Of a stretch of 64,000 bases of DNA, positions 1 to 64,000 are shown piece by piece (the first letter of the stretch is position 1; every line of letters begins with the position of its first letter). Both the position numbers and the translations under genes were made by a program. The notes under the pieces were generated by a model, which did not search any database, had not been told where the DNA came from, and worked only from the letters and a program-made list of their open reading frames with translations. Location: IMG/VR virus record IMGVR_UViG_3300023083_000001, positions 78,199 through 142,198 of that record; one strand, given 5' to 3'. The DNA is from a virus.

Positions 1-754
1 CATTACCTGCGGGAGTGACTACCCAGGTCGACTGATCCATACTAACCACTGGCGCCACCAATACCCGCTGAGACCCCAGCGGCCCGTTAGCCGTGCCATC
101 GCTCGTAGTTTCACAGACGTAGATATCTTTGATCCAATAGGAGAAATCTCCCTTTACACCTGTGGACGACGGCGCCCTTCCGATGTTCAAATAACACGCT
201 GTGCCAGCTTTTAATGCTGTCAGGGTGGTGCTGGTGATAGCAATATCTGCAATCGCAACTCCATCTACCCAACGGTGGATCACACCTGCCGCCACATCCC
301 ACTGAGCTTCCAGATAATACTCTTGCTTAGATGTGTAGTTGGGAATACTACCTGCTGGGAACGCACAGCCAGTCGTAAGTTGTGCTGTGGTTGGGAGTGC
401 GTATGGCGTGATCGACAACGGCTCACTGTAGATATCGATGGCCGTAGTGGAACCTGGGGTACCATTGAGAAACCGTATTCCGATGGTGAACTTAGAAGTG
501 GCGGTGGTGACCACTAACCCAAGATCACTTAACAGCGCGTTCAAACCGTTGGCTCTGGTCTGTGTCCCGCTGGCAACTAAATCGAAATCGCTGATACGCT
601 TCAACCAGCCATCTTCGTATTTTGTATCGATATTAGTTCCAGCAGCAGCTGAGGAAGTAACCGATGTAAAAGGCGTTCCGCCCAACTTGACGGAGCCGTT
701 GGTAACTGGTGGTTTGACCAAGTCCTCCCACCCTATAACTGCACGAATAGCCAT
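1..754 (-). CDS. Family A lectin-like virion protein (partial)
   Basis: The frame is still open at the window edge, so only the first 251 codons are visible. It is a member of a paralog set (called family A here) also found at 805, 1923, 3667, 6566 and 7595. It begins MAIRAVIGWEDL, the family's opening pattern, with a GGGAG ribosome site just upstream. It contains YYLEAQWDVAAGVIHRWVDG, a strand-turn-strand pattern common in LamG/ConA-like lectin folds, then the family segment WIKDIYV. A carbohydrate- or surface-binding virion protein is inferred from this pattern and from the structural-gene neighbourhood; no function is proven. Confidence 0.75.
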   Translation of the reverse strand, partial: MAIRAVIGWEDLVKPPVTNGSVKLGGTPFTSVTSSAAAGTNIDTKYEDGWLKRISDFDLVASGTQTRANGLNALLSDLGLVVTTATSKFTIGIRFLNGTPGSTTAIDIYSEPLSITPYALPTTAQLTTGCAFPAGSIPNYTSKQEYYLEAQWDVAAGVIHRWVDGVAIADIAITSTTLTALKAGTACYLNIGRAPSSTGVKGDFSYWIKDIYVCETTSDGTANGPLGSQRVLVAPVVSMDQSTWVVTPAGN

Positions 755-804
755 GCTTTCTCTCCCATTTGTTTATACAGTGTTGGTCGTCCATGACCGG
801 CGGG

Positions 805-1911
805 TTATCCAGCGATGAGTTTGAGTTTGGCAGCTTGGATGCTGGCTCGAGTCCAGCGCGCGCCCGATGGAGACTTCTCACCTTGATACAACTTGAAACT
901 CGGTGTAATTACAGAGAGTAAATTGTTAACCACTTGACTGGATTGATCAGTCCCTGTAATAACCTGAGAAGTCAATACGCCGGGCGAACCCCCAGCTTTC
1001 TTACCCGTAGCGTTCAGAACAATACCGTTAATCTGACCGGCTGTGGAAGACATCGTCAGACCCAGGTTAGCAGTGACGTTATTTGGATCAGTCATAACTA
1101 CTGGGGTCAATAAGGAAGCTTCATCCGTAATCGCGGTATTCAACGCTGCTACAGGATCGCCTGACGGTGTGGGTAACCATGACGCTTGATCTAAGGTGGT
1201 CACGTTGATTGGAACAATACGCTGAGGCCCAAGGAAAGTATCGGCAGATCCATCATCGGTCTTCTCAATGACGTACATGTCCTTGAACCAGAAATCGTAC
1301 GCGACAGTTGCGCCGCTGGTAGGTGTGTAACCCACCCCACCAGCAAAGAAAGCGGTGTTGCTGGTGAGTAAATTCTTTACCAACGTAACCATTGACAAAT
1401 CAGCGATCGGTAAACCATCTACGCGTCTACGAATGACACCTGCTGTAACGTCAAATTGAGCTTCTAGATAATTCTCGATACCAGGTTTCCAGTTCGGAAT
1501 GCTTCCGAATGGAAAAACAGCGCCGGCGGTGACGTTTGCACCAGCGCCACCCGTCGACAAGTCGGCAGTAAGGGAAATGGGTTGCGGCCACATGGAAGAC
1601 ACCGTCACGTCCTGAGGTATCAGCCAACGGATACCAATTGTAATCACTGAGGCTGCCGATGTCACTAAGCCTAAGGCTGTCAGCGGGGCGGAGATGAAGT
1701 TCCGTTTACCTGATGTGTTGTTAGCAGTCGCTGGGTTGGTGATTGTTTTAACCCAGCCAGCTTCTTTTAGAAATGAAACACCTGCTCCTGCGGCGGTGCC
1801 GAAGTTAAAACTCATCGGCAGACCAGCGAAAGCGTACTTGGTCGCAGCGCCGTACATCTCACCAGTACGAAGCGCAAGTTCATCAAACCCTAGAATGGCA
1901 CGAATAGCCAT
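805..1911 (-). CDS. Family A lectin-like virion protein
   Basis: Predicted 368 residues. The start at 1911 (MAIRAILGFDEL) is preferred over an in-frame upstream start because AAGGAG precedes it and the family motif begins there. The middle carries YLEAQFDVTAGVIRRRVDG (lectin-like strand pattern) and FKDMYVIEKTDDGSADTFLG; the C-terminal module holds LYQGEKSPSGARWTRASI, the P-x-G-x-x-W-T element that ends each family A protein. It is closest to the next gene upstream (1923-3017), with which it shares long near-identical stretches, so the two look like a recent tandem duplication. Likely exposed on the virion; the exact location is unknown. Confidence 0.78.
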   Translation of the reverse strand: MAIRAILGFDELALRTGEMYGAATKYAFAGLPMSFNFGTAAGAGVSFLKEAGWVKTITNPATANNTSGKRNFISAPLTALGLVTSAASVITIGIRWLIPQDVTVSSMWPQPISLTADLSTGGAGANVTAGAVFPFGSIPNWKPGIENYLEAQFDVTAGVIRRRVDGLPIADLSMVTLVKNLLTSNTAFFAGGVGYTPTSGATVAYDFWFKDMYVIEKTDDGSADTFLGPQRIVPINVTTLDQASWLPTPSGDPVAALNTAITDEASLLTPVVMTDPNNVTANLGLTMSSTAGQINGIVLNATGKKAGGSPGVLTSQVITGTDQSSQVVNNLLSVITPSFKLYQGEKSPSGARWTRASIQAAKLKLIAG

Positions 1912-1922
1912 GGAACACTCCT

Positions 1923-3017
1923 TTATACAACGGTGAGTTTGAGCTTCGCAGCCAGAATTCCAGCACGTGTCCATTTGACACCCGATGGAGACTTCTCACC
2001 CTGATAGAGTTTATACCCGGAAGCCATATTGGATGTCATAGGTACTGATACCGCAGCCGATTGATCGGACCCTGTGATCAGTTGTCCGGTAACAGATGTG
2101 CTGGCGCCAGCGGCTTTCTTACCCGCTATGTTTAGACACACGGCGTTAATAGGCGCTGAGTTTGTAGGTGTCGTCAAACCTACATTGGCTACGTTGTTCG
2201 TTACATCGTTTGTAACCACTGGCGTCAACAGCGATGCGGCATCGGTAATGTCTGCGTTCAACGCATCCACTGGAGTTCCAGACGGACTCGCCAACCAGGA
2301 AGCTTGGTCCACGCTTGCCGTGGTGATTGGAACAATACGCTGCGCGCCGAGGAATGTGTCGGCGGTCCCATCGCCAGTCTTCTCAATGACGTACATGTCC
2401 TTGAACCAGAATGAGTATTCGATAGTGCCTGGGGTACTGTTGTTAGGTGGAAATAGACCCGCCCCAAACTGCGCCGTTCCTGCGGCAATAGCGGCTGCTA
2501 GGCCAGAAGTGAATGGCAGATCGGCGATCGGGACGCCATCGACTTTCCTGCGGATGACCGCGGCGGCAACGTCCCACTGAGCTTCTAGGTAGTACTCTTG
2601 ACCCGCTACCCAGTTCGGAATTGAGCCGAAAGGAAAAACTGCACCATTGATGAATCCGCTGAAGCTAACCGCGGTAACAATCTCCATTGGCTGAGGCCAA
2701 TAGTTACTGACTGTCACGTTGATCGGACACAGCCAGCGCATGCCTATGGTGAAAACCGAACTCGCGGTAGGAGTAAGACCCAGGGATTGGAGCGTACTGT
2801 ACAAATAGTTCATTTTGTTCAGGCCTGTCGACACAGTGGTGACAGTACCTTTACATTTCAACCAACCGCTTTCTTTGGTGTAAGTAACACCGGCAGCAGC
2901 CAGAGGTCCTGGTTTGAATAAGAAGGGAAGTGGACCCAGCGTAAGACCTGCTGTAGGAATCTGTTCCCCAGCGGGCATTGGTACATCGTCGTACCCGAAG
3001 AAACTACGAATAGCCAT
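1923..3017 (-). CDS. Family A lectin-like virion protein
   Basis: Predicted 364 residues, starting MAIRSFFGYDDV at 3017 with AAGGAG upstream; the longer frame to 3038 lacks a ribosome site and would overlap the preceding gene. It shares FKDMYVIEKT, DTFLGAQRIVPI and LYQGEKSPSGVKWTRA with the 805-1911 gene, from which it is separated by 11 bp. The lectin-like strand segment is YYLEAQWDVAAAVIRRKVDG. Same operon and orientation as all genes from 1 to 14931. A virion surface role is inferred from family and context only. Confidence 0.78.
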   Translation of the reverse strand: MAIRSFFGYDDVPMPAGEQIPTAGLTLGPLPFLFKPGPLAAAGVTYTKESGWLKCKGTVTTVSTGLNKMNYLYSTLQSLGLTPTASSVFTIGMRWLCPINVTVSNYWPQPMEIVTAVSFSGFINGAVFPFGSIPNWVAGQEYYLEAQWDVAAAVIRRKVDGVPIADLPFTSGLAAAIAAGTAQFGAGLFPPNNSTPGTIEYSFWFKDMYVIEKTGDGTADTFLGAQRIVPITTASVDQASWLASPSGTPVDALNADITDAASLLTPVVTNDVTNNVANVGLTTPTNSAPINAVCLNIAGKKAAGASTSVTGQLITGSDQSAAVSVPMTSNMASGYKLYQGEKSPSGVKWTRAGILAAKLKLTVV

Positions 3018-3028
3018 GTTGAAACTCC

Positions 3029-3661
3029 TTAGCTCCAACGAATCGCTGGGTCAGTAAACAAGGTGGAGAACTGCGGCAATGTCTGACCGATCGTGACTTT
3101 AGAACCTGGAATGAACCAGTAGCTAGTGGATTTAGCAACTAGCTCGACCGTGTACGCCGACGCGGAAATCGGCCCATCCACCACGTCATCCACAGTCAAC
3201 GTGATACCAACGACCGCACTGATAGCAGATAGCGCTTCGTAGATTGTGGTCGCGGTGCCGAGAGGGATGTTATTCGGATCCAGTGTCATCCTGGAAATAG
3301 GGACACGGTTGTACCGAAACCATTTGGTTCCTTTGAGTCCTGAAGCTGCTGACGCTTTGACCTGGACTCTGGCATTGTAGTTAGCGTCGTTTGTCAAAGC
3401 TTCGACCGCTACCGCTGTGAAGTCTGTGGTAGGTCGAACGGTGTTGGCCTTGGCTACGATCATCAGCAGAACAGCCTGAAGCCCTGTCACTCCTTTGGGG
3501 AGTGATTTAATGGCTGGACCGATAAGGTATCCACCAATAGACCGAACCCCCACTTGTACTGGGGGGGAGCCGATCAAGTAACCGCTGACAGACCGAAGGC
3601 TTACTTGGTTAGGGGGTGATACCGCCGCGTAACCGTTAATGGATCTCGCAGTTAAAGGCAT
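3029..3661 (-). CDS. Family B virion protein with N-terminal 17-residue repeats
   Basis: Predicted 210 residues. The first ~54 residues consist of three tandem copies of R-S-[IV]-x-G-Y-[LA]-[IV]-x-[SP]-P. The remainder is a family B N module: FRYNRVPISRM, then GITLTVDDVVDGPIS, then VELVAKSTSYWFIPGSKV, the usual order of the YNR strand, the LTxDD element and the S-x-x-Y/W strand. The C module present in full-length members is missing. The ATG at 3661 follows CGGGGTAA. The stop lies 11 bp before the next gene's start, consistent with one long transcript. Function unknown; virion structural protein by family. Confidence 0.72.
   Translation of the reverse strand: MPLTARSINGYAAVSPPNQVSLRSVSGYLIGSPPVQVGVRSIGGYLIGPAIKSLPKGVTGLQAVLLMIVAKANTVRPTTDFTAVAVEALTNDANYNARVQVKASAASGLKGTKWFRYNRVPISRMTLDPNNIPLGTATTIYEALSAISAVVGITLTVDDVVDGPISASAYTVELVAKSTSYWFIPGSKVTIGQTLPQFSTLFTDPAIRWS
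3500..3646 (-). repeat. Three tandem 17-residue coding repeats
   Basis: Residues 6-22, 23-39 and 40-54 of the 3029-3661 protein align as RSINGYAAVSPPNQVSL, RSVSGYLIGSPPVQVGV and a shorter RSIGGYLIGPAIKSL. The related opening VTGYALGDPAPAP occurs once at the start of the 5612-6562 protein, so the unit seems to be a family-wide N-terminal tag that has multiplied here. Confidence 0.85.
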
Positions 3662-3666
3662 GTCAA

Positions 3667-4710
3667 TTACCCCGTAACGTCTGGCGTGATGGTGATGACG
3701 GTCCCGTCAATCTTGCTAGCGTCCCATGCACCACCCGCAGGTGCGGTTGGCAAAGTAGCTATGGTCGATCCGTAAGCCTGCGTTTTCGGTACCGTGAGGT
3801 TACCCGCTTGGACCGTGGTACCACCTTGAGTGACCTCAATTTTAGCCAAGGTCGCGTTATTACCTTTAGCAATCACCGAAGCCATCAACTGAACAGCGTT
3901 GATTTTAAAACCTTCTGGCGTATTAGCTTTTAGGCTAAGCTTCAACGGACTTTTGTCTGTCGGAGAATCTACCGTTGCGGTTGCCGGTTGAGCAGCTGTC
4001 AACGTAGTCAGCATGTTGGTAGTACCATCACTACCTGCCCAGGCTGTTGGAGTGGCCGTCGCTTCATCAGCGTAGACAGGGTAGGTGCTGACCGAACCCA
4101 GGCGTGCAACGATCCCGTCACCAGCGATGTTGTCCAGGATGTACATATCGCGGATGCTGCACAAGTTCGTACCGCCCGACAATGTCAGCGAGAAGAACAA
4201 TGAAATTTTACCGGTCTTCATCGTGGCGATGTAAGCTGCGGTAGATACAGCGGTCAACGCTACCGACGATAACAGGAGTCCGTCACCGGAAATGGCCAAC
4301 GTGTTCGCTGTAAAATCGATTTCAAATTCCAGATAAATCTCAGCACCTACCGCTTTAGCAGCCGTCGGTAGCAGTGAGTAATCCAACACCCAACCGGCTG
4401 TACTGAAACCAATGTCAGGCCCCAGGGCAACAAAGTTACCTGTGGCGCCTGCAACCAGGGTTTTATGCCGGAAACCGATGACAATCTTGGTTGGGTTAGG
4501 CACCAAGAACTGATCGAACGAAATACCAGCAATTGTTGCTGCCGATGTCGACGTGCCTGTGGTGGATGTCAAGGCTCCGTTACTGTCGATGATCAACGGT
4601 TTCCCAGTACTGGCGTTATACCGTGAAACGACGTAGCCTGACGTAGCAATCCACGCGGCGTCGTTAACGTTCCGAACGCAGTGGTCAAACGCAAAGATCT
4701 TGCGCAACAT
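3667..4710 (-). CDS. Family A lectin-like virion protein
   Basis: Predicted 347 residues, starting MLRKIFAFDHCV, with CGGAG upstream of the ATG. This start resembles the 7595-8629 member (MLRALVGFDHCP), so these two form a subgroup. EIYLEFEIDFTANTLAISGD is the lectin-like strand pair; IRDMYILDNIAGDG corresponds to the KDMYVIE segment of other members. The C-terminal element is APAGGAWDASKIDG followed by ITPDV. It is wedged between split family B genes (4716, 5106) and a family B N module (3029). Surface-exposed virion protein by inference. Confidence 0.76.
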   Translation of the reverse strand: MLRKIFAFDHCVRNVNDAAWIATSGYVVSRYNASTGKPLIIDSNGALTSTTGTSTSAATIAGISFDQFLVPNPTKIVIGFRHKTLVAGATGNFVALGPDIGFSTAGWVLDYSLLPTAAKAVGAEIYLEFEIDFTANTLAISGDGLLLSSVALTAVSTAAYIATMKTGKISLFFSLTLSGGTNLCSIRDMYILDNIAGDGIVARLGSVSTYPVYADEATATPTAWAGSDGTTNMLTTLTAAQPATATVDSPTDKSPLKLSLKANTPEGFKINAVQLMASVIAKGNNATLAKIEVTQGGTTVQAGNLTVPKTQAYGSTIATLPTAPAGGAWDASKIDGTVITITPDVTG

Positions 4711-4715
4711 GGCAG

Positions 4716-5078
4716 TTACTCCGAATCAGTGTCAGTGGGAACGACTGGATCATTCCAGCACAGGAACAGATCACCTACAGGTGCAGTAGACCACTCTGGG
4801 AACTTCACACGCAGCGCGTATTTGAAAAGGCTGAGGGTAGCGAACTCACGGTCGTTAAGACCGTTGTAGAGCACTACAGCGCCGTTGAGCGAGTACTCAG
4901 CGGTCATCTCGGTCTGGTTCCACATCTTCTGTTGTGCCATCGGACCGGATGCGTTCAAGGCAGCGGCAATTGCTCGCTGACCGGACTCGTTCAATTCACC
5001 TTCCGGGATAGCCGACAAGAGATCAGCGTGTTCGGTGAAATCGTTTCGGAGTAGATAATTGCGCCAATCAATGGACAT
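4716..5078 (-). CDS. Family B stand-alone C module
   Basis: Predicted 120 residues. It matches only the C-terminal third of full-length family B proteins such as 8687-9562: YLLRNDFTEHADLL, then MWNQTEMTAEYSLNGAVVLY, NGLND, and DLFLCWNDP in place of the usual YLHYNDP. The upstream gene 5106-5603 supplies the matching N module, so together they look like one family member divided into two cistrons 27 bp apart. It has its own ATG and an AAGAGAT ribosome site, so it can be translated independently. It ends in an acidic PTDTDSE tail. Confidence 0.75.
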   Translation of the reverse strand: MSIDWRNYLLRNDFTEHADLLSAIPEGELNESGQRAIAAALNASGPMAQQKMWNQTEMTAEYSLNGAVVLYNGLNDREFATLSLFKYALRVKFPEWSTAPVGDLFLCWNDPVVPTDTDSE

Positions 5079-5105
5079 GGTTTTGATCTCTTATCAAAAG
5101 GAGTG

Positions 5106-5603
5106 TTAGAAACCTGGTAGCGTGTCGCCACTGAACGCTGTCTCAATATCGAGCGCAACGTTGAAAGCAACTGTCACTGAACCGAACCAACCCAAGCTGT
5201 CTGGTTTACTTTCGATCAGGAACGTGATCCCACCATCGCCGTCATCCACGGTAGAATGTTCCACCAGGTCGTCGGAGGTAAAGGTAGCCCCTGAAAGGTT
5301 TTTCAGAACCGGTAACATAGCAGCCAGGTTCTGACCGCCAGTCACAGCGATACCTCTGAAGTTAGCCAAGCCTAATGGCGTTACATCCAGGCGGTCGTAG
5401 AATACCTTAGTGCCACCCATACCCAACGTGGATGAGTCCGTAAACTTGACGCCCACCTTGGTGTTCTTTCCGTACAAGGTCTTCTCAGCCGCAGTAGTTG
5501 CAACCGGTGTACCGAATACCAGATCACTGACAGGGACAATAATTCCAGCCTTTACGCTGAACATCGCCGCCAGATCCGCTTTACTATCTAAGTAGATTGA
5601 CAT
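5106..5603 (-). CDS. Family B stand-alone N module
   Basis: Predicted 165 residues. It carries the N-module landmarks VFYDRLDVTPLG (YNR strand), ATFTSDDLVEHSTVDDGDGG (LTxDD element) and SKPDSLGWFGSVTVAF (SLGY-x-GS strand), then stops right after DTLPGF, where full-length relatives continue into the C module (compare TTLEGLNYP in 8687-9562). The C module follows as a separate gene at 4716-5078. The ATG at 5603 has a GTAGAGGCC ribosome site. Virion structural protein by family. Confidence 0.75.
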   Translation of the reverse strand: MSIYLDSKADLAAMFSVKAGIIVPVSDLVFGTPVATTAAEKTLYGKNTKVGVKFTDSSTLGMGGTKVFYDRLDVTPLGLANFRGIAVTGGQNLAAMLPVLKNLSGATFTSDDLVEHSTVDDGDGGITFLIESKPDSLGWFGSVTVAFNVALDIETAFSGDTLPGF

Positions 5604-5611
5604 GACGGCCT

Positions 5612-6562
5612 CTACGCATTCCAGTGAAGGATAAGTTTACCGCTGAACCAACTAGCGTCCACACTCTGGATCACCATCGCTCGGGTGAACCGTGCGGAGT
5701 TAGCTTCGGGGATGGAGGTAGATGGTAGGGTGTAGATGTAAGCTGTACACCCCGCCAGACCTGATGCGAGGCTGCTGTCAGTTTTAGCCCAGTTGGTCTT
5801 ACCTGAGTTGTTATTGAGCCAGGCAATGACGGCGTCGAGGTTTGCGTTAGCTGCGGTGGTGATCAGGAAACTGGTCGACAGTGCGGCAAGGTTGGCTTTA
5901 ACCGCTGAAGCGTCAAGGCCGTAGAGTTGCCATTCGCCGACAGGTTTGCGACTTTGCGAGAAGTCATTACCACCTGGATAGAGTCGGCCAATCAACGCTC
6001 GGTTAGCGTCGGTAATGATTTCGGTTATAGGACGTTTGGAACGAACCCACTGAAGCGAAACTGTACCTTTGTAGCAAAGGCCGTTAACAGCGATACCGTT
6101 GTAAACGGTATCGGCAGGCACAGTCACTACGGCGGCCATATCGGTTTCGAGGAGACTCAACCCGTATTTTGCGTTAACGTCTGCGATGAATTGGGCACGC
6201 GTGATGGAACCCGCTGCGCTGTAGAAATCAGAACGCATGATCATGTTGCGAAACAGCGCACTCATGTCAATGCGACGATACCTGACAGTGACCTTACCGA
6301 TCGTACCTGAACCCGGCGGACCAGACACCAGGACCGAGGTATCACACTTGAAAGGATCTGATGGATCAACAGTAACGGATGCCATCCCAGTAAACTGTAC
6401 TTTCGACATCCCGTACGCTGCTTTGAAGCCAGGGTTGGATACTTCGATCAGGTCGTAAATCAGTCGGTTTTGCGGGAGGCGTAGGTCGCTCGGCGGTTGT
6501 GCTGGCGCAGGTGCAGGATCTCCCAACGCATAACCCGTTACGGCACTTAGTGCAATAGTCAT
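5612..6562 (-). CDS. Family B full-length virion protein
   Basis: Predicted 316 residues with both modules. It opens with an extra segment, VTGYALGDPAPAP, like the repeat unit of the 3029-3661 protein. N module: TVRYRRIDMSALF, then YGLSLLETDMAAVVTV and GTVSLQWVRSKRP. C module from about residue 190: RLYPGGNDFSQSRKP, TNWAKTDSSLASGLAGCTAY and SWFSGKLILHWNA at the very end, equivalent to the YLHYN terminus of other members. The ATG at 6562 lies 4 bp after the stop of the 6566 gene. Virion structural by family and operon. Confidence 0.76.
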   Translation of the reverse strand: MTIALSAVTGYALGDPAPAPAQPPSDLRLPQNRLIYDLIEVSNPGFKAAYGMSKVQFTGMASVTVDPSDPFKCDTSVLVSGPPGSGTIGKVTVRYRRIDMSALFRNMIMRSDFYSAAGSITRAQFIADVNAKYGLSLLETDMAAVVTVPADTVYNGIAVNGLCYKGTVSLQWVRSKRPITEIITDANRALIGRLYPGGNDFSQSRKPVGEWQLYGLDASAVKANLAALSTSFLITTAANANLDAVIAWLNNNSGKTNWAKTDSSLASGLAGCTAYIYTLPSTSIPEANSARFTRAMVIQSVDASWFSGKLILHWNA

Positions 6563-6565
6563 ATC

Positions 6566-7579
6566 TCAACCTACTGTGTCTGGGGTGATGACTGCCTCAC
6601 TAGCGTTCAGTTTACTGATCGTCCACGCCGCTCCATCTGGAGCTTTATGGACTACGCCGAGAGAAGTTCCATAGGAAATTGTGGTCGGCGCAGGTACCGA
6701 AGCCGTTGCTTTGTCAGTGCCGTTCAAACTGAGTTTAGTCAGTGAGGATGTGGCGCCGTCATTGGATTTGTTGGCAACGGACAGTTCGACCGCATTGATG
6801 TTGATCGGGACGGTGTCTTTCAAACCATCCAGTAACAAACCTACGGTCAATGGCGCCTTCGACGATGGGCTGGAAAGAGTCGCTTTCCCCGAAGTGCCGA
6901 GACCTTTCTTCAACGCTGGAAGAAGTTCGCTAGCGTCACTGGCTGCCCAACCTGTACCTTGCGCCTTATCAAGCAAGACCGGATAGACTTGCCGAGGACC
7001 TAGACGGCCTGTAGGTCCACCGTCTGCGGAGGCCACATCGTTGCTGATGTAAATGTCGCGAAGACTGGCGCGTTGAGTCTTGGCGTACCCGCGTGTCAAG
7101 ATGCCGACTATCGACTGAGCAGTGCCGGCTTTCATTGCCGCGATGTAGGAAGAAAGACTTGGACCATTGCTGATTGCCACGTCGTCCACCCATCGACGTG
7201 TTGCACCTGTCGTTAGGTTGATCTCTACTTCCAAGTAATAGATACCACCCACTTTGACCGATGGAATCTCGCTCATGTAGAAGATCACAGAACCCAGATT
7301 AGGTCCATACATCAACGTATGGTTGGCGTCAAGCACGTCAACCCTTACACGCATCCCAATGTAGACCAGGTTCGCAGGCGCTGCGCAGGCAGCGAAGTGT
7401 TTCAGATACAGACCTTCGGGAATGGTGGTAGCGGTCCCTTGTGGAGTCACCCATCCATTAACAATGGTCGCGGTGTCCGATGCTTCGTTGGCGAACAAAG
7501 GACCCAGGAAAGGAGACCAAACGCTTTGAGGTACGCTTGGTGGTAAATGTTCAAATCCGATAATTGCTTTAACGGCCAT
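6566..7579 (-). CDS. Family A lectin-like virion protein
   Basis: Predicted 337 residues, starting MAVKAIIGFEHLPP with a CAGGAGT ribosome site. YYLEVEINLTTGATRRWVDD is the clearest example in the window of the lectin-like E-x-[ED]-[IL]-(n)-W-V-D pattern. The middle segment is LRDIYISNDVASADGGPTG and the C-terminal element is APDGAAWTISKLNASEAVIT, ending in PDTVG. It is followed 4 bp later by the family B gene 5612. Probably displayed on the particle; no enzymatic motif seen. Confidence 0.77.
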   Translation of the reverse strand: MAVKAIIGFEHLPPSVPQSVWSPFLGPLFANEASDTATIVNGWVTPQGTATTIPEGLYLKHFAACAAPANLVYIGMRVRVDVLDANHTLMYGPNLGSVIFYMSEIPSVKVGGIYYLEVEINLTTGATRRWVDDVAISNGPSLSSYIAAMKAGTAQSIVGILTRGYAKTQRASLRDIYISNDVASADGGPTGRLGPRQVYPVLLDKAQGTGWAASDASELLPALKKGLGTSGKATLSSPSSKAPLTVGLLLDGLKDTVPININAVELSVANKSNDGATSSLTKLSLNGTDKATASVPAPTTISYGTSLGVVHKAPDGAAWTISKLNASEAVITPDTVG

Positions 7580-7594
7580 GTAAATGACTCCTGA

Positions 7595-8629
7595 TTAACT
7601 CACAATGTCCGGGGTCAGCAACAGTGAGGTCGAATCGATATTGGCCTTCGTCCATGCCACACCACCTGGGGCTTTAGGGTAGACGCCGAGCTGGAACGTG
7701 TATTTTAGCGTTGTACCCGGAGTCACTGGAGCACCGGCCAGCGTATCAGAACCGTTCTTCAGCGACACACCAAACTGGTTCGAAGCTGTGTTACCGTTAC
7801 CCGCAAACAAGAGTGACACGGCATTGATCGTCTGACCGTCAGCTACGTCGCATTTGAGGCTGATGTCCAATGGCGCTTTACTCGCACCAGAGGTTGCTAC
7901 CGAAGTGTTGGTTGAATCAGCTGATCGGGTGAGAGTGCTCAACAACGATCCACCATCGGTGGTGGTCCAATCAGTGCCGCTGATTACGTCAGCGTAGATC
8001 GGTACCAACTGCTGAGGGCCCAGCATACCAACAAACCCGTCACCGGCCACGTCATCGGAGACATAGATGTCACGATAAGCCATTGTGCTATTACCTGAGT
8101 TGTTTCCAGAAAAGCGAAACTCAAGGTAGAAAAGACGTGCCAGTAGTTGAGCATTGGTCAGTTCAGCTGGCATGCCGACGTTCTTAATGAACGTGCTGTT
8201 GACATAAACCGCAATAACTCGAGTGGTGATGTTGAGGACGAATTCGAGATAGCTGATTGCTCCGACAGCACTGTTTGCGGCCGGAAGGTCGCTGTCAGCC
8301 AGAAGCTGCATGGCGTATTTACTCAAATCTGTAAGACCGATGTAATAACTCGATTGAAACGTTTCCACAACCTTCATTCTAATGCCGATGAATATCTTGG
8401 TCGGCGTACCCGATACCGGGAAAGGGGCAAGGTTAAGCATCAGGTTAGTGTACCCGCTAGGCGAAACGCCTGCGGGCGTAGTCAACCAACCGTTGTTATC
8501 AATGTAAATGTTCTTGCCGAATCCACCGCTAAGACTGGGTGAATATGTGGTGTACCCACTGTTGTACTGCCAGCTATTGAGAGCCAGCAGCTTTGGACAA
8601 TGGTCAAAGCCAACCAATGCGCGAAGCAT
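7595..8629 (-). CDS. Family A lectin-like virion protein
   Basis: Predicted 344 residues, starting MLRALVGFDHCPKLL after a CATGGAG ribosome site. The lectin-like strands are ISYLEFVLNITTRVIAVYVN; the middle segment is YRDIYVSDDVAGDGFVGMLG; the C-terminal element is APGGVAWTKANIDSTSLLLT with PDIVS at the end. Upstream, a perfect 8-bp hairpin (8658-8676) separates it from the family B run 8687-12984, so its transcription may be partly independent. Confidence 0.77.
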   Translation of the reverse strand: MLRALVGFDHCPKLLALNSWQYNSGYTTYSPSLSGGFGKNIYIDNNGWLTTPAGVSPSGYTNLMLNLAPFPVSGTPTKIFIGIRMKVVETFQSSYYIGLTDLSKYAMQLLADSDLPAANSAVGAISYLEFVLNITTRVIAVYVNSTFIKNVGMPAELTNAQLLARLFYLEFRFSGNNSGNSTMAYRDIYVSDDVAGDGFVGMLGPQQLVPIYADVISGTDWTTTDGGSLLSTLTRSADSTNTSVATSGASKAPLDISLKCDVADGQTINAVSLLFAGNGNTASNQFGVSLKNGSDTLAGAPVTPGTTLKYTFQLGVYPKAPGGVAWTKANIDSTSLLLTPDIVS

Positions 8630-8657
8630 AGCTAATACTCCATGATGAGTCAGGAAT

Positions 8658-8676
8658 GGGTGCCCTCAGGGCACCC
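8658..8676 (-). terminator. Hairpin between family B and family A genes
   Basis: GGGTGCCC (8658-8665) pairs with GGGCACCC (8669-8676), loop TCA. On the minus strand it is preceded by TAAGCGGCATAG, where TAA is the stop of the 8687 gene. No T tract, so partial termination or processing is likely. Confidence 0.75.
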
Positions 8677-8686
8677 ACTATGCCGC

Positions 8687-9562
8687 TTACGCGTTGAGGT
8701 CGTAAGGATCGTTGTAGTGCAAGTACATGATGCCCGACGGCGTTGTGACGGCGTCACGCAGCTTCAGAGCCAGAGCGTACTTGTAGTTCGGGTTCGTTGG
8801 CAGCGCAGCGCTGTTCAAACCGTTACTTACAACTGTTGCACCCGACAGCGACCAGGTAGCGGTGCTGGACGATTCGTTCCACAGCGTTTTGCCCGAACCG
8901 ATATCTAGAGCTTTGAACGCTGCAACCAGCGCAGTGACCGTAGCAGCCGGCAGTGCACCGGCGTTCAGCGTAGCCAACGTGTTGAAGTACGACGTGAAGT
9001 CGTAGCCGTACATGTAGAGCTGTGCGTACGTGTCGGTATCGTTCGCGGTTGGGTAGTTCAGACCCTCAAGCGTTGTGTCGGTAACAACCGAGTTCAACGA
9101 AGCACCACCCGCCGTGATGTTCAATGTGACACTGCCGATCCAACCGATGGAGTTGGTTTTGGCAGTCAGCACAACCGAACGAGTACCATCACCTGCGTCT
9201 ACAATCGCAGTGTCTTCGATATCGTCAGTGGTAAAGTGCAAACCGTTCCAGTACGACAGCCATGGGATCAACCCATGTGCAGATGTCACACCGTAACCTG
9301 TCAGGGTAAACCCTTTGAGGTTGGTGCCGTTCAGATCGTTCAGTTTCAAACGATCGTACACGATGGACTTACGGCCTTTGAACTGACCGCCTGCTTTGGC
9401 ACCAACGACAATGCCGGTGTTACGCAGTGTCGTTTGATCTTTCCAGGTACCAGAGACAGGCACCGGGTTACTGAACTCCACGTCGTTCAACGTAAAGGTC
9501 GTCGCGTTCTTCGCATTCAGACCTGCGAGTAGATCAACGACTGATACACTTTGATAGGACAT
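8687..9562 (-). CDS. Family B full-length virion protein
   Basis: Predicted 291 residues and a good reference for the family. N module: SIVYDRLKLNDLNG, LHFTTDDIEDTAIVDAGDG, AKTNSIGWIGSVTLNI, DTTLEGLNYP. C module: MYGYDFTSYFNTL, TLWNESSSTATWSLSGATVV, NGLN, then MYLHYNDPYDLNA at the C-terminus. The split pair 5106/4716 aligns along its whole length. The stop codon is followed by GCGGCATA and a hairpin, the flank also used at several other gene ends in this window. Confidence 0.78.
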   Translation of the reverse strand: MSYQSVSVVDLLAGLNAKNATTFTLNDVEFSNPVPVSGTWKDQTTLRNTGIVVGAKAGGQFKGRKSIVYDRLKLNDLNGTNLKGFTLTGYGVTSAHGLIPWLSYWNGLHFTTDDIEDTAIVDAGDGTRSVVLTAKTNSIGWIGSVTLNITAGGASLNSVVTDTTLEGLNYPTANDTDTYAQLYMYGYDFTSYFNTLATLNAGALPAATVTALVAAFKALDIGSGKTLWNESSSTATWSLSGATVVSNGLNSAALPTNPNYKYALALKLRDAVTTPSGIMYLHYNDPYDLNA

Positions 9563-9576
9563 TAACTTCGCTCCGA

Positions 9577-10533
9577 TCAGACGTTGTAGTGGATGTAGTG
9601 AGTACCTGCACCGTACGTCGCTTCAAGCGCGGTTGGAACGGTAAGGATCAATACACGATTGTAATAATCAGCATTAGCCTCAGGCGCCGACAACTTACCT
9701 GCGGCAGTAGACAGATCTACTACGCGACCATTCCAGGTGCTAAAGCCGTACGCCGTACCGTCCGGCGTGTCTGTAACAAGCGTGGTGCCGTAAAGAGCGT
9801 TGAGACGGGTGAGGAAGCGGGCCATCCACTGGATGAGCTGCGTGGATGCGCCTTCCCAGCTATTAGGATAACTATTCCACTTAACGCCAGCCAGGATGAA
9901 GTCAGACCAGTCAACACCGTACGCCATGTTGCTGACAACCACCGCGTGAGCGCCGCTGAAGTCATTACCACCTGGGAACTTACGAGTACCATCCAGATCA
10001 GTCACAGCGATCATGCCCGAAATATCCTGACCATCCGCGCGCCATTTAAGCGTGAACGAACCGGTGTAGCCCAAACTGCCAGGTTTAGCGTTGACGGTGA
10101 CCGATGTAGTGTAGTAACCGTTTTCCTGAGTAGAACCCAGCAAGATATTTCCGTCGATCACGTCATCAGTGGTCAAGTTGAGACCGTACTGCTGGTTGAT
10201 CGATTGTAGCAGGTCGTAGACGCTGAAGACGACCGCGTTTGGATTGCCCGAGTTCTGCGCTGTCGAGAACTTGTTGATCTGGATAGTCATACCCCGAGTC
10301 AACGTGGCCAGGTTCAGACGGCGGTAGTTGACAGACTTACGACCGAGGTAATCTTTACCGGTAATTGCCGCCACCACGACTGCGGTATTCAGAAGCGGTT
10401 GACCTGCGACGGTAGCAGCAGCTGGGACACCCAAGGTGGCGTTAGCTGGAGATACGGGAATCGGCATCGATGGGTTGGCCTGGTTGATGAGGTCATACAC
10501 CAGCGCAGCCGATGACTTGTTGAAAATAGGCAT
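9577..10533 (-). CDS. Family B full-length virion protein
   Basis: Predicted 318 residues. N module: SVNYRRLNLATLTRG, YGLNLTTDDVIDGNI, AKPGSLGYTGSFTLKW, then TRKFPGGNDFSGAH leading into the C module, which ends in TYGAGTHYIHYNV. The linker FPGGNDFS is shared with the 5612 protein (YPGGNDFS), tying these two together within the family. The ATG at 10533 is preceded by GACGAGG. Neighbouring genes of the same family are 5 and 14 bp away. Confidence 0.77.
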   Translation of the reverse strand: MPIFNKSSAALVYDLINQANPSMPIPVSPANATLGVPAAATVAGQPLLNTAVVVAAITGKDYLGRKSVNYRRLNLATLTRGMTIQINKFSTAQNSGNPNAVVFSVYDLLQSINQQYGLNLTTDDVIDGNILLGSTQENGYYTTSVTVNAKPGSLGYTGSFTLKWRADGQDISGMIAVTDLDGTRKFPGGNDFSGAHAVVVSNMAYGVDWSDFILAGVKWNSYPNSWEGASTQLIQWMARFLTRLNALYGTTLVTDTPDGTAYGFSTWNGRVVDLSTAAGKLSAPEANADYYNRVLILTVPTALEATYGAGTHYIHYNV

Positions 10534-10538
10534 CTTGA

Positions 10539-11330
10539 TTAAACCTCGTCAAGCAAGTTGTAATGGAGATAGATCGCCCCGGATAGAGCGCTGGCTCCTG
10601 GCGTTCCTTGAATGACCACACGATCAAACAGTGGGTTACTGTCTGGGACCGCCGACGTGGCATGGTCGGTGATTGCACCGAGTGACCATGTAGGGATACC
10701 CAGATAGAGACACGCCGTCTGCAACGCTTTAAAGTCAGTATACCGGCCCGTCTTCGGATCGATCTTGATGAAGTCCCGCAGGCTGGTAAAGTCTTGCCCC
10801 CACGTTGTCATCCGTGCTGATGCGAGCTGGGTCGCCAGATTGATCGGGTGGCGCAGCTTCTGGAGAATGACCACACGGATGACATCACTCAACAGCGTCC
10901 TGCCGTACAGAACGGTAAGGCTACCTTGGTTGACGTAACCCATGCTGGTCGTTTTGGCAACCAGAGTCAATTCCTGAGGTTGGTCCAGGGTCGGTGTCGG
11001 TACCGTGAACGGTTCGAAGTCATCAGTCGTCAACGACAAACCAAATTGTTGGTTGATCAGCTCAATGACTGAAGTAGCCGTGAAAGGACTCGTACTTCGA
11101 ATCGCTTGGTCTGTCAGTACCTCACCCAGATCGGCACGGTTGTAGAAGACATCCACGCTGCCTTTATAGATACGACCTGGTACAGCATCGATCGTGACCT
11201 TGGTGTTGTGTTCATCACTTTGGTCAAAGACTGCGGGTTGCAATGAAACGTTGACAAGGTTCAGAGGCTTAGCGGGAGTGTTGACCCGGTTCACCTCAGT
11301 GAGTAACTTGTTAGTCGGAAGCTCTGCCAT
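10539..11330 (-). CDS. Family B full-length virion protein
   Basis: Predicted 263 residues. N module landmarks: SVDVFYNRADLGEVL, FGLSLTTDDFEPFTV, AKTTSMGYVNQGSLTVLYGR. C module: TWGQDFTSLRDFIKI, IPTWSLGAITDHATSAV and GAIYLHYNLLDEV. The ATG at 11330 has a CGAGGT ribosome site. The DFTSLRDF and YLHYN elements match 8687-9562. Structural virion role inferred from family. Confidence 0.77.
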   Translation of the reverse strand: MAELPTNKLLTEVNRVNTPAKPLNLVNVSLQPAVFDQSDEHNTKVTIDAVPGRIYKGSVDVFYNRADLGEVLTDQAIRSTSPFTATSVIELINQQFGLSLTTDDFEPFTVPTPTLDQPQELTLVAKTTSMGYVNQGSLTVLYGRTLLSDVIRVVILQKLRHPINLATQLASARMTTWGQDFTSLRDFIKIDPKTGRYTDFKALQTACLYLGIPTWSLGAITDHATSAVPDSNPLFDRVVIQGTPGASALSGAIYLHYNLLDEV

Positions 11331-11346
11331 GACCTAAACCTCGTAG

Positions 11347-12174
11347 TTATAGCGGATCGTCAAAGTGAAGGTACAACGACCCAGACAGACCCAACGAGTT
11401 GACTTCCAGAAGATCAACCACGATCACGTGTTCGTAATCAGGATTGCTTTCCAGTGGCAGATCCGCAGTCTCACCAGCGTAGCGTACGGTCGCGCCCAAG
11501 AGCGAATAACGCGCTGCCTTATCGCTGACCCAAGCATCTCCTGTAATCGTCTTCAGTGCTTGTAGAATCACTGTACCGATCTGTGTCGCGCCGGTACCCA
11601 CTGTCAACAAGTCGTTCGCTGCGGTGAAGTCTCTCCAATACGAATACATCGGAGCGTACGGCTTGGTCACCTGAGCATTCGGATACGACAATCCAGGAAG
11701 AGTGGACTGGAGCACGAAGTCTTCAATCGGCAACGATCCAAGCGCACATGTAAACTTGACAGAACCCAACCAGCCAAGACTGGTGCTCTTAGCCACCAAC
11801 GTTACGTCACCTACACCGTTGACCAAACCCGATGGTCCATCGACGATGTCATCAGTTGTGAAGTTGGTACCGTACAGTACGTTCAAGCGCTGTGCGACCG
11901 CCATCATGGTGTCGAGCTTATAACCCCGAATGTTTGTCGGAACCAACTGCGTCAGATCAGCCAGGTTCAGACGACGATAGCGTACTGTGGCGGCGCCGTC
12001 GTAAGGACTGTTGATGTCTTTGGCGACAATGCTGATCGAGGTATTGGTACCTGACCCATCGTCAGCCACGACTGTCGGATTGCCGTACGTGTATTCGCTC
12101 TCGACCAAGACCACCCCATTAAGGGATTTGATCGCACTGAGGATTTCCTCAAGCGGTCTTTTATACAAAGACAT
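11347..12174 (-). CDS. Family B full-length virion protein
   Basis: Predicted 275 residues. N module: AATVRYRRLNLADLTQL, YGTNFTTDDIVDGPSG, AKSTSLGWLGSVKF, QSTLPGLSYP. C module: MYSYWRDFTAANDLLTVG, WVSDKAARYSLLGATVRYAG and SGSLYLHFDDPL. The ATG at 12174 follows AAGGGG. It is one of five consecutive two-module paralogs (8687-12984), the densest stretch of the family. Confidence 0.77.
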   Translation of the reverse strand: MSLYKRPLEEILSAIKSLNGVVLVESEYTYGNPTVVADDGSGTNTSISIVAKDINSPYDGAATVRYRRLNLADLTQLVPTNIRGYKLDTMMAVAQRLNVLYGTNFTTDDIVDGPSGLVNGVGDVTLVAKSTSLGWLGSVKFTCALGSLPIEDFVLQSTLPGLSYPNAQVTKPYAPMYSYWRDFTAANDLLTVGTGATQIGTVILQALKTITGDAWVSDKAARYSLLGATVRYAGETADLPLESNPDYEHVIVVDLLEVNSLGLSGSLYLHFDDPL

Positions 12175-12192
12175 ATTTGAAACCCCTTAATA

Positions 12193-12984
12193 CTAATTGA
12201 AGTGGAAGTAAGCCGAGCCGGCGTAGTCTGGACCGCTCACGTTCTTCTGAATGATCACGTTACCGAAGGCCTTGTTGGCTTCCGGGATATTCGCTGTCGA
12301 ATAGATAGCGACGTCGTAACGCTGAGGCACAGGGAAGTTTGCGAACCCAAGGCTGAGCATCAGGTCTTGCACCGCTTTGACATTAGACCAGTAGCCTGCA
12401 TACACACCGAGCTTCTTGGCATCTTCAGTGAAGTCGATGCCCCATGTGCACATACTCAACGACTTCTTCGCCGGTACGATAACGTCAGGGTGTTTCAACA
12501 CACCCAACTTGATATCTGCAAGTGCACCACCCAACAGTGGACGGATACGTTCGAACTTGACCACGAAGTTACCTTCGTACCCCAGCGAGTTATCTTCAGC
12601 AACAAAGTTCAGGTTGGCCTGCTCGTTACCGCCGATCCATTCGATCTGCTGGTTGACGATGTCACGCTCTTGCAGGTTCAGACCCAGCCGCTTGTTCAGC
12701 AGAGGGAGAATACCGTGCAAGCTATTTTGACCCAAGTCCCTGATGGAAGGACGAGTCTGCCCGAAGATAGTGTTGAAGTTAAAACGCTTGTACTTGAAGG
12801 TGACGTAACCCTCGTACTCTTCATTGTTGTACATCGTGACCGTGGGAACGTCGACGGTCCCGTCTGCATTCTTTCTAGGCTTGCCGTAGTAGAGATCACC
12901 AACGGCCAAGTTTACTGGAAGATCGTTGTTTTCATTGATCAGGTCGACCAGCGCCTGTTCCGATGATCCCTGTGTGAGGAACAT
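12193..12984 (-). CDS. Family B full-length virion protein
   Basis: Predicted 263 residues. The thrice-repeated strand signature is clear: YEGYVTFKYKRFNF (about residue 57), LGYEGNFVVKFERI (about 134) and DYAGSAYFHFN at the C-terminus. The LTxDD element has drifted to LGLNLQERDIVNQ. The ATG at 12984 follows CAGGAGA. A terminator-like 16-bp hairpin (13035-13072) separates it from the upstream gene 13088, so transcription of the 1-12984 run may start or be adjusted here. Confidence 0.77.
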   Translation of the reverse strand: MFLTQGSSEQALVDLINENNDLPVNLAVGDLYYGKPRKNADGTVDVPTVTMYNNEEYEGYVTFKYKRFNFNTIFGQTRPSIRDLGQNSLHGILPLLNKRLGLNLQERDIVNQQIEWIGGNEQANLNFVAEDNSLGYEGNFVVKFERIRPLLGGALADIKLGVLKHPDVIVPAKKSLSMCTWGIDFTEDAKKLGVYAGYWSNVKAVQDLMLSLGFANFPVPQRYDVAIYSTANIPEANKAFGNVIIQKNVSGPDYAGSAYFHFN

Positions 12985-13034
12985 AAAGCATCTCCTGGTT
13001 CATGGGGAATACCAGCTAACTAACCACAAACAAA

Positions 13035-13072
13035 ATAGACAGGAGTGGGGCCGAAACCCCACTCCTGTCTAT
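13035..13072 (-). terminator. Strong hairpin terminator
   Basis: A perfect 16-bp stem, 13035-13050 pairing with 13057-13072, with a 6-nt loop. On the minus strand it is followed by ATTTTGTTTG, a modest T tract. It lies just past the stop of the 13088 gene and before the 12984 start. Confidence 0.85.
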
Positions 13073-13087
13073 TCGAAGGGGAGCTGA

Positions 13088-13633
13088 TTATGCGCCAGCA
13101 GGCGGTGCGTAGGTCAGGCCGTTCAGTTCGGTCGTGGTGATGACGCTGCTCAGTTCAACTTCTTCCGATTTCAGTTGGAAGGTCAAGCTGTTGGTGTAAC
13201 ACAGGGAGTCAGCATTGGCCACAACTTGCACATCGTGCACTTCGTTCAACGTGCCGGAGAAAGCAGGCAGGTTGCCGTCGACGTAATCGTCAGCCGTCAG
13301 GTTGATACCCAGACGGGCGTTGATTTCAGGGATGATGTCGGAGATCTTGGTGGCATCGCCAACCATGAACACCATGTCACGGCCAGCGCCGGCGGCGACG
13401 TACACCGATGCGATCTGTGTGGTCAGGTGCAGGCGGTTGTACTTGATGACTACCGAGCCTTTGTAACCCGAACCATCTTCAGCGGTCACGGTCAGACTGG
13501 TGTTCTTCGAACCAGTGTCGACGATTGGCAGATCGAACTGCAACATCTCCTGGGTGAACGACTGACCAGGGTTGCTGGTATTGATGAGGTCAAGAATGAC
13601 CGCAACGGGGATTTTGGTTAGATCGTTAGCCAT
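13088..13633 (-). CDS. Family B stand-alone N module
   Basis: Predicted 181 residues from the ATG at 13633 (MANDLTKIPV), which fits the family; the frame continues to an ATG at 13684, but that start sits inside a perfect 14-bp palindrome and adds a non-family leader. Landmarks: SVVIKYNRLHLTTQI, LGINLTADDYVDGNLPAF, ADSLCYTNSLTFQL, and a C-terminal ELNGLTYAPPAGA. The C-terminal LNGLTYAP is shared with 32808-33404. It is flanked by hairpins on both sides and may be expressed as a single-gene unit, perhaps at a high level, as its codons are strongly C/G-ending. Confidence 0.77.
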   Translation of the reverse strand: MANDLTKIPVAVILDLINTSNPGQSFTQEMLQFDLPIVDTGSKNTSLTVTAEDGSGYKGSVVIKYNRLHLTTQIASVYVAAGAGRDMVFMVGDATKISDIIPEINARLGINLTADDYVDGNLPAFSGTLNEVHDVQVVANADSLCYTNSLTFQLKSEEVELSSVITTTELNGLTYAPPAGA

Positions 13634-13670
13634 GGAATAATTCTCTCGAGAATATACAACAGAAGTGATC

Positions 13671-13684
13671 GTGTCGGCCGACAC
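13671..13684. promoter_or_regulatory. Perfect 14-bp palindrome
   Basis: GTGTCGGCCGACAC is fully self-complementary and lies about 40 bp upstream of the 13088-13633 start, between two hairpin-bounded genes. It could be an operator for a dimeric regulator. No matching second copy was noticed in the window. Confidence 0.4.
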
Positions 13685-13730
13685 ATAGAATTGAGGGTGC
13701 TCTTCCTTAAGTTCCTATAGCATCAACAGC

Positions 13731-13761
13731 ATAGAGAGGAGGGTCAACCCCTCCTCTCTAT
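13731..13761 (-). terminator. Hairpin terminator overlapping a stop codon
   Basis: A 13-bp perfect stem (13731-13743 with 13749-13761) with a 5-nt loop. The TGA stop of the 13761-14300 gene provides the first bases of the stem. On the minus strand it is followed by GCTGTTG, similar to the sequence after the hairpins at 29695 and 53445; no long T tract. Confidence 0.75.
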
Positions 13762-14300
13762 CAATTACCTGGTGCTGCGTAGATCAGAGCGTCGTAATCA
13801 CGGCTGATAATGACATCGCTCAGTGGAATCCAGTCCGGGTGAACACGTAGAATGATCGTGCCGGTGTAACACAACGAGTTTGGCGCCACAGTCAAAGGGA
13901 CGTCTATATACGTCGGACTGTCATCGTCAAACACCGGTAGCGTAGCGTCGACAATCTTGTCAGCGGTGAGCTTTATCTTGAGACGCTCGTTGAGTTCAGG
14001 CAACAGCTGCGACAGCTTAGTGTACTCGCTAGTCTCAAAGTCAAGAATGTCTACTGGGTATTCAGGAACAAACCTGGATAACGCCACACGGTTGTAGTAG
14101 AAGGTCTGACTACCACTGTAACCTCGCCCTGCGATCGCCGTGGCGATAATGCTGGTGTTACGGTTGACGCCTTGGGTCGGAGTGTAGTTGTTAGGTGCTC
14201 CGAATGTGACCTGGCCTGTCGTCAGCGGCTTGCGTTCGTTATCTTCGCGGATAAGGTCGATCAACAAGTCGATCTCATTACGGGTGTAGTCAATGGCCAT
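13761..14300 (-). CDS. Family B stand-alone N module
   Basis: Predicted 179 residues, starting MAIDYTRNEIDLLIDL. Landmarks: SQTFYYNRVALSRFV, LKIKLTADKIVDATLPVFDD, APNSLCYTGTIILRV, and a terminal DALIYAAPGN equivalent to LNGLTYAPPAGA of 13088. The LIDLIRE-x-N element at residues 12-21 corresponds to the LIN-x-x-N opening of other members. No C module. The ribosome site is weak (GAGACT), suggesting translation coupled to the 14329 gene 28 bp upstream. Confidence 0.75.
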   Translation of the reverse strand: MAIDYTRNEIDLLIDLIREDNERKPLTTGQVTFGAPNNYTPTQGVNRNTSIIATAIAGRGYSGSQTFYYNRVALSRFVPEYPVDILDFETSEYTKLSQLLPELNERLKIKLTADKIVDATLPVFDDDSPTYIDVPLTVAPNSLCYTGTIILRVHPDWIPLSDVIISRDYDALIYAAPGN

Positions 14301-14328
14301 ACATGCAGTCTCATTAAGAGGTTAGATA

Positions 14329-14931
14329 TCAGGAAGGTTGGAAACCATTTAGGTCAGGTTCCCCTACCGCAACTCTCAACGGGTTGCTACCGGAAGACAA
14401 TTGATCATAGTTTCCGCCATCGGTCAGGACTGGATCGAATGGGGACGTAAAGCCATTTAGCACGTTATTGAGGAACTCATCTTTCAGGATCGAGTCGGCT
14501 TCACCCAACAAGACTGTCAACTCACCGATCCAGATCAACTGCGTAGGGTTGACTTTAATGAAGACAGAATTGGGACTTACGACAAACTCAATCAGATCCT
14601 CGAGTGGAATAAAGAAGTTGTATTTCTTGATCAACGCTTCAAACAATGTAGCGTGGTCAATCCTTCCGTCGATGTGGACCGAAGGCTGTGGTTCATCTAT
14701 CTCATTGAAAGCTTCTTGAATATCAATGCGATTGTAGAAATATTCGTAACTGCCGTAGACAGTCGGGTGTAACGATGTAGCCAAGACACGAGTGTTCGTA
14801 TCACCTTCGAAGGAGCCAGCGACCGGGGTGGTGAATTCCAGGTCTTCTGTCCTTAAGTTGACTCCGTTCTCCGCCAGGACCTCCTGGTTAGATGATCGAA
14901 TCAACTCGACCAAGATCTGCTTACCGGTCAT
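14329..14931 (-). CDS. Family B N module, first gene of the array
   Basis: Predicted 200 residues, starting MTGKQILVELIRSSNQ. YEYFYNRIDIQEAF and LIWIGELTVLLGEAD are the two strand signatures. It continues into FLNNVLNGFTSPFDP and ends in PDLNGFQPS; the same F-x-N-N-x-L-N-G-F pattern occurs in 32808-33404, pairing these two distant copies. It is the first gene transcribed leftward from the divergent gap at 14932-15084, so the array's promoter most likely lies there. Confidence 0.74.
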   Translation of the reverse strand: MTGKQILVELIRSSNQEVLAENGVNLRTEDLEFTTPVAGSFEGDTNTRVLATSLHPTVYGSYEYFYNRIDIQEAFNEIDEPQPSVHIDGRIDHATLFEALIKKYNFFIPLEDLIEFVVSPNSVFIKVNPTQLIWIGELTVLLGEADSILKDEFLNNVLNGFTSPFDPVLTDGGNYDQLSSGSNPLRVAVGEPDLNGFQPS

Positions 14932-15084
14932 AGTCCGAATCCCATAGAGTGGTCGATCGCTTACATTATCTGTCCGCCGTCATTTGACGTGTAGTTGTAA
15001 ATCATAATGAAACTAATTACAGTCATACATTCTCTACTTGAACAACAGCACTTACGCCGTTGTCAAATGTCCGTGGAGGACCGC
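14932..15084. promoter_or_regulatory. Divergent intergenic region
   Basis: This 153-bp gap separates the leftward array from the rightward small-gene cluster and must hold promoters in both directions. It is AT-rich in the middle (TTGTAAATCATAATGAAAC). A TTGACG at 14984 and CATAAT at 15003 look like host -35/-10 boxes, but with only 13 bp between them, so a phage polymerase promoter is equally possible. TTACATTATC at 14961 is the other AT-rich element. Confidence 0.45.
15069..15081 (+). promoter_or_regulatory. Shine-Dalgarno mini-hairpin
   Basis: GTCC-gtgga-GGAC: a 4-bp stem with a 5-nt loop containing the ribosome site, 3 nt before the ATG at 15085. One of eight such elements whose stems differ while staying paired. 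Confidence 0.6.
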
Positions 15085-15444
15085 ATGTCTTTAGTAAACG
15101 TTGTTAAGATTGCTGGTGTTACCGTTGCTGCCGGCGTTGCCGGTGCTGCGATTGGCTGGGGTAGTTTCAAGCTGTACATGAAACTGTCAGGTAAAGATGA
15201 ATCTAATAAAGAAACCACTCGCGGTTACATCCGCCGGGTGATTGTGGATATCAAAGGGTTGGTGAAAGACCACAAATTGGTTCTGAGTCCTAACATGCTT
15301 AACACCATCACCAATGCCGAAGCGGTATTGGCTGATCCTAAAACCACTTACGTGCAATTGGGTCAGCAATTGAAAGCACTTAACGACCTCTTCGCCGCGC
15401 TGGTTGATGTCTACGTCAAAGCCACTACTGGCGCAACCATCTAA
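15085..15444 (+). CDS. Small membrane-anchored protein, unknown
   Basis: Predicted 119 residues. The start at 15085 is set by the hairpin-embedded GGAGGA site; the in-frame ATG at 15007 has none. Residues ~5-32 form one alanine/glycine-rich membrane segment (VAAGVAGAAIGWGSF), followed by a soluble, probably helical domain (GYIRRVIVDIKGLVKDHKLV). First gene of a rightward cluster of small genes. No family recognised; an inner-membrane accessory expressed after infection is plausible but unproven. Confidence 0.7.
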   Translation: MSLVNVVKIAGVTVAAGVAGAAIGWGSFKLYMKLSGKDESNKETTRGYIRRVIVDIKGLVKDHKLVLSPNMLNTITNAEAVLADPKTTYVQLGQQLKALNDLFAALVDVYVKATTGATI

Positions 15445-15489
15445 CCGTGATGAGGTAGTTAACGCTACCTCGTTCTATGCTCCATTCTC

Positions 15490-15502
15490 GTCCGAGGAGG
15501 AC
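15490..15502 (+). promoter_or_regulatory. Shine-Dalgarno mini-hairpin
   Basis: GTCC-gagga-GGAC, the same stem as the 15069 element with a loop changed from GTGGA to GAGGA; 6 nt before the ATG at 15509. Confidence 0.6.
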
Positions 15503-15508
15503 AGTCGC

Positions 15509-15949
15509 ATGTCGCATCATAAATTTGATCATCTCTTCACCCTTACTCTGCGCTTCAGCCCAATGGGTAATTGTGTCAGCATTGTTAATGCTGGTGAAGA
15601 AGCCATGCACCGCGCTCAGAGTGACGAAGACCACGATGGCCGTAAGTGGGCTATCAGGACTCAGGGTGGTCGCGCAATCGTCGTAGGCGGTAAACAAGGC
15701 TGGTTCAGCATGACCGAATACGGCGACATCGGTATCAGTAAAACTTACACAGACAACCAATTCTATCAGGACAACAAGAACCGTATCCAGGCTGCGATTA
15801 AGACCGCCATGTTGGAAGGGTTCCCCCTGATTGGAATCGCGAACACGCTGGACGCCGCTGTAAAAGGATTTGGTTACGAACAAGTCGCAAGTTACTTCTT
15901 CAAGATAGAAGAAGCCTTGCGTGACTTCGACATCGCCGAATCCTGCTAA
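15509..15949 (+). CDS. Unknown small protein
   Basis: Predicted 146 residues from the ATG at 15509 (MSHHKFDHLF), fixed by the hairpin ribosome site; an in-frame ATG at 15404 would overlap the previous gene. The first half is beta-like with GKQGWFSMTEYGDIGISKTY; the second half is helical (NRIQAAIKTAMLEGFPLIGI). No membrane segment and no known motif. Member of the 15-19 kb cluster, so probably an early or accessory product rather than a virion part; this is inference from neighbours. Confidence 0.68.
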   Translation: MSHHKFDHLFTLTLRFSPMGNCVSIVNAGEEAMHRAQSDEDHDGRKWAIRTQGGRAIVVGGKQGWFSMTEYGDIGISKTYTDNQFYQDNKNRIQAAIKTAMLEGFPLIGIANTLDAAVKGFGYEQVASYFFKIEEALRDFDIAESC

Positions 15950-15962
15950 TACAAACCAACCC

Positions 15963-15975
15963 GACCGTGGAGGTC
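15963..15975 (+). promoter_or_regulatory. Shine-Dalgarno mini-hairpin
   Basis: GACC-gtgga-GGTC, 6 nt before an ATG at 15982 that opens only an 18-codon frame; the larger gene begins at 16007 with its own GAAGGA site. Confidence 0.55.
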
Positions 15976-15981
15976 TGACTA

Positions 15982-16038
15982 ATGCATTCTTTGAAGGACT
16001 ACAATCATGAAACTCGAAATCCCTGTAACTCTGCTTGA
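15982..16038 (+). CDS. Possible 18-codon leader frame
   Basis: The ATG at 15982 has the best-placed ribosome site in this gap (the 15963 hairpin), and the frame encodes MHSLKDYNHETRNPCNSA before a TGA at 16036. It overlaps the first 32 nt of the 16007 gene in another frame. It may be a translated leader coupling ribosomes into 16007, or a relic of a former start displaced by a frameshift. Only the spacing supports it. Confidence 0.35.
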   Translation: MHSLKDYNHETRNPCNSA

Positions 16039-16372
16039 CAACGAACTGGTCCTGGTCGCTGAAGAAGACCATCGTCCGGCTGAAGTCTTTCGGTTGGGCT
16101 CTGTCAAGATGGTGTTCCCTGACCTCAGCGTTCGCACCATTCGCGTCTTTGGCATCCTTGGTGATGTTGAGCAATACGAACAACGCGTTGAGTTCGAAAA
16201 GATGTTGCGTGCCGAATGTGAGAAGCCGGAGGTCCTCAAGGATCTTTTCGACTACACCGGCCCTGCACCACATGCCAAACGTTTCAACTCCTGCCAAGCG
16301 TTGACCGATAAAGGTTGGCGCAGTCGCAATGCGGACCATCAGCGTAATCACCACGCTCAAGCCGCGCATTAA
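16007..16372 (+). CDS. Unknown small protein with His-rich tail
   Basis: Predicted 121 residues, starting MKLEIPVTLLDNELVL after GAAGGA with 8-nt spacing. The N-terminal half has a beta-strand pattern, the middle is charged (YEQRVEFEKMLRAECEKPEV), and the C-terminus is rich in His and Asn (DHQRNHHAQAAH), possibly metal-binding. No family recognised. It follows the hairpin and leader at 15963-16038 and precedes the AP2-like gene by 32 bp. Confidence 0.66.
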   Translation: MKLEIPVTLLDNELVLVAEEDHRPAEVFRLGSVKMVFPDLSVRTIRVFGILGDVEQYEQRVEFEKMLRAECEKPEVLKDLFDYTGPAPHAKRFNSCQALTDKGWRSRNADHQRNHHAQAAH

Positions 16373-16386
16373 TAGCTGTAACTACC

Positions 16387-16399
16387 ACCCGTGGAGGGT
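16387..16399 (+). promoter_or_regulatory. Shine-Dalgarno mini-hairpin
   Basis: ACCC-gtgga-GGGT, 5 nt before the ATG at 16405. Its stem sequence differs at paired positions from the GTCC and GACC versions yet is still complementary. Confidence 0.6.
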
Positions 16400-16404
16400 A
16401 ACGA

Positions 16405-16944
16405 ATGAAGATCTGGAAATTGAGCACTGGCGCTGTCGTCGTCACTGAGAACGGTAGCACCAAAGTACTGACTCCCCCTAAAGGCGTCAGTTACAGCGAA
16501 GCCGCAAACCGTTGGTACACATCCATCATCGGTAACAAGCACCGTTCGATGTTTGAACCGGTAGAGTGGAAGTCTGTCAGTTTCGGTTGTAACAAGCATG
16601 GCGCAGTCAGTGCCTTCGAACAGGCTGTGGAAGCTCGCGAAGATTCCCTGACCTTCTTGCTCAACCGCCGGATGCTTCCACGCATCTTGCGCCAGTACCA
16701 CGTGTTGGAACGCAACGGCAAGTACGTCGTTCGTGATCCACTGGAAAAGATCTACCGTCAGTTCAGCACTCTGCAACATGCGGAGGCGTTCAACGCCTCC
16801 ATCACTAAAGAGTGGATCTACCAATACACCTTTGACACCAGCACCATGATCGAAACCAAAGCCAACCTCATGGACATGGAGTTTACCAGCCGTATGGGTG
16901 GTGCTCCTAAACCTACTTACCCACAACACCGTACCGTGCAATGA
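16405..16944 (+). CDS. AP2-like DNA-binding protein
   Basis: Predicted 179 residues. Residues ~27-79 read GVSYSEAANRWYTSI, then KSVSFGCNKHGAVSAFEQAV and EAR; the order GV-x-Y...RW-x-x-x-I, then S-F...K-x-G...A-F-x-x-A...R is that of AP2/ERF-type DNA-binding domains, which in phages usually accompany HNH homing endonucleases. No HNH or other nuclease motif is visible in the rest of the protein, so it is either a stand-alone DNA-binding regulator or a remnant. The start is fixed by a hairpin ribosome site. The stop overlaps the next gene's ATG (ATGA). The family call rests on pattern reading only. Confidence 0.55.
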   Translation: MKIWKLSTGAVVVTENGSTKVLTPPKGVSYSEAANRWYTSIIGNKHRSMFEPVEWKSVSFGCNKHGAVSAFEQAVEAREDSLTFLLNRRMLPRILRQYHVLERNGKYVVRDPLEKIYRQFSTLQHAEAFNASITKEWIYQYTFDTSTMIETKANLMDMEFTSRMGGAPKPTYPQHRTVQ

Positions 16945-17096
16945 ACGGTGGTAAGTTGGGTGATGCGGTGGATGCCAGCATCAGGCGCAGGTTACAGCAG
17001 ATGCGGATGCGAAGAACCATTCGCATTTGTAAGCTGGTTGTGATCGGTATGGCTATTTATTTAGTCATTCATCTGGTACACGCTCATGGAGCGTGA
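16941..17096 (+). CDS. 51-residue membrane peptide
   Basis: The ATG overlaps the preceding stop (ATGA), which favours coupled translation. The 51 codons encode a basic N-terminal half (RRRLQQMRMRRTIR) and one membrane segment (LVVIGMAIYLVIHLV) ending in HAHGA. It overlaps the start of the next gene by 11 nt. Single-span, positive-inside topology is expected. Function unknown; a small inner-membrane effector or holin-like role is possible, but nothing in the sequence demonstrates it. Confidence 0.6.
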   Translation: MNGGKLGDAVDASIRRRLQQMRMRRTIRICKLVVIGMAIYLVIHLVHAHGA

Positions 17097-17292
17097 CTTG
17101 ACGTGGGAAGATGTGACGCTGTGGGTGTTGGCAGCTTTAGTCATGACAGCAATGGCTGTGACGATTACAGTGGCTGATCGTAAAGGTCAACTGGAGGAGA
17201 TCTGCGGCAATAACAAAGAACGAGCTGAAGCCGGAATCCTGGTGGATACTTCCAATAAACTGTTTGCTATTAAGTGTCACGATACCTACTGA
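17086..17292 (+). CDS. 68-residue membrane protein
   Basis: Starts MERDLTWEDVTLWVLAAL; residues ~12-29 are a hydrophobic span (LWVLAALVMTAMAVTITV) followed by a soluble tail with two cysteines (EEICGNN, AIKCHDTY). It overlaps the previous small membrane peptide by 11 nt and ends 15 bp before the next, so three single-span proteins (16941, 17086, 17308) are made from one stretch. Unknown function. Confidence 0.62.
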   Translation: MERDLTWEDVTLWVLAALVMTAMAVTITVADRKGQLEEICGNNKERAEAGILVDTSNKLFAIKCHDTY

Positions 17293-17303
17293 CCGAGGAG
17301 GTC
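17291..17303 (+). promoter_or_regulatory. Shine-Dalgarno mini-hairpin
   Basis: GACC-gagga-GGTC overlapping the preceding stop, 4 nt before the ATG at 17308. Confidence 0.6.
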
Positions 17304-17307
17304 ATAA

Positions 17308-17427
17308 ATGAGTAATACCGTCATGTTGTTTGTCGGCATTGGTATTGGCATGTACATCATGAGCCAGAAGCATAAAACTGCCGAAGCTCTGAAGGCCATG
17401 CAAGCCGCTGCTGGCGTCACTGTGTAA
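17308..17427 (+). CDS. 39-residue membrane peptide
   Basis: An ideal ribosome site inside a mini-hairpin precedes ATG. The 39 codons encode MSNTVMLFVGIGIGMYIMSQ, a short hydrophobic N-terminal span, then a helical tail KHKTAEALKAMQAAAGVTV. It is followed by a terminator at 17446-17465, so it is the last gene of its unit. Too short for family assignment; the strong start signal and terminator make it a credible gene. Confidence 0.65.
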   Translation: MSNTVMLFVGIGIGMYIMSQKHKTAEALKAMQAAAGVTV

Positions 17428-17445
17428 TTACGCGATCAGCATAGA

Positions 17446-17465
17446 CCGGGTGGATCTCCACCCGG
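17446..17465 (+). terminator. Rho-independent terminator
   Basis: CCGGGTGG (17446-17453) pairs with CCACCCGG (17458-17465), loop ATCT, then a T-rich tail (CTTTATGTTCTTTATTTTTT). It is preceded by CATAGA, as at other hairpins in this window. Confidence 0.85.
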
Positions 17466-17488
17466 CTTTATGTTCTTTATTTTTTATT

Positions 17489-17501
17489 GACTGAGGAAGT
17501 C
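17489..17501 (+). promoter_or_regulatory. Shine-Dalgarno mini-hairpin (compensated stem)
   Basis: GACT-gagga-AGTC, 4 nt before ATG 17506. Compared with GACC-gagga-GGTC the closing pair has changed from C-G to T-A on both sides, a compensatory change. Confidence 0.6.
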
Positions 17502-17505
17502 CTGC

Positions 17506-18549
17506 ATGAAATCTAGTAACTTTCCTGGCCTTAACAAAGCCGTCAAAGCGTTCGAAAAAGCGAGCAAATCTTTTAACGCTCAAGCGTCGTCGATGGATGC
17601 GAGCATGACGCTGACGTACGACGAACTTATAGCGTCTGTTGGTAAAGACGGTAAGATCCCTGGCAGTATCTTTGGCGAGGTGTTATTACCTGGTGGTGGT
17701 ATCAGTGATCTTCGTGAAGTAGATTTAGATAAGATTGTTGAAAGTGTACGCAGCGGAAGTTACGCCAGGTCAGTACCCACTTCCGATACATGGCCGCACG
17801 TAACCAGTAAAAGCTGGGCGGAAAGTAATCTGAAGAAAATCTTCGATAACGAATCCGTAATCGTTAATCCAAGAAACCCTAACGCTTGGTTACGGGGTAA
17901 GACTCCAGCGTTCCCTGAAAACCGTTACTGCACTCGGGAACAGCTGCACGCGTTACTTATACCCAGTTCCCGCCCAAGACTTAAACACGAATACTTCGTC
18001 GACGGTGAACTCGTACTCAGTTATAAAAATATCCTGCATGGATATCAACGTTTCATGCGACCCTTCATTACATCCCGCGGTAGACGTCTACCGCAGTTCG
18101 TACCGATCGTCGGAATGTATCGCAAGGACATGAACGAGTTGTTGGAATATCTGATCCAGGTATTTCCTCCGTACATTGAAAGTGAACTCATGGCAAGGTT
18201 CGAGAAACCCGTTCCGTATCGTATCGTTCCATTCGCTGACCGGATCAAAGTCCGTCGTCGTTTATCCAAAGAAGTAGTCGTGGAGATAAAGCCTGTGCAG
18301 TTACGCAAGATGACCGTAGAATCAGAGTACGAGAATACAACCCTGACCTACAACCGCGATGACAGCGGCGCAAGTAGCGTTTGGACTGTGGTCGTAGAGC
18401 CTAACATGACCACCGGCCGTCGTAGCCGCGACGAACGTCGGCATGTGTTCAAGCTCCCTGAACATGCGCTGCTGGCATTTGCGCGGTTGGGCAATGACCT
18501 GGCTATGGGTCGTAACCTGTCGACCAACCTGGATTACGAAATCCTCTAA
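17506..18549 (+). CDS. Unknown 347-residue protein
   Basis: Starts MKSSNFPGLNKAVKAF. It is soluble, basic, with no signal peptide or membrane span. The N-terminal ~80 residues are helical and low in complexity; the middle contains REQLHALLIPSSRPRLKHEY and MYRKDMNELLEYLIQVFPPY; the C-terminal third is beta-like (EVVVEIKPVQLRKMTVESEY). No nuclease, polymerase or structural motif was recognised. It follows a terminator and has its own hairpin ribosome site, so it may begin a new transcript within the 15-19 kb cluster. Confidence 0.68.
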   Translation: MKSSNFPGLNKAVKAFEKASKSFNAQASSMDASMTLTYDELIASVGKDGKIPGSIFGEVLLPGGGISDLREVDLDKIVESVRSGSYARSVPTSDTWPHVTSKSWAESNLKKIFDNESVIVNPRNPNAWLRGKTPAFPENRYCTREQLHALLIPSSRPRLKHEYFVDGELVLSYKNILHGYQRFMRPFITSRGRRLPQFVPIVGMYRKDMNELLEYLIQVFPPYIESELMARFEKPVPYRIVPFADRIKVRRRLSKEVVVEIKPVQLRKMTVESEYENTTLTYNRDDSGASSVWTVVVEPNMTTGRRSRDERRHVFKLPEHALLAFARLGNDLAMGRNLSTNLDYEIL

Positions 18550-18566
18550 CCTGTATCAGAAGAAAC

Positions 18567-18812
18567 ATGAAAGAACTCATCTTCACTCGGACCCACAAAG
18601 ACAATATCAGTAAAGCCGCCTTTGCTAGAGAAGCTAAAGCTCGTACCAAGATCTCTATCAATGGTGTTATTTACGATAACGTCAGCCGCGCTGCTGCGGC
18701 TGTGGGTCTGCATCAACGCACCATCACCCGTTACGCCCAATCCGATAAAGAGATCCACAAGGATTACTTCTTTATCCAATCGACCGAGGAGGTCAATGAT
18801 GAAACAATCTAA
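18567..18812 (+). CDS. NUMOD1-like stand-alone DNA-binding protein
   Basis: Predicted 81 residues. INGVIYDNVSRAAAAVGLHQ followed by RTITRYAQS is the pattern of NUMOD1/IENR-type helix-turn-helix repeats (x-G-x-x-Y-x-S-x-x-E-A-A-x-x-x-G-x-S-x-x-T-V) that form the DNA-recognition tail of homing endonucleases. No GIY-YIG or HNH domain is present, so it is a free-standing module. It overlaps the next gene by 17 nt. Together with the AP2-like gene it is the second homing-endonuclease-type DNA binder without a nuclease in this cluster. Confidence 0.6.
   Translation: MKELIFTRTHKDNISKAAFAREAKARTKISINGVIYDNVSRAAAAVGLHQRTITRYAQSDKEIHKDYFFIQSTEEVNDETI
18782..18794 (+). promoter_or_regulatory. Shine-Dalgarno mini-hairpin
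   Basis: GACC-gagga-GGTC inside the end of the 18567 gene, 1 nt before ATG 18796 and 4 nt before ATG 18799; by comparison with the others the second ATG may be the one used. Confidence 0.58.
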
Positions 18813-19224
18813 ACGCTTCAAACAAGCCATGCACGCCATCCGTATCAACAACTTCGCGAAACGAATGGGTAAGTCGTTTGCTGAGTTCGAAAAAGAGCAG
18901 ATGGAAAAACCTGGTAAAGTTCGATCTACGCTTCGGCCTGACGATGTGTTCAGCGCAACTTCTCGACCTAATCCACTCCGCGAGCACTGGCAAAAGCATG
19001 GGGATCGAGATACACGTGATTCAGGCGGTATCGTGATTACCGAAATGTCTAGCGAGGAGAAAGATATCGCTTACGCCGAAAGTGTTGAACGGCGAGCCAA
19101 GATTCGTGAACACTTCGGCGTAAGCCCTCGCGGTGAAGGTCGTTCAGATCGCGAACAACCCAACCGTTCAGCCGGCGAAAGTGAAGCTAATCGCGATGGA
19201 TACATGTCCGGCGACGAAGAGTAA
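18796..19224 (+). CDS. Unknown charged protein
   Basis: Predicted 142 (or 141) residues, starting MMKQSKRFKQAMHAIRINNF. The N-terminus is basic and the C-terminal third is polar and probably disordered (GRSDREQPNRSAGESEANRD), ending acidic (SGDEE). No membrane span and no recognised family. It ends at the convergent junction with the helicase gene and is followed by a strong terminator. Confidence 0.66.
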   Translation: MMKQSKRFKQAMHAIRINNFAKRMGKSFAEFEKEQMEKPGKVRSTLRPDDVFSATSRPNPLREHWQKHGDRDTRDSGGIVITEMSSEEKDIAYAESVERRAKIREHFGVSPRGEGRSDREQPNRSAGESEANRDGYMSGDEE

Positions 19225-19232
19225 GCGGCATA

Positions 19233-19274
19233 GACACCAGGGCTTACGCCCTGGTGTCACACTTCTTTTTTTTG
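19233..19274. terminator. Convergent-junction terminator
   Basis: An 11-bp perfect stem (19233-19243 with 19248-19258), loop TTAC, then ACTTCTTTTTTTTG on the plus strand. The sequence before it, TAAGCGGCATA, includes the stop codon of the 18796 gene. The only hairpin in the 52-bp gap between convergent genes, so it probably serves both. Confidence 0.9.
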
Positions 19275-19276
19275 TG

Positions 19277-20809
19277 TTAATCCCAATCGCGCCAGTCGTT
19301 ACCGCCTTCGCCATTGGTTGCTTTACTACCGACCTTCTTGTACGACAGATCTTCTTCCAGGTTCACATCGTACCTGAAACCAATCATGCCCTGTGGAAGG
19401 AACTTCAATGCGAAGTATTTATCGGAGTCAGGTGTCGCACCCATCTTCCGGTGTTTAGCCCACGCCACTTCCTGCCACGTATCACCGCCCTGAACAATCT
19501 TGGCGACCATGTACTCATAGTCGAACTCGGTGTCCAGCTTCTTGCAACCTTCGTAGTACCCTTTACCTGGCAGTTTACGGATGTAGTCGTCAGGGAACTG
19601 ACGGGCCAGGGTCTTGGCGTCTGTCGAGAGTTGGTGCGCGGTGTAGTGGAAGATGTTACGAGGTGATGTAAAGCCACGCAACTTCCGATGCAGACCTTGC
19701 ACTTCATCACCTGCTACTTGCACAGGGATGCCGGCCTTACCAATCAGATTGACATAGTCACAACCTGCCGAGATGATCTCAAAGCCATCTTCTTCAAACC
19801 CACGAAGAATGTCCAGGTACTCATCAGAGGAACCGCCGATCGGGAATTCGACGAACCTGACGTAGTGACCATTGGCTTGGAGTTTCTCTTGGACGTAAGT
19901 GGCCATGTCACGTGCATCAAGGTGTGTGACCATCACCGGCAGACCAAACTCATGTTGCACCAGCAACACGTACAGCTTCTGCAACACCAACTCCAACTTA
20001 TCTTCAATAGTGGTGTAGATGTTCAGAGGCTTCTTGGTCTCATCGAACAGAACAGGTTTGTTGAAGATACACATCGAAATGAATGTGTCCAACAACTGAC
20101 CTGACTTATTCATACCCGGCAATGCACTGACGTTAGACCACTCACCACGACGAGCACCATCTTGACCGGTCATGCGGTTCGCTGCTTTAAAGGGCAGTGT
20201 GAGAATCGCTCTGGGGTCGATGGACGTCTGGGCTACACGGTATACGTCTGCAACGCTATCGAAGTCTGCAAGGTCAATACAGCGCGCCTTAGAGATAGCT
20301 TTGCGTTTACCACCGATGCTCAACGCTTGGATCTTGGTCAACAGCTGATCACGGTGAACGCTGAAGTCGTCAACCTTACCCATACCGACTTGATAAGATG
20401 CGGTACGTAACAGCTTGACGTACTCTTCTACTGCAATGTAGTCGAGCAACTCGCTGGAGATTTCCTTGACTTTGTCACGGGCAGCGTCAGGGTCATCTAC
20501 CTGCAAAAGGGTCTTGCAAAATAGATCATATAGACGATCGTTGTCCCCAGCCGCTATTCGTAAGCGCGCCATGAGGTCATTTAGGTCGTACGCATGTTCC
20601 GCACCTTTGTTCTTCATCCACACCAGAACACCACGGACCTTCAGGAGCGCGGACCGCTCACGGTTGGTTTCCAGTGGGTCTTCGGGTAGGTTCAGATGCT
20701 CCAGCGTGCGGTCGACCAGGTTTAGTAGAGTCTCGGGATTGTGCGTCCCGGCATGGCTTGAGTAATAGATGGCGCTGATGGCCCTGGCTAACAGTAGCTT
20801 TATTTCCAT
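19277..20809 (-). CDS. DnaB-like replicative helicase
   Basis: Predicted 510 residues. The N-terminal ~200 residues are helical, as in DnaB; the core then reads GARRGEWSNVSALPGMNKSG, aligning with the DnaB motif-1 segment (R-R-G-E-x-x-x-I-A-G-x-P-G-x-G-K-T) but with the Walker A loop changed to PGMNKSG, so the glycine before Lys is Asn. EIISAGCDYVNLIG corresponds to the Walker B IDYLQL region and IFHYTAHQLSTDAKTLAR to the sQLnR motif. It would unwind DNA at the phage replication fork. The ATG at 20809 follows GTGAGG. Single leftward gene between two rightward blocks. Atypical DnaB relatives like this are known in phiKZ-type phages. Confidence 0.78.
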   Translation of the reverse strand: MEIKLLLARAISAIYYSSHAGTHNPETLLNLVDRTLEHLNLPEDPLETNRERSALLKVRGVLVWMKNKGAEHAYDLNDLMARLRIAAGDNDRLYDLFCKTLLQVDDPDAARDKVKEISSELLDYIAVEEYVKLLRTASYQVGMGKVDDFSVHRDQLLTKIQALSIGGKRKAISKARCIDLADFDSVADVYRVAQTSIDPRAILTLPFKAANRMTGQDGARRGEWSNVSALPGMNKSGQLLDTFISMCIFNKPVLFDETKKPLNIYTTIEDKLELVLQKLYVLLVQHEFGLPVMVTHLDARDMATYVQEKLQANGHYVRFVEFPIGGSSDEYLDILRGFEEDGFEIISAGCDYVNLIGKAGIPVQVAGDEVQGLHRKLRGFTSPRNIFHYTAHQLSTDAKTLARQFPDDYIRKLPGKGYYEGCKKLDTEFDYEYMVAKIVQGGDTWQEVAWAKHRKMGATPDSDKYFALKFLPQGMIGFRYDVNLEEDLSYKKVGSKATNGEGGNDWRDWD

Positions 20810-20849
20810 GTTGCCTCACCGCAGGCATTCGTTAATTGGGGAATCCATA

Positions 20850-21425
20850 ATGAACAAGCCAATTGAACTCAGGTTCATTCCAAAGTGGCTTAATGGTGCA
20901 ATCATGCACTATCAATCCAACTACAATAATTTCGAGAGCATAGTATCCAGGCATGATGTGGAGATGTATCGGGTTGCTAACAACCATATGCAAACCACAC
21001 TCAAACGCCACCTGATCAACGACTTTGTTCTGCCTGCCGCAGAGTTGACCAAAGCGTTTTCGGAAGACGATGCTCTCTTCGCGCTGTTCGGTAACAACCC
21101 TAATGAGTTGACCGTGCCTGAGTTTGATCTCAAGCGTTTCGTCATTATCCCAGATGTGTATGACGGCATCCTGATCATCGAGAAAGATGAGGATAATGAA
21201 GAGAAGAGTTTGGTAGGTGAACTTCTCTTGGCGTTGGCCTTGTATCGTGGTAAGGAGCAGGCTTACGGTTCGACTACCTTCAAACGATATCTGACTTTGG
21301 TGAATAAAAACACACAGCCAGTACTGTCGCCAAAAGGTGCCATCCGATTCCAGGAAGCCCTCAAGATGAAAATCGCAGCCAATGCCGCAGCAAATGCTGC
21401 CGAGCTTGCGAAGGAAGACCTGTAA
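20850..21425 (+). CDS. Unknown protein upstream of capsid
   Basis: Predicted 191 residues from ATG 20850 (MNKPIELRFIPKW), with TTGGGG upstream; the longer frame from 20769 would run into the helicase gene. Largely helical, with an acidic patch (IEKDEDNEEKSLVGELLL) and an alanine-rich C-terminus (AANAAANAAELAKEDL). Its place directly before the major capsid gene would suit a head-assembly factor, but no scaffold or protease motif is visible. It has a 40-bp divergent gap with the helicase. Confidence 0.66.
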   Translation: MNKPIELRFIPKWLNGAIMHYQSNYNNFESIVSRHDVEMYRVANNHMQTTLKRHLINDFVLPAAELTKAFSEDDALFALFGNNPNELTVPEFDLKRFVIIPDVYDGILIIEKDEDNEEKSLVGELLLALALYRGKEQAYGSTTFKRYLTLVNKNTQPVLSPKGAIRFQEALKMKIAANAAANAAELAKEDL

Positions 21426-21618
21426 TCCATGCTATGGAAAACGCCGTATTTAATACGGTAATATGTAGAGTGCGTGTTAATTCACGTACTTAAAGATTTC
21501 TTTACGCCCTGCGGGACGTAGGATCGCTTTGGTTGGTGCACTAATCAGAGGCGGGCGTCGATCCTAAACACAAAGCTTTGATCACTTAAAGATACCAAAT
21601 GGCTATTTGGAGCTGTAC
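21426..21618 (+). promoter_or_regulatory. Structured leader of the capsid gene
   Basis: A 193-bp non-coding gap. It contains the palindrome CCGTATTTAATACGG (21444-21458), a 10-bp direct repeat ACTTAAAGAT (21488-21497 and 21584-21593), complementary pairs ACGCCC (21504-21509)/GGGCGT (21553-21558) and TAGGATCG (21519-21526)/CGATCCTA (21559-21566), and the palindrome CAAAGCTTTG (21571-21580). The pairs cross each other, so they form either a pseudoknot or alternative folds. A strong capsid promoter is expected here; the AT-rich TTTAATACGGTAATATG is the best candidate. Confidence 0.5.
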
Positions 21619-23880
21619 ATGAAACTCAATGACCTCAAACGTAAAAGCGGCTTCCAGAACGTTGGTGGTGATCGCAAGATCAATGCCCACGCCGTTAAAG
21701 ACGCACTGCTCAGCAACTCCCAGTTGTACAGCGTTGAAAGCGCCCAGCTGATCGGCGACTTGAAAGAAGGCAAATTCGACCTCGACCTGACCCAGGCTGT
21801 TGAAGCTCTGCGTCCATCGCTCGAATCCAGCAATGCCGAAGGCGCTCCTGTAAACAGCACCGGCCTGATGGTCGCTGGTTTCCTGGCATCGTTTGGTCAA
21901 GATCCAAAGTCGTACCTGAGCCTGGCCGTCAGCACTGAATCCAAAGCTCCTGCCGGCACTGTCTTTGCTCACGCCGATGGCGCCGAGTTCGACTCCGCCT
22001 ATTCGACCGAATCCTTCGACAACCAGTCGCTGGTCGATCACCTGGCAATTTCCGTTGGCCTGAACTACAAGATCAGCCGCCAATCGCCGGCCATGGAAAT
22101 GATCTATCGCACCGTGCCTCTGACCCCAGAGCAAGGCGGCGTCGACATTACCGTTCCTTCGTTGTACGTGCAGAACACTCTGCGCCACGACCTGAGCGGC
22201 GATGCTTCTGACTTCGGCCTGCGCCGTGTGATGGACTCCACCATCGACCACACCGTTCTGAACGACAACAGCACCGCGCTGATCCCTGTCTACACCGATG
22301 CTGGTAAAGACAAGTTCGTGGCCGAATCCGTCGTCGAACCGTTCGAATCCGTCGTTGGTCGCCGTACCGTGACCACCAGCGCCCTGGCGCTGAACAAGAC
22401 CATCAACCTGTTCGGCCTGGGTCAAGCTGACACCATCCAACGCGTTGGTCAGTCTGACTACACCGAAGCAATGGACCGTAACATCGGCGTGGACTCCGTC
22501 TACTTCGCAGTTGGCGGCAAAACCATTCGCTGGGACACTCGTGGCCTGCCATTCAGCCGCTTCGTGAAAGGTCCAGAGCAAGGCGGGCGTCAGCTGATGC
22601 TGAACTTCCCTCTGACCACTCTGATCCTGGGTCCAGGCAGCACTGACTACGAAGGCACTGTCCTGACCGGCGGCGTATTCGACATCATCACCACTGGCAA
22701 GTACAAAGTGCGCCTGCGCACCGTGCTGACCGGTAACGCTGACGTTGAACGCGGCACTGTAACCGTGAGCGCAAGCCAGGTTGAAGTGTTGAACGTGCAG
22801 AACGAAGCTGGCGACATGGTTCCTCTGACCACCGGCGCTGGCAAGTCCATCGTTGATGGCCTGGCTAACCTGGGCGTTGTGGGCTGGTACCCAGATGCAC
22901 GCGTTACCAACAGCAACCACCGTCACCTCGGCCTGATGCTGAACGTGCGTACCGTCACCGAGCGCTTGCAGACTCGTCTGCGTTCGCCATTCTTCGTTCC
23001 GTACCCAGTGAACGAAGAGCGTGACCAGACCATCATGGACTACCTGACCTTCGCGGTCGGCGCGTACATGAACAACGAAGCTGTCAGCACTCTGATCAAC
23101 TATCACGAGCGTCTGATGCGCCTCACCGGTGGTCTGCGTGGTGCAATGACCGCGGGCGACTTCGAGCTGAACGCTCTGCCTATCGAAGGCGTTGGTCGTT
23201 ACCTGATCAACCCGTACGTAGCGGAAGTGAACATCAACCTGCTGAACGGCCAATCCCTGGAAACCTCTGGTAACCTGGAAAACGCCAACGCAGTGCTGAT
23301 CAACGCCGTTCGTTCGATCGCGTTCGAAATCCTGCAAAACACCAACTATGAGAACGCTTGCCGTTACATGGACGGTGGCGATACCGCTCAGCCTTGGAAA
23401 ATCGCTCTGGTCACCTCCCCAGCGATCAAGCAGTTCTTCAGCGTTTCGGGCGACACTCGTACCCTGGGTGCAAACCTGCCGTTCCAACTGGAATCGGATC
23501 CAGACAGCCGTCTGCGTAACACGATGTACATGACCTTCATCCGTGAAGGCGATGGCATCGACCCGCTGAACGCTGGCGTGAACTTGATGACCCCGACCCT
23601 CGTGTCGAGCATCACCACGACTCGTAACAACCGTGTTGCAACTGAATGCGTGGTTCAACCTCGCTTCCAGCACTACAACCTGTTGCCGATCATCGTGAAG
23701 TTCAACGTGAGCGGGGTGTTCGAACTGTTGGAATCTGTGATGCCCTTTCGTGTCCAGAACCAACCGGTTGACGCTTTCGAAGGTAGCCCCTCTACAGGTA
23801 CTACCCCGACTGGCGGTAACGAGACCCCAGTAACTGCTCCTGCTGGCGGTACTGACAGCGGCGCTGGCGCCGGTGCGTAA
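21619..23880 (+). CDS. Major capsid protein (phiKZ gp120-like)
   Basis: Predicted 753 residues. ATG 21619 (MKLNDLKRKSGF) is chosen because TTGGAG lies 6 nt before it; an in-frame TTG at 21607 is part of that site. Length and gene order match phiKZ-type capsid proteins. Codons are overwhelmingly C/G-ending, unlike the neighbours, as expected for the most abundant protein. Two S-T-E sites (residues 105-107 and 129-131) lie where a phiKZ-type protease would remove an N-terminal propeptide; the second is followed by SFDNQSLVDHLAISVGLNYK, the likely mature start. The C-terminus is a Gly/Thr/Ala-rich tail (GGTDSGAGAGA). Recognition rests on composition, size and context. Confidence 0.8.
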   Translation: MKLNDLKRKSGFQNVGGDRKINAHAVKDALLSNSQLYSVESAQLIGDLKEGKFDLDLTQAVEALRPSLESSNAEGAPVNSTGLMVAGFLASFGQDPKSYLSLAVSTESKAPAGTVFAHADGAEFDSAYSTESFDNQSLVDHLAISVGLNYKISRQSPAMEMIYRTVPLTPEQGGVDITVPSLYVQNTLRHDLSGDASDFGLRRVMDSTIDHTVLNDNSTALIPVYTDAGKDKFVAESVVEPFESVVGRRTVTTSALALNKTINLFGLGQADTIQRVGQSDYTEAMDRNIGVDSVYFAVGGKTIRWDTRGLPFSRFVKGPEQGGRQLMLNFPLTTLILGPGSTDYEGTVLTGGVFDIITTGKYKVRLRTVLTGNADVERGTVTVSASQVEVLNVQNEAGDMVPLTTGAGKSIVDGLANLGVVGWYPDARVTNSNHRHLGLMLNVRTVTERLQTRLRSPFFVPYPVNEERDQTIMDYLTFAVGAYMNNEAVSTLINYHERLMRLTGGLRGAMTAGDFELNALPIEGVGRYLINPYVAEVNINLLNGQSLETSGNLENANAVLINAVRSIAFEILQNTNYENACRYMDGGDTAQPWKIALVTSPAIKQFFSVSGDTRTLGANLPFQLESDPDSRLRNTMYMTFIREGDGIDPLNAGVNLMTPTLVSSITTTRNNRVATECVVQPRFQHYNLLPIIVKFNVSGVFELLESVMPFRVQNQPVDAFEGSPSTGTTPTGGNETPVTAPAGGTDSGAGAGA

Positions 23881-23909
23881 GCACTAGCCACATCTAGCAA
23901 TTAGGTGAG

Positions 23910-23941
23910 TATATAGCCGTGGGGAAACCCACGGCTATATA
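23910..23941 (+). terminator. Capsid gene terminator hairpin
   Basis: A 13-bp perfect stem (23911-23923 with 23928-23940), extendable by one pair, with loop GAAA, followed by TGCCCTTTATG. Weak T tract; it could also protect the abundant capsid mRNA from decay. Confidence 0.8.
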
Positions 23942-24056
23942 TGCCCTTTATGCCCGATCTATCTAAAAGATCTACAGACATACATTACCACTTGGTGGAG
24001 TAGATAGTAGCAAGGCTTTTAGTACAATGTATATTTTAACAAAGGGACCATCATTT
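23942..24056 (+). promoter_or_regulatory. Probable promoter region after capsid
   Basis: The gap after the capsid hairpin contains ACATACATTACC (23979-23990) and AATGTATATTTTAAC (24026-24040), both AT-rich. phiKZ early promoters are known to use a TATATTAC core, so TATATTTT is a candidate; this is inference from composition and position. Confidence 0.35.
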
Positions 24057-25139
24057 ATGGATAACTCTGGCCGCCGGTTTTCCGTACTCGACAAATGTCG
24101 GGTGACGACGGCGTTCGCTGCTTCAACGGCAGGGGAGCACGGCATAGACTCCATGACGGTTACTAACCGTTATTTCAATCACACGTCCCATCAAATCAAC
24201 GTGAAAACGAGAATGGGTGTGAACGCAACATTGCAGCCTACGCGGAACACAATACGCAATGAGCGTATTGAGATCCATGTGGATTGGCAAATGTCCAGTG
24301 ATACGTTTAAGCGATGTGAACGCGATCTGGTTGATAAAAATGTAAGGCCTGATTCATTGATGGGGATGGTGATCAGAGCGTTTGATCAACGCCATCCAAG
24401 AAATCGAGCTAACCAGTATTCGGCAGTTGTTGTCATCGAGTTCTCGTTGAAAGAACTGATGGAAGCTGGTGGTGTGGTTTATCTGGAAGAAGTGGATCTG
24501 CTGGTGTCAATCGGCGAACACAAGAATGAACTGATCGATCATCCGTTCGGTGCCAATGAACGGTTGCGAGCAGGGCTAGCTGCCAGTATTCCTCACCTGG
24601 GAAAAGAAACCTTCCTTATGTCCATTAAGGCAGTTGACAACAGTGCACTCAGACGACATCAGGATCGCTTCCTCCTGATCGGTGACGAGGTGCACCATAT
24701 CCCGATTGAGGCGGATATGCAACTCCAGACAGGCATCCACATTACCACTCGGCATTGTGCACTCGGTAAGTTACGAGAAGGTACTGGCGGTCACGTCAAG
24801 ACTCAGTTCCTAAGCTTTGATGAAGCGGATAAACGTTTCGGATTTGCAGACACCATTGAGAAGGCCAGATCCAATGGTACTTGGGAAGGAGTGTGGAAGG
24901 AAAAGCTGGCAGAGAAAACGTACGAACAAAAGCAGTGGGAGCAGGAAGTCAAAGACCGTGCCATTGAGCGAGAAGATCGTATCAATGAAGTTCGGGCCAG
25001 ACAAATGCAGGAAAAGATCAAGGATGATACTAATAAGGAAGAGGTAAAGAACTTCGGGGATTGGATGCGAATCATCGGAGTGACGGTTACAGCTGCATTT
25101 ACGCTAGTTGGCATATTTGCTAAAATGAAACCAGCTTAA
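24057..25139 (+). CDS. Unknown protein with C-terminal membrane anchor
   Basis: Predicted 360 residues from ATG 24057 (MDNSGRRFSVL) with AAAGGG upstream; an in-frame ATG at 24027 is possible but overlaps the TATATTTT candidate promoter. The N-terminal two thirds look globular (VVVIEFSLKELMEAGGVVYL; HHIPIEADMQLQTGIHITT). Residues ~255-330 are a long charged helix (EREDRINEVRARQMQEKIKD), then one membrane span (IIGVTVTAAFTLVGIF) near the C-terminus, a tail-anchored layout. It sits between capsid and the RNA polymerase-like gene; function unknown. Confidence 0.68.
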   Translation: MDNSGRRFSVLDKCRVTTAFAASTAGEHGIDSMTVTNRYFNHTSHQINVKTRMGVNATLQPTRNTIRNERIEIHVDWQMSSDTFKRCERDLVDKNVRPDSLMGMVIRAFDQRHPRNRANQYSAVVVIEFSLKELMEAGGVVYLEEVDLLVSIGEHKNELIDHPFGANERLRAGLAASIPHLGKETFLMSIKAVDNSALRRHQDRFLLIGDEVHHIPIEADMQLQTGIHITTRHCALGKLREGTGGHVKTQFLSFDEADKRFGFADTIEKARSNGTWEGVWKEKLAEKTYEQKQWEQEVKDRAIEREDRINEVRARQMQEKIKDDTNKEEVKNFGDWMRIIGVTVTAAFTLVGIFAKMKPA

Positions 25140-25161
25140 GCTGAAAGGGGCGGGGAAGTTA

Positions 25162-26862
25162 ATGCCAGATATCGAGTTATTTAATGAACTGCAAGAGGAC
25201 ATGCCCAGCTTTAACCAGGAGATCATGGATGGCTTGGCGTATACGGGGCTTGAGAAAGCTAAAGAGGAAGTAGATCTCCTCATCCGTTGTGCTGAAGGTA
25301 GTTATCCAGACGGCTTTGAGTTCCTGGGGTCTGTTGTTTGTAGTCCACAAGAAGCGTACAGTGTCATGGCTAGCTCCCTGACGAGGTCTGATCGTTCGAC
25401 ACCCTCGGTAGATCTCGCCCCAAGTGATGTCTTCTTGGTAAAATACCGCTTTGCGGCAGACGGTAAGGAGTTGTATCCACGATACTTCTATTTGCCGTAT
25501 GTTCGCAAGGGCGGTTTGATTATGATCGCTGGTAAACAGTTCTCCATAAGCCCGATCTTGACTGACCCGTGTTTCTCGGTTGGTCCAGACAATGTATTCA
25601 TCCGCATGAGTCGGGCGCCTGTTACATTCAAGCGTGTGATCAACACGGTAATGATTAATGGGGAACAAGTCTCGAAGTATGTAGCCTACAGTTGGCTGCA
25701 TCACCGAGGTGGCAATAACAACAAGAAGAGTGAAAGCGACACTCTGTCTCTCGGTCGGGTAATGACAACATTACCCCACTACTTGTTCTGCAAATACGGA
25801 ATGGAAGAAGCCTTCAAACGCTTTGCCCACACCAGCTACAAACTCGAAATCGTTGACATCCCGCTGGACGATCGTAAAGACCGTTACCAGTTGACACTCA
25901 ACGAGTTGGAAAATCGAGGGTATGACCTGAAGAAGTGGGAGGTCATCATGTCCAACCATGTACGACCTTCTACGCTAAAGACTCGTGGCGACTACAACGT
26001 AATGGCGACGCCCATCGTCATGCTGATACCGAAGAAGAATCTGAACGTATTGGCAACGTTGTTCGCGACGGCGTTTTTCTATATCGTGGATCATTATCCT
26101 ACGTTCCACGATTGTGAAGAACTGAACGACAGCTTCCGCTGGAAGATCTGGCTGGGTTACGTCCTCTGGGGCGATCAGCTGGGTTGGAGTAAGCTGGTAG
26201 AAAACGTAGACAGCCACCTGGCCTCTTTGGACGACTATGTCGACATTGAAGTCAAGCGGATGCTTATCGAAGAAGAGGAGCTGGATATTGACAACATCTA
26301 TCAACTCTTTGTCTACATCTTGCAAGAGATGGATGACTTGATCGATAAGAAAGAAGAAGACATCGGCAGTATGTACGGTAAACGGTTGGTAACAGCTCCC
26401 TACGTGTTACGTGATATCTTCGAGCAGATCTTTCGCTGCTTGTTTGAAATCACAAACAACAAGAAACGTAAACATACCGCAGATGACTACAACAAGATCC
26501 TGGGTAAGTACTTCATGCCCACGATCATCTTCAATCTGCGTAAGACCAGTAGCAAGCCGTACATGTCCTCGGTCTCAACCCCCGGTGACAACATGTTGTT
26601 CAAGATTACATCGCGACTGGTGATGCAAGCCCAAACCTCTGCCGGTCGTAAGTCTTCGAACATCAACGTCAATGATCCGTTGTCGAGGCTCCACCCGTCA
26701 ATTGCAGAGGCCGGTAACCATTTGGTATTGCCCAAGCATAGCCCTCTTGGTCGTAACACCTTGAACGTTACCGCTCGACTGGATGTCAAGAAGACTATCC
26801 AACGCAAGGAACACATGGTGGAAGTCATCGAACACATTGATGAGGCTATCCATCGCTCGTAA
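25162..26862 (+). CDS. Candidate RNA polymerase beta N-terminal fragment
   Basis: Predicted 566 residues, ATG with GGGGAAG upstream. LPYVRKGGLIMIAGKQFSIS followed by PILTDPCFSV aligns in order with the beta-subunit element G-x-F-I-I-N-G-x-E-R-V-I-V-S-Q-L-x-R-S-P-G-V. DIGSMYGKRLVTAPYVLRDI resembles D-x-L-x-N-R-R-x-x-x-x-G-E-L-L, and NVNDPLSRLHPSIAEA resembles the N-P-L-x-E-x-x-H-x-R-R region. In phiKZ the non-virion polymerase beta N-half (gp123) lies a few genes after capsid gp120, matching this position. It would transcribe phage genes with other split subunits not seen here. Remote similarity read by eye; a virion protein remains possible. Confidence 0.5.
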   Translation: MPDIELFNELQEDMPSFNQEIMDGLAYTGLEKAKEEVDLLIRCAEGSYPDGFEFLGSVVCSPQEAYSVMASSLTRSDRSTPSVDLAPSDVFLVKYRFAADGKELYPRYFYLPYVRKGGLIMIAGKQFSISPILTDPCFSVGPDNVFIRMSRAPVTFKRVINTVMINGEQVSKYVAYSWLHHRGGNNNKKSESDTLSLGRVMTTLPHYLFCKYGMEEAFKRFAHTSYKLEIVDIPLDDRKDRYQLTLNELENRGYDLKKWEVIMSNHVRPSTLKTRGDYNVMATPIVMLIPKKNLNVLATLFATAFFYIVDHYPTFHDCEELNDSFRWKIWLGYVLWGDQLGWSKLVENVDSHLASLDDYVDIEVKRMLIEEEELDIDNIYQLFVYILQEMDDLIDKKEEDIGSMYGKRLVTAPYVLRDIFEQIFRCLFEITNNKKRKHTADDYNKILGKYFMPTIIFNLRKTSSKPYMSSVSTPGDNMLFKITSRLVMQAQTSAGRKSSNINVNDPLSRLHPSIAEAGNHLVLPKHSPLGRNTLNVTARLDVKKTIQRKEHMVEVIEHIDEAIHRS

Positions 26863-26893
26863 AGAATAAACCCGTGTTGTACTTGGAGTGCCT

Positions 26894-28783
26894 ATGAGTA
26901 TCGATTCAAAGATTTGGGATTTCCTGGCAGATCGTGCTGTGGAGTTTATCACCAAAAAGGAAAGCGTCAGCGATCTGCGCGGTAAGTACTTTGACATCAT
27001 GTCGGAGGCTCGCTGGGCAAATCCTGCGTTCAACAAGCTGATTGACAACATCTATCATTCGTTGGACAACATTGAGCGCATGTGTGCTCAGCGTGGTGAC
27101 AAAGACGAAGACTGGATGGCCGACGGTGTGGCCAGGATGGTAGATGGTCATTTCGCCAGCAGTGTGCTCAGCGATAACCGCATTGCCGATTCTCTTGGGC
27201 AACGCGATTATGACGGCATGGTGGCGGCCTTTGATGAATTCAAGGAACTCACCGGGCAAAGCCGTAGCCGTGGGCGGGATAGCGGTTACGATCGTGGCCG
27301 GGGTAGCTTCGGTAATGCTGCTACTGACCGTGGCGGTCGGGAAGCGCCTAGTCGTGGGCGTGACCTTGGCGTGGGTCGTGGATCAACTCCTGGCCGTTCT
27401 AGCGGTAGTCGCTCGGCTGGGGTTGGTGACAGCTGGGACATGCTCGCCAACATTGGTGACGAGCCTCAACCGGAACAACAACGCCGGACCGTCGAACCGG
27501 AATCACGTTACGTACCGCCAGTTGCACAGGCGGTAGTGGAACCGATTCGCAATGTACGTGCGCAAGTTACAATTGATGGGCCTGATTACACCAAAGCTCG
27601 ACCTTACGATCGTTTCCGTCGTGGGGACGAGTTGTGGGAACTGGCTCATCTGAGCAAATGGAAACTTACCGGGGACGGTGTCGACATCGAATCAACCATC
27701 CCTACCTTGTATAACTGCAATACACACGTCAAGTATTTCGTTCAGGATCTTGACGGTCGTGTTCGTGAGGAGTTAGAACCCGTGAATGAAGATACCCGCT
27801 ACGCCGCCCATGAAACTTTGAACCGTGCCAGCGATCAGCCGGTTGCCCCTAAACCTGCATCGTCGGGTTTCAGTCGCGCAACATTGCAAAGCGGCGGCGA
27901 TGACGATGGCCTGTCCAAAGAACACAAGCCGACTCCCCGCCAGAAGCTTGTCGACTTGATCGACGACATCAAAGAAGATCAGCTGCAACTGAACGCCGCA
28001 TCGCCGGTTGACAGTCTGACCGGGGCAATCTTCTCTACTCGTGCCAAGCTGCGCGCTGACAACGAACATGCCCGCGTCGATCTGCATCTGCTGCGTACAC
28101 CCATCGTCGCCACCAGCTTTGAACAGATCGCTCTGATCGAACTGGTGTACAACACCAACAGCCTGGCCGGTGCGCAAGAGAAGTTGAACGAACTGAAGCC
28201 CCAGTTCGATCTGCCAGTGTGGGAAACGCTGAACACACGTTTCTCGGACTACCTCCTGCGCGCTCTGCGTTTCCAGTTCCAGTACAACGAAATCGTGAAG
28301 TTCAACTTCAGCAAACACTACGGCAAGTTGCTGGAGAAGTTTGCAGCAGACCGCGGGGCTGATGCAGCGGCATCGTTTGCTCATCGTGTTGGTTACATTA
28401 CCGACTTGGCCTGCGGTCACTTCAGCAAAGATGACGTTGCCGGGTACACCGAAGATTTGTTCGAGCACAAGGCGTTCGAATCTGAAGGTGTGACTGTACC
28501 TGTTGTATCGTTTGTCGACTTCATCGCTTTGGCGGCATTTGACGCCACGCTTGACCAGCTGGGCATCGGCAACCAGTTGGATAACTCGGAAATGGGGGTA
28601 GTGGTCAATGCAACCGACCACTCCGAACTGAATCGCTCGCTGCGTAAACTGTACGAGAACCTCGATCGTGCGGTGCCAACGCCTGCGAAGATTCGTGCTT
28701 ACCTGTCCACCTCGGACAATCGCCTGGTAGAAGTACTGCCGTACGCCAACAAGACTGACGTGTTCATTCTGGCTGCGGTGTAG
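26894..28783 (+). CDS. Unknown protein with RG-rich disordered region
   Basis: Predicted 629 residues from ATG 26894 with GGAG 5 nt upstream. Three parts: a helical N-terminal ~118 residues; a disordered stretch at about residues 120-176 packed with RG/GR units (GQSRSRGRDSGYDRGRGSF, PSRGRDLGVGRGS); and a large folded C-terminal region including YTKARPYDRFRRGDELWELA and PTLYNCNTHVKYFVQDLDG. RG-rich segments bind nucleic acid and drive condensation in other systems, so an RNA- or DNA-associated role is plausible. It lies directly after the polymerase-like gene. No catalytic motif seen. Confidence 0.65.
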   Translation: MSIDSKIWDFLADRAVEFITKKESVSDLRGKYFDIMSEARWANPAFNKLIDNIYHSLDNIERMCAQRGDKDEDWMADGVARMVDGHFASSVLSDNRIADSLGQRDYDGMVAAFDEFKELTGQSRSRGRDSGYDRGRGSFGNAATDRGGREAPSRGRDLGVGRGSTPGRSSGSRSAGVGDSWDMLANIGDEPQPEQQRRTVEPESRYVPPVAQAVVEPIRNVRAQVTIDGPDYTKARPYDRFRRGDELWELAHLSKWKLTGDGVDIESTIPTLYNCNTHVKYFVQDLDGRVREELEPVNEDTRYAAHETLNRASDQPVAPKPASSGFSRATLQSGGDDDGLSKEHKPTPRQKLVDLIDDIKEDQLQLNAASPVDSLTGAIFSTRAKLRADNEHARVDLHLLRTPIVATSFEQIALIELVYNTNSLAGAQEKLNELKPQFDLPVWETLNTRFSDYLLRALRFQFQYNEIVKFNFSKHYGKLLEKFAADRGADAAASFAHRVGYITDLACGHFSKDDVAGYTEDLFEHKAFESEGVTVPVVSFVDFIALAAFDATLDQLGIGNQLDNSEMGVVVNATDHSELNRSLRKLYENLDRAVPTPAKIRAYLSTSDNRLVEVLPYANKTDVFILAAV

Positions 28784-28952
28784 TCACCTAAGCGCTAAAA
28801 GCCATTCTGCTCCACAAGCAATAGGTGGCCAGGTAAGTATTCATTAATCTAACTGTTTCAAATAATAGGACGAATCCGCAGACTTCTCTTAACGGAGGTC
28901 TGTGGTCACCCAATCTTTGGGTGTTTCTTTTTTTTGTGGTGAGGACGTATTC
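28784..28952 (+). promoter_or_regulatory. Leader with terminator/attenuator before CYTH gene
   Basis: Contains CAGACTTC (28879-28886) facing GAGGTCTG (28895-28902), one G-T pair, then a second hairpin and T tract ending only ~17 bp before the CYTH-like ATG. The layout could end transcription from the previous unit or act as an attenuator for the next gene. The upstream part (TAATCTAACTGTTTCAAATAATAGG) is AT-rich and may contain a promoter. Confidence 0.45.
28907..28935 (+). terminator. Rho-independent terminator
   Basis: CACCCAA (28907-28913) pairs with TTGGGTG (28917-28923), loop TCT, directly followed by TTTCTTTTTTTT. Confidence 0.88.
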
Positions 28953-29690
28953 ATGAGTGATCTCATTGAAGATCTGGCATTCACACGTGTAGAAAGCGCA
29001 GAGGCTAGCTTTGAGGCTTCCAGCGTCGAGTACGAGGTTGAGATCTACCTTGAAGGTTTCGACATTGAGGAGATCAAGTCTAAGGCTGTCACACACTGCT
29101 CGCAAGAGCAATGGGGTATCTTTGTACCAAAGACTGATGCAAACGCCTCCAGCGGCTCCATACGCGTTCGTAAGAGCGTGTCTGTAGACGACGAGACCAA
29201 GTACGAACTCACCACGAAGACTTCGGCAGGTGATAGCGGAAAGAACGAACATGAGATCGATACTGACGACGTGCAGTTCGAACAGTTCAAACGGTTTGCC
29301 GATCAAGGTCTGATCAAGACTCGCTACGAGTTCCCTGGGCAGCTGGAAGGCGGTATTGACTTCACGTACGAAGTGGATGTGTTCTACAACGCTCGTGGGG
29401 AATTGGTGCCGTGGGTCAAGATTGATGCTGAGCTACCTGTGGGTACACCGTTCAATCCTGAAATGATTCCATTGACGTACACTGATCGAATCCTCATCAC
29501 GCCTGAACTAAAAGGCCGTAATGAAGTCCTCGAGAAGAAGATCGCCAATCTGTACGAGAAGTACTTCCGCGCGATGAACGTTTACGTCGGTACTACTGTA
29601 GACGATGCGGCCGTGATTGCAGCTGAAGTCCCTACTGAGCAAGTGAATCAAACCGATGCGGTTACAGACGAAAACTCTGAAGCGGCATAA
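28953..29690 (+). CDS. CYTH-like (triphosphate tunnel) protein
   Basis: Predicted 245 residues from ATG 28953 (MSDLIEDLAF) with GTGAGGA upstream; the frame from 28902 would begin inside the terminator. It shows the order expected of CYTH/triphosphate tunnel proteins: EYEVEIYLEGF near residue 27 (an E-x-E-x-Y variant of the usual E-x-E-x-K), SIRVRKSVSVDD, KYELTTKTS, and an acidic strand YEVDVFYNARGELVPWVKID. Such proteins hydrolyse or bind triphosphates, for example NTPs or RNA 5' ends. The variant signature leaves activity uncertain. The end of the gene overlaps the GCGGCATA flank of the junction hairpin. Confidence 0.55.
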   Translation: MSDLIEDLAFTRVESAEASFEASSVEYEVEIYLEGFDIEEIKSKAVTHCSQEQWGIFVPKTDANASSGSIRVRKSVSVDDETKYELTTKTSAGDSGKNEHEIDTDDVQFEQFKRFADQGLIKTRYEFPGQLEGGIDFTYEVDVFYNARGELVPWVKIDAELPVGTPFNPEMIPLTYTDRILITPELKGRNEVLEKKIANLYEKYFRAMNVYVGTTVDDAAVIAAEVPTEQVNQTDAVTDENSEAA

Positions 29691-29694
29691 ACGA

Positions 29695-29728
29695 CATACA
29701 GCCCCGGCCGTGAAGCCGGGGCTGTATG
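29695..29728. terminator. Convergent-junction hairpin
   Basis: A 14-bp perfect stem (29695-29708 with 29715-29728) and 6-nt loop, the only feature of the 41-bp gap between the CYTH-like gene and 29732. No T tract on either side. Confidence 0.82.
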
Positions 29729-29731
29729 CTG

Positions 29732-30220
29732 TCAAGGTGCTGGTTGAGCAGCGGCATCTTGTTGCTTATCAGACATCATGGTAACAGCTATCCGCAGAAG
29801 TTCAATGACATCTGAAGGTTTGCTGCCGCCACCAAGATTCAACGCCCACATTAACGCTATCACTACAATGGCTACACCGAACATCTTAAACATGAAATTG
29901 CGGTTAGCAGTCAAAGCTGCTGTGTTAGCATCCGCGGGTGACATTATCGGTATCATCGGTGTAGGTTGTGGTGGTGAAGGCGTTGGTTGCGGTACGTACG
30001 GCGATTGGCTAGGACCGATGTGTGACGTGTACACCATCTCTTGCAGTTCAGCTGTCAGAGAGTCGATAGCGCCCTGTACGTCTGATGCTTGTGCGGTGTT
30101 CGGATCCAATTGATTACCCTCAGGCAGGAACCCATTGATCAAACCAATGAGTACGTTCTCCCAAGGGAAACTGACCGCCGGGTTTTTAGCCATCAGGGCA
30201 ATGGCATCCTTTACGTTCAT
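29732..30220 (-). CDS. Unknown protein with one membrane span
   Basis: Predicted 162 residues with a strong GGGGG ribosome site. The N-terminal half is soluble with FPWENVLIGLINGFLPEGN and a Pro/Gln linker (PQPTPSPPQPTP) near residue 85; one membrane segment (MFGVAIVVIALMWALNLG) follows at about 110-130, then a short helical C-terminus rich in Gln and Ala. Last gene of the leftward block that begins at 36607. Possibly a membrane-attached accessory of the structural operon; no family recognised. Confidence 0.66.
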   Translation of the reverse strand: MNVKDAIALMAKNPAVSFPWENVLIGLINGFLPEGNQLDPNTAQASDVQGAIDSLTAELQEMVYTSHIGPSQSPYVPQPTPSPPQPTPMIPIMSPADANTAALTANRNFMFKMFGVAIVVIALMWALNLGGGSKPSDVIELLRIAVTMMSDKQQDAAAQPAP

Positions 30221-30247
30221 AAGAACCCCCGGTGTGCTGTAACAGAT

Positions 30248-30835
30248 TCAAACAAATGCGCGATCAGAGGCATCCAACGCCAGACATCTGGCTACGGCAA
30301 TCCCGTCAATTGAGTGCTCGTCCAGCGCTTCCAAATCAACACCCTCCCCAGCGACGATCAAAGGATCGTCTAAGATGAACTGTCGGATGAGATCTTTATC
30401 GTTGCGGTACTTACCCTTTGGACAAACCGACTTCTTTGCTCGACCTGGTGGGATCTTGGCAAATTCAATCGTGGGGTCATACGTGTACACACGACGGTCA
30501 ATCAAGTTCAGGCAAGTCGTCAGGACAGCAAACGATTGAGCATGTAGATGCATGAAAGGTGACTCACACCCCACAATGTGTGGATCGAACTCATCGAGCA
30601 TCTCGTAAATGAAATCATCAATAACCAATAGACGTGCAGCCAGATTATCTCGAGCTGCGCGGATACCGGAATGTCGTTCGTAAGCTGTCTTGTCGGCCTG
30701 CACTGTTCTTGCGTGAATAACAGTGGAAACTCGTGTCATGAGATCGTGGTCGACGATAACGCCACCGACCGTGTTGCTACCGTTGTCAATACCCATGATC
30801 CGGTATTTAAACGCGTCGCCACTGAATTCTATCAT
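30248..30835 (-). CDS. RuvC-like Holliday junction resolvase
   Basis: Predicted 195 residues. The RNase H-fold resolvase signature is visible in order: IMGIDNGSNTVGG near residue 13 (first Asp), PHIVGCESPF (catalytic Glu) and DEHSIDGIAVARCLAL near the C-terminus (D-x-x-D pair), the pattern of RuvC/poxvirus-type resolvases. It would cut branched DNA during recombination or before packaging. It lies inside an otherwise structural leftward operon. An inverted repeat at 30843-30870 separates it from the upstream gene. Substrate preference is inferred from family only. Confidence 0.75.
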   Translation of the reverse strand: MIEFSGDAFKYRIMGIDNGSNTVGGVIVDHDLMTRVSTVIHARTVQADKTAYERHSGIRAARDNLAARLLVIDDFIYEMLDEFDPHIVGCESPFMHLHAQSFAVLTTCLNLIDRRVYTYDPTIEFAKIPPGRAKKSVCPKGKYRNDKDLIRQFILDDPLIVAGEGVDLEALDEHSIDGIAVARCLALDASDRAFV

Positions 30836-30842
30836 GATGCGT

Positions 30843-30870
30843 TACGTCACCCCATCGCTAAGGTGACGTA
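30843..30870 (-). promoter_or_regulatory. Hairpin upstream of RuvC-like gene
   Basis: A 9-bp perfect stem, TACGTCACC (30843-30851) with GGTGACGTA (30862-30870), loop 10 nt, ending 7 bp before the resolvase start. No T tract. It could sequester or position the ribosome site (the loop carries GATGGGG on the minus strand) or be a processing site. Confidence 0.6.
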
Positions 30871-30876
30871 TCCTCC

Positions 30877-31761
30877 TTAAGTCGTAGAACCAATCGTCTC
30901 CAGAGTTGGAATGGAGGCAGTGGCCAACATCGGAACCTGGTTACCGATGTCAAAGTCCAGAGTCAGTTCCTGGCTGTTGTAATACAACGCTTTGTGATCG
31001 GCGGCGAAGCTGTAGATCTGGGTACCAATCGCTTCGATGAAGTTGATCGTACCCGCGGTGCTTTGAACCGATACTTGGCGGTCAGCCGCTGTGCAGAGAC
31101 CGAACTCGGACATGATCGCGTAACGCTCATCGCCGCCGTAGATGATCTTGGCGCAGTTGACGTATTCTTCAATATCGTTCTCACTGAGAACAACGTTGAT
31201 GATCGCCGAGGCAGCCAGTCTCACATCAGTGGTGGTGATCGCACCGGTGTCCGGCAGTTCAATCGCTTCAGGGAACAGATCCGAGGTCGCCGGGATGAAT
31301 GGTGTCTCGATGACGGTCCCGTCTTCACGGGTGATCTTCTTCATGTTCACCGGCGCTTGGTCCGGGGAGATGTTCAGACGCAGACCGTAGTAAGCGTAGT
31401 AGTTCTGGCCGCCATGCATTTCTTCTTTGCGCAGGGCGTACTTGTTACGTGAGGCCAACGGGATGTCGTCGTTGACTGCACGCATACAGAACGGCATTGG
31501 GTGGTATTCAGCCGCATGGTTAGCGGTGTGGTCGATGATCGATGTCAGTGCGATGCCGTCTTGACCTGGCTTGTAGCGGTGACCACGGTTACCGACTGTC
31601 AAGATCTGAAGCTTGACTTGCTCACCTACCGCAGGCCGGGCGTTACCCAGGATGTCCAGACGTTCGTTCATCGTGGACTTTGCGCTGATGATCGGGTTGT
31701 GACCGAGGAGAAGGTGAATCAACAGCTTGGCGCCGTAGATGGTTGCTTGTACGGTATTCAT
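30877..31761 (-). CDS. Probable virion structural protein
   Basis: Predicted 294 residues, ATG preceded by AAGGATT. Globular and beta-rich: GEQVKLQILTVGNRGHRYKP, HGGQNYYAYYGLRLNISPDQ, GDERYAIMSEFGLCTAADRQ. No membrane span or catalytic motif. It forms a leftward string with three family B genes upstream, so a tail or baseplate component is the natural reading, but only context supports it. Confidence 0.66.
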   Translation of the reverse strand: MNTVQATIYGAKLLIHLLLGHNPIISAKSTMNERLDILGNARPAVGEQVKLQILTVGNRGHRYKPGQDGIALTSIIDHTANHAAEYHPMPFCMRAVNDDIPLASRNKYALRKEEMHGGQNYYAYYGLRLNISPDQAPVNMKKITREDGTVIETPFIPATSDLFPEAIELPDTGAITTTDVRLAASAIINVVLSENDIEEYVNCAKIIYGGDERYAIMSEFGLCTAADRQVSVQSTAGTINFIEAIGTQIYSFAADHKALYYNSQELTLDFDIGNQVPMLATASIPTLETIGSTT

Positions 31762-31770
31762 CTTGAATCC

Positions 31771-32808
31771 TTAATTGGTGAATATGGCCGGAACCGAAGA
31801 GTGGTCATACGCAAGGTTGCCAGGTGTTTTACTGTCAGAGTACCGGTAAGCAATCTTGACGATGCCAGAAAGGTTCAGGCACTTCCTTCCTAACGCCACA
31901 ACCATGACGAAGTTGAAAGCAGGATCTTCTACAGTATAATCCTTGCTAACAAATCCGTTATACAGCACTTGCGAGCCGTACAGGTTAAATGCCCGGTCGT
32001 TTACTTCAACACTGACCCAAGGGTCACCTGTCAACTTCCTCAACAGAGGAGCGACAACGTTGCTCTCAAACAGATACTGCCCTTCCGGTATGCCGTACAG
32101 TTGAGATTCGTACATACGACGCTCAGTGAGGATCATCTGCACATCGTCCAACTTGAACTCACCTGCTGGTACGTATAGATCAATAGGCGGACGATTGAAG
32201 TTACCGTCACTGTAGAACTGCCGCAGATCCATCAACGAATCGATCGTCGTTCCCAACAACTCCAGGGAGCGTCGGGTCAGGATCTCGATCTCACCAAAGA
32301 AGATCAGGTGTGCAGGCTTAAAGGTCATCCGGTAGTTCTGGTTGTCCAGATACGGAGGTTCAATAGGCTCTACATTGATCACTGGACCATTAGCTGGATC
32401 AAAACCCGGCAGGTCCATGTTCAGCGGTGCGTCGCTGATGTCAGTGGTGATGAGCGTCAGATCGACCAGCTCAGGTTCGATGAACAAACCGTACTGTTCA
32501 AATAACGCTGCGATCACACTGGCAGGAGTGGCTTGCTTTACATGCACAACCAAAGGCTGACCATGCATTGTTAGCTTAAGGTCCACCCGGTTGTAAGTCA
32601 AGGTCCGCTTACTGGTATCCCAGCCCGTATTCGCCGCCGCACTGACCTGAACTTGACTCAAGCCAGTTTCATTAATCAGTACAGGAGTATCGAACACCAA
32701 CTGCTCAGGTTTCAGGAGGCGGTTGTTGATTCGATTGATGTAGTCGACCAGCAAAGCTTTTGACTTCTTGTCGAATCTAGAAATCGGTGGATTTGGACTT
32801 TGCTGCAT
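31771..32808 (-). CDS. Family B virion protein, extended
   Basis: Predicted 345 residues. The ATG at 32808 shares a base with the TGA of the preceding gene (ATGA overlap), favouring it over a GTG one codon earlier. N module: LTYNRVDLKLTMHGQPL, then PAHLIFFGEIEILTRRSLEL as the second strand. C module: DPWVSVEVNDRAFNLYGSQV followed by LYNGFVSKDY, and SGIVKIAYRYSD in place of YLHYN, with a ~20-residue tail. More diverged than the 1-14931 members. Confidence 0.72.
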   Translation of the reverse strand: MQQSPNPPISRFDKKSKALLVDYINRINNRLLKPEQLVFDTPVLINETGLSQVQVSAAANTGWDTSKRTLTYNRVDLKLTMHGQPLVVHVKQATPASVIAALFEQYGLFIEPELVDLTLITTDISDAPLNMDLPGFDPANGPVINVEPIEPPYLDNQNYRMTFKPAHLIFFGEIEILTRRSLELLGTTIDSLMDLRQFYSDGNFNRPPIDLYVPAGEFKLDDVQMILTERRMYESQLYGIPEGQYLFESNVVAPLLRKLTGDPWVSVEVNDRAFNLYGSQVLYNGFVSKDYTVEDPAFNFVMVVALGRKCLNLSGIVKIAYRYSDSKTPGNLAYDHSSVPAIFTN

Positions 32809-33404
32809 CACGCATCCCTCTGCCTGATAGGCGCATAGGTCAGGCCGTTCAGCTCTGGTTTGGCAAGCACCGCAGGAAGCGGGTACTCCTCAAACACAGG
32901 CGGATAAAAGCCATTAAGAATGTTGTTAGAAAATGCATCAGCCAGTTGTAGTGAAACACCCGGCTCATTGAGCATTACTGTCGTCTGTCCGACCCACCTC
33001 AACGAATTTGGTTTAGCCTTGAGTACGAAGCTGTTAGATTCAACCAGCCCGTTCTCGAAGTCATCTTCCGTAAACGCTAACCCTGAAGCTGCTGCCATGT
33101 TGGTCAACACCCCCAGAATTGTAATCGGAGGTGTGATGTCCAAAGACATGCCAGCAAAGATCTCACTGACAGATATCCGGTTGTACCGGTAAGTCATCTG
33201 TCCGGTATAAGAGCTGTAGATAACTTCATCTATCGTATCGCGGGTTTTGATGACCACATCGGTCAGCGTTTCTGATCCAGCAACTACCACCGGATCACCT
33301 ACCGTCGTAAACTCCGGCCGTAGGGTAATATTGAAGTGGTTATTGGCCATGATCAGTAATGCCACGGCGGGATCGTATTTCAATAACCGTAGCGTTTCAG
33401 ACAT
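32808..33404 (-). CDS. Family B N module
   Basis: Predicted 198 residues. GQMTYRYNRISVSEIFAG, SGLAFTEDDFENGLVE, AKPNSLRWVGQTTVML, then FSNNILNGFYPPVFEE and a terminal ELNGLTYAP. The last two elements match 14329-14931 and 13088-13633, so this is a dispersed copy of the N-only subtype. Translationally coupled to 31771-32808. Confidence 0.74.
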   Translation of the reverse strand: MSETLRLLKYDPAVALLIMANNHFNITLRPEFTTVGDPVVVAGSETLTDVVIKTRDTIDEVIYSSYTGQMTYRYNRISVSEIFAGMSLDITPPITILGVLTNMAAASGLAFTEDDFENGLVESNSFVLKAKPNSLRWVGQTTVMLNEPGVSLQLADAFSNNILNGFYPPVFEEYPLPAVLAKPELNGLTYAPIRQRDA

Positions 33405-33415
33405 GGTTTTATCCG

Positions 33416-34372
33416 TTATGTTGTTCTGCTGTACTTAACAAGGACTGTCCCGACATAAGCTAGTGATGCAGGATCGAAATTCACTGCAAGCTTAGTGGTG
33501 GTGCCTTTGTCCATCTGAGGAAAAGGCTCAGACAGAATGTCAGCAGCGGTGATTGTGCATCCCATTTGGGCCGACAACGCCGTAGCCAGTTGCGCCGTGT
33601 TGTTCAGTTGAGCACCTTGCAACTTCACAGGGAACCTGAACGTGTGATCGAACCCACGACGCTGGTAGTAAACATCCAGAGTACCCGTATAAGGAACACC
33701 CAGGAAGTTCAGCGTAAGCTTGGTGTTATCGCCCGCAGCAATCGGTCCGTTCGCCACCGGTGAACCCAGAGCGAACATGGCTGCCGTCAATTCCTGTGGA
33801 AGCGAACTTGGGTTATTCAAATTGATAAATGTCACCAACCTGCCCTTGACGTTATTACTGAAGAAGGAGATGTCAAACGGAATAGTGAACCGGTCCGCAA
33901 TGATGCAAGTTGTGATGTCAATACCCAGTACATCGAGCAAGCAAGGGATCTCGCCTAACCAACGGTAAGACTCTTCGGATGCAATCAGACTCACATCCCC
34001 TAACGCTGTGAACTCGGCTGCAACAACATCGTTCTTATCCACAGGAATCTGATACGGCGCCAGAAGAGCACGGAGTACATCATCCGCGTGGATAGGTACG
34101 CCGGTCTTTACTCGACGTGAGATACCTGCCGTGAAGGTGTCGAGTCTGATCCGGTTGTACTGAAACGTGAAACTGTCAGACATCCCCCACAACTCAACAG
34201 GGGTCTTGCTTTTATCGATCGAGATCACCACAGACGTCAACGTACCGCTGACAGCTTTGGGTTTCTCGATCTTCAGATAGCTGGCCTTGAGGGGAGGCTT
34301 TAACACCTCCCCTATTTGTGCTCTTAATGCATCCACTGGATGCATCCTCAAGAGCGTTTCTGGTGCGATCAT
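33416..34372 (-). CDS. Family B protein with duplicated N module
   Basis: Predicted 318 residues. Two N modules in series: the first with DSFTFQYNRIRLDTFTAGIS and SEESYRWLGEIPCLL, the second with GVPYTGTLDVYYQRRGFDHT, MGCTITAADILSEPF and ASLAYVGTVLVKYSRTT at the C-terminus. No C module. This tandem N-N architecture is unique in the window. Two strong hairpins lie in the first 30 codons (34290-34354). ATG follows GAGGAC. Confidence 0.72.
   Translation of the reverse strand: MIAPETLLRMHPVDALRAQIGEVLKPPLKASYLKIEKPKAVSGTLTSVVISIDKSKTPVELWGMSDSFTFQYNRIRLDTFTAGISRRVKTGVPIHADDVLRALLAPYQIPVDKNDVVAAEFTALGDVSLIASEESYRWLGEIPCLLDVLGIDITTCIIADRFTIPFDISFFSNNVKGRLVTFINLNNPSSLPQELTAAMFALGSPVANGPIAAGDNTKLTLNFLGVPYTGTLDVYYQRRGFDHTFRFPVKLQGAQLNNTAQLATALSAQMGCTITAADILSEPFPQMDKGTTTKLAVNFDPASLAYVGTVLVKYSRTT
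34290..34354 (-). other. Two strong hairpins inside the start of a coding region
   Basis: Stem 1: 34290-34297 with 34306-34313 (8 bp, AGGGGAGG). Stem 2: ATGCATCC 34327-34334 with GGATGCAT 34338-34345, extended by CTCTT/AAGAG (34321-34325 with 34350-34354). Both fall in codons 7-28 of the 33416-34372 gene, an unusual place for stable RNA structure. Confidence 0.7.
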
Positions 34373-34381
34373 GACGTGTCC

Positions 34382-36607
34382 TCAAATAGACAACATGTTA
34401 CTTCGTCTAGCCGGAGTCAGTGCTTCATACCCGGTGAGGGTCGTGGCAGTGATGTAGTCAGAGAGGCTATCGGTATCGATGGACTCGTAGCCCGCAATGC
34501 CGGCTTGGCGTAACGAGGCTAGATTCACAACGATTGGACGTTTGAGTATGATGCCTGGGACTTGGACTTCGATCGGATGAGGGGTTGTGCCCGTTCCGAT
34601 GAGCTTGATACCCACATCGACTGGGATCTTCTGCCGAATGGATTCCTCATGGATCTCCATGTCAACCTTAACAACCGGTACATCGAGGTCCGTTCCTACC
34701 TTCTCGTACGCATCAATGTCCAGAATTTCTGGACCTGGTGTTTCGATTGGGATCAGTTGTTCGGTCAGCTCTTTAGGGATTGTAAGCTTGGGGAACTTAC
34801 CGTCGATAATCTTGATGGGGCTGTCGTTGATCTGAGCGATGTACTGCACAGTGTAAGAGGACAACGCACTCATGATCCGAAGCATGGCTGCATGGATGTC
34901 GCGCAGTCTGCTGGTGTTACCCAAATCCCCGCCAGTAGCCGACTTGAAGATCTCAGTGGCAATTAACTCGTATTCCAACCGACCCATGGTGCGAGTGTCA
35001 ATACCCTGGTCTGCGAGCCACAGGTCGTAGTCCTGCTCTTTCGCCAGGTCAATCTTGATGTCCATGTAGCAACGATCAATGATTGTGTGCAGTTGGCCTT
35101 CAGCGACGTAGTCGCCATTGAAGTGACGCATCTCGCGATGGCTCAACATCACCTTCTGAACCTGGACGCACATCTCACGGAACGCTTCGATGCTGACGTA
35201 CGAACTGATGTCTACCTGAGTCTCCAGAATATAGTCAATGTAGTACTCCGGCACTTTCTTTCTATCTGTTGCATCCATCAGTTCCTTTTTGGTAGGAAGT
35301 GGGATACGACGCACACGGTTAGCACTCAGGACGGGGACTTGTACCAGCTCCACGTCAATAGCTTTGTTGTAAGCGTAAAGATAGAAGATGAAAGCGTTCT
35401 TGACCGACAGCTTATACACGTCACCGTTAGCCGGGTTCGTGAAGGTCACCACTGACTTGTATCGATCAAAGTGCGACAGGTAGATCCAATGGTTAAGCAA
35501 TACTTCGGTCAGCGTAAACGGTTCGGAGTCAGTACGGTCGACCACGTTCGATTCCAGCACCTTGGTCTTAAGGTCTGTGAACAGAGAGTGTTGGACTTTG
35601 TAGTTCGTCTCGGTTTCGGTATCGTCACGTACGACAGGGTTATCCCTGGCGAGTGGCAATTCCATGTCCAGGACTTCACCGACCGTTTTTTTGTCGCTAC
35701 CTTGAGCCGGTGGGATTCCGTTGAGCGTATCACGGTCCAATTGCACCGTAGGCACCAGGTTCTTTGACAGGTCTGTGTAATCGTGACCAATCCTGTAACC
35801 TGCTAACCCGAAACCACGATCCGTCAAGACCTTCTGGGTCAAGGTGTCGAACGTTTCGGTCCGACCGATGTTACGGTTGAGGTAGAGGATGTTGCGATAG
35901 AAGAACAGCTTTTGTTTCTTGGTCATCAGATCAAACTCAGCGCCAATCGAGCTAAAGCTTGAGAGATACTGTCTGATGTGATAACTGTGCGCTTGGTCGG
36001 TCTTACAGGCCGCCTTACGGATCAGTATGATCTCCATGGGGATCTTGCTGTACAAGACGCCCAGAAGACCAGGGTAGTAGTAGGGTTCGAACAACCGGTA
36101 GTCGGGGTTTTCCCAACGGTTGATGAAGAGCGAGATGAATTGCTGAAGAGCCGGGATCAGTTGTTGCTCGTTCGGCTCGACCAATGACTTGTCGTAAGAC
36201 AGGATATTATGGTCACTTGCTGATATTGCAAGCTCGATGTCAATCGGGTTTATGATGCCGTCAATCAACATCCCTTGATCGGGGTAAGCTGCCCGCAGAT
36301 CTTTGTAATACCGAGTCCCGTACGTGTACTCCTTTCGAGTCGCACGGTGGATCAGTAAGTTCTCTTGAGTAAAGTCGATGGTTTCCAACGTGTCAAGAGA
36401 AGTTACTTGCATCTTCTGTTGGCTGGGGTGGTAGGTGCCTGACAGGTTCAGGTAATACTTCCAGCTGTATGGATCGTCCACATCCACCGCGTAACCGTAC
36501 GCGATCAACTTATCGTTCATGGACTTGGCTGTATAACTACTTTTAATCACGAGTGTCGCAGCAAGCTTGATGATACTCTTGATATAAAGCCTGTAATAGG
36601 CATTCAT
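34382..36607 (-). CDS. Large probable virion structural protein
   Basis: Predicted 741 residues from ATG 36607 (MNAYYRLYIKSII); a longer frame reaches 36655, but that would overlap the portal gene. Landmarks: YGTRYYKDLRAAYPDQGMLI, RLFEPYYYPGLLGVLYSKIP, FYRNILYLNRNIGRTETFDT and a C-terminal domain IPVDVGIKLIGTGTTPHPIE. No membrane span. Head of the leftward 29732-36607 block and divergent from the portal gene with only 34 bp between starts, so its promoter must lie inside or across the portal gene. A tail or neck component is likely by context; phiKZ has a structural gene next to its portal. Confidence 0.66.
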   Translation of the reverse strand: MNAYYRLYIKSIIKLAATLVIKSSYTAKSMNDKLIAYGYAVDVDDPYSWKYYLNLSGTYHPSQQKMQVTSLDTLETIDFTQENLLIHRATRKEYTYGTRYYKDLRAAYPDQGMLIDGIINPIDIELAISASDHNILSYDKSLVEPNEQQLIPALQQFISLFINRWENPDYRLFEPYYYPGLLGVLYSKIPMEIILIRKAACKTDQAHSYHIRQYLSSFSSIGAEFDLMTKKQKLFFYRNILYLNRNIGRTETFDTLTQKVLTDRGFGLAGYRIGHDYTDLSKNLVPTVQLDRDTLNGIPPAQGSDKKTVGEVLDMELPLARDNPVVRDDTETETNYKVQHSLFTDLKTKVLESNVVDRTDSEPFTLTEVLLNHWIYLSHFDRYKSVVTFTNPANGDVYKLSVKNAFIFYLYAYNKAIDVELVQVPVLSANRVRRIPLPTKKELMDATDRKKVPEYYIDYILETQVDISSYVSIEAFREMCVQVQKVMLSHREMRHFNGDYVAEGQLHTIIDRCYMDIKIDLAKEQDYDLWLADQGIDTRTMGRLEYELIATEIFKSATGGDLGNTSRLRDIHAAMLRIMSALSSYTVQYIAQINDSPIKIIDGKFPKLTIPKELTEQLIPIETPGPEILDIDAYEKVGTDLDVPVVKVDMEIHEESIRQKIPVDVGIKLIGTGTTPHPIEVQVPGIILKRPIVVNLASLRQAGIAGYESIDTDSLSDYITATTLTGYEALTPARRSNMLSI

Positions 36608-36641
36608 GACTAAAACCCCGATCTTAGTAGGAGAGGAGTAG

Positions 36642-39389
36642 ATGGATAACACCAACGAGCGCGGCGCCAGTAAGGTGCGGCAGTTCAGAGATATCAGTGA
36701 AGAAGATCAACGGTTACTCGACCGTCTGGTAGTCGACCGACAAGCACCGAAGTCATCGAAGAAACACGTTGACATTACCGTACTCAACAACGTCTTTAAA
36801 CGGACGCTGCGCAACGCCTCAGATATCCGCAACATCTTTACGGTGATGCCGGATCTGAACCTGCCTCGTGAAATGTTGGTGAGTGCCATCTGCGCCCCAG
36901 GTGACTTAGCCACCACGACGTTGATTATGTCTAACGGCCTGGGTGGTGGTTCCAACCCTTTGACCGCTGCCATTATCGATGCGCTGGAACAGTTCCACAT
37001 TAAGGAACAGGGACTGCCAGCAAAGATTCCTGGTTGGATCGATGACGCCAAGATCATGACTGGCGCACACCCTATCATGATCATCCCCGAAGCATCGATT
37101 GACAAGATGATCCACGGTGGTGTCGAGGGTGCGTCGCTTGAGTCCATCTCCAATTACGGTGGGGAATACCAAAACGACTGGTTCGTTCCTAAAGGCCTGT
37201 TGGGACTTCAAGTACCCACCGCTGAGAAGCAGGATTACATCAGTCTGGAATCGGCATTTAGCCGGGTTAACCACGCTAAGATGGCTGAATATCATACCAT
37301 CAAGGCAGCGCCGCAAGGTGCGAAGAAAACTGAAATCAAGTTACCTATCATGGTGACTGACAACATGGCCTCTTTACGTAAACCTGCTGTACAGCAGATC
37401 AAACGTGCAGGTGCCATGGAACGAGCCTACGGTACGCCGTCGCTTGAGTCACGCCGTCGTGAGCGCTTGAGTAAACAGAAAGACGAAAACAAGGTCACTA
37501 ACGCCGAGATCTACTCACGTTTCTTCAAACCCCCTCAGGGTGCCAAGAAGAGTCGTCTGGAAGTAGTCCCTACGCTCAAGCAAGCGGGCGGTAAGACCTT
37601 TGGTCATCCATTGGTATATCACCTCCCTATTGAGTCGGTGATGCCTGTCTGCGTTCCTGGCGATGAAACCAACCACGTCGGCTACATTGTGATCCTGGAC
37701 CAGAACGGTTACCCAGTATCATACTCCCGTAGATTGGATTATTACGAGGACTTGCGTCGTGGCGGTATGGGTGATGCAAGTGCGGTAGCGGGTGAGTTGA
37801 TCCAGATGTCGAAGGAAACCCTGCAAGGGGGTATCGGCATGGCGAACGACATGCAACTGGACCGTCTGGCTCAACTGCATGGCGACATCATCGATGCTGA
37901 CCTGATTGCTCGACTGAAGTCTGGTTTGATGAGCGGTGACTTTGAACTCAGCCGCAGTGAGCACGTCAACCGTCTGTTGTTCTCTCGGACCATGAAGAAC
38001 CAAATGACTACCCTGCTGTACGTTCCAGCAGAGCTGTTGGTCTACTTTGCGTTCGACTACAACGAGTTTGGTATCGGTAAGTCGATCCTGGAAGACGCCA
38101 AGGCGCTTGCAGCTATGCGAGCGGCATTGAACATCGCTAACGTGGTGGGTAGTGCCAAAGCTGCTATTCCTGGTAAGAACATCAACATCAAGCTTGATCC
38201 AGATGATGGCGATCCTGTCGGTACTGCAACGTTCCTGGCTAATGAAGCAATGGCCTTGAACTATCAGGAATTCCCAATGTCGGTGTCTACACCGCAGGGG
38301 ATGGCTGAGAAAATGCAGATGACTGGCTTCTCGATGAACGTGACGGGTAACCCTCGTTACCCTGAAGTCGAAACCAGTGTGACTGAGCGTGAAAGTACGT
38401 TCCGTCCTGTGGCTCAAGAGTTGTTGAGTCAACTGCGCGATGACATGACTCGGGTGTTCAGCCTGACGCCTGAGATGATCGATGGAGCTAACCAACCCGA
38501 CTTCGCCACTACCGTGGTGCAGAACAGTTTAATGCTCCTCAAACGCGTCATGGTCGACCAGGGGATCGCTAACCCGCAGATCGCAGACTACGTTCGAATC
38601 TTTACGATGAACTCAGGTATCTTGATCGATAACCTGATGGACATCATCGAAGGTAACAAGAAACATCTGCCTAAAGAATACGCTGAGGATCCAGAAGGTT
38701 ATCTTGAAGAGTTCCTGAATGCCTTGCAGGTTAATCTGCCAGCGCCAGAAAACGAATCGATGACCAAACAGATTGCTCAGATCAAGGAGTACTCTGATTT
38801 CCTTGATACGATCATTCCTCAGGCTTATCTGCGTGATGAGTTCCTGGATGGTTACTCGACTGAAATGCAACGTGAAGCGATGCCTACCCTGATTGCCATG
38901 TGGAAAGGCGTAGAGTTGCGTCGTTACATGCGTGATCGCGGCATGTTCCGTCAGTTGGATATCTTCGGTAACAATGAAGATGGTTCTCCAATCATGGACA
39001 TGATGAAAGAAGCTCAAGGGTTTGTCGAGTCGATGCGTAACGCATTCGGCGATTATTCCAAACTGGCTTCCAAAGATGCGTTGGAAAGGAAATCTGAAAA
39101 TGAAAGGTTGCGTGTACTTGATGAGAAAGCGAAAGCTTCTCTCACCTCACCTCCTCCTGAAGAAACTCCTGAAGGTGGCGCACCCACTGGCGAGTCTAAT
39201 GAGTTAGGTGACGACACTAACGATTTAGGTGATGGTGGTGAAATCCCAGCAGCGCCTGAAGAGGGTGGGGAAGCTGTCGCTGAAACACCTGCTGAAGATA
39301 CTCCTGCTGTGGAACCGGAAACCGATTCTGATGCGTCGTCTACTACAGACAACGTTGAAGACGATCTGGATATCCCTCCAGCACCGTAA
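36642..39389 (+). CDS. Portal-like protein (phiKZ gp129-like)
   Basis: Predicted 915 residues, ATG after GGAGAGGAG. Size, gene position after the capsid region and the central segment fit a jumbo-phage portal: SRTMKNQMTTLLYVPAELLV followed by FAFDYNEFGIGKSILEDAKA and a helical region, then SVTERESTFRPVAQELLSQL and DDMTRVFSLTPEMIDG, typical of portal stem/clip regions. A portal forms the DNA entry ring of the head. Residues ~840-915 are an acidic low-complexity tail (EETPEGGAPTGESNELGDDT), unusual for a portal and possibly trimmed or used in assembly. Assigned from architecture, not from a search. Confidence 0.6.
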   Translation: MDNTNERGASKVRQFRDISEEDQRLLDRLVVDRQAPKSSKKHVDITVLNNVFKRTLRNASDIRNIFTVMPDLNLPREMLVSAICAPGDLATTTLIMSNGLGGGSNPLTAAIIDALEQFHIKEQGLPAKIPGWIDDAKIMTGAHPIMIIPEASIDKMIHGGVEGASLESISNYGGEYQNDWFVPKGLLGLQVPTAEKQDYISLESAFSRVNHAKMAEYHTIKAAPQGAKKTEIKLPIMVTDNMASLRKPAVQQIKRAGAMERAYGTPSLESRRRERLSKQKDENKVTNAEIYSRFFKPPQGAKKSRLEVVPTLKQAGGKTFGHPLVYHLPIESVMPVCVPGDETNHVGYIVILDQNGYPVSYSRRLDYYEDLRRGGMGDASAVAGELIQMSKETLQGGIGMANDMQLDRLAQLHGDIIDADLIARLKSGLMSGDFELSRSEHVNRLLFSRTMKNQMTTLLYVPAELLVYFAFDYNEFGIGKSILEDAKALAAMRAALNIANVVGSAKAAIPGKNINIKLDPDDGDPVGTATFLANEAMALNYQEFPMSVSTPQGMAEKMQMTGFSMNVTGNPRYPEVETSVTERESTFRPVAQELLSQLRDDMTRVFSLTPEMIDGANQPDFATTVVQNSLMLLKRVMVDQGIANPQIADYVRIFTMNSGILIDNLMDIIEGNKKHLPKEYAEDPEGYLEEFLNALQVNLPAPENESMTKQIAQIKEYSDFLDTIIPQAYLRDEFLDGYSTEMQREAMPTLIAMWKGVELRRYMRDRGMFRQLDIFGNNEDGSPIMDMMKEAQGFVESMRNAFGDYSKLASKDALERKSENERLRVLDEKAKASLTSPPPEETPEGGAPTGESNELGDDTNDLGDGGEIPAAPEEGGEAVAETPAEDTPAVEPETDSDASSTTDNVEDDLDIPPAP

Positions 39390-39402
39390 TAGAAATAGGT
39401 TG

Positions 39403-39435
39403 GGTAGACCTTCGGGTCTGCCTGACTTTATTTTG
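39403..39435 (+). terminator. Portal gene terminator
   Basis: GGTAGACC (39403-39410) pairs with GGTCTGCC (39415-39422) with one T-G pair and a stable TTCG loop, followed by TGACTTTATTTTG. Confidence 0.8.
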
Positions 39436-39572
39436 TTAACGTATCGTGTAATCTTTTGTAGAAGCTTTCTTCCTTATTCGGAGGAGACGTAGCAAAGCGA
39501 AGGCGACGATACACAACTGAGCGAGCGTAGCAAAGCGAACATCTCTAGTGCTTTTAGGGGGAGAGGGTTTTT

Positions 39573-39617
39573 ATGCTGCATATTGAAAATTATTACAACC
39601 CTACATTACAAAAGTGA
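39573..39617 (+). CDS. Possible 14-codon leader peptide
   Basis: ATG with a strong GGAGAGGG 5 nt upstream; encodes MLHIENYYNPTLQK then TGA. A 9-bp hairpin begins 7 bp after the stop. The order ribosome site, short peptide, hairpin, gene suggests leader control of 39698, but a short frame like this can occur by chance. Confidence 0.3.
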   Translation: MLHIENYYNPTLQK

Positions 39618-39697
39618 CTGTACGTACTGGTCTCTACGGACCAGTACTAATAAACATAGCTAGCTGTAAAACCTACCTATAAAGGAAATGATCAGCC

Positions 39698-40342
39698 ATG
39701 AACATCCGTCCAGCACTGAATGCAGCCATTGCAGGCCTGAGCCTGTACTCCGTATTCTCTGGCATCCGTGCCATGAGAAATGACTTTGAAGATTATCAGA
39801 TTGCAAAAGAAGTAGAAGGGCGTGAAGCCATGCACCGGCTATTACACACTGAGGAGTCTGGTATTCTGTATCCAGACTACTTGGCACGTATCCAGCCTGC
39901 CGTGGCGTATCTGTCGAAGTTCCGTGATGAAGGTCGTCCAGACCGTCGTCAATCACGCAAGGTGTATCACAGCCAAATGGCTGGTTTGACTGACATACAG
40001 CTCGCTACTCTGTTTGCAGCAGGGTTGGCAGCTGAGCATTACGGTCTGGACTACTACGAGATCTTCAAGGAACAGAAACTGGTGTTCAAGTCGTACCAAT
40101 GCCGGTATGTGTTACCTGAAGAGCTACACACCGATGCGTATGATCAATTCAAGATGTCGTTCTCGGTGGATGAGCTTATTGAAGTCGAACGTTACATTGG
40201 GAAGGTGTGTCACGACCATTCCAAGCGACCGATCTGTAAGTTCATCGTGAAACACAAAGCGCAAATCCTTGACGAACTGCGTTACCTGCATTCGGCAGCG
40301 GTTGAATCCGATCGCGCGCCTGAGGTGGCCGTCGTCGCTTAA
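39698..40342 (+). CDS. Unknown 214-residue protein
   Basis: ATG after AAAGGA. MNIRPALNAAIAGLSLYSVF forms a hydrophobic N-terminal segment, probably a membrane anchor. The rest is helical and mixed-charge: GLTDIQLATLFAAGLAAEHY and FSVDELIEVERYIGKVCHDH, with clustered Cys/His (KVCHDHSKRPICKF). No recognised family. It begins a two-gene rightward unit ending at the 40554 terminator. Confidence 0.67.
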   Translation: MNIRPALNAAIAGLSLYSVFSGIRAMRNDFEDYQIAKEVEGREAMHRLLHTEESGILYPDYLARIQPAVAYLSKFRDEGRPDRRQSRKVYHSQMAGLTDIQLATLFAAGLAAEHYGLDYYEIFKEQKLVFKSYQCRYVLPEELHTDAYDQFKMSFSVDELIEVERYIGKVCHDHSKRPICKFIVKHKAQILDELRYLHSAAVESDRAPEVAVVA

Positions 40343-40362
40343 ACCACTTAGGAGAGTTACCC

Positions 40363-40548
40363 ATGTTGGAACTGTTACAGACTGACGCTAGCAATAACAC
40401 TCTCGCAGAGACAGAAGTACATCTGCGGGTCGGGAGGACACTGGCTAACGTATTGAAGCATCCAGTGACCGGCGTGCAAGTCCAAGAGTTCTTGTCAGAA
40501 CTGCTAAGTGAGCATGCACTGACAGTGGTTAGATCTCCTAAGCCTTAA
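40363..40548 (+). CDS. Unknown 61-residue protein
   Basis: A short soluble protein, MLELLQTDASNNTLAETEVH, with TAGGAGAG upstream and a 20-bp gap after the 39698 gene. The C-terminal half is helical (VQEFLSELLSEHALTVVRS). No motif recognised. It ends at a convergent junction with the endolysin gene, where one terminator serves both. Confidence 0.6.
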   Translation: MLELLQTDASNNTLAETEVHLRVGRTLANVLKHPVTGVQVQEFLSELLSEHALTVVRSPKP

Positions 40549-40553
40549 CGGCA

Positions 40554-40597
40554 TATGGTCCCTGGGATTTCCCAGGGACCATACACTTCTTTTTTTT
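40554..40597. terminator. Convergent-junction terminator
   Basis: A 13-bp perfect stem (40554-40566 with 40571-40583), loop ATTT, then CACTTCTTTTTTTTG on the plus strand; preceded by TTAACGGCATA, similar to the 19221 and 57579 sites. Confidence 0.9.
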
Positions 40598-40604
40598 GTT
40601 TCAG

Positions 40605-41264
40605 TTACGCAACCAATCGCAGCACGGTGTTGTACAGCGCAGCACGTTCAACAGCAGCGTCTGCGGTCTTACCTGCGCTACCTGTGTTCACGATGCTACT
40701 GACGTTGTTGATGTCGCCTTTGTCAGCGTACGCAAAGCAACCACGTGTGGAGAAGAACCAAGCCGCCGACAGGGACGCGTAAGCAGGCTCTTCCAGCTTC
40801 TCTGGATTGGCTATAAGGTCTACACCAATCGCCTCACCACACTTACCGTAGTTGTACCTGCCGGTAGTTTGGATGTCGCCACGCCCACGGAACTTCCAAC
40901 CATCACCTGGTTCAGTGTTACCCAGATTCTTCGCACCCCATTCACCGCCGTAAATGCAGTTAGCGATCGCTTCCTTGTTGGCCTTCTGACCCGTTGCGTC
41001 ATTACGCCCGTACTTGCGAGCATCTGCTTCACTAATGCGGTGACGTCCAAACTTGGACAGCAGCACTTCGACCCGGTAGTTGAGGTTTTCAACACGGGAC
41101 GTGAACTTACCGGACTCGTGAGCACATTGCGCCAGGTACGCAGAGATACGTTTTGGCGTATTGATCTGGAACTTGGCCATGGCGGCGTTGATTGCATCAA
41201 CCAACTGGTCAGGTTTTGGTGCTGTTGGAAAGGCCTTTACCAATTGCTCTTTCGTGATACCCAT
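40605..41264 (-). CDS. GH19-type endolysin
   Basis: Predicted 219 residues, a single catalytic domain of glycoside hydrolase family 19 (chitinase-like lysozyme). YLAQCAHESGKFTSRVENLN contains the catalytic Glu50 in H-E-S-G; GRGDIQTTGRYNYGKCGE is the conserved G-R-G-x-I-Q-x-T-G-R-x-N-Y motif. It would cleave peptidoglycan glycan strands at lysis. No signal peptide or binding domain is seen, so export would need a holin or membrane damage. Last gene of the leftward fibre block; spanin-like genes are about 19 kb away. ATG after GGAGT. Confidence 0.92.
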   Translation of the reverse strand: MGITKEQLVKAFPTAPKPDQLVDAINAAMAKFQINTPKRISAYLAQCAHESGKFTSRVENLNYRVEVLLSKFGRHRISEADARKYGRNDATGQKANKEAIANCIYGGEWGAKNLGNTEPGDGWKFRGRGDIQTTGRYNYGKCGEAIGVDLIANPEKLEEPAYASLSAAWFFSTRGCFAYADKGDINNVSSIVNTGSAGKTADAAVERAALYNTVLRLVA

Positions 41265-41278
41265 GATGCAACTCCAGA

Positions 41279-41899
41279 TCAGACGGTTCTGAGGACGTTC
41301 AACGCTACCCGCACAGGATCGAATGCGGTGAGGGGAAGATTGTCTTCGTCGATGTGTTTTGAAACATTGTTACGAGTGTAGTCAATCCCCAGGTTCATTG
41401 AAGAACGAACCAAGGGTTGACCATTGACAGCGTTGTACGTCGCGGTCAGCTCTACTGCGTCCAAACCGGCAAAACTACCCATCGTCTGTACGAAGGTCTT
41501 GGCTTGGTTGTCGATCAGGTCTTTCTCAGCTTGGGTGAGTTTGATTCCACCCGAAGCGTACCAGGTCAAGTAACTGCCAATTGCCCAATACTCAGCCACG
41601 ATAGGATCGAGCACAGAGCCGCGTGAGAGCGTATCGAACCAAACAGTACCGTCTGGTGCCTTAACTACCGTACCCGCCGCATACTGCGCGGCAGTGACTG
41701 GCTTGACCTTGTATTGCATGACCTGGTATTCCAACACACCCACGGCGGCTGAAGGACCTTGGCAAACAGTACGAACTGCATGGATGCGTCCGAACTTGTA
41801 TTCGCCCGTAGAACGTAACACGAACAGTCCACGATCCAAACCGGTGTACGGATTAGTGGACTGCACGTTGGTAGGGACTTCTGGTACTGGCTGTGTCAT
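41279..41899 (-). CDS. Unknown protein of fibre block
   Basis: Predicted 206 residues from ATG 41899 (MTQPVPEVPTNV) with CCGGAG upstream. A Pro-rich start leads to a beta-rich body: LFVLRSTGEYKFGRIHAVRT, APDGTVWFDTLSRGS, GGIKLTQAEKDLIDNQAKTF. It ends with DYTRNNVSKHIDEDNLPLTA. It lies between the second fibre cassette and the endolysin and could be a fibre-associated or chaperone-like protein; nothing specific is recognised. Confidence 0.64.
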   Translation of the reverse strand: MTQPVPEVPTNVQSTNPYTGLDRGLFVLRSTGEYKFGRIHAVRTVCQGPSAAVGVLEYQVMQYKVKPVTAAQYAAGTVVKAPDGTVWFDTLSRGSVLDPIVAEYWAIGSYLTWYASGGIKLTQAEKDLIDNQAKTFVQTMGSFAGLDAVELTATYNAVNGQPLVRSSMNLGIDYTRNNVSKHIDEDNLPLTAFDPVRVALNVLRTV

Positions 41900-41916
41900 C
41901 GTAGACTCCGGTATTA

Positions 41917-42651
41917 CTAGGGATTCCAAGCAGTCGTCAGTTTCACTGGTGCGGTGTAAGTCCCACCGGTAAGAGGGATAGCCGAACCAACAGGTTGACC
42001 GCTCAGGCGGAACGAGTCAACTCGTACCACACTTGAGATCAGTTTACTAACGATACCGGAGGCATTGGTAGTGCATCGTCCGATGAACATGACCGACACT
42101 GACTCAGGAGGAGAATCCGACCGAGCTTCGTAATTGATCAATCCGAACTGCGTCCGCACATAAACGTTGAACGTCTTGTTTGCAGGCGCAGTATCAAGGG
42201 TACGTAAGTCGATCGCTTGAGCTGGCAGATTATACACCGTACCAGACAACGCACATTGAATCGCAACGTTGCACGAAAGAATCCAACCGGACGCCGACCA
42301 AGCTGCATCAATCTGAGCATCGGTCAACTCATCCAACACACCGTAGTGCGAGATAGGTAGAACGGCGTTGGGTACTTTGTTATCCAACTTAGCCCTGACT
42401 TGCGTCTCAGTATAGGAACCATGAGTGTTCATGGTCTCTTGGTGCGGGTTGTCCTTACGTGCGATGTGGGCTGCTAGATCATCACGGGCTGGTTTGAGCA
42501 ACCCGGTCCAATCATAAGTGCCGATCAAACTTGCGTCATCAGACTCATCAGGTGGTGTCCGATGTTTCTTCAGAAGTCTGATGACCTCTGCGTGATACGC
42601 TGCAAAGGTTTTAGTCACCAACCTGTATTTAGCTGTAACAGGACCTGCCAT
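41917..42651 (-). CDS. Short tail-fibre paralog (cassette 2)
   Basis: Predicted 244 residues. The N-terminal module has the fibre-type N-P-H motif (HIARKDNPHQETMNTHGSY), then LPISHYGVLDELTDAQIDAA, and the C-terminal module LDTAPANKTFNVYVRTQFGL leads to GSAIPLTGGTYTAPVKL. These are the same N and C ends as the 981-residue protein at 43367, without its ~700-residue middle. Fourth gene of the second cassette. It may assemble with or compete with the long fibre; inference from modular overlap. Confidence 0.74.
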   Translation of the reverse strand: MAGPVTAKYRLVTKTFAAYHAEVIRLLKKHRTPPDESDDASLIGTYDWTGLLKPARDDLAAHIARKDNPHQETMNTHGSYTETQVRAKLDNKVPNAVLPISHYGVLDELTDAQIDAAWSASGWILSCNVAIQCALSGTVYNLPAQAIDLRTLDTAPANKTFNVYVRTQFGLINYEARSDSPPESVSVMFIGRCTTNASGIVSKLISSVVRVDSFRLSGQPVGSAIPLTGGTYTAPVKLTTAWNP

Positions 42652-42661
42652 GTTAATCTCC

Positions 42662-43363
42662 TTAGCCGATCCAGTTGGTGTTGATAGAACCTGGAGCAGC
42701 TTGCGAGCCAGTGGACATTGGAATGCCGCGCCCGCGCGGTGTGCTTGTCAATCGACCAGTCCCCAAGAATACGCCTGGAATCATCGTCACTGACCATACC
42801 CCACTTGCTACCGTGATAATGCCAGCCAGGAATTTAGTGGCGGTCTCACTGTCGTCAGCTTCAACGGTTAATGATACCACCCGCCCAGGTTGAGCGCCTG
42901 CAACGTTGAGTTTCAAATACAACGTTGCAGTGCCCGTCAAAGCCAACACCGCTCTAGGTACCACCAGATCCCGACCCCGGTAAATCATCGAGGACGCGTT
43001 GACCGTCAACGTCGTACCGCTAATCGCCCCGATGAACGAGGGGATTTTGCTGATGGTCAATGCATCCTTCTTGAAGTACGCCCCAGCTTGCTGCTCGTAC
43101 GCAGTGGCAGATATACCGCCAAGCTGCGCAAGAGTTTCTGTGTGGGGATTGTTACGGTTATCCTCGTGGGTCTTGACTTCACCCGCAATGATGGCGATGA
43201 GGTCGGCCAATGAATAGCCATTAATCTCCAGCGAGTTAAGAACGTGCGCCACGTTTTTGAACTGGAGTGCAAGCACTCGTTTTATCTCATCCACGTACTT
43301 GTCGAACTGGGTAGCAAGATTACTCTCCAGTTCTTCTTCGGTAGGACCTGTCGGATCAGCCAT
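42662..43363 (-). CDS. Short tail-fibre paralog (cassette 2)
   Basis: Predicted 233 residues. N module HEDNRNNPHTETLAQLGGIS; C module VPRAVLALTGTATLYLKLNV and GRGIPMSTGSQAAPGSI ending NTNWIG, the W-near-end terminus common to all fibre paralogs here. Third gene of the second cassette, 11 bp from the fourth. Coiled-coil-like start (EEELESNLATQFDKYVDEIK) suits trimeric fibres. Confidence 0.74.
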   Translation of the reverse strand: MADPTGPTEEELESNLATQFDKYVDEIKRVLALQFKNVAHVLNSLEINGYSLADLIAIIAGEVKTHEDNRNNPHTETLAQLGGISATAYEQQAGAYFKKDALTISKIPSFIGAISGTTLTVNASSMIYRGRDLVVPRAVLALTGTATLYLKLNVAGAQPGRVVSLTVEADDSETATKFLAGIITVASGVWSVTMIPGVFLGTGRLTSTPRGRGIPMSTGSQAAPGSINTNWIG

Positions 43364-43366
43364 AAC

Positions 43367-46312
43367 TTATTTCCAGTTGAGTTTACCAGACGTGTTTGGA
43401 GTACCCGAAGTCAGCGGGATGCCCGAGCCTTGTGAGTTACGTGCCAATACCGCGTCACCGATAGCTACTCGTTTCTCAGCAACAATCTGCTGGATACCTT
43501 CGGTAGTCGTGGTAACGTAGCCGATATACAACGAACTATCGGCAGTTGGAGCAACAGTACTACTCGCCACAACCTGATACGAAATCACATCACCACGTCG
43601 AACTAGCCAAATGTAGAAGGTTTTGTTCGCATCAGTCCCAGGTGTCAGATTGTAGGTCAGTGTGTCCACTTGGACATATAGACCGTTCATCATTGCAGGA
43701 GTGACGTCCGAGAAATAAATCGTCCAGGCACTCACGATTTTCTGTGAGACAATGACGATCGATTTTGCCGGATCAGCCAGTGCGGCGTAGAGGTCGGTGT
43801 TAGGATCCCCGGTGATCGGTTGGGTCGTGCAGGCTAACGTCCCGATCAACTTGGTCCCGGCATCGATCTGGTAACGCAGGAACTCAGAACACAAGACCAG
43901 GTACATGCCACGGTTCGGGAAGTTCAACCAACCTGCCGGCGCAGCGACGTAGTAGTTCCAGAGAGGACTTCCCACGAAGTTGAATTTACCGGTCGATGCC
44001 ACGTATGTCGCAGCTGCAATCACAGCTTCAGCATCACCAAAGATACTGTAAACCAGACTCGGTGATAACCCCAACGCAAACCCACCCGCCACTCGACGAA
44101 TGGCGCTTTGACCCACTTGGATCGTACCGATAATGGCAAGACCATTATTCCCAGCGGTAGGTATGGCAACAGCGCCGAACGATCCAGAAACGATCGAAGC
44201 GGCCGTCACGTTTTGTCGAGATCCACTGATGTTGAGCGCGTAGAGGGCCAACCATGCTGACCGGTCGTTGCGGATGAAAGATACAGTCGCAAATGCAGGC
44301 ATGTCACTATACAGCTGCGGCACGCTTACTTCGATTTCAAGATTGGACAGCGAGGCGTAAAGTGCATAACCCTTACTAGCCAGGTCGTTAACAATCTGCG
44401 TGCGCAAGGTATTGATCAGCGCCGCAGGGAAAGTCACAGTACCAGTCGGGGTGATGTTCGCATCGATTTTCTGACTGCGAGTAGTCGGTAAGGCCGATGC
44501 GAACCGCGCGAGGCTAGACCAACCGCCCGATGCCGGATCACCTTCGTTCAATCCCGCGTAGATTAAATCGTTGTTCTGCCCCAGGTCCATGAAGAATTTG
44601 CGGTCTACCGTTGGGTTGAAACCTTTGAACCCGAATGCCCCACTGATGGAGTCATATTGGTAAGTCCCGTTACCTTCCAATGCCGCCCGTACTGCGAACC
44701 CACTGAACTCACCCAGACGGGTGTTATCGTTCTTCACCGTAACGACGTTATCGCCGATGTTACCTGCGCAGGAGAACGACTGAGACAACGCACTACCGAA
44801 TCGACCAGCGAAACCATTACGCAACACCTCGGCAGGACGCACATCACCATTCATGACTGAACGATAATTGGTGTTGGCTGGATACTTGTACCGTGTCAGG
44901 AATCGTTGGGTGTAATAAGTGGTTGTGTCAAACGTCCACATCTGGTTGAACTTGGTGCTGTATAGCGCGATGTTAGCTTGCCCACCAATCGATCCGTACC
45001 AATTCTTGTAGTAGCCACTGTTCCCGAGGTTCTGACCATCAGTGTCTAAATGCAAGGCCTGGCCACGAGACCAGTAGAAATCAACACTGTCGTACCGCAC
45101 CGCCACTTTAGAGTTGTGGTAGATCGCGACGTCGATTACTTTGGAATCGGTGATCTCAAAGTTGAAGGCTGCGTAAAAACCAATTTGCTGAGACGCCTTG
45201 TCTGTCGGGTCGAGCGTTAACCAGGGCAAAAACGTGACGTATACGTTACCAGCGTCGTTGACGTGTACTGTCAGCGCTCCGGTACCGTTTGACAGACCTT
45301 GGACAACTTCAAACGCATTACCGCTGCGGTTAAGCATATCCCGGACGTTGTCGAACAGTTGAATGTCGTCACGAGCTACGACGCCGGCAGAGCCGCGGTT
45401 GATCGACCAGCCAACAACCCGCTCGGGGGCCACATACACACCCGAGATAAAGTTAGCCAATGGAACACGATAAACACGAAACGCCAATGCAGGTGCTGCA
45501 ACAGTGAGCGTATTGATCAGGATGTAGACGTACCCATTCTTGATGTAAGCCGTGGGAACGTTAGCCGTGGCGGTGCCTTCAATGAAGGTGTTGAAAATGC
45601 CGTTCTCTGGGATGATGATCCCAGTGTGTTTGGTCTGATCGAAGGTGTTGTTCGTCAGCGACATGAAGTAGCCGTTGAACTTACCGTCCGACTTGTTTAC
45701 CAACCGCCCAATGATAATTTGCTGGGTGGCGTTGAGAATGCAGAAACCTTGTCGATCCGAGGGGAAAAACGCAGGTTGGTACTTGGTGTTCGTGGTTACA
45801 ATGTGGCTGGTAAAGTCTAGTTGGTTACCCGCATCGCGCATGTAAGAATAGTACAAACCTGCACTGTCGCCGTCGGTACCCGAACGCAACATCACCAACG
45901 TACCGTTGTCTTCCAACATCACCGCAACGTTACCGTAAGGAGACGCCGAGCTACCTGATTCAAACGAACCAGTGATGCCAGGCGGCAGATACTCACGGTC
46001 ACCGTAGAACGAAAACGGCACGCCGCTGTTGTTATCCAGCAGTTGATCCAGTCTGCTGTCGAACTCAGGACCTGTATAGGTCCCGATAGAAGCCAGGCTC
46101 GCTTGGTGGATGTTCTGCGCTAACTTCGACGTGTGTTTAGTGACTTCGCCACGCAGGATAGCGATGACTTGAGCTGGAGTTTGACCTTCTAGCTTATCGG
46201 ACACGTCGGCATGTTCGGCATTACCACCTGTCTTCGACAAGGCCTTTTCAAACTCGACCTTGAAGTCAGTCATTTTCTGCTTAATGTTAGCAATGGTACT
46301 TGATACCGACAT
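43367..46312 (-). CDS. Long tail-fibre-like protein (cassette 2)
   Basis: Predicted 981 residues, GGGAG ribosome site. An N-terminal helix (SSTIANIKQKMTDFKVEFEK) and H-x-x-x-x-I-H fibre motif precede FYGDREYLPPGITGSFESGS, then a ~700-residue beta-rich body with repeats of short strands (LEDNGTLVMLRSGTDGDSAG) and a C module AVLARNSQGSGIPLTSGTPN. It aligns throughout with the 959-residue protein at 48458 (EYLPPGITGSFES versus GYLPPGVSGSFES), so the two are duplicates. Likely binds host surface; no catalytic motif found. Confidence 0.76.
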   Translation of the reverse strand: MSVSSTIANIKQKMTDFKVEFEKALSKTGGNAEHADVSDKLEGQTPAQVIAILRGEVTKHTSKLAQNIHQASLASIGTYTGPEFDSRLDQLLDNNSGVPFSFYGDREYLPPGITGSFESGSSASPYGNVAVMLEDNGTLVMLRSGTDGDSAGLYYSYMRDAGNQLDFTSHIVTTNTKYQPAFFPSDRQGFCILNATQQIIIGRLVNKSDGKFNGYFMSLTNNTFDQTKHTGIIIPENGIFNTFIEGTATANVPTAYIKNGYVYILINTLTVAAPALAFRVYRVPLANFISGVYVAPERVVGWSINRGSAGVVARDDIQLFDNVRDMLNRSGNAFEVVQGLSNGTGALTVHVNDAGNVYVTFLPWLTLDPTDKASQQIGFYAAFNFEITDSKVIDVAIYHNSKVAVRYDSVDFYWSRGQALHLDTDGQNLGNSGYYKNWYGSIGGQANIALYSTKFNQMWTFDTTTYYTQRFLTRYKYPANTNYRSVMNGDVRPAEVLRNGFAGRFGSALSQSFSCAGNIGDNVVTVKNDNTRLGEFSGFAVRAALEGNGTYQYDSISGAFGFKGFNPTVDRKFFMDLGQNNDLIYAGLNEGDPASGGWSSLARFASALPTTRSQKIDANITPTGTVTFPAALINTLRTQIVNDLASKGYALYASLSNLEIEVSVPQLYSDMPAFATVSFIRNDRSAWLALYALNISGSRQNVTAASIVSGSFGAVAIPTAGNNGLAIIGTIQVGQSAIRRVAGGFALGLSPSLVYSIFGDAEAVIAAATYVASTGKFNFVGSPLWNYYVAAPAGWLNFPNRGMYLVLCSEFLRYQIDAGTKLIGTLACTTQPITGDPNTDLYAALADPAKSIVIVSQKIVSAWTIYFSDVTPAMMNGLYVQVDTLTYNLTPGTDANKTFYIWLVRRGDVISYQVVASSTVAPTADSSLYIGYVTTTTEGIQQIVAEKRVAIGDAVLARNSQGSGIPLTSGTPNTSGKLNWK

Positions 46313-46335
46313 TGCTCAAACTCCCGCTAAATCAA

Positions 46336-46980
46336 TTATTGAATTGCTGCCAGTTCTACTGCACCTGCTGCGAAACAATCGGCCAGGGATGTGCAGAACG
46401 AATCCATGGCAACAAAGCGCTTGTTGATCTGTTCCAACAGTAACGCTCTGGAAGCGGCGTCACCTTCACGGATAGCCGCGGCTACGTCGGCGTTGGATTC
46501 GACAACATACTTCATACCGTACAGATCGTAAGCATCATGCAAGTGAGGCGATGGAACGAACTGGGAAGGAACCCCAATCAGATCACCCCAAGCGACTGGA
46601 CGTTCGTCATTCTGCAAAGCTTCAAGCGCTTGGATGATGGCGTACTTGGAATACGAGAACTCACCACCGACCATCTGCGCACTGAAGAGCAGCGTTGTGC
46701 TGACGTCCAGGTTGCTGACTTGCACAGCGGTGTAAACAGCTTGACCTGTACGATCAGCCGCTTCCTTGTAATAGTGAACCAGTTTGTAGTCATCGATCGG
46801 TTTGAGAGTCTTACCGCTGACAACATCAACCAGTACAACACTACCACCAAAGAACGGACCGTAGTTGGCGCAGAAGATTCGGCCCTTACGAGTTCCGATC
46901 GTGTGTGCTTCGTTAATGACCTTGTTAGCCGCGCTGGTACCCAACAGGTCCAGCGGATACTTGAAAATTGTGTCTGCCAT
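46336..46980 (-). CDS. Fibre-cassette lead protein (cassette 2)
   Basis: Predicted 214 residues, starting MADTIFKYPLDLLGTSAANK. It has PSPHLHDAYDLYGMKYVVES followed by NADVAAAIRE; the 51357 protein has the equivalents YPLDLTGAAATNKVVGE, PPLPHGHPATDVTGMNEVV and YDVAAAIRE. P-H-x-H-D motifs of this sort occur in phage baseplate and fibre-connector proteins. First gene of the second cassette; probably attaches a fibre to the tail. Function inferred from context. Confidence 0.72.
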   Translation of the reverse strand: MADTIFKYPLDLLGTSAANKVINEAHTIGTRKGRIFCANYGPFFGGSVVLVDVVSGKTLKPIDDYKLVHYYKEAADRTGQAVYTAVQVSNLDVSTTLLFSAQMVGGEFSYSKYAIIQALEALQNDERPVAWGDLIGVPSQFVPSPHLHDAYDLYGMKYVVESNADVAAAIREGDAASRALLLEQINKRFVAMDSFCTSLADCFAAGAVELAAIQ

Positions 46981-47019
46981 TACAGATATCCCAAATTGGT
47001 GAACTTGGCGTTCAGAAGA

Positions 47020-47736
47020 TTACGACACCCAGCCCGAAGGGAGTGTGTTAGCTGATGTCGGGTTGTTACCCACAGCCGGAATAGCTGAGCCTTTGGGAGT
47101 CACCGAAATTCGGTAGTTATCCAGACGGCTAACCTTGCTGATATTCACAGCAGTAATAGCGCTAGCGCCCGTGACGACAGTACCCAAGAACATCCGTGAA
47201 CTGGTCTCAACCAATTCAGTGGCCGAAACCAGATACGTGGCAACTGTACCGTTCCACTTCAAGTAGACGAAGAACGTCTTGTTGGAAGCAGGGGAGGAGA
47301 TAGTTGCCAGATCAATATCAATGATCGGGGCCGTACGCACATACCCCGCCATGGCCACGGGAATCACACCCGTGAACTTGAGGACGAACGCCGCAGATGA
47401 GATCGGCAATGCAGCTGTAGTGAAATCCCCGTATCGATAGAACGGCAATACACCTTCAGGGATACGTCGAACCAACGCGTCCACAACAGCCTCGCGTTCT
47501 ATGCTGCCAACATCAGCAGCAGTCGTCCCATGCGCGTTTACCTGGGCAATGTGAGCTGTTGTGGTATCGGTAGCAGCCTTAACCAAAGTCGTGGCTGTAA
47601 CGGTGCCTATCAAGGATGCGTTCGCAGACGCTAGGGCTGTCGCAGGCTTCTTCTGCACAGCAGCGAGGAGTGTGGTCCTCAATCGGTTGAACTTACTTTC
47701 CATCTGCGCGATGAGTTGATCAAACGCTGCACTCAT
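47020..47736 (-). CDS. Short tail-fibre paralog (cassette 1)
   Basis: Predicted 238 residues, CAGGAG ribosome site. N module AHIAQVNAHGTTAADVGSIE, then EGVLPFYRYGDFTTAALPIS; C module ISSPASNKTFFVYLKWNGTV, SRLDNYRISVTPKGSAIPAV. NKTFxVY and LDNYRxSxTxxGSxIP are shared with 47752 and with the end of the 959-residue fibre. Fourth gene of the first cassette. Confidence 0.75.
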   Translation of the reverse strand: MSAAFDQLIAQMESKFNRLRTTLLAAVQKKPATALASANASLIGTVTATTLVKAATDTTTAHIAQVNAHGTTAADVGSIEREAVVDALVRRIPEGVLPFYRYGDFTTAALPISSAAFVLKFTGVIPVAMAGYVRTAPIIDIDLATISSPASNKTFFVYLKWNGTVATYLVSATELVETSSRMFLGTVVTGASAITAVNISKVSRLDNYRISVTPKGSAIPAVGNNPTSANTLPSGWVS

Positions 47737-47751
47737 GTGAAATACTCCTGA

Positions 47752-48453
47752 TCAACTTTTCCAGCTGGCGTCTAATGCCGCCGGTGCTGTAGGTAGACCA
47801 GTGGTGACTGGAATGGAACTACCGCGCCCAGTTGCGGACAGTCGATAATTGTCGAGTTTGGTTACTTTCTCAAGCAGTACCGATGAGATCGCACTGATTG
47901 ACGTCACCACCTGACCGATATAGATCTGAGTAGCGGATTCCACCAAGTACGTTTCACTGAACAGATAGCTGGCCACGTTATTGCTGACCACCGCGTACGC
48001 GTACAGTCGCTTACTGGCGTTCAACACAATCGACTGCGCGGGCAGTAAGTAATAACTTCCCCAACACAGAAACGGAATGGCCTGAGTAAATGTCAATGTC
48101 AAGCCGCTGCTCGTCACTGGCAAAGCCGCAGCATCCAGTGTCCCGTATTGCGTCACTGGCAAACCACCCTGGAGAGCCTTAGGCGCTAAAAGCGCATTGA
48201 CTTCAGCAGGGGTGGGTGCGTTGAGCAGTACTGGTGTTAACTTGTGTGGGTTGTTGACAGCATTGTTGTGGGGTGTCATCGGAGCATCAGCGTCCGTCTT
48301 CATCTGAGCCGGTGTACGGTTGTTCAAAGCTGTACTGTTATCCGACGTCCCCACCCGAGGGGCAGGGCGTGTCAAGATGCGAGTGATCTGATTGGTGAAG
48401 GATTTAATCTCCACCTTCAGATTCTCCAGCCTCACTTGGAGGTCTGTCGCCAT
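47752..48453 (-). CDS. Short tail-fibre paralog (cassette 1)
   Basis: Predicted 233 residues, GGAGTT ribosome site. N module NAVNNPHKLTPVLLNAPTPA, GGLPVTQYGTLDAAALPVTS; C module LYAYAVVSNNVASYLFSETY, LDNYRLSATGRGSSIPVTTG, ending DASWKS. N-terminal helix LQVRLENLKVEIKSFTNQIT. Third gene of the first cassette, 5 bp after the long fibre gene. Confidence 0.75.
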   Translation of the reverse strand: MATDLQVRLENLKVEIKSFTNQITRILTRPAPRVGTSDNSTALNNRTPAQMKTDADAPMTPHNNAVNNPHKLTPVLLNAPTPAEVNALLAPKALQGGLPVTQYGTLDAAALPVTSSGLTLTFTQAIPFLCWGSYYLLPAQSIVLNASKRLYAYAVVSNNVASYLFSETYLVESATQIYIGQVVTSISAISSVLLEKVTKLDNYRLSATGRGSSIPVTTGLPTAPAALDASWKS

Positions 48454-48457
48454 TACA

Positions 48458-51337
48458 TCAACTCCATTCTAGAGGTTTGGCGGAACTCGGATTACCTACC
48501 GATACTGGAATAGCTGAGCCTACAGATGTTGCACTGAGGCGAGCGTTACCGAGGCGAGTTACCTTTTCCACATTAATCGACGTGATCCCTTGACTGTCTG
48601 TTGTCAGTTGACCGAGATACATGTTGATGTTGGACTCAGCGGACGCAGCCAACTCGACTTTGTACGACGCAACGTTACCAACCAGGCGGGCGTAGATGTA
48701 GAACGTTTTGTTAGCAGGATCCGATGTAACCGTTTTAAGGTCCACACTGGTTACCGGCATTGCAAAATACTTCCCGTTCAACACTAACGGAGTCTCTTCG
48801 GAGAAATAAACCGAATAACCTTCCGGCACATCCTGCGCTGCCAATACAGTCCATGCCGATTGAGGAGCCACCGTCGCTCCAGTCAACGCATCAAACTCGC
48901 TGTCGGTAGTAGCCAACCGTTGATGGATTAGCTTAGCCGCATCATCGCCGTATCCAGCCGCCCCATATGTCGCGTAACACACACCAAACCCAAGTTGCGG
49001 GTGTGCGAAGAAGTTACGTGACTGACCGTAGTTGTTAAAACCACGATATTTATAAGCTGCATCCGTCACGAAATTACCGGTTGCTTTCTCTACCCGGAAC
49101 ATGAATGACATCAGCGCATTCGTACCAGTGCCATTTGCGTTAGCGCATGACGTAATCCCGACCAACCAGGATGTTGCCGTTGCGTAGATCGCAACGTTAC
49201 CACCCAGACGTAGATTAGCAGCCTGAGGACCTACAGTAAGGCCAATCCCGATAGTGGTGTTGAGCATTGGACCAATGCCGTTGGCCAACGTTACCGCCGA
49301 TATGTTGCCACTTGCATCGTAGGTGACGTTTACTTTAGCAATCGAGAAATAAATGTTCCGGTCAGTACTGCAAAATGCATACACCACAAACGGAGGACAA
49401 CCATTCCTCGGAATAATCAACTCGATGTATTGGTTAAGCGAAGTCTTATTAAGTGCCGCCTCAGCCGCCGCCTGGTACGCGGAGCAGATCGATTGCATCA
49501 CCGTTTCAGTTACGGTGACTGTTCCTGTTTGCGTCAGATCAAAGTTCAAACGCTCTGCGCCTGACAGCTTGATGCTTCTGCTGACAAACCGTAGACCAGT
49601 CAATGAAACATTCGATCCATCAACTTCATTCACCGTACCTGTGAATGGAACTTCGGAGATACCATCGTCCATCAGATATCTACGGAATGTTGAAGGACGG
49701 TAACCGACCAGATCTGACAGGTAGATTGATTTGTAAGTGTAGTTGGGACTACCTTCCAACAGGGTCTGTGCGAAGGCTTTTCTGAACGACGCGTCACCCT
49801 GACCATCACTCATTAGAATCAGTTTGTTAGGACCCAGTAACATAGGCGTAACCAAGTTACTACCCAATGCTGACCCAAACTGAGGATTCTGCACAACACT
49901 ACGCACCATCGTCGTACGGGCAGACGTGGCTTTCAACGCATCGAACTTGTTGGTCCAGCCTGTAACTTTACCGTGCTCGGTTATAACCGTGTCGATGGTG
50001 TTTCTGATCATGATGCGGAACACGTTACCACTTTCATCGAAGACGTAGTTGGAACGTTGTTGACTTGCCGACATCAGTGCGTCTAAAGAACTTGCTGCGA
50101 ACACAGGACCTGCGTACATGGTCGAAGTATCCACCACCGTACTTTGGGTGTCGTAACCAGAATCCAATGTAGCTGTTTTGGTCACAGGGTCGTAAGTCCA
50201 GCTCACCGCCCAGGTCGCAACAATTGCGTTATTCGCACTGGCGTAACGACAAGTGGCCCACATTTTGGTGCGGATAAGCCCTGCGGCGTTGGCAGCGGAG
50301 ACCAGAGTAGGGGGTTGGTAATAGAACAGGTTCAAAGATGTAAACGAACCTGACCACAACACCATGGGATTCAACGCAGCATTGTTACTTGAGCCGATAT
50401 CACACAGGTGGATAGCGTCTTTGGTGTATGTGATTCCATTAAAGCCTTTGGTTGTAATCCCTGTGACTTTAGTTAGGGTAACATTCCCGCCGTTCAAACC
50501 AGCCAGCGTTGCTACTGGCACGGTATAAACGTTGAACTCAATTGCAGTGTTGCCTGCGGCGGTGTAGGTCACGCCGAAGAAATAAACGGTATCCCCAATG
50601 ACGAAGGCCTCGCCAATGCCGTTACCCAACGCTGCGTACTGTGCGGCAGTCAAAATACCACCAGTGTGGTAACGGTCGTCGTATGTTCCGTTGGTGAGCG
50701 ACATGAAGAAGTCGCCTGCCACACCGTTAGCATTTTGCAGACGACCTATCAACACGGTTGATGAGGTGGCGATGATGTCAGACGCAGTGTACCCTGCGGG
50801 GAAATATGACGGTTGGTATCGACGGTTGGTTTTGATACTTTGACGGTCGGAATACAACGCCGCATCACGCATGTAAGCGTAATAGACACCTTTAGTCGAA
50901 CCATTCGTACCGTTACGCAGATACACCAACGTACCGTCGTCTTCTACAAACCCGCCACTTGCCCGATAGGCCACGGCAGTAGTCCCTGATTCAAACGAAC
51001 CCGAGACCCCAGGTGGTAGGTAACCGGAGCTGCCATACCGCGAGACAGGAACGACGCCTTCAGGCAGCAGCGTGTTCAACGAGGCATTGAATGCAGTGAG
51101 GCTTTGAACACCAATCTGAGCTGCGGTCTCACCATGAGCTGCGCCCGTCTTAGCGACGTGAGTGTCGGTGACGGCGCGGACGCTGGCTGTCAGTTGACTC
51201 AAATTCAGATTACCCACTTTCAAGGCAACATCTGCCAAGGTCGAGGTCTTGCGCTTACTCTTGCAAACTTGAGTCGTCAGCGTGAACAATCTTGAGATTG
51301 CTGCTTTCTGCTCAGCAATACGTTCAGATAAACTCAT
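48458..51337 (-). CDS. Long tail-fibre-like protein (cassette 1)
   Basis: Predicted 959 residues. N-terminal helix SLSERIAEQKAAISRLF, fibre motif HVAKTGAAHGETAAQIG, then VSRYGSSGYLPPGVSGSFES at the start of a ~700-residue beta-rich body (VEDDGTLVYLRNGTNGSTKG, YYAYMRDA). C module: NKTFYIYARLVGNVASYKVE, LGNARLSATSVGSAIPVSVG. Its end modules reappear alone in 47752 and 47020. Probable receptor-binding fibre; body fold (perhaps a beta-propeller) not determinable here. Confidence 0.76.
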   Translation of the reverse strand: MSLSERIAEQKAAISRLFTLTTQVCKSKRKTSTLADVALKVGNLNLSQLTASVRAVTDTHVAKTGAAHGETAAQIGVQSLTAFNASLNTLLPEGVVPVSRYGSSGYLPPGVSGSFESGTTAVAYRASGGFVEDDGTLVYLRNGTNGSTKGVYYAYMRDAALYSDRQSIKTNRRYQPSYFPAGYTASDIIATSSTVLIGRLQNANGVAGDFFMSLTNGTYDDRYHTGGILTAAQYAALGNGIGEAFVIGDTVYFFGVTYTAAGNTAIEFNVYTVPVATLAGLNGGNVTLTKVTGITTKGFNGITYTKDAIHLCDIGSSNNAALNPMVLWSGSFTSLNLFYYQPPTLVSAANAAGLIRTKMWATCRYASANNAIVATWAVSWTYDPVTKTATLDSGYDTQSTVVDTSTMYAGPVFAASSLDALMSASQQRSNYVFDESGNVFRIMIRNTIDTVITEHGKVTGWTNKFDALKATSARTTMVRSVVQNPQFGSALGSNLVTPMLLGPNKLILMSDGQGDASFRKAFAQTLLEGSPNYTYKSIYLSDLVGYRPSTFRRYLMDDGISEVPFTGTVNEVDGSNVSLTGLRFVSRSIKLSGAERLNFDLTQTGTVTVTETVMQSICSAYQAAAEAALNKTSLNQYIELIIPRNGCPPFVVYAFCSTDRNIYFSIAKVNVTYDASGNISAVTLANGIGPMLNTTIGIGLTVGPQAANLRLGGNVAIYATATSWLVGITSCANANGTGTNALMSFMFRVEKATGNFVTDAAYKYRGFNNYGQSRNFFAHPQLGFGVCYATYGAAGYGDDAAKLIHQRLATTDSEFDALTGATVAPQSAWTVLAAQDVPEGYSVYFSEETPLVLNGKYFAMPVTSVDLKTVTSDPANKTFYIYARLVGNVASYKVELAASAESNINMYLGQLTTDSQGITSINVEKVTRLGNARLSATSVGSAIPVSVGNPSSAKPLEWS

Positions 51338-51356
51338 GGTTGAGATCCTTAGAAAC

Positions 51357-52103
51357 TTAAATGGCTTCCAGCTGATCGCCTGCCGCTGTGTAGGAATCGG
51401 TCATGCTGGTGACCAAATGTTCGATATCGTCAGCCGATACGCCGAAGCCCAACGCTTCCAACTTCGCGTCTACTTCATCGGCGGTGTAGAACTCCGACAG
51501 CAGGATAGGTGGGTTATCCAGGAACGTCTGGGTCTTCTCACGAATCGCTGCCGCTACGTCGTACGTGGCGATGACGACTTCATTCATCCCGGTGACGTCA
51601 GTCGCAGGGTGGCCGTGAGGTAGAGGTGGGAACGTTTCAGGCTTGTCGCTGACCAGCTCGTAGCTGACCGAACGTGGGTCGACCAAACGATTCGACAGGA
51701 TCTCGAGGATCGTGTTCTCGTCCAGTGTCCAGGTACCGCCAAGTGTTTGGTATTCGGTGAATTCGATCTGACCAGCGAGCGCTCGGTCGTAGAACAGAAT
51801 ACTGGCGTAGATACCACCCTTCACGTTCTCGACTTCAAAGCTTGCCTGGATAAAACGGTGACCTGGCGCCCAGTCCGTACCACGCACCAACATACGCCCA
51901 GTCGTGGTATGTTTGATCTTCATCGAATCGCGGAAGAACGGTGTAGCAAATGGGATGACAAAATGGAAGTTGATCTCTCCATCGTTATCTTCAGGTGCAG
52001 GCGGTGGATTGAGTGTCTGTTTTTCACCTACGACTTTGTTAGTGGCCGCAGCCCCAGTCAGGTCAAGCGGATAAAGATAGGCTGTTACGTCTGTGGTGGC
52101 CAT
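51357..52103 (-). CDS. Fibre-cassette lead protein (cassette 1)
   Basis: Predicted 248 residues from the second of two adjacent ATGs (52103 rather than 52106), which is 7 nt after GGAG. YPLDLTGAAATNKVVGEKQT and PPLPHGHPATDVTGMNEVVI plus YDVAAAIREK match the 46336 protein. A Pro-rich insert (LNPPPAPEDNDGE) is absent from that copy. First gene of the leftward block; a hairpin-containing divergent gap lies upstream. Probable fibre connector. Confidence 0.73.
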   Translation of the reverse strand: MATTDVTAYLYPLDLTGAAATNKVVGEKQTLNPPPAPEDNDGEINFHFVIPFATPFFRDSMKIKHTTTGRMLVRGTDWAPGHRFIQASFEVENVKGGIYASILFYDRALAGQIEFTEYQTLGGTWTLDENTILEILSNRLVDPRSVSYELVSDKPETFPPLPHGHPATDVTGMNEVVIATYDVAAAIREKTQTFLDNPPILLSEFYTADEVDAKLEALGFGVSADDIEHLVTSMTDSYTAAGDQLEAI

Positions 52104-52120
52104 CATAGGTCTCCATTAAA

Positions 52121-52171
52121 ATATGGGACTCAGCGTGTATAACCTAAGACGCTGAGCATATCATTTTTCGA
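52121..52171. promoter_or_regulatory. Hairpin plus AT-rich element in divergent gap
   Basis: ATATG and CTCAGCGT (52121-52125, 52129-52136) pair with ACGCTGAG and CATAT (52149-52161), leaving a 3-nt bulge. CATATCATTTTTCGA (52157-52171) matches TATATTATTTTTCGA at 59682-59696 at 13 of 15 positions; both sit just upstream of rightward genes in divergent gaps. A shared promoter or attenuator element is likely. Confidence 0.5.
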
Positions 52172-52182
52172 TGAGGTGCAGT

Positions 52183-53439
52183 ATGTATACCTGCGTAAGA
52201 GCAATTGTTTGCCCACGTGGCGTAAACGCAAGATTCAGCGAGACGCAGGTGGGTGGCATCGCAGTACGTGACCTCCTCACTCAGAACATGTCCGTACAGT
52301 TGGTGTTGAAACATCCTGCAATTAATCACGAGGTAGGTTTGAACCTCACCACTGTCGCTGATTTGATCTACAGCATCAGACCCGACATTACGGTGAACGA
52401 CTGGTTGTTTGCATTGGGGAATAAAACCCTCCCCACAACCGACACGGTCTTGAAGAAGACGGTCAGTCTGATTCGTTACAACGATGCGTTCATGGCAGGG
52501 TATCACTTGAACCGTCAACATCCTTTGGCAGCAGCTGATTCGCAGCTACCTGATTCAGAATTGACTGACATCCTGATGACCAAGAATGGGATCACGTACA
52601 AAGAGCTTTATGAAAGCTGCCTGATCTCCGTCAACGGTCTTCTACACTTGACTGATTATTCCACACGTGGACTTCGGGTCAAGGACGCAGGGCAGTCAGT
52701 GCGGTATGCCAACAAGAACTCGATCGGCATGATCAGTTTCCGGGAAGTGGGCAAGTTGAGCTTCTTTCCTATTAAAGGAGATTCGCTCAAACCGTTCGCT
52801 ACCGATGCGCCCCTGAAGAATGGGTTCACCATTTCTCTTCCCAATGTCGATCTGTCAAACAAGATCGCAATGTTGTCAATTGGCGGTGTATTACATTTTG
52901 CCGATGACTGTTACCGCGTGACAGGCGATCATTCGATCCTGGTCGAATGGTGGAAGATTCCATTCGCTCATCGGTACTTTGACGCCGAACCTTTTATCGA
53001 CATGCGGACCTTCGAAGCCACGTTGGTGCGTAACCCACGTCACGGCAGCGCCTTGGACCTTGACCAAGCCATGACCGATGCATCTATCCGTGCCTACATG
53101 GAGCTGTCGCAAACATTCCTGATCCTGCTTGAGGCAGACCACTTCTATTACGAACGTCACGCCACAGAGATGACAGGGCTGCAAGGGCGGTACTACTCAT
53201 ACGAGCGGCCTGACCTACCTCTGCAACTGGAGAATGGTTTCCTTCCACCGTACGTGGCTACACCTGAGAATGGCGTTTACGTGATTGCTCTGGACGACAA
53301 CCTGATTCCCCGTTATGTCCATGACACCAAGCCAATTACTGACGATCATTACTTCAACAAAGCTAAACGTTCGTCTCGTCCCGGTTACTATTCAGCAGGG
53401 TATCTGTTGGAGATGGGGCGTGAGTATTTGAGCGCCTAA
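52183..53439 (+). CDS. Probable virion structural protein
   Basis: Predicted 418 residues. ATG 52183 (MYTCVRAIVCPRG) has GAGG 6 nt upstream, whereas the ATG at 52171 has none. The first half includes NHEVGLNLTTVADLIYSIRP; the second half is beta-rich with ADDCYRVTGDHSILVEWWKI and YYERHATEMTGLQGRYYSYE, ending KAKRSSRPGYYSAGYLLEMG. A single rightward gene among tail genes; a tail or baseplate part is the likely role, from context only. Confidence 0.66.
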   Translation: MYTCVRAIVCPRGVNARFSETQVGGIAVRDLLTQNMSVQLVLKHPAINHEVGLNLTTVADLIYSIRPDITVNDWLFALGNKTLPTTDTVLKKTVSLIRYNDAFMAGYHLNRQHPLAAADSQLPDSELTDILMTKNGITYKELYESCLISVNGLLHLTDYSTRGLRVKDAGQSVRYANKNSIGMISFREVGKLSFFPIKGDSLKPFATDAPLKNGFTISLPNVDLSNKIAMLSIGGVLHFADDCYRVTGDHSILVEWWKIPFAHRYFDAEPFIDMRTFEATLVRNPRHGSALDLDQAMTDASIRAYMELSQTFLILLEADHFYYERHATEMTGLQGRYYSYERPDLPLQLENGFLPPYVATPENGVYVIALDDNLIPRYVHDTKPITDDHYFNKAKRSSRPGYYSAGYLLEMGREYLSA

Positions 53440-53444
53440 ACAAA

Positions 53445-53478
53445 ATAGAATGCCAGGAGGTCACCCTCCTGGCTCTAT
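53445..53478. terminator. Convergent-junction hairpin
   Basis: GCCAGGAGG (53452-53460) pairs with CCTCCTGGC (53465-53473), loop TCAC, with outer ATAG/CTAT pairs (53445-53448, 53475-53478). The only feature in the 43-bp gap between 53439 and 53483; followed by GCTGTTAG. Confidence 0.8.
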
Positions 53479-53482
53479 GCTG

Positions 53483-53749
53483 TTAGAAAGGTAGATCAAA
53501 CCACGGATTACCGTTGGCTTCATGACTACACGTAGCCCGGTTACCCGTTCGGACCACAGGTATTCCGTTCCATGTCATCCAACCAGATCCTTCAGCCATC
53601 ACAGGCCCTGCGTGAGCGCCCGTACCGTGCCCAGCAACGCCGTCCCCTAACAAGGAGATAGGTTTGCCGAAGATGGTCCATGGGATAGCTCCAGGGCCTG
53701 TGATGACACCACCAGCGATCGATTCGCTAACCAGTGAAATAGCAACCAT
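53483..53749 (-). CDS. PAAR-domain tail-tip protein
   Basis: Predicted 88 residues, the size of a minimal PAAR protein. The glycine-rich pattern (GGVITGPGAIPWTIFGKPIS, GDGVAGHGTGAHAG) with spaced His and Cys (HAGPVMAEG, TCSHEANG) fits the zinc-binding cone that sharpens the tip of contractile tail spikes. Its ATG overlaps the stop of the spike gene (TAATG), so the two are made together. It would cap the spike for membrane puncture. Confidence 0.8.
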   Translation of the reverse strand: MVAISLVSESIAGGVITGPGAIPWTIFGKPISLLGDGVAGHGTGAHAGPVMAEGSGWMTWNGIPVVRTGNRATCSHEANGNPWFDLPF

Positions 53750-54567
53750 TATGTCGACCCTTGGAAACGAGGTGTTTTAAGAGTAGTGAGTGCCGAAGTC
53801 CACGTCTGCTTCGTACCACCCACCGTAATACTGGCCAGAGTACCAGCGTCCATCAACAGTTGTTTACCCGCAGAGATCTTGATGTCGCGCACAGCTTTAG
53901 CCATGATGTCTTGCGGGGCGTACATGTTGATGTCTTTCTGATCCAGCTTGACGAACGTACCTTTACTGTTCTGCAAATGAATCAGGTTCAACTTACTGAC
54001 CAGATTGATGAAGTTACCAATGTCGTCAGTCAGCGTGAACTCACCTACAGCGAAGTCAAAGAACATTTCGTACAGGTAAGGTTCACCGTTAGCCTTGCAC
54101 GACCGGAACGCCAACTTCTTGCTATGACTGGAGAATTCGAACCAGTACATGTTGTCAGTATTTAGAACGGTGGACTTCTCGTCCTTAGTAGCGCTGATAC
54201 CGAAGACGATGGTTTCCAGCTTACGCAGGTTATCGTCAAGCCCCAACGTGGACCAGTAATACTTGTCATTGTCCGCCACTTGCCACAACTGGATACGCTC
54301 ACCACGACGCACATCGGGTGCTGTCAGGCGATTACTACCCATTGGTAGCCAAAAGGCTCTGAGGGTGTTATCACTGATGATCCCGCCCTGAACTTCAACG
54401 TCGTTGAGGTCCTTGGTCTTAAATTGCATCTGTTCCGGGTTACTGGTGACCTCACCATCGCGCATGGTCGACCATTCAGTGGGGAACCAAGCGATCTCTT
54501 TAGATTGAAGATCCTTGTTCTCCGCAACCATGCCCAGCGCTACAGGTCTGAAAACAGAAACATCCAT
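53749..54567 (-). CDS. Baseplate spike protein
   Basis: Predicted 272 residues. An N-terminal region with GMVAENKDLQSKEIAWFPTE and VRRGERIQLWQVADNDKYYW suits an OB-fold, and the C-terminal part (FINLVSKLNLIHLQNSKGTF, DINMYAPQDIMAKAVRDIKI) has the short repeating strands of a trimeric beta-helix, the layout of gp5/gpV-type spikes. The overlapping PAAR gene downstream strongly supports this. No lysozyme domain is present. ATG after CAGGAG. Confidence 0.75.
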   Translation of the reverse strand: MDVSVFRPVALGMVAENKDLQSKEIAWFPTEWSTMRDGEVTSNPEQMQFKTKDLNDVEVQGGIISDNTLRAFWLPMGSNRLTAPDVRRGERIQLWQVADNDKYYWSTLGLDDNLRKLETIVFGISATKDEKSTVLNTDNMYWFEFSSHSKKLAFRSCKANGEPYLYEMFFDFAVGEFTLTDDIGNFINLVSKLNLIHLQNSKGTFVKLDQKDINMYAPQDIMAKAVRDIKISAGKQLLMDAGTLASITVGGTKQTWTSALTTLKTPRFQGST

Positions 54568-54617
54568 GGGGACTCCTGGAGTGTAATTTAACGAAGTAGC
54601 CTAATGTTACAGCCGAA

Positions 54618-54631
54618 TGACCAAGGAGTCA
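54618..54631 (+). promoter_or_regulatory. Shine-Dalgarno mini-hairpin variant
   Basis: TGAC-caagga-GTCA, a 4-bp stem with a 6-nt loop, 7 nt before ATG 54639. Related to the 15-19 kb elements but with a longer loop. Confidence 0.45.
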
Positions 54632-54638
54632 TCCAGAG

Positions 54639-57068
54639 ATGTTTTTCGAATATATTAAGATGGTGGGATGTAACCGAACTTCCTTGAACGGGAAGAACGA
54701 GATTGTCATCCGACCTACCAGTAAGACCCAGATGGTTCTTGGTACCAACTCAAGTGGTAAGTCCAGTCTCATCGAGATTGCATTCTCGCCTTTACCACCC
54801 GATGAGAAGTGGTTTGACAAGCCTGGCTCCTTGGAGCAGACCATCAGTCATAAAGGCCGGGTTTACAAACTCGTCTCACGCTTTGGTGAGAAGAATTCTT
54901 ACTCTTTCATAGTAGATGGCGGGGAAAACCTGAACAAAGGTCGTAACGTCACGATGCAGTTGGAGTTGGTCAAAGAGTACTTCGGCTACACCAAAGACAT
55001 CCACGCATTCCTGACTGGCCGTGTGAAGTTCACCACCATGAACTCCAAGCAGCGTCAGGACTGGATCAGCCGTTTCTCAGCGGTAGACTTCAGCTTTGCG
55101 TTCTCGGTCTACAATCGTTTCAAACGTGAACTCACGGCAAACAACAACATCGCAACCTACCTCACCAAACAGTTGAATGATGCACGTCAGCGTCTGATGG
55201 ATCCGGTTGATATCACAGCCATGCGTATAAAGGCTGATGAGGCTCATGAAACACTTGAGCTGTTGATGCGTGAACCACGCCATGGGCAAAGTGCATTGAG
55301 CGATGAAGACCTGGCTCAATTAGTTGAGACTTCGTTGGATCAACTCAGCCACTTTATCATGACCGAGTATCCGTACACCGAGAACGTCGGTGATCTGGAA
55401 GGTCTGGTCAATCTGCGTGCTAATGCCGAGATGTCACTACACCAACTGCAAGGTGAGTTGAAGGCACGCGGTGAACGTCTGTCCGATTGCGAGCATAAGA
55501 AGCAGCGGATGGAAGCATTGGGGCAATACAGTCCTGAAGAGCTACAAGCTTCCATGGACTCCATCAAGGCGATGTTAGACGCTATCCCACCACAAGTGAG
55601 CGAAGTACCTCCAAGTCTCTTGCGTGACCATCAGAAGGTCATCAACGAGCTACGTCCGATCATTGGTAAACTCGGTGCGGTACGTAAGACCAACAACGAC
55701 GTCATGGAGGTTAACAACCGTCTCCTGGAGCGTAAGTTGATGTTGGGTCGCTACATGGGTGCGGTGGAAGACTTCACTCGACAGATCCATCAGATCCATC
55801 AATGTGAAGTGGTGTCCTGCCCTTCCTGCAAGACTGAGTTCAAACCCGGTATCGAACCCGGTAAGCTTGAAGAACTGGAATCTCGCATGGGGAAAGGTCA
55901 AGCGCTGATCAATGAGCTGGAAGCTGAAGTCGATCACATCGACGAAGAGTTTCAAAGCACTGCGCACATTGCTTCGGTTTATGCCGAACTGGATCAAGTG
56001 CGTGAACGTTACCAGAACGTGTGTCCTGGGTTGTTTCAATACCTGGACACATTCGGCTGGACAAAGCTGGGTCGTGGCTTGAACGAGAAGATAGCCCTGT
56101 TCGCTAAGGACTGTGACCGTCAGGAAGACCGCGATCAGAAGCAGCGTCAATATGACACGTTGAAGTCACGGCTCGATCAGGTAAAAGCCGAAGCTGGCCA
56201 AACCGTGCAAGTGATCGAAGACTACAAAGCAGCGCTTGAAGATTACAACGCCTTGTACCTGGTCCATCAGAAAGCCAGCGGCCGTAAACAAGGTCTGGAT
56301 AAGGCATTGTTGAGTTGGCAGAAGTACATCGACCTGTTTGAACGCTCTGAGCAACTGTACGAGAACTTACGATGTGAGATGATCAACTACTGCAATCATC
56401 AAGGTGACTTGATGGTCGATGAAATGATCAAGAAGACCAAAGTTACCATGGGTGTTCTTGAATCAGCGTTGGCAGAGAATGATCAGAACCTTAATATCGT
56501 CCAGGACTTGGAAGCCCAGGTCAAGAGAGCACGGATTGAGGAAGAGTCACGTCGTGTTCTGGTAGAAGCTTTGTCTCCCAAGACTGGGTTGATTGCAGAG
56601 CAGATCACTGCGCAGATGTCATCGATTGTGGGTGCGGTTAACCAGATGATCAAACGCGTGTGGGGATATCCGTTGTTCATCAAGTCAGGTGATCCTGAAG
56701 ATACCGAGATGGACTACAAACTTCCCGTAGTGGTCGACGGTAAAGAACGTGCAGACATTGCCGTGGGTAGCAGTTCAGTTAAGGACGTCGTTGATCAGGC
56801 GTTTCGTTGGACAGGTTACTACTGCATGAACCTGACCGACTATCCGTTGTTCCTGGATGAGTTCGGTTCAACCTTTGATGAAGCGCACCGTCACAACCTG
56901 ATTCCGTTGATCAAGGATCTGGTAGACGATGCTCGGTTCTCTCAGGTGTTGATGATCAGTCACTCGTTGGATGGACAGACGTCTTTCCCAATGTCACAGA
57001 CCATCATTCTCGATGATCGTAATATCAACTACCCGCATGCTTACAATCAACACGTGGAGTTCGCTTAG
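54639..57068 (+). CDS. SbcC/Rad50-type recombination ATPase
   Basis: Predicted 809 residues. LGTNSSGKSSLIE (Walker A, residues 35-42) at the N-terminus, two long coiled-coil arms, a zinc hook VVSCPSCKTEF with Cys394 and Cys397, and a C-terminal YPLFLDEFGSTFDEAHR (Walker B, near 740) plus MISHSLDG make a complete SMC-like Rad50/SbcC/T4 gp46 architecture. Partner of an Mre11/SbcD/gp47 nuclease in DNA end processing, recombination or host DNA breakdown. No such nuclease gene lies next to it in this window. The next gene follows after a hairpin. Confidence 0.88.
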   Translation: MFFEYIKMVGCNRTSLNGKNEIVIRPTSKTQMVLGTNSSGKSSLIEIAFSPLPPDEKWFDKPGSLEQTISHKGRVYKLVSRFGEKNSYSFIVDGGENLNKGRNVTMQLELVKEYFGYTKDIHAFLTGRVKFTTMNSKQRQDWISRFSAVDFSFAFSVYNRFKRELTANNNIATYLTKQLNDARQRLMDPVDITAMRIKADEAHETLELLMREPRHGQSALSDEDLAQLVETSLDQLSHFIMTEYPYTENVGDLEGLVNLRANAEMSLHQLQGELKARGERLSDCEHKKQRMEALGQYSPEELQASMDSIKAMLDAIPPQVSEVPPSLLRDHQKVINELRPIIGKLGAVRKTNNDVMEVNNRLLERKLMLGRYMGAVEDFTRQIHQIHQCEVVSCPSCKTEFKPGIEPGKLEELESRMGKGQALINELEAEVDHIDEEFQSTAHIASVYAELDQVRERYQNVCPGLFQYLDTFGWTKLGRGLNEKIALFAKDCDRQEDRDQKQRQYDTLKSRLDQVKAEAGQTVQVIEDYKAALEDYNALYLVHQKASGRKQGLDKALLSWQKYIDLFERSEQLYENLRCEMINYCNHQGDLMVDEMIKKTKVTMGVLESALAENDQNLNIVQDLEAQVKRARIEEESRRVLVEALSPKTGLIAEQITAQMSSIVGAVNQMIKRVWGYPLFIKSGDPEDTEMDYKLPVVVDGKERADIAVGSSSVKDVVDQAFRWTGYYCMNLTDYPLFLDEFGSTFDEAHRHNLIPLIKDLVDDARFSQVLMISHSLDGQTSFPMSQTIILDDRNINYPHAYNQHVEFA

Positions 57069-57100
57069 CATACAGGGCGGGGAAACCCGCCCTGTATGCT
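57067..57100 (+). terminator. Hairpin after SbcC gene
   Basis: A 15-bp perfect stem (57067-57081 with 57086-57100), loop GAAA, beginning within the stop codon TAG. No T tract follows; it may act as a 3'-end stabiliser or processing site. Confidence 0.82.
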
Positions 57101-57149
57101 ACCCAACTAACTTACAATCACACATTCTCTTATCGAACCTCAATACCAA

Positions 57150-57162
57150 ACCCGTGGAGGGT
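57150..57162 (+). promoter_or_regulatory. Shine-Dalgarno mini-hairpin
   Basis: ACCC-gtgga-GGGT, identical to the 16387 element, 5 nt before the GTG start at 57168, 40 kb away from the main group. Confidence 0.6.
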
Positions 57163-57167
57163 ACGCT

Positions 57168-57581
57168 GTGAATAAGCATGAACTCAAAGTGATGTACTTG
57201 AAATTCTTAAAGGATACAGGGCTACGTGTGGAAGAAGTTGCGTTGGGGTTCGGTGGCGCGTTAGTGATGATGGGTCTACGTGATGAGACCAGTGATCTGG
57301 ATCTGGATATTCCTGAATGGCGTTATCAGTTGTTCAAAGTTAATGAGTATCCGATCCACACCACGCCTATCGGTGAGTGCATGGATTACAACGGGTTCAT
57401 CTCGGTGCATCGATCCACTTCGCAAGATTGCGTTTACATCGAAGGGGTGCGCGTGTACAGCCCCATGTTGCTGTTAGAATCTAAACGCTTCTTGTCGACG
57501 CACCCTGATCGTAAGCAAACCAAGAAGGCACAAGACCTAATCGACATCGAACGCTTGAGAACTTACATCGTTAATCAGTGA
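57168..57581 (+). CDS. Nucleotidyltransferase-fold protein
   Basis: Predicted 137 residues with a GTG start. ALGFGGALVMMGLRDETSDL followed by DLDIPEW gives the G-G...[DE]-x-D signature of minimal (MNT/AbiEii-like) nucleotidyltransferases, with Asp43 and Asp45 as likely metal ligands. PMLLLESKRFLS and KKAQDLIDIERLRTYI match the K...K-D-x-x-D-I helix that ends this family. Relatives modify tRNA, proteins or small molecules, and some are toxins or defence/anti-defence factors; the substrate cannot be told here. It has one of the hairpin ribosome sites and a strong terminator. Confidence 0.68.
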   Translation: MNKHELKVMYLKFLKDTGLRVEEVALGFGGALVMMGLRDETSDLDLDIPEWRYQLFKVNEYPIHTTPIGECMDYNGFISVHRSTSQDCVYIEGVRVYSPMLLLESKRFLSTHPDRKQTKKAQDLIDIERLRTYIVNQ

Positions 57582-57587
57582 GCGGCA

Positions 57588-57630
57588 TACAGGGAGAGGC
57601 TCACGCCTCTCCCTGTACACTTCTTTTTTT
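57588..57630. terminator. Convergent-junction terminator
   Basis: A 13-bp perfect stem (57588-57600 with 57605-57617), loop TCAC, then CACTTCTTTTTTTG. Preceded by TGAGCGGCATA, with the stop codon in the flank, as at 19221. Confidence 0.9.
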
Positions 57631-57636
57631 GTGCTG

Positions 57637-58281
57637 TTACGTCCCAGGTGCACTGCCTTCAAGTTCAGCGATGCGCGCTTGCAGTTGTTGAACCAGATCC
57701 ACCAACGCCTGGTTGGATTGGGTCAGGTTAGCAATGTCTGAGCGAGCCGTCTGTAAAAGCACGAAGTCGGTCGTACGGTTCTTGATCGCTGCGTTACGAG
57801 CAGCCAGGTTCTGTACGTACTGATCTTGAGTGATAGCATCGGTCGTAGGAGCGCGAGCGATGAACACTGTTGACCCAACGCCGATGTCTTCAGACACTGC
57901 ACGCTGAATCGCCTGAGTCAGGCGAGTCGTATCGTAAGTATCCGGTAAGATCCCACAATCCACTGTAGCCACCAACCAACTGTGCGGCACCACACCCATG
58001 TTAGGATAGGAGTCTACGTAGGTAGTTGGGACGTACAGAGGTTTGAGGGTATCGGACAGCAGCGTGAGGATCAACGCACCCGCAGCAGCGTCTTCAGCGT
58101 AAGACGCATCAGTCAGACCAGCGGGTGTATAAACAAGCTTGACCGGATCAATGCCACGAGAGATCAACTCTTCAAAAGAACGAATCGCTCCCACGTGGTA
58201 GATGATGCTCGGATTGGCAACGAAAGGAATCCTTAATAGGAACAGACCCTTCGAGCCAATTGGAGGCACGATGTTAGCCAT
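57637..58281 (-). CDS. Probable virion protein with C-terminal coiled coil
   Basis: Predicted 214 residues, AAGGGGC ribosome site. The N-terminal 150 residues look globular (PPIGSKGLFLLRIPFVANPS, LYVPTTYVDSYPNMGVVPHS). Residues ~170-205 are a heptad-like coiled coil (LTQSNQALVDLVQQLQARIA). It directly follows the 442-residue gene by 3 bp, so the products may form a complex. No recognised family; structural by context and expression pairing. Confidence 0.67.
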   Translation of the reverse strand: MANIVPPIGSKGLFLLRIPFVANPSIIYHVGAIRSFEELISRGIDPVKLVYTPAGLTDASYAEDAAAGALILTLLSDTLKPLYVPTTYVDSYPNMGVVPHSWLVATVDCGILPDTYDTTRLTQAIQRAVSEDIGVGSTVFIARAPTTDAITQDQYVQNLAARNAAIKNRTTDFVLLQTARSDIANLTQSNQALVDLVQQLQARIAELEGSAPGT

Positions 58282-58284
58282 GGA

Positions 58285-59613
58285 TTACGCCCCTTGCGTA
58301 AGTGCATCAACGCTGTACTTGGTAGCGACCAAGTAGAGGAACTTGTTAAAGCTCCGGGCTACGTAGACAACACCGTCCCGCGTCAAGCGGTTGTAGTTCT
58401 TCGGCACGCCGGTGTTAGGCGTCATCTCTTCAGCAATCATCAGCATCTCAGCCAACATCATGATGAACTCACGCGTGTCATCGCTCATGCGCCAGAAGTC
58501 GACCGAGGTGGTCGGCACGTTGAGGTAGTCCGGGAACTCCTCGTTAAACATGTCGATGCCGTCACGGTTTTCAGGACCACCCACAATCCCTAACATCAGG
58601 GAGCGGAACTGTGAAGGTACGATGCACAGCTTTGCGTTGACATGCGCTTGAGTGTACTTGACACCCTTTGCCGTCTTACCGCACAGATCCATTGCCTTCA
58701 CAGTGGAGGTGATGCCAGAGAAGTAACCGGTGTCACGGATCTCGTTAGGAATGCCGAAGTCATCCCACATCGGTGTGATGATGTACTCCGTTGACGTAAA
58801 AAGGTCAGGGAAGATCTCCGCCCATTCATCACGGGTGTGTGTGGAGTTCTTCAGGATCTCGTTACGGATCGCTTCTTTGACCGAGTCGAGGTTATCGCCG
58901 GCAGCGCCGTAGATGATCGTGATCCAGTTGGTGTCAATGGTCAACGTCTTGTCGTTACGGTCCTGCCAGGTGAAAACGTCGTTACGCATGACGGTTTCTG
59001 GGAACACACCACGGGCACCGTTGATGCGTGAGAACACTTCAGTCTGGTCAACCGCTTTGATCAATGCATCGACATCATTGTAATCATCAACGAACTTGTC
59101 TACCGGCAATACCGGGGACACCACCAGAATGGCAAACTCATCAAACTGGTTAGCGAACGAGTCATCGGCAAACCAGATCTTCCAGGTATCGGTACCCGAC
59201 TTCTGATACGGGGAGATCTCGATGTACTCCGGCGCAAAGAACGCACCGAACTGAATCTGACGACCCGAATCAATGAAATCGTAACTGGTACCCCAGGCTG
59301 CAATGAACGCTTGCTGCAAGGAATCTTTCTGATCGGTGAACTTACCAGCCTTGGCCTGAGTGTAAACCCAGTTGACGGCTTTGAGCACTTGATAGGCGGT
59401 TGCATCATCAAGCTGTGTCGCCACTTCATTCTTACGGTAAGAGAAGCTGATCAGCGTCTCACCTGGGAATTCGGAGTGTACGTGCTGGGTCTTTTCACGC
59501 GCAAACGACTTGGACCAATCAGACAATTCGCCGATCGGTGCAATGACGCCAAGGGTGTTGTCAACCAGCGGCCCGATCTGAGCAAACGCTTTTAAAATAT
59601 TCACTATGTACAC
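58285..59613 (-). CDS. Unknown 442-residue protein, probably structural
   Basis: Starts MYIVNILKAFAQIGPLVDNT. Landmarks: FPGETLISFSYRKNEVATQL, FGAFFAPEYIEISPYQKSGT, TNWITIIYGAAGDNLDSVKE and NKFLYLVATKYSVDALTQGA. Mixed alpha/beta, no membrane segment, no enzyme motif recognised. Codons are C/G-ending as in the capsid gene, suggesting high expression. A tail or head component is the best guess; sheath identity was considered but lacks support. Confidence 0.66.
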   Translation of the reverse strand: MYIVNILKAFAQIGPLVDNTLGVIAPIGELSDWSKSFAREKTQHVHSEFPGETLISFSYRKNEVATQLDDATAYQVLKAVNWVYTQAKAGKFTDQKDSLQQAFIAAWGTSYDFIDSGRQIQFGAFFAPEYIEISPYQKSGTDTWKIWFADDSFANQFDEFAILVVSPVLPVDKFVDDYNDVDALIKAVDQTEVFSRINGARGVFPETVMRNDVFTWQDRNDKTLTIDTNWITIIYGAAGDNLDSVKEAIRNEILKNSTHTRDEWAEIFPDLFTSTEYIITPMWDDFGIPNEIRDTGYFSGITSTVKAMDLCGKTAKGVKYTQAHVNAKLCIVPSQFRSLMLGIVGGPENRDGIDMFNEEFPDYLNVPTTSVDFWRMSDDTREFIMMLAEMLMIAEEMTPNTGVPKNYNRLTRDGVVYVARSFNKFLYLVATKYSVDALTQGA

Positions 59614-59716
59614 CTCAACGAACGAGCGGCAAAAGGTATGATGTTAACCAGAGTATAAATATACACCGGACAGTCCTAAACTATATTATTTTTCGAGAAT
59701 GATCGAGGGATTCAAA
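59614..59716. promoter_or_regulatory. Divergent promoter region
   Basis: A 103-bp AT-rich gap. TATATTATTTTTCGA (59682-59696) matches the 52157-52171 element at 13 of 15 positions and faces the rightward spanin-like gene; GAGTATAAATATACACC (59651-59667) may serve the leftward gene. Similar in spirit to the TATATTAC early promoters of phiKZ, but not identical. Confidence 0.5.
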
Positions 59717-60220
59717 GTGTCTTCTACCTTGATGCTCATAGTGAAATCTCTTTGGCCGTTCTTAAAAGAGATCTTGCTAAAGGACAAGGGGTTCCGGGAT
59801 CTTATTGCTGAGAACGTAGTGGCCACGTTCCTCAGTGGCTGTCTGCTCGCTCTTTTTGCCTTGTTTGTGTACACGGCTAATCTGGCCGATAAGAACTTTG
59901 ATGAAGTTAACCGACTGACCCAGGATGCTGGACACACGGCTAAAATCGTCGAGGATCAAAAGCACACGATAGAGGTGCAAGCTGAAGAGTTAAAGAAGTT
60001 TCGTGAAAGGTACCCAACGCCATTGGCGGTGGAACCTCAGCCTGTGGTTAAGCCAACTGCACCTGAGCCTACCTCTCACACTCCCGAACCTATTCCTGTA
60101 AAACCAGACAGACCACCCACCAGACCGACTAGGCCTAGTATCAAGCCTAAGGATCCGCAAGGGTCTTTAAAGTCCTACGTCGAACAGCGTTTAAATAAGC
60201 TTGAACAGGACGGTAAGTAA
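59717..60220 (+). CDS. Inner-membrane spanin-like protein
   Basis: Predicted 167 residues from GTG 59717 with GAGGGA 7 nt upstream; an ATG at 59699 in frame is weaker. One membrane span (FLSGCLLALFALFVYTANL, about residues 38-56), then a periplasmic coiled coil (DQKHTIEVQAEELKKFRERY) and a long Pro-rich rod (EPTSHTPEPIPVKPDRPPTR). The following gene encodes a small lipoprotein, so the pair has the Rz/Rz1 layout used to fuse the two membranes at lysis. Separate from the endolysin. Spanins vary greatly in sequence, so the call rests on topology. Confidence 0.6.
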   Translation: MSSTLMLIVKSLWPFLKEILLKDKGFRDLIAENVVATFLSGCLLALFALFVYTANLADKNFDEVNRLTQDAGHTAKIVEDQKHTIEVQAEELKKFRERYPTPLAVEPQPVVKPTAPEPTSHTPEPIPVKPDRPPTRPTRPSIKPKDPQGSLKSYVEQRLNKLEQDGK

Positions 60221-60223
60221 GTC

Positions 60224-60586
60224 ATGATCAATCCGCGCTTTTTAATTCAACTACCACTGATGCTCCTCGGGTCATGCCAACCACTCACTCCGAATACGAC
60301 GATCTTCGTCTATACGGGCAGTACGCGTGCACCCGAGGTCAGGACGAGCGACAACCCACCTAACATACCCACTCTTGCGCAGAAGCCTAAACAGACGACT
60401 GCTAAAGAGTGCAAGAAGTTGGAGGTAGCCGCGATGCGTGCATATCAGCAACCCGCTGGGCCTGATTTATCCAAGGTCAACCCAACAGATGACCATGCGG
60501 TAGTGGACGCAGTGTTGGACAATAACGCGTTACTTCGCGCTGAGCTAACACGATTGCAGGAACAGTTTCTGTGTACCCTTGAGTGA
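60224..60586 (+). CDS. Outer-membrane lipoprotein, spanin-like
   Basis: Predicted 120 residues. The N-terminus MINPRFLIQLPLMLLGSCQP is a lipoprotein signal peptide with lipobox L-G-S-C and acylation expected at Cys18. The mature part is polar and Pro/Thr-rich (PNIPTLAQKPKQTT), then helical with two further Cys (AKECKKLE, QEQFLCTLE). Adjacent to the inner-membrane spanin-like gene by 3 bp. Longer than many Rz1 lipoproteins; another envelope role is possible. Confidence 0.6.
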   Translation: MINPRFLIQLPLMLLGSCQPLTPNTTIFVYTGSTRAPEVRTSDNPPNIPTLAQKPKQTTAKECKKLEVAAMRAYQQPAGPDLSKVNPTDDHAVVDAVLDNNALLRAELTRLQEQFLCTLE

Positions 60587-60646
60587 CGTGTGTCAAAAAA
60601 CACCAGATCCACCAATGCTCTAAGCGCCATTATCAAGGGAATCGAG

Positions 60647-62125
60647 ATGTCTTCTGAAGTCGTAACCGCAACCAGCGCTATCCTCTATTGCGATGGAGGT
60701 TTTCAGCCGGACAGCAAGATCAGTGGATGGGGAGTCCACGGCTACACGTATCTGGACGATGAACCCAAAAAAGGTACCGGTAACCCTAAAGCCATTCCCA
60801 CCGACAAAGGTTACATGTTCGGTGAACGGATTGGTAACAAGGTCACCGTGGTTGAATACGTCGACATTGTCGCCGGTAAGAAAGACGCTCGCAGCAGCAA
60901 TGAAGTAGAGCTACATGCTTTGCTCGACGCTGTGACGTGGCTCAAGGACAATCCGCACATCAAGAAAGTCCTGATCCTCACGGATTCACGTTTTGTTGTA
61001 CAAGGTACCAACGATCACTTACCCAAGTGGCCTGGGAACAACTGGCTCAACAAGAAAGGTGAGCCAGTCAAGTACCGTCCAACCTGGGAGAAGGTTGGTG
61101 AAGTAGTAGCTCATCTGAAGACATCGGTTGACTTCACTCTGGACTGGGTGAAGAGTCATGAAGGCGAGCCGGGCAACACCGCAGCTGATGCGCTGGCCTG
61201 GAAAGGTAAGGTGTTGGCACGCAACGACGATCCAACGGTTGTGACCAAAGTGAATGCGGCACAAGGCTACTGGGGTATCAAGAACACAGCGCCCCGCATT
61301 CTGCAATCACCGCGTTGGTATTTCTCGACAGTGGATGACCAGTTCCGTAGCGATACAGGTGCTCACATCTACTACGTCGGTGCTCACGGTACCAAAGACA
61401 AGGAAGACGATCTGTACGGCAAGCGCTATGCAGATAACTTCCTGGGTGTGGTCATGGTTAACGATCCAGATCCTGTCATGGAATGCCTGCGTTTGAATGC
61501 GATGAGTAAAGATCCTCGCAAACGCGGCGCGATCGTGATTGCTCACTTGGACATGATCTTCTCCCCGAAGGTCTACAAGGAGTTGTCTGACTACAACACC
61601 ACCTTCATGTATTCGCAACACAAACAGATTGACCTGCTTGATGCTCGCGACAACGAGATCATGGTGGAGCTTCGACCTACAGGTCTTGGTTTCCGTGGGG
61701 TCGGTCAGTGGAAGAGTTTAACCCGCGTACTGACCGAAGTGCAGAAGGGTGATCCGTACTACAGTGTGACTGATATCACGGACTTACTGTATGAGGAGCA
61801 AGGGGGTAAGAAGCCCGTTCGCAAACTCAAAGCAACGATAAACCAGATTGTCAAGTACATGGATTTCGATGTGACATTCAATCTGGAAAAAGAAAGCGGT
61901 GAGCCTAAACCGTTCATCGACAAGGTCCGTTTGATCCTGGGTGGCGATATACTCTCACGCAATCAGTTGGCCGCGCTTTCCGAAGATATCAAATCGGTAA
62001 AGGTTGTTACGTGGCGTGAATCTGATAACGTGGGTCGTTACGCGACTTTGATAGAACTGACGTCGGGAGACGTGGGTCTGTGGGCTAGAACAGAAGCCAA
62101 CATCTTTTTCAGGACCAAGCAATAA
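60647..62125 (+). CDS. RNase H domain fused to a large C-terminal region
   Basis: Predicted 492 residues from ATG 60647 with AAGGGA upstream (a GTG at 60590 is possible). Residues 1-190 are a complete type 1 RNase H: YCDGGF (Asp16), NEVELHAL (Glu88), LTDSRFVV (Asp113), WVKSHEGEPGNTAADALA (His171, Asp181). It should remove RNA from RNA-DNA hybrids such as primers. Residues ~200-492 (IYYVGAHGTKDKEDDLYGKR, VELRPTGLGFRGVGQWKSLT) have no recognised match and may bind nucleic acid or a partner. Typical RNase H1 is about 155 residues. Confidence 0.85.
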   Translation: MSSEVVTATSAILYCDGGFQPDSKISGWGVHGYTYLDDEPKKGTGNPKAIPTDKGYMFGERIGNKVTVVEYVDIVAGKKDARSSNEVELHALLDAVTWLKDNPHIKKVLILTDSRFVVQGTNDHLPKWPGNNWLNKKGEPVKYRPTWEKVGEVVAHLKTSVDFTLDWVKSHEGEPGNTAADALAWKGKVLARNDDPTVVTKVNAAQGYWGIKNTAPRILQSPRWYFSTVDDQFRSDTGAHIYYVGAHGTKDKEDDLYGKRYADNFLGVVMVNDPDPVMECLRLNAMSKDPRKRGAIVIAHLDMIFSPKVYKELSDYNTTFMYSQHKQIDLLDARDNEIMVELRPTGLGFRGVGQWKSLTRVLTEVQKGDPYYSVTDITDLLYEEQGGKKPVRKLKATINQIVKYMDFDVTFNLEKESGEPKPFIDKVRLILGGDILSRNQLAALSEDIKSVKVVTWRESDNVGRYATLIELTSGDVGLWARTEANIFFRTKQ

Positions 62126-62151
62126 CTTAAACCGATCGTAGAGGGTTCTCT

Positions 62152-62571
62152 ATGAGCGCCATCAAGATACAGACTGCCACTCAGATGTCCGGCAGTCAGA
62201 ACCAAGAAGCGCCCGTAAAGGTATTGCCCAGCAAGAGGTTAAGTATTAAACGAATGATCTTCGTTGCGTCTTTATACTTCAAGATGGTCGATATAAAAAA
62301 TCCAACCCGAGACCACCTCACCGTGGTCAATCAAAAGTTCGGTCTCGCTTACGGTGGGAATGCGCTTCTTTTCCCAGCAGCCATCTCAGGAATGATTTGG
62401 GATCATGTCACTCTGGCGGATATCTTTAAAAAGTATGCGTCGGGGCAGCAGTCGGCTGAAGCGTGCATTAACGAAGTGATCGAACAGGCACCAAGCTGGG
62501 TTAAATACGATGCAGGAGATGCAATTCGACAGGATGTGAAAGCAGTCTTCGATTGCGTGCTTGCAGGATAA
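62152..62571 (+). CDS. Unknown 139-residue protein
   Basis: ATG after GTAGAGGG. A polar N-terminus (TQMSGSQNQEAPVKVLPSKR) leads to LSIKRMIFVASLYFKMVDIK and YGGNALLFPAAISGMIWDHV, then a helical C-terminus. No membrane segment is convincing and no family recognised. Follows the RNase H gene by 26 bp and ends at a convergent junction hairpin. Confidence 0.64.
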   Translation: MSAIKIQTATQMSGSQNQEAPVKVLPSKRLSIKRMIFVASLYFKMVDIKNPTRDHLTVVNQKFGLAYGGNALLFPAAISGMIWDHVTLADIFKKYASGQQSAEACINEVIEQAPSWVKYDAGDAIRQDVKAVFDCVLAG

Positions 62572-62576
62572 AACAA

Positions 62577-62614
62577 CATACATGGGAGGTGGACAAAGCC
62601 ACCTCCCATGTATG
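62577..62614. terminator. Convergent-junction hairpin
   Basis: A 16-bp perfect stem (62577-62592 with 62599-62614), 6-nt loop, filling most of the 51-bp gap between 62571 and 62623. No T tract. Confidence 0.83.
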
Positions 62615-62622
62615 CCCTGTCG

Positions 62623-63480
62623 TCACTTAATCTGTTCAGCCAAGCTGTCGGCTGTCAGACTCATTGCTTCAGTTTGCTGCTGCACTGCATCGCGCAATAC
62701 GGCACCTGCGGTCAGTGTCACGCCGAGCTTGTAGAACAGTTCGGAGAGCTGAGCGGTTACGGTACCGGACAGTTGACGGTTCTCTTCACTTTCCAACACC
62801 TCTTTGAGGTTGGCAGTGAGTTCAGTCAAGCGGTCCAGCTGCGACTGTACCTTCGTGAAGTCGATCGCACCCAGGCTGTTATTCAGCTTGTCGATCAGGG
62901 TGTACGCATCGATCAGGTCAGCGTTACGGTCGACCACACTGCCCAACGGCGCCTGAGCTTTGGTACCTTTGCCGAAGAAAGACTGCATGCCCTGATAGTC
63001 ATCCTGGCTGACCATGGACAAGCTTCTTTCCAGATCGCGGATACCTGATTGAGCTTGCAGCCGGTCAGGTTCATTGATGATGGTAGCCAGCTTGGTGATC
63101 GCCACTTTCAAGGTGGCGTCGATGGTTTCCACTTTCGGCAGGATGGTGTTCGCCAGATACTTCAGGTACGGCAACCACTTACCTTCAAAGCCAGGTTGGA
63201 TGCTGACGTACAGGTTGCGGTTCTCTTGGTAAGAACGCGCAGTCACTGCCTTGAGCATGATCGTGGCTTTGATCTGACGGGGAGTGAAGTTACCCACCTT
63301 AAGACCATTGACGAAAAGACCCAGTCGAGCGACAAAGTCAGTGAACGAGGATTTGATGGAATCCACGAACGCAAGGCCCCTGGATTCGGTGGAGATCAGG
63401 CTGCCGCGAGCCACGAGGAACTCAAGGGTACTCGCCTCCTGTTCTGCGGCTTCATTGAGGATACTCGGACGTTGCGACAT
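62623..63480 (-). CDS. Probable structural or head protein, unknown
   Basis: Predicted 285 residues from ATG 63480 (MSQRPSILNEAAEQEA) with TTGGAG upstream; the longer frame to 63519 lacks one. Almost wholly helical: SIKSSFTDFVARLGLFVNGL, SLSMVSQDDYQGMQSFFGKG, DFTKVQSQLDRLTELTANLK. A C-terminal heptad pattern suggests coiled coils and oligomers. High C/G-ending codon use, like other abundant virion proteins here. A head or inner-capsid protein is possible; no motif confirms it. Confidence 0.66.
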   Translation of the reverse strand: MSQRPSILNEAAEQEASTLEFLVARGSLISTESRGLAFVDSIKSSFTDFVARLGLFVNGLKVGNFTPRQIKATIMLKAVTARSYQENRNLYVSIQPGFEGKWLPYLKYLANTILPKVETIDATLKVAITKLATIINEPDRLQAQSGIRDLERSLSMVSQDDYQGMQSFFGKGTKAQAPLGSVVDRNADLIDAYTLIDKLNNSLGAIDFTKVQSQLDRLTELTANLKEVLESEENRQLSGTVTAQLSELFYKLGVTLTAGAVLRDAVQQQTEAMSLTADSLAEQIK

Positions 63481-63585
63481 ACTTAAGACTCCAACGATGT
63501 TAAGAATAGATAAACCCATAGCAGATGCTATTTAATTACCAGGTAGCTATATCCTGTGTAAACAATTTTCCCGGAGTACCGCCCA
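63481..63585. promoter_or_regulatory. Divergent promoter region
   Basis: A 105-bp AT-rich gap with ATTTAATTACC and AGCTATATCCTGTGTAAAC. CTATAT recurs here and at 59681. It should hold promoters for the leftward 62623 gene and the rightward RecA-like gene. Confidence 0.4.
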
Positions 63586-64000
63586 GTGAGTTACGCAGAT
63601 CTTTTCAAGAAGAAAGCTGACCCGTTTTACCCAATGCCTAACACGGGCACGATTCTCGACATCTCTGCCGGTAACTGGGTAGATGGTCACAAAGGACAGA
63701 AGATCCTGAACGGTGGCTTCGCACTCTTCTGGGCAATTGCTGCATTGCCAAACATGTTCAAGTCCACCATCGCTGCGTTCTGCTCTGGCGCGGTGTTGCG
63801 AGCGTTTCCTGATTCCACTCTGCATGTGCACGACACCGAAACCACGATGGTGATCGAGCGCGTCGAGCGTATGACTCGGATGGCCATGGGTGTACGCAGC
63901 GCGTACAACCGTGTACCTGAGAACCTGATGGATGCTGGCCGTATGTTCTTCACCCGTTCGGTGGATTATGACGGGACTGAGTTGATGGAGCTGATCAAAG
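63586..64000 (+). CDS. RecA/UvsX-like ATPase (partial)
   Basis: GTG start with CGGAG upstream; the first 138 codons are present and the frame runs off the window. LFWAIAALPNMFKSTIAAF (residues 47-65) is a RecA-fold Walker A variant in which Phe-Lys-Ser replaces Gly-Lys-Thr/Ser, like the F-K-S loop of T4 UvsX; STLHVHDTETT is the following strand with an acidic end. phiKZ has a UvsX-like protein (gp152) in this part of its map, from memory. It would promote strand exchange or serve as a helicase-like ATPase; the C-terminal part needed to decide is missing. Confidence 0.65.
   Translation, partial: MSYADLFKKKADPFYPMPNTGTILDISAGNWVDGHKGQKILNGGFALFWAIAALPNMFKSTIAAFCSGAVLRAFPDSTLHVHDTETTMVIERVERMTRMAMGVRSAYNRVPENLMDAGRMFFTRSVDYDGTELMELIK

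Follow-up and report, generated by a model that had tools for sequence, protein, structure and literature searches.

A conserved array of DUF7941 proteins and lectin-like partners in a phiKZ-like jumbo phage, a candidate assembly of the virion surface

What does a phage build with a long run of neighboring genes drawn from two expanded protein families? Such an array occupies positions 1-14931 of the window, the name used here for the whole 64,000-nucleotide stretch that was analyzed (bases 78199-142198 of the 258,357-base, or 258 kb, virus record IMGVR_UViG_3300023083_000001), and continues for about 2.7 kb past its left edge into L004, a neighboring stretch of the same genome (coordinates preceded by an L number run within the stretch so labeled). 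As judged from its sequence, the record is that of a phiKZ-like jumbo phage, and the window also carries a divergent DnaB (19277-20809), a PHIKZ120-type major capsid protein (21607-23880), a PHIKZ128 homologue (34382-36655) and a PHIKZ129-type portal (36642-39389). Farther to the right lie a duplicated pair of large phrog_3573 proteins (43367-46312 and 48458-51337) and, near them, short proteins related to PHIKZ131/133-135 (46336-46980 and 51357-52106), all of which are probably baseplate or fibre genes. For the array itself we favor, at even chances, a reading in which the proteins of family B form a scaffold that displays lectin-fold arms of family A on the surface of the virion, most likely on the head.

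The original prediction of two paralogous families encoded on the minus strand was borne out by all-against-all BLAST and by family HMMs, since A copies were linked at 21-51% identity (E down to 1e-110), most B copies were linked directly or via an intermediate, and the HMMs recovered every copy of both families. Six A copies lie in the window, as had been counted, five of them complete (7595-8629, 344 aa; 6566-7579, 337 aa; 3667-4710, 347 aa; 1923-3038, 371 aa, with a likely start at an internal ATG near 3017; 805-1974, 389 aa, with a likely start at an internal ATG near 1911) and one truncated where the window begins (1-754, running on to L004:19651, 367 aa in total); the seventh copy of the genome is found just outside, at L004:18564-19640. 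The twelve B copies are indeed twelve open reading frames, but unequal ones. Four hold the N domain only: 14329-14931, the first gene of the array (200 aa; phrog_1037, E 1e-14; DUF7941 above cut-off), 13761-14300 (179 aa; phrog_1037, E 2e-31; DUF7941), 13088-13684 (198 aa; phrog_1037, E 1e-32) and 3029-3661 (DUF7941), where the domain follows three 17-residue repeats of the R-x-V-x-G-Y-A-L type. N and C domains occur together in 12193-12984 (263 aa), 11347-12174 (275 aa), 10539-11330 (263 aa), 9577-10533 (318 aa), 8687-9562 (291 aa; E 1e-52; AF2 model with pLDDT 88.7) and 5612-6562 (316 aa), all matching DUF7941, and 5106-5603 (165 aa) and 4716-5078 (120 aa) form a split pair. Outside the window the array continues with B genes at L004:17911-18552 (minus strand) and L004:17310-17858 (plus strand). 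Apart from the array, B proteins are encoded in a minus-strand trio at 31771-34372, all of whose members match DUF7941: 31771-32811, in the group adjoining the PHIKZ128 homologue, 32808-33404, with the N domain only and a match to PHIKZ127 (E 2e-4), and 33416-34372, with two tandem N domains. A profile search of the phage's own genome placed DUF7941 at 18 places above the curated 27-bit cut-off, two of them lying near 48-50 kb in the record. The sequence signatures proposed for the two families are present in a looser form than described, as counts per copy revealed the strict Y-x-G-[ST]-x(3,4)-Y-N-R in three B copies, L-x-L-T-x-D-D in two B copies, W-V-D in two of seven A copies and [KR]-D-[MI]-Y-[VI] in six of the seven; the near-invariant core of B consists of G63, Y69 and R71.

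Nearly the same gene order was found in seven relatives (L026, L027, L028, L029/L030, L031, L035 and the Burkholderia phage FLC9). When 109 N domains of family B were placed in a tree, most array copies of the eight phages clustered with their positional counterparts, a single copy from each phage, and support was 97-100 in most cases; the positional clades of 11347-12174 (100/93), 10539-11330 (99/97), 9577-10533 (97/83) and 8687-9562 (99/94) have eight members each, that of 12193-12984 has seven (100/99), and 13088-13684 and 5106-5603 fall into positional clades as well. Since each of these copies has a single counterpart per phage, and their order is kept among distant phages with only 27-61% identity in the major capsid protein, the tree and gene maps indicate that the B slots are old and specialized. 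The split pair is conserved too: by homology its two frames are the N half and the C half of what was once a single gene, one Pfam match (4749-5603) covers both and passes three stop codons, the split recurs in L026, L027, L028, L030, L031 and FLC9, and in L035 the N half is fused to the preceding copy.

The relatives also tie the two families together. One open reading frame of L026 (14931-16124) joins A and B through two 17-residue repeats, and gp314 of FLC9 is likewise a mixed A/B protein, which suggests that both families work in one structure. Repeats of the same period stand at the N-termini of 3029-3661, of L004:17911-18552 and of their orthologues in L030, L027, L026 and FLC9, and two of them begin the relatives' counterparts of 5612-6562. 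They number from two to about seven (FLC9 gp310), their periodicity was reached in 0-1 of 2000 shuffles for the six proteins tested, and they are possibly a docking element. In FLC9, L031 and L035, Laminin_G_3 domains (E down to 5e-58) are inserted between the two domains of an A protein or stand behind A or B. An A insert of L028 (12569-14182) gave a weak discoidin-like (F5/8 C) match, with E 0.007 for the insert alone; a fibrinogen-like tail guessed by eye in L028:15259-16686 was not confirmed by Pfam. FLC9 carries its array as the hypothetical proteins gp309-gp326, with both families, the gene order, the split gene and the hairpin junctions found here; unlike the window phage, it has many copies with one to three Laminin_G_3 domains, and its A proteins form a clade of their own.

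Family A is nearly undescribed. In four of the five copies tested it matched phrog_2448 weakly (E 9e-8, for 7595-8629, to 1e-3), with no match for 1923-3038; Pfam returned no family, Laminin_G included, for the four copies of the window phage that were tested, and PDB searches by sequence returned nothing. The family is present in FLC9 and in four IMG/VR relatives, and was not found in Salmonella phage SPN3US, low thresholds included. The AF2 model of 7595-8629 (pLDDT 87.1, pTM 0.86) is predicted to combine a concanavalin-A-like jelly roll with a beta-sandwich, and in Foldseek it matched sialidase, legume lectins, alginate lyases and other carbohydrate-binding jelly rolls of the PDB with probability 1.0 and E values of 2e-5 to 5e-4. 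The superpositions were poor (TM at most 0.5, rmsd mostly above 6 Angstrom), which, with the lack of a Pfam lectin domain in the window phage's own copies, counts against reading A as lectin arms. Against BFVD the model matched virion structural or uncharacterized proteins of several other phages along the full length of A (best E 5e-17, TM 0.74), some phages giving two or three matches each. The large surface structure first proposed for the array gains support from the lectin-like fold predicted for A and from the Laminin-G domains grafted into the relatives' A and B proteins, and it is from these two observations that we infer a position on the virion surface.

Family B is better known. It is Pfam PF25613 (DUF7941), with phrog_1037, phrog_2935 and phrog_3589, and by homology it is Paralog family B of SPN3US, whose array is also found by the PF25613 profile; a search with window positions 11347-12171 returned no relatives. 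In 2016 the SPN3US authors described family B as potentially larger than any other paralog family of a single phage genome (PMC5105663), so that its large-scale paralogy is already known from that phage. Its approximately 20 members were assigned to the head when tailless mutants were analyzed by mass spectrometry, and are mostly of low abundance, with gp141 and gp160 each exceeding 300 copies per capsid, and the 2017 paper assigned them no function (PMC5694885). They are at least as abundant in tailless heads as in virions (PMC5694885; PMC10052503), and later work with a tail-tube mutant left the family, broadly, assigned to the head but transferred gp237, first listed as family B, to the tail (PMC10052503). 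The member list of the 2017 paper names gp161 and its abundance text gp160 (PMC5694885). With the B profile, gp155 and gp160 matched DUF7941 and gp161 gave no match; Pfam found no domain in gp146, gp149, gp150 and gp153, and a sub-threshold match only in gp147. The SPN3US members (the gp138-154 array, gp83 and gp160) share with the present array the protein family, the tandem habit and a number of about 20 per genome; their abundance varies from member to member, and lone members stand near the portal and the PHIKZ128 homologue, as here. Unlike the arrays described here, that of SPN3US is partly filled by other partners that neither of our profiles matches, and the split N/C gene, the 17-residue repeats and the Laminin-G inserts were not seen in it. 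The three DUF7941 virion proteins of phiKZ (PHIKZ126, PHIKZ127 and, more weakly, PHIKZ143) form no array. PHIKZ127 is a chain of PDB entry 9xqd, whose title places it in the outer peripheral region of the phiKZ baseplate; a literature search found no paper describing the entry. The gene order 126-127-128-portal is matched by the trio at 31771-34372, so by synteny the trio, and not the array, is the counterpart of PHIKZ126/127. Because PHIKZ127 sits in the baseplate and gp237 was reassigned to the tail, the DUF7941 domain is used in different parts of the virion and is not specific to the head. The original description of the array as virion genes agrees with the SPN3US head paralogs and with the place of PHIKZ127 in a solved phiKZ baseplate map.

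The array does not seem to have shared the history of its genome in every lineage. The genome that contains L026 (G001) is as distant from the window phage as FLC9, its major capsid protein being only 27% identical, its portal 29% and its PHIKZ128 homologue 36%, against 53-61% in the same comparison for two other relatives (G002 and G004). Nevertheless, its array B copies are 50-60% identical to those of the window, values that most B copies of G002 and G004 match at best, the window phage and L026 are sisters at four positions of the B N-domain tree, and the genes adjoining the array in L026 show 31-40% identity. With an array so close and capsid, portal and PHIKZ128 homologue so distant, horizontal exchange of the block would be the simplest reading in this one relative, a chimeric contig being the alternative.

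Where on the virion would the array products sit? The proteomics of SPN3US family B points to the head and PHIKZ127 to the rim of the baseplate. According to the second possibility, which we hold to be a serious one although rather unlikely, the array would form the outer baseplate rim or tail-associated fibres, with DUF7941 as the adaptor of the periphery and A proteins as accessory receptor binders. Besides the 9xqd entry, it is favored by the exchange of the block independently of the capsid protein and by the surroundings of the L026 array, which adjoins genes related to window positions 47758-51364, a block with fibre-like genes close to the relatives of PHIKZ131/135. However, SPN3US gp138-154 are at full level in the tailless heads of 255(am107), where baseplate proteins of the PHIKZ131 type drop (PMC10052503), and the synteny of PHIKZ127 leads to the separate trio. 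It is improbable, in our estimation, that the products instead lie inside the head, are packaged there together with the DNA and are ejected into the host, like those of SPN3US Paralog family A (gp53/54). The authors of the SPN3US work did mark gp143 as 'Head ejection?', and a large amount of internal protein is seen in bubblegrams (PMC7552025), but lectin domains of the Laminin-G type grafted into the relatives' copies make little sense inside a head, and array proteins are absent from the eight processed head proteins that were listed (PMC5694885).

The two families differ in how they have diverged. Between the same phages, identity is 33-40% for A and 40-60% for B, the exceptions being the 1923-3038 lineage (54%) and the upstream A copy (44%), and A forms lineage-specific groups, such as the FLC9-clade cluster and the set made up here of the edge copy, 805-1974 and 1923-3038, whose only close relative outside is one gene of L030. 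Hence the original idea that host receptors selected the whole array as an expanded set of receptor-binding variants has only a slim prospect of being right: the fast divergence of A, its duplication within lineages and lectin inserts that differ between clades would suit it, so that it may hold for A, but B consists of old position-specific orthologues in conserved order, 40-60% identical to their counterparts in nearer relatives, and shows no sign of recent expansion within the array.

The array was also thought to be a single leftward operon. Its genes in the window do lie on one strand, but strong terminator-like hairpins separate some of the copies. On the minus strand, an intrinsic-terminator-like hairpin with a 19-pair stem (13033-13074) follows 13088-13684, and the same junction carries one in all seven relatives compared, thus in eight of eight phages. 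The gap at 8630-8686, after 8687-9562, holds an 11-pair hairpin, and the junction is likewise occupied in L026, L031, L035, FLC9 and L028 (six of eight phages). The hairpin sequences differ between phages though the junctions are conserved. Strong hairpins also stand behind the genes for the two abundant SPN3US proteins gp141 and gp160, that after gp160 preceding a convergent gene and hence being expected anyway.

Taken with these observations, the scaffold reading would run as follows. The array would encode one multi-subunit assembly on the virion surface, in which each DUF7941 protein occupies a fixed position of its own, held over long evolutionary time, and the A proteins are mounted on this scaffold as lectin-fold arms; the slot between the two A domains would accept further lectin domains in some phages, and the terminator hairpins at fixed junctions would govern how much of each copy is made. 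Its kinship with SPN3US makes the head the most likely site of the assembly, where it may bind glycans of the host cell or of its surroundings and so keep the phage near its hosts. In the way it would work, it resembles the capsid decoration proteins of the T4 Hoc type, accessory surface proteins with adhesive domains that are able to bind targets (PMC7602432); Hoc is one protein, whereas the array has many distinct paralogues, and the comparison is of function only, with no homology claimed.

What is new here is the one-to-one order of B across distant phages, the split B gene, the A-B fusion and the Laminin-G inserts, the probable exchange of the block and the recurrent hairpins. A testable idea follows from the companion family A and its predicted lectin-like fold, from the A-B fusion and from the Laminin-G domains of the relatives: a fixed scaffold that displays sugar-binding domains. 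FLC9, as an isolated phage, would allow such a test. More tentatively, the array might be a transferable surface module, about ten DUF7941 slots with swappable lectin-fold arms that were passed on jointly between phages with only approximately 27-29% identity in capsid and portal, and so an exchangeable glycan-binding coat apart from the tail fibres. The separate history of the block, if true, would suggest that distant phage lineages can pass an entire virion appendage from one to another.
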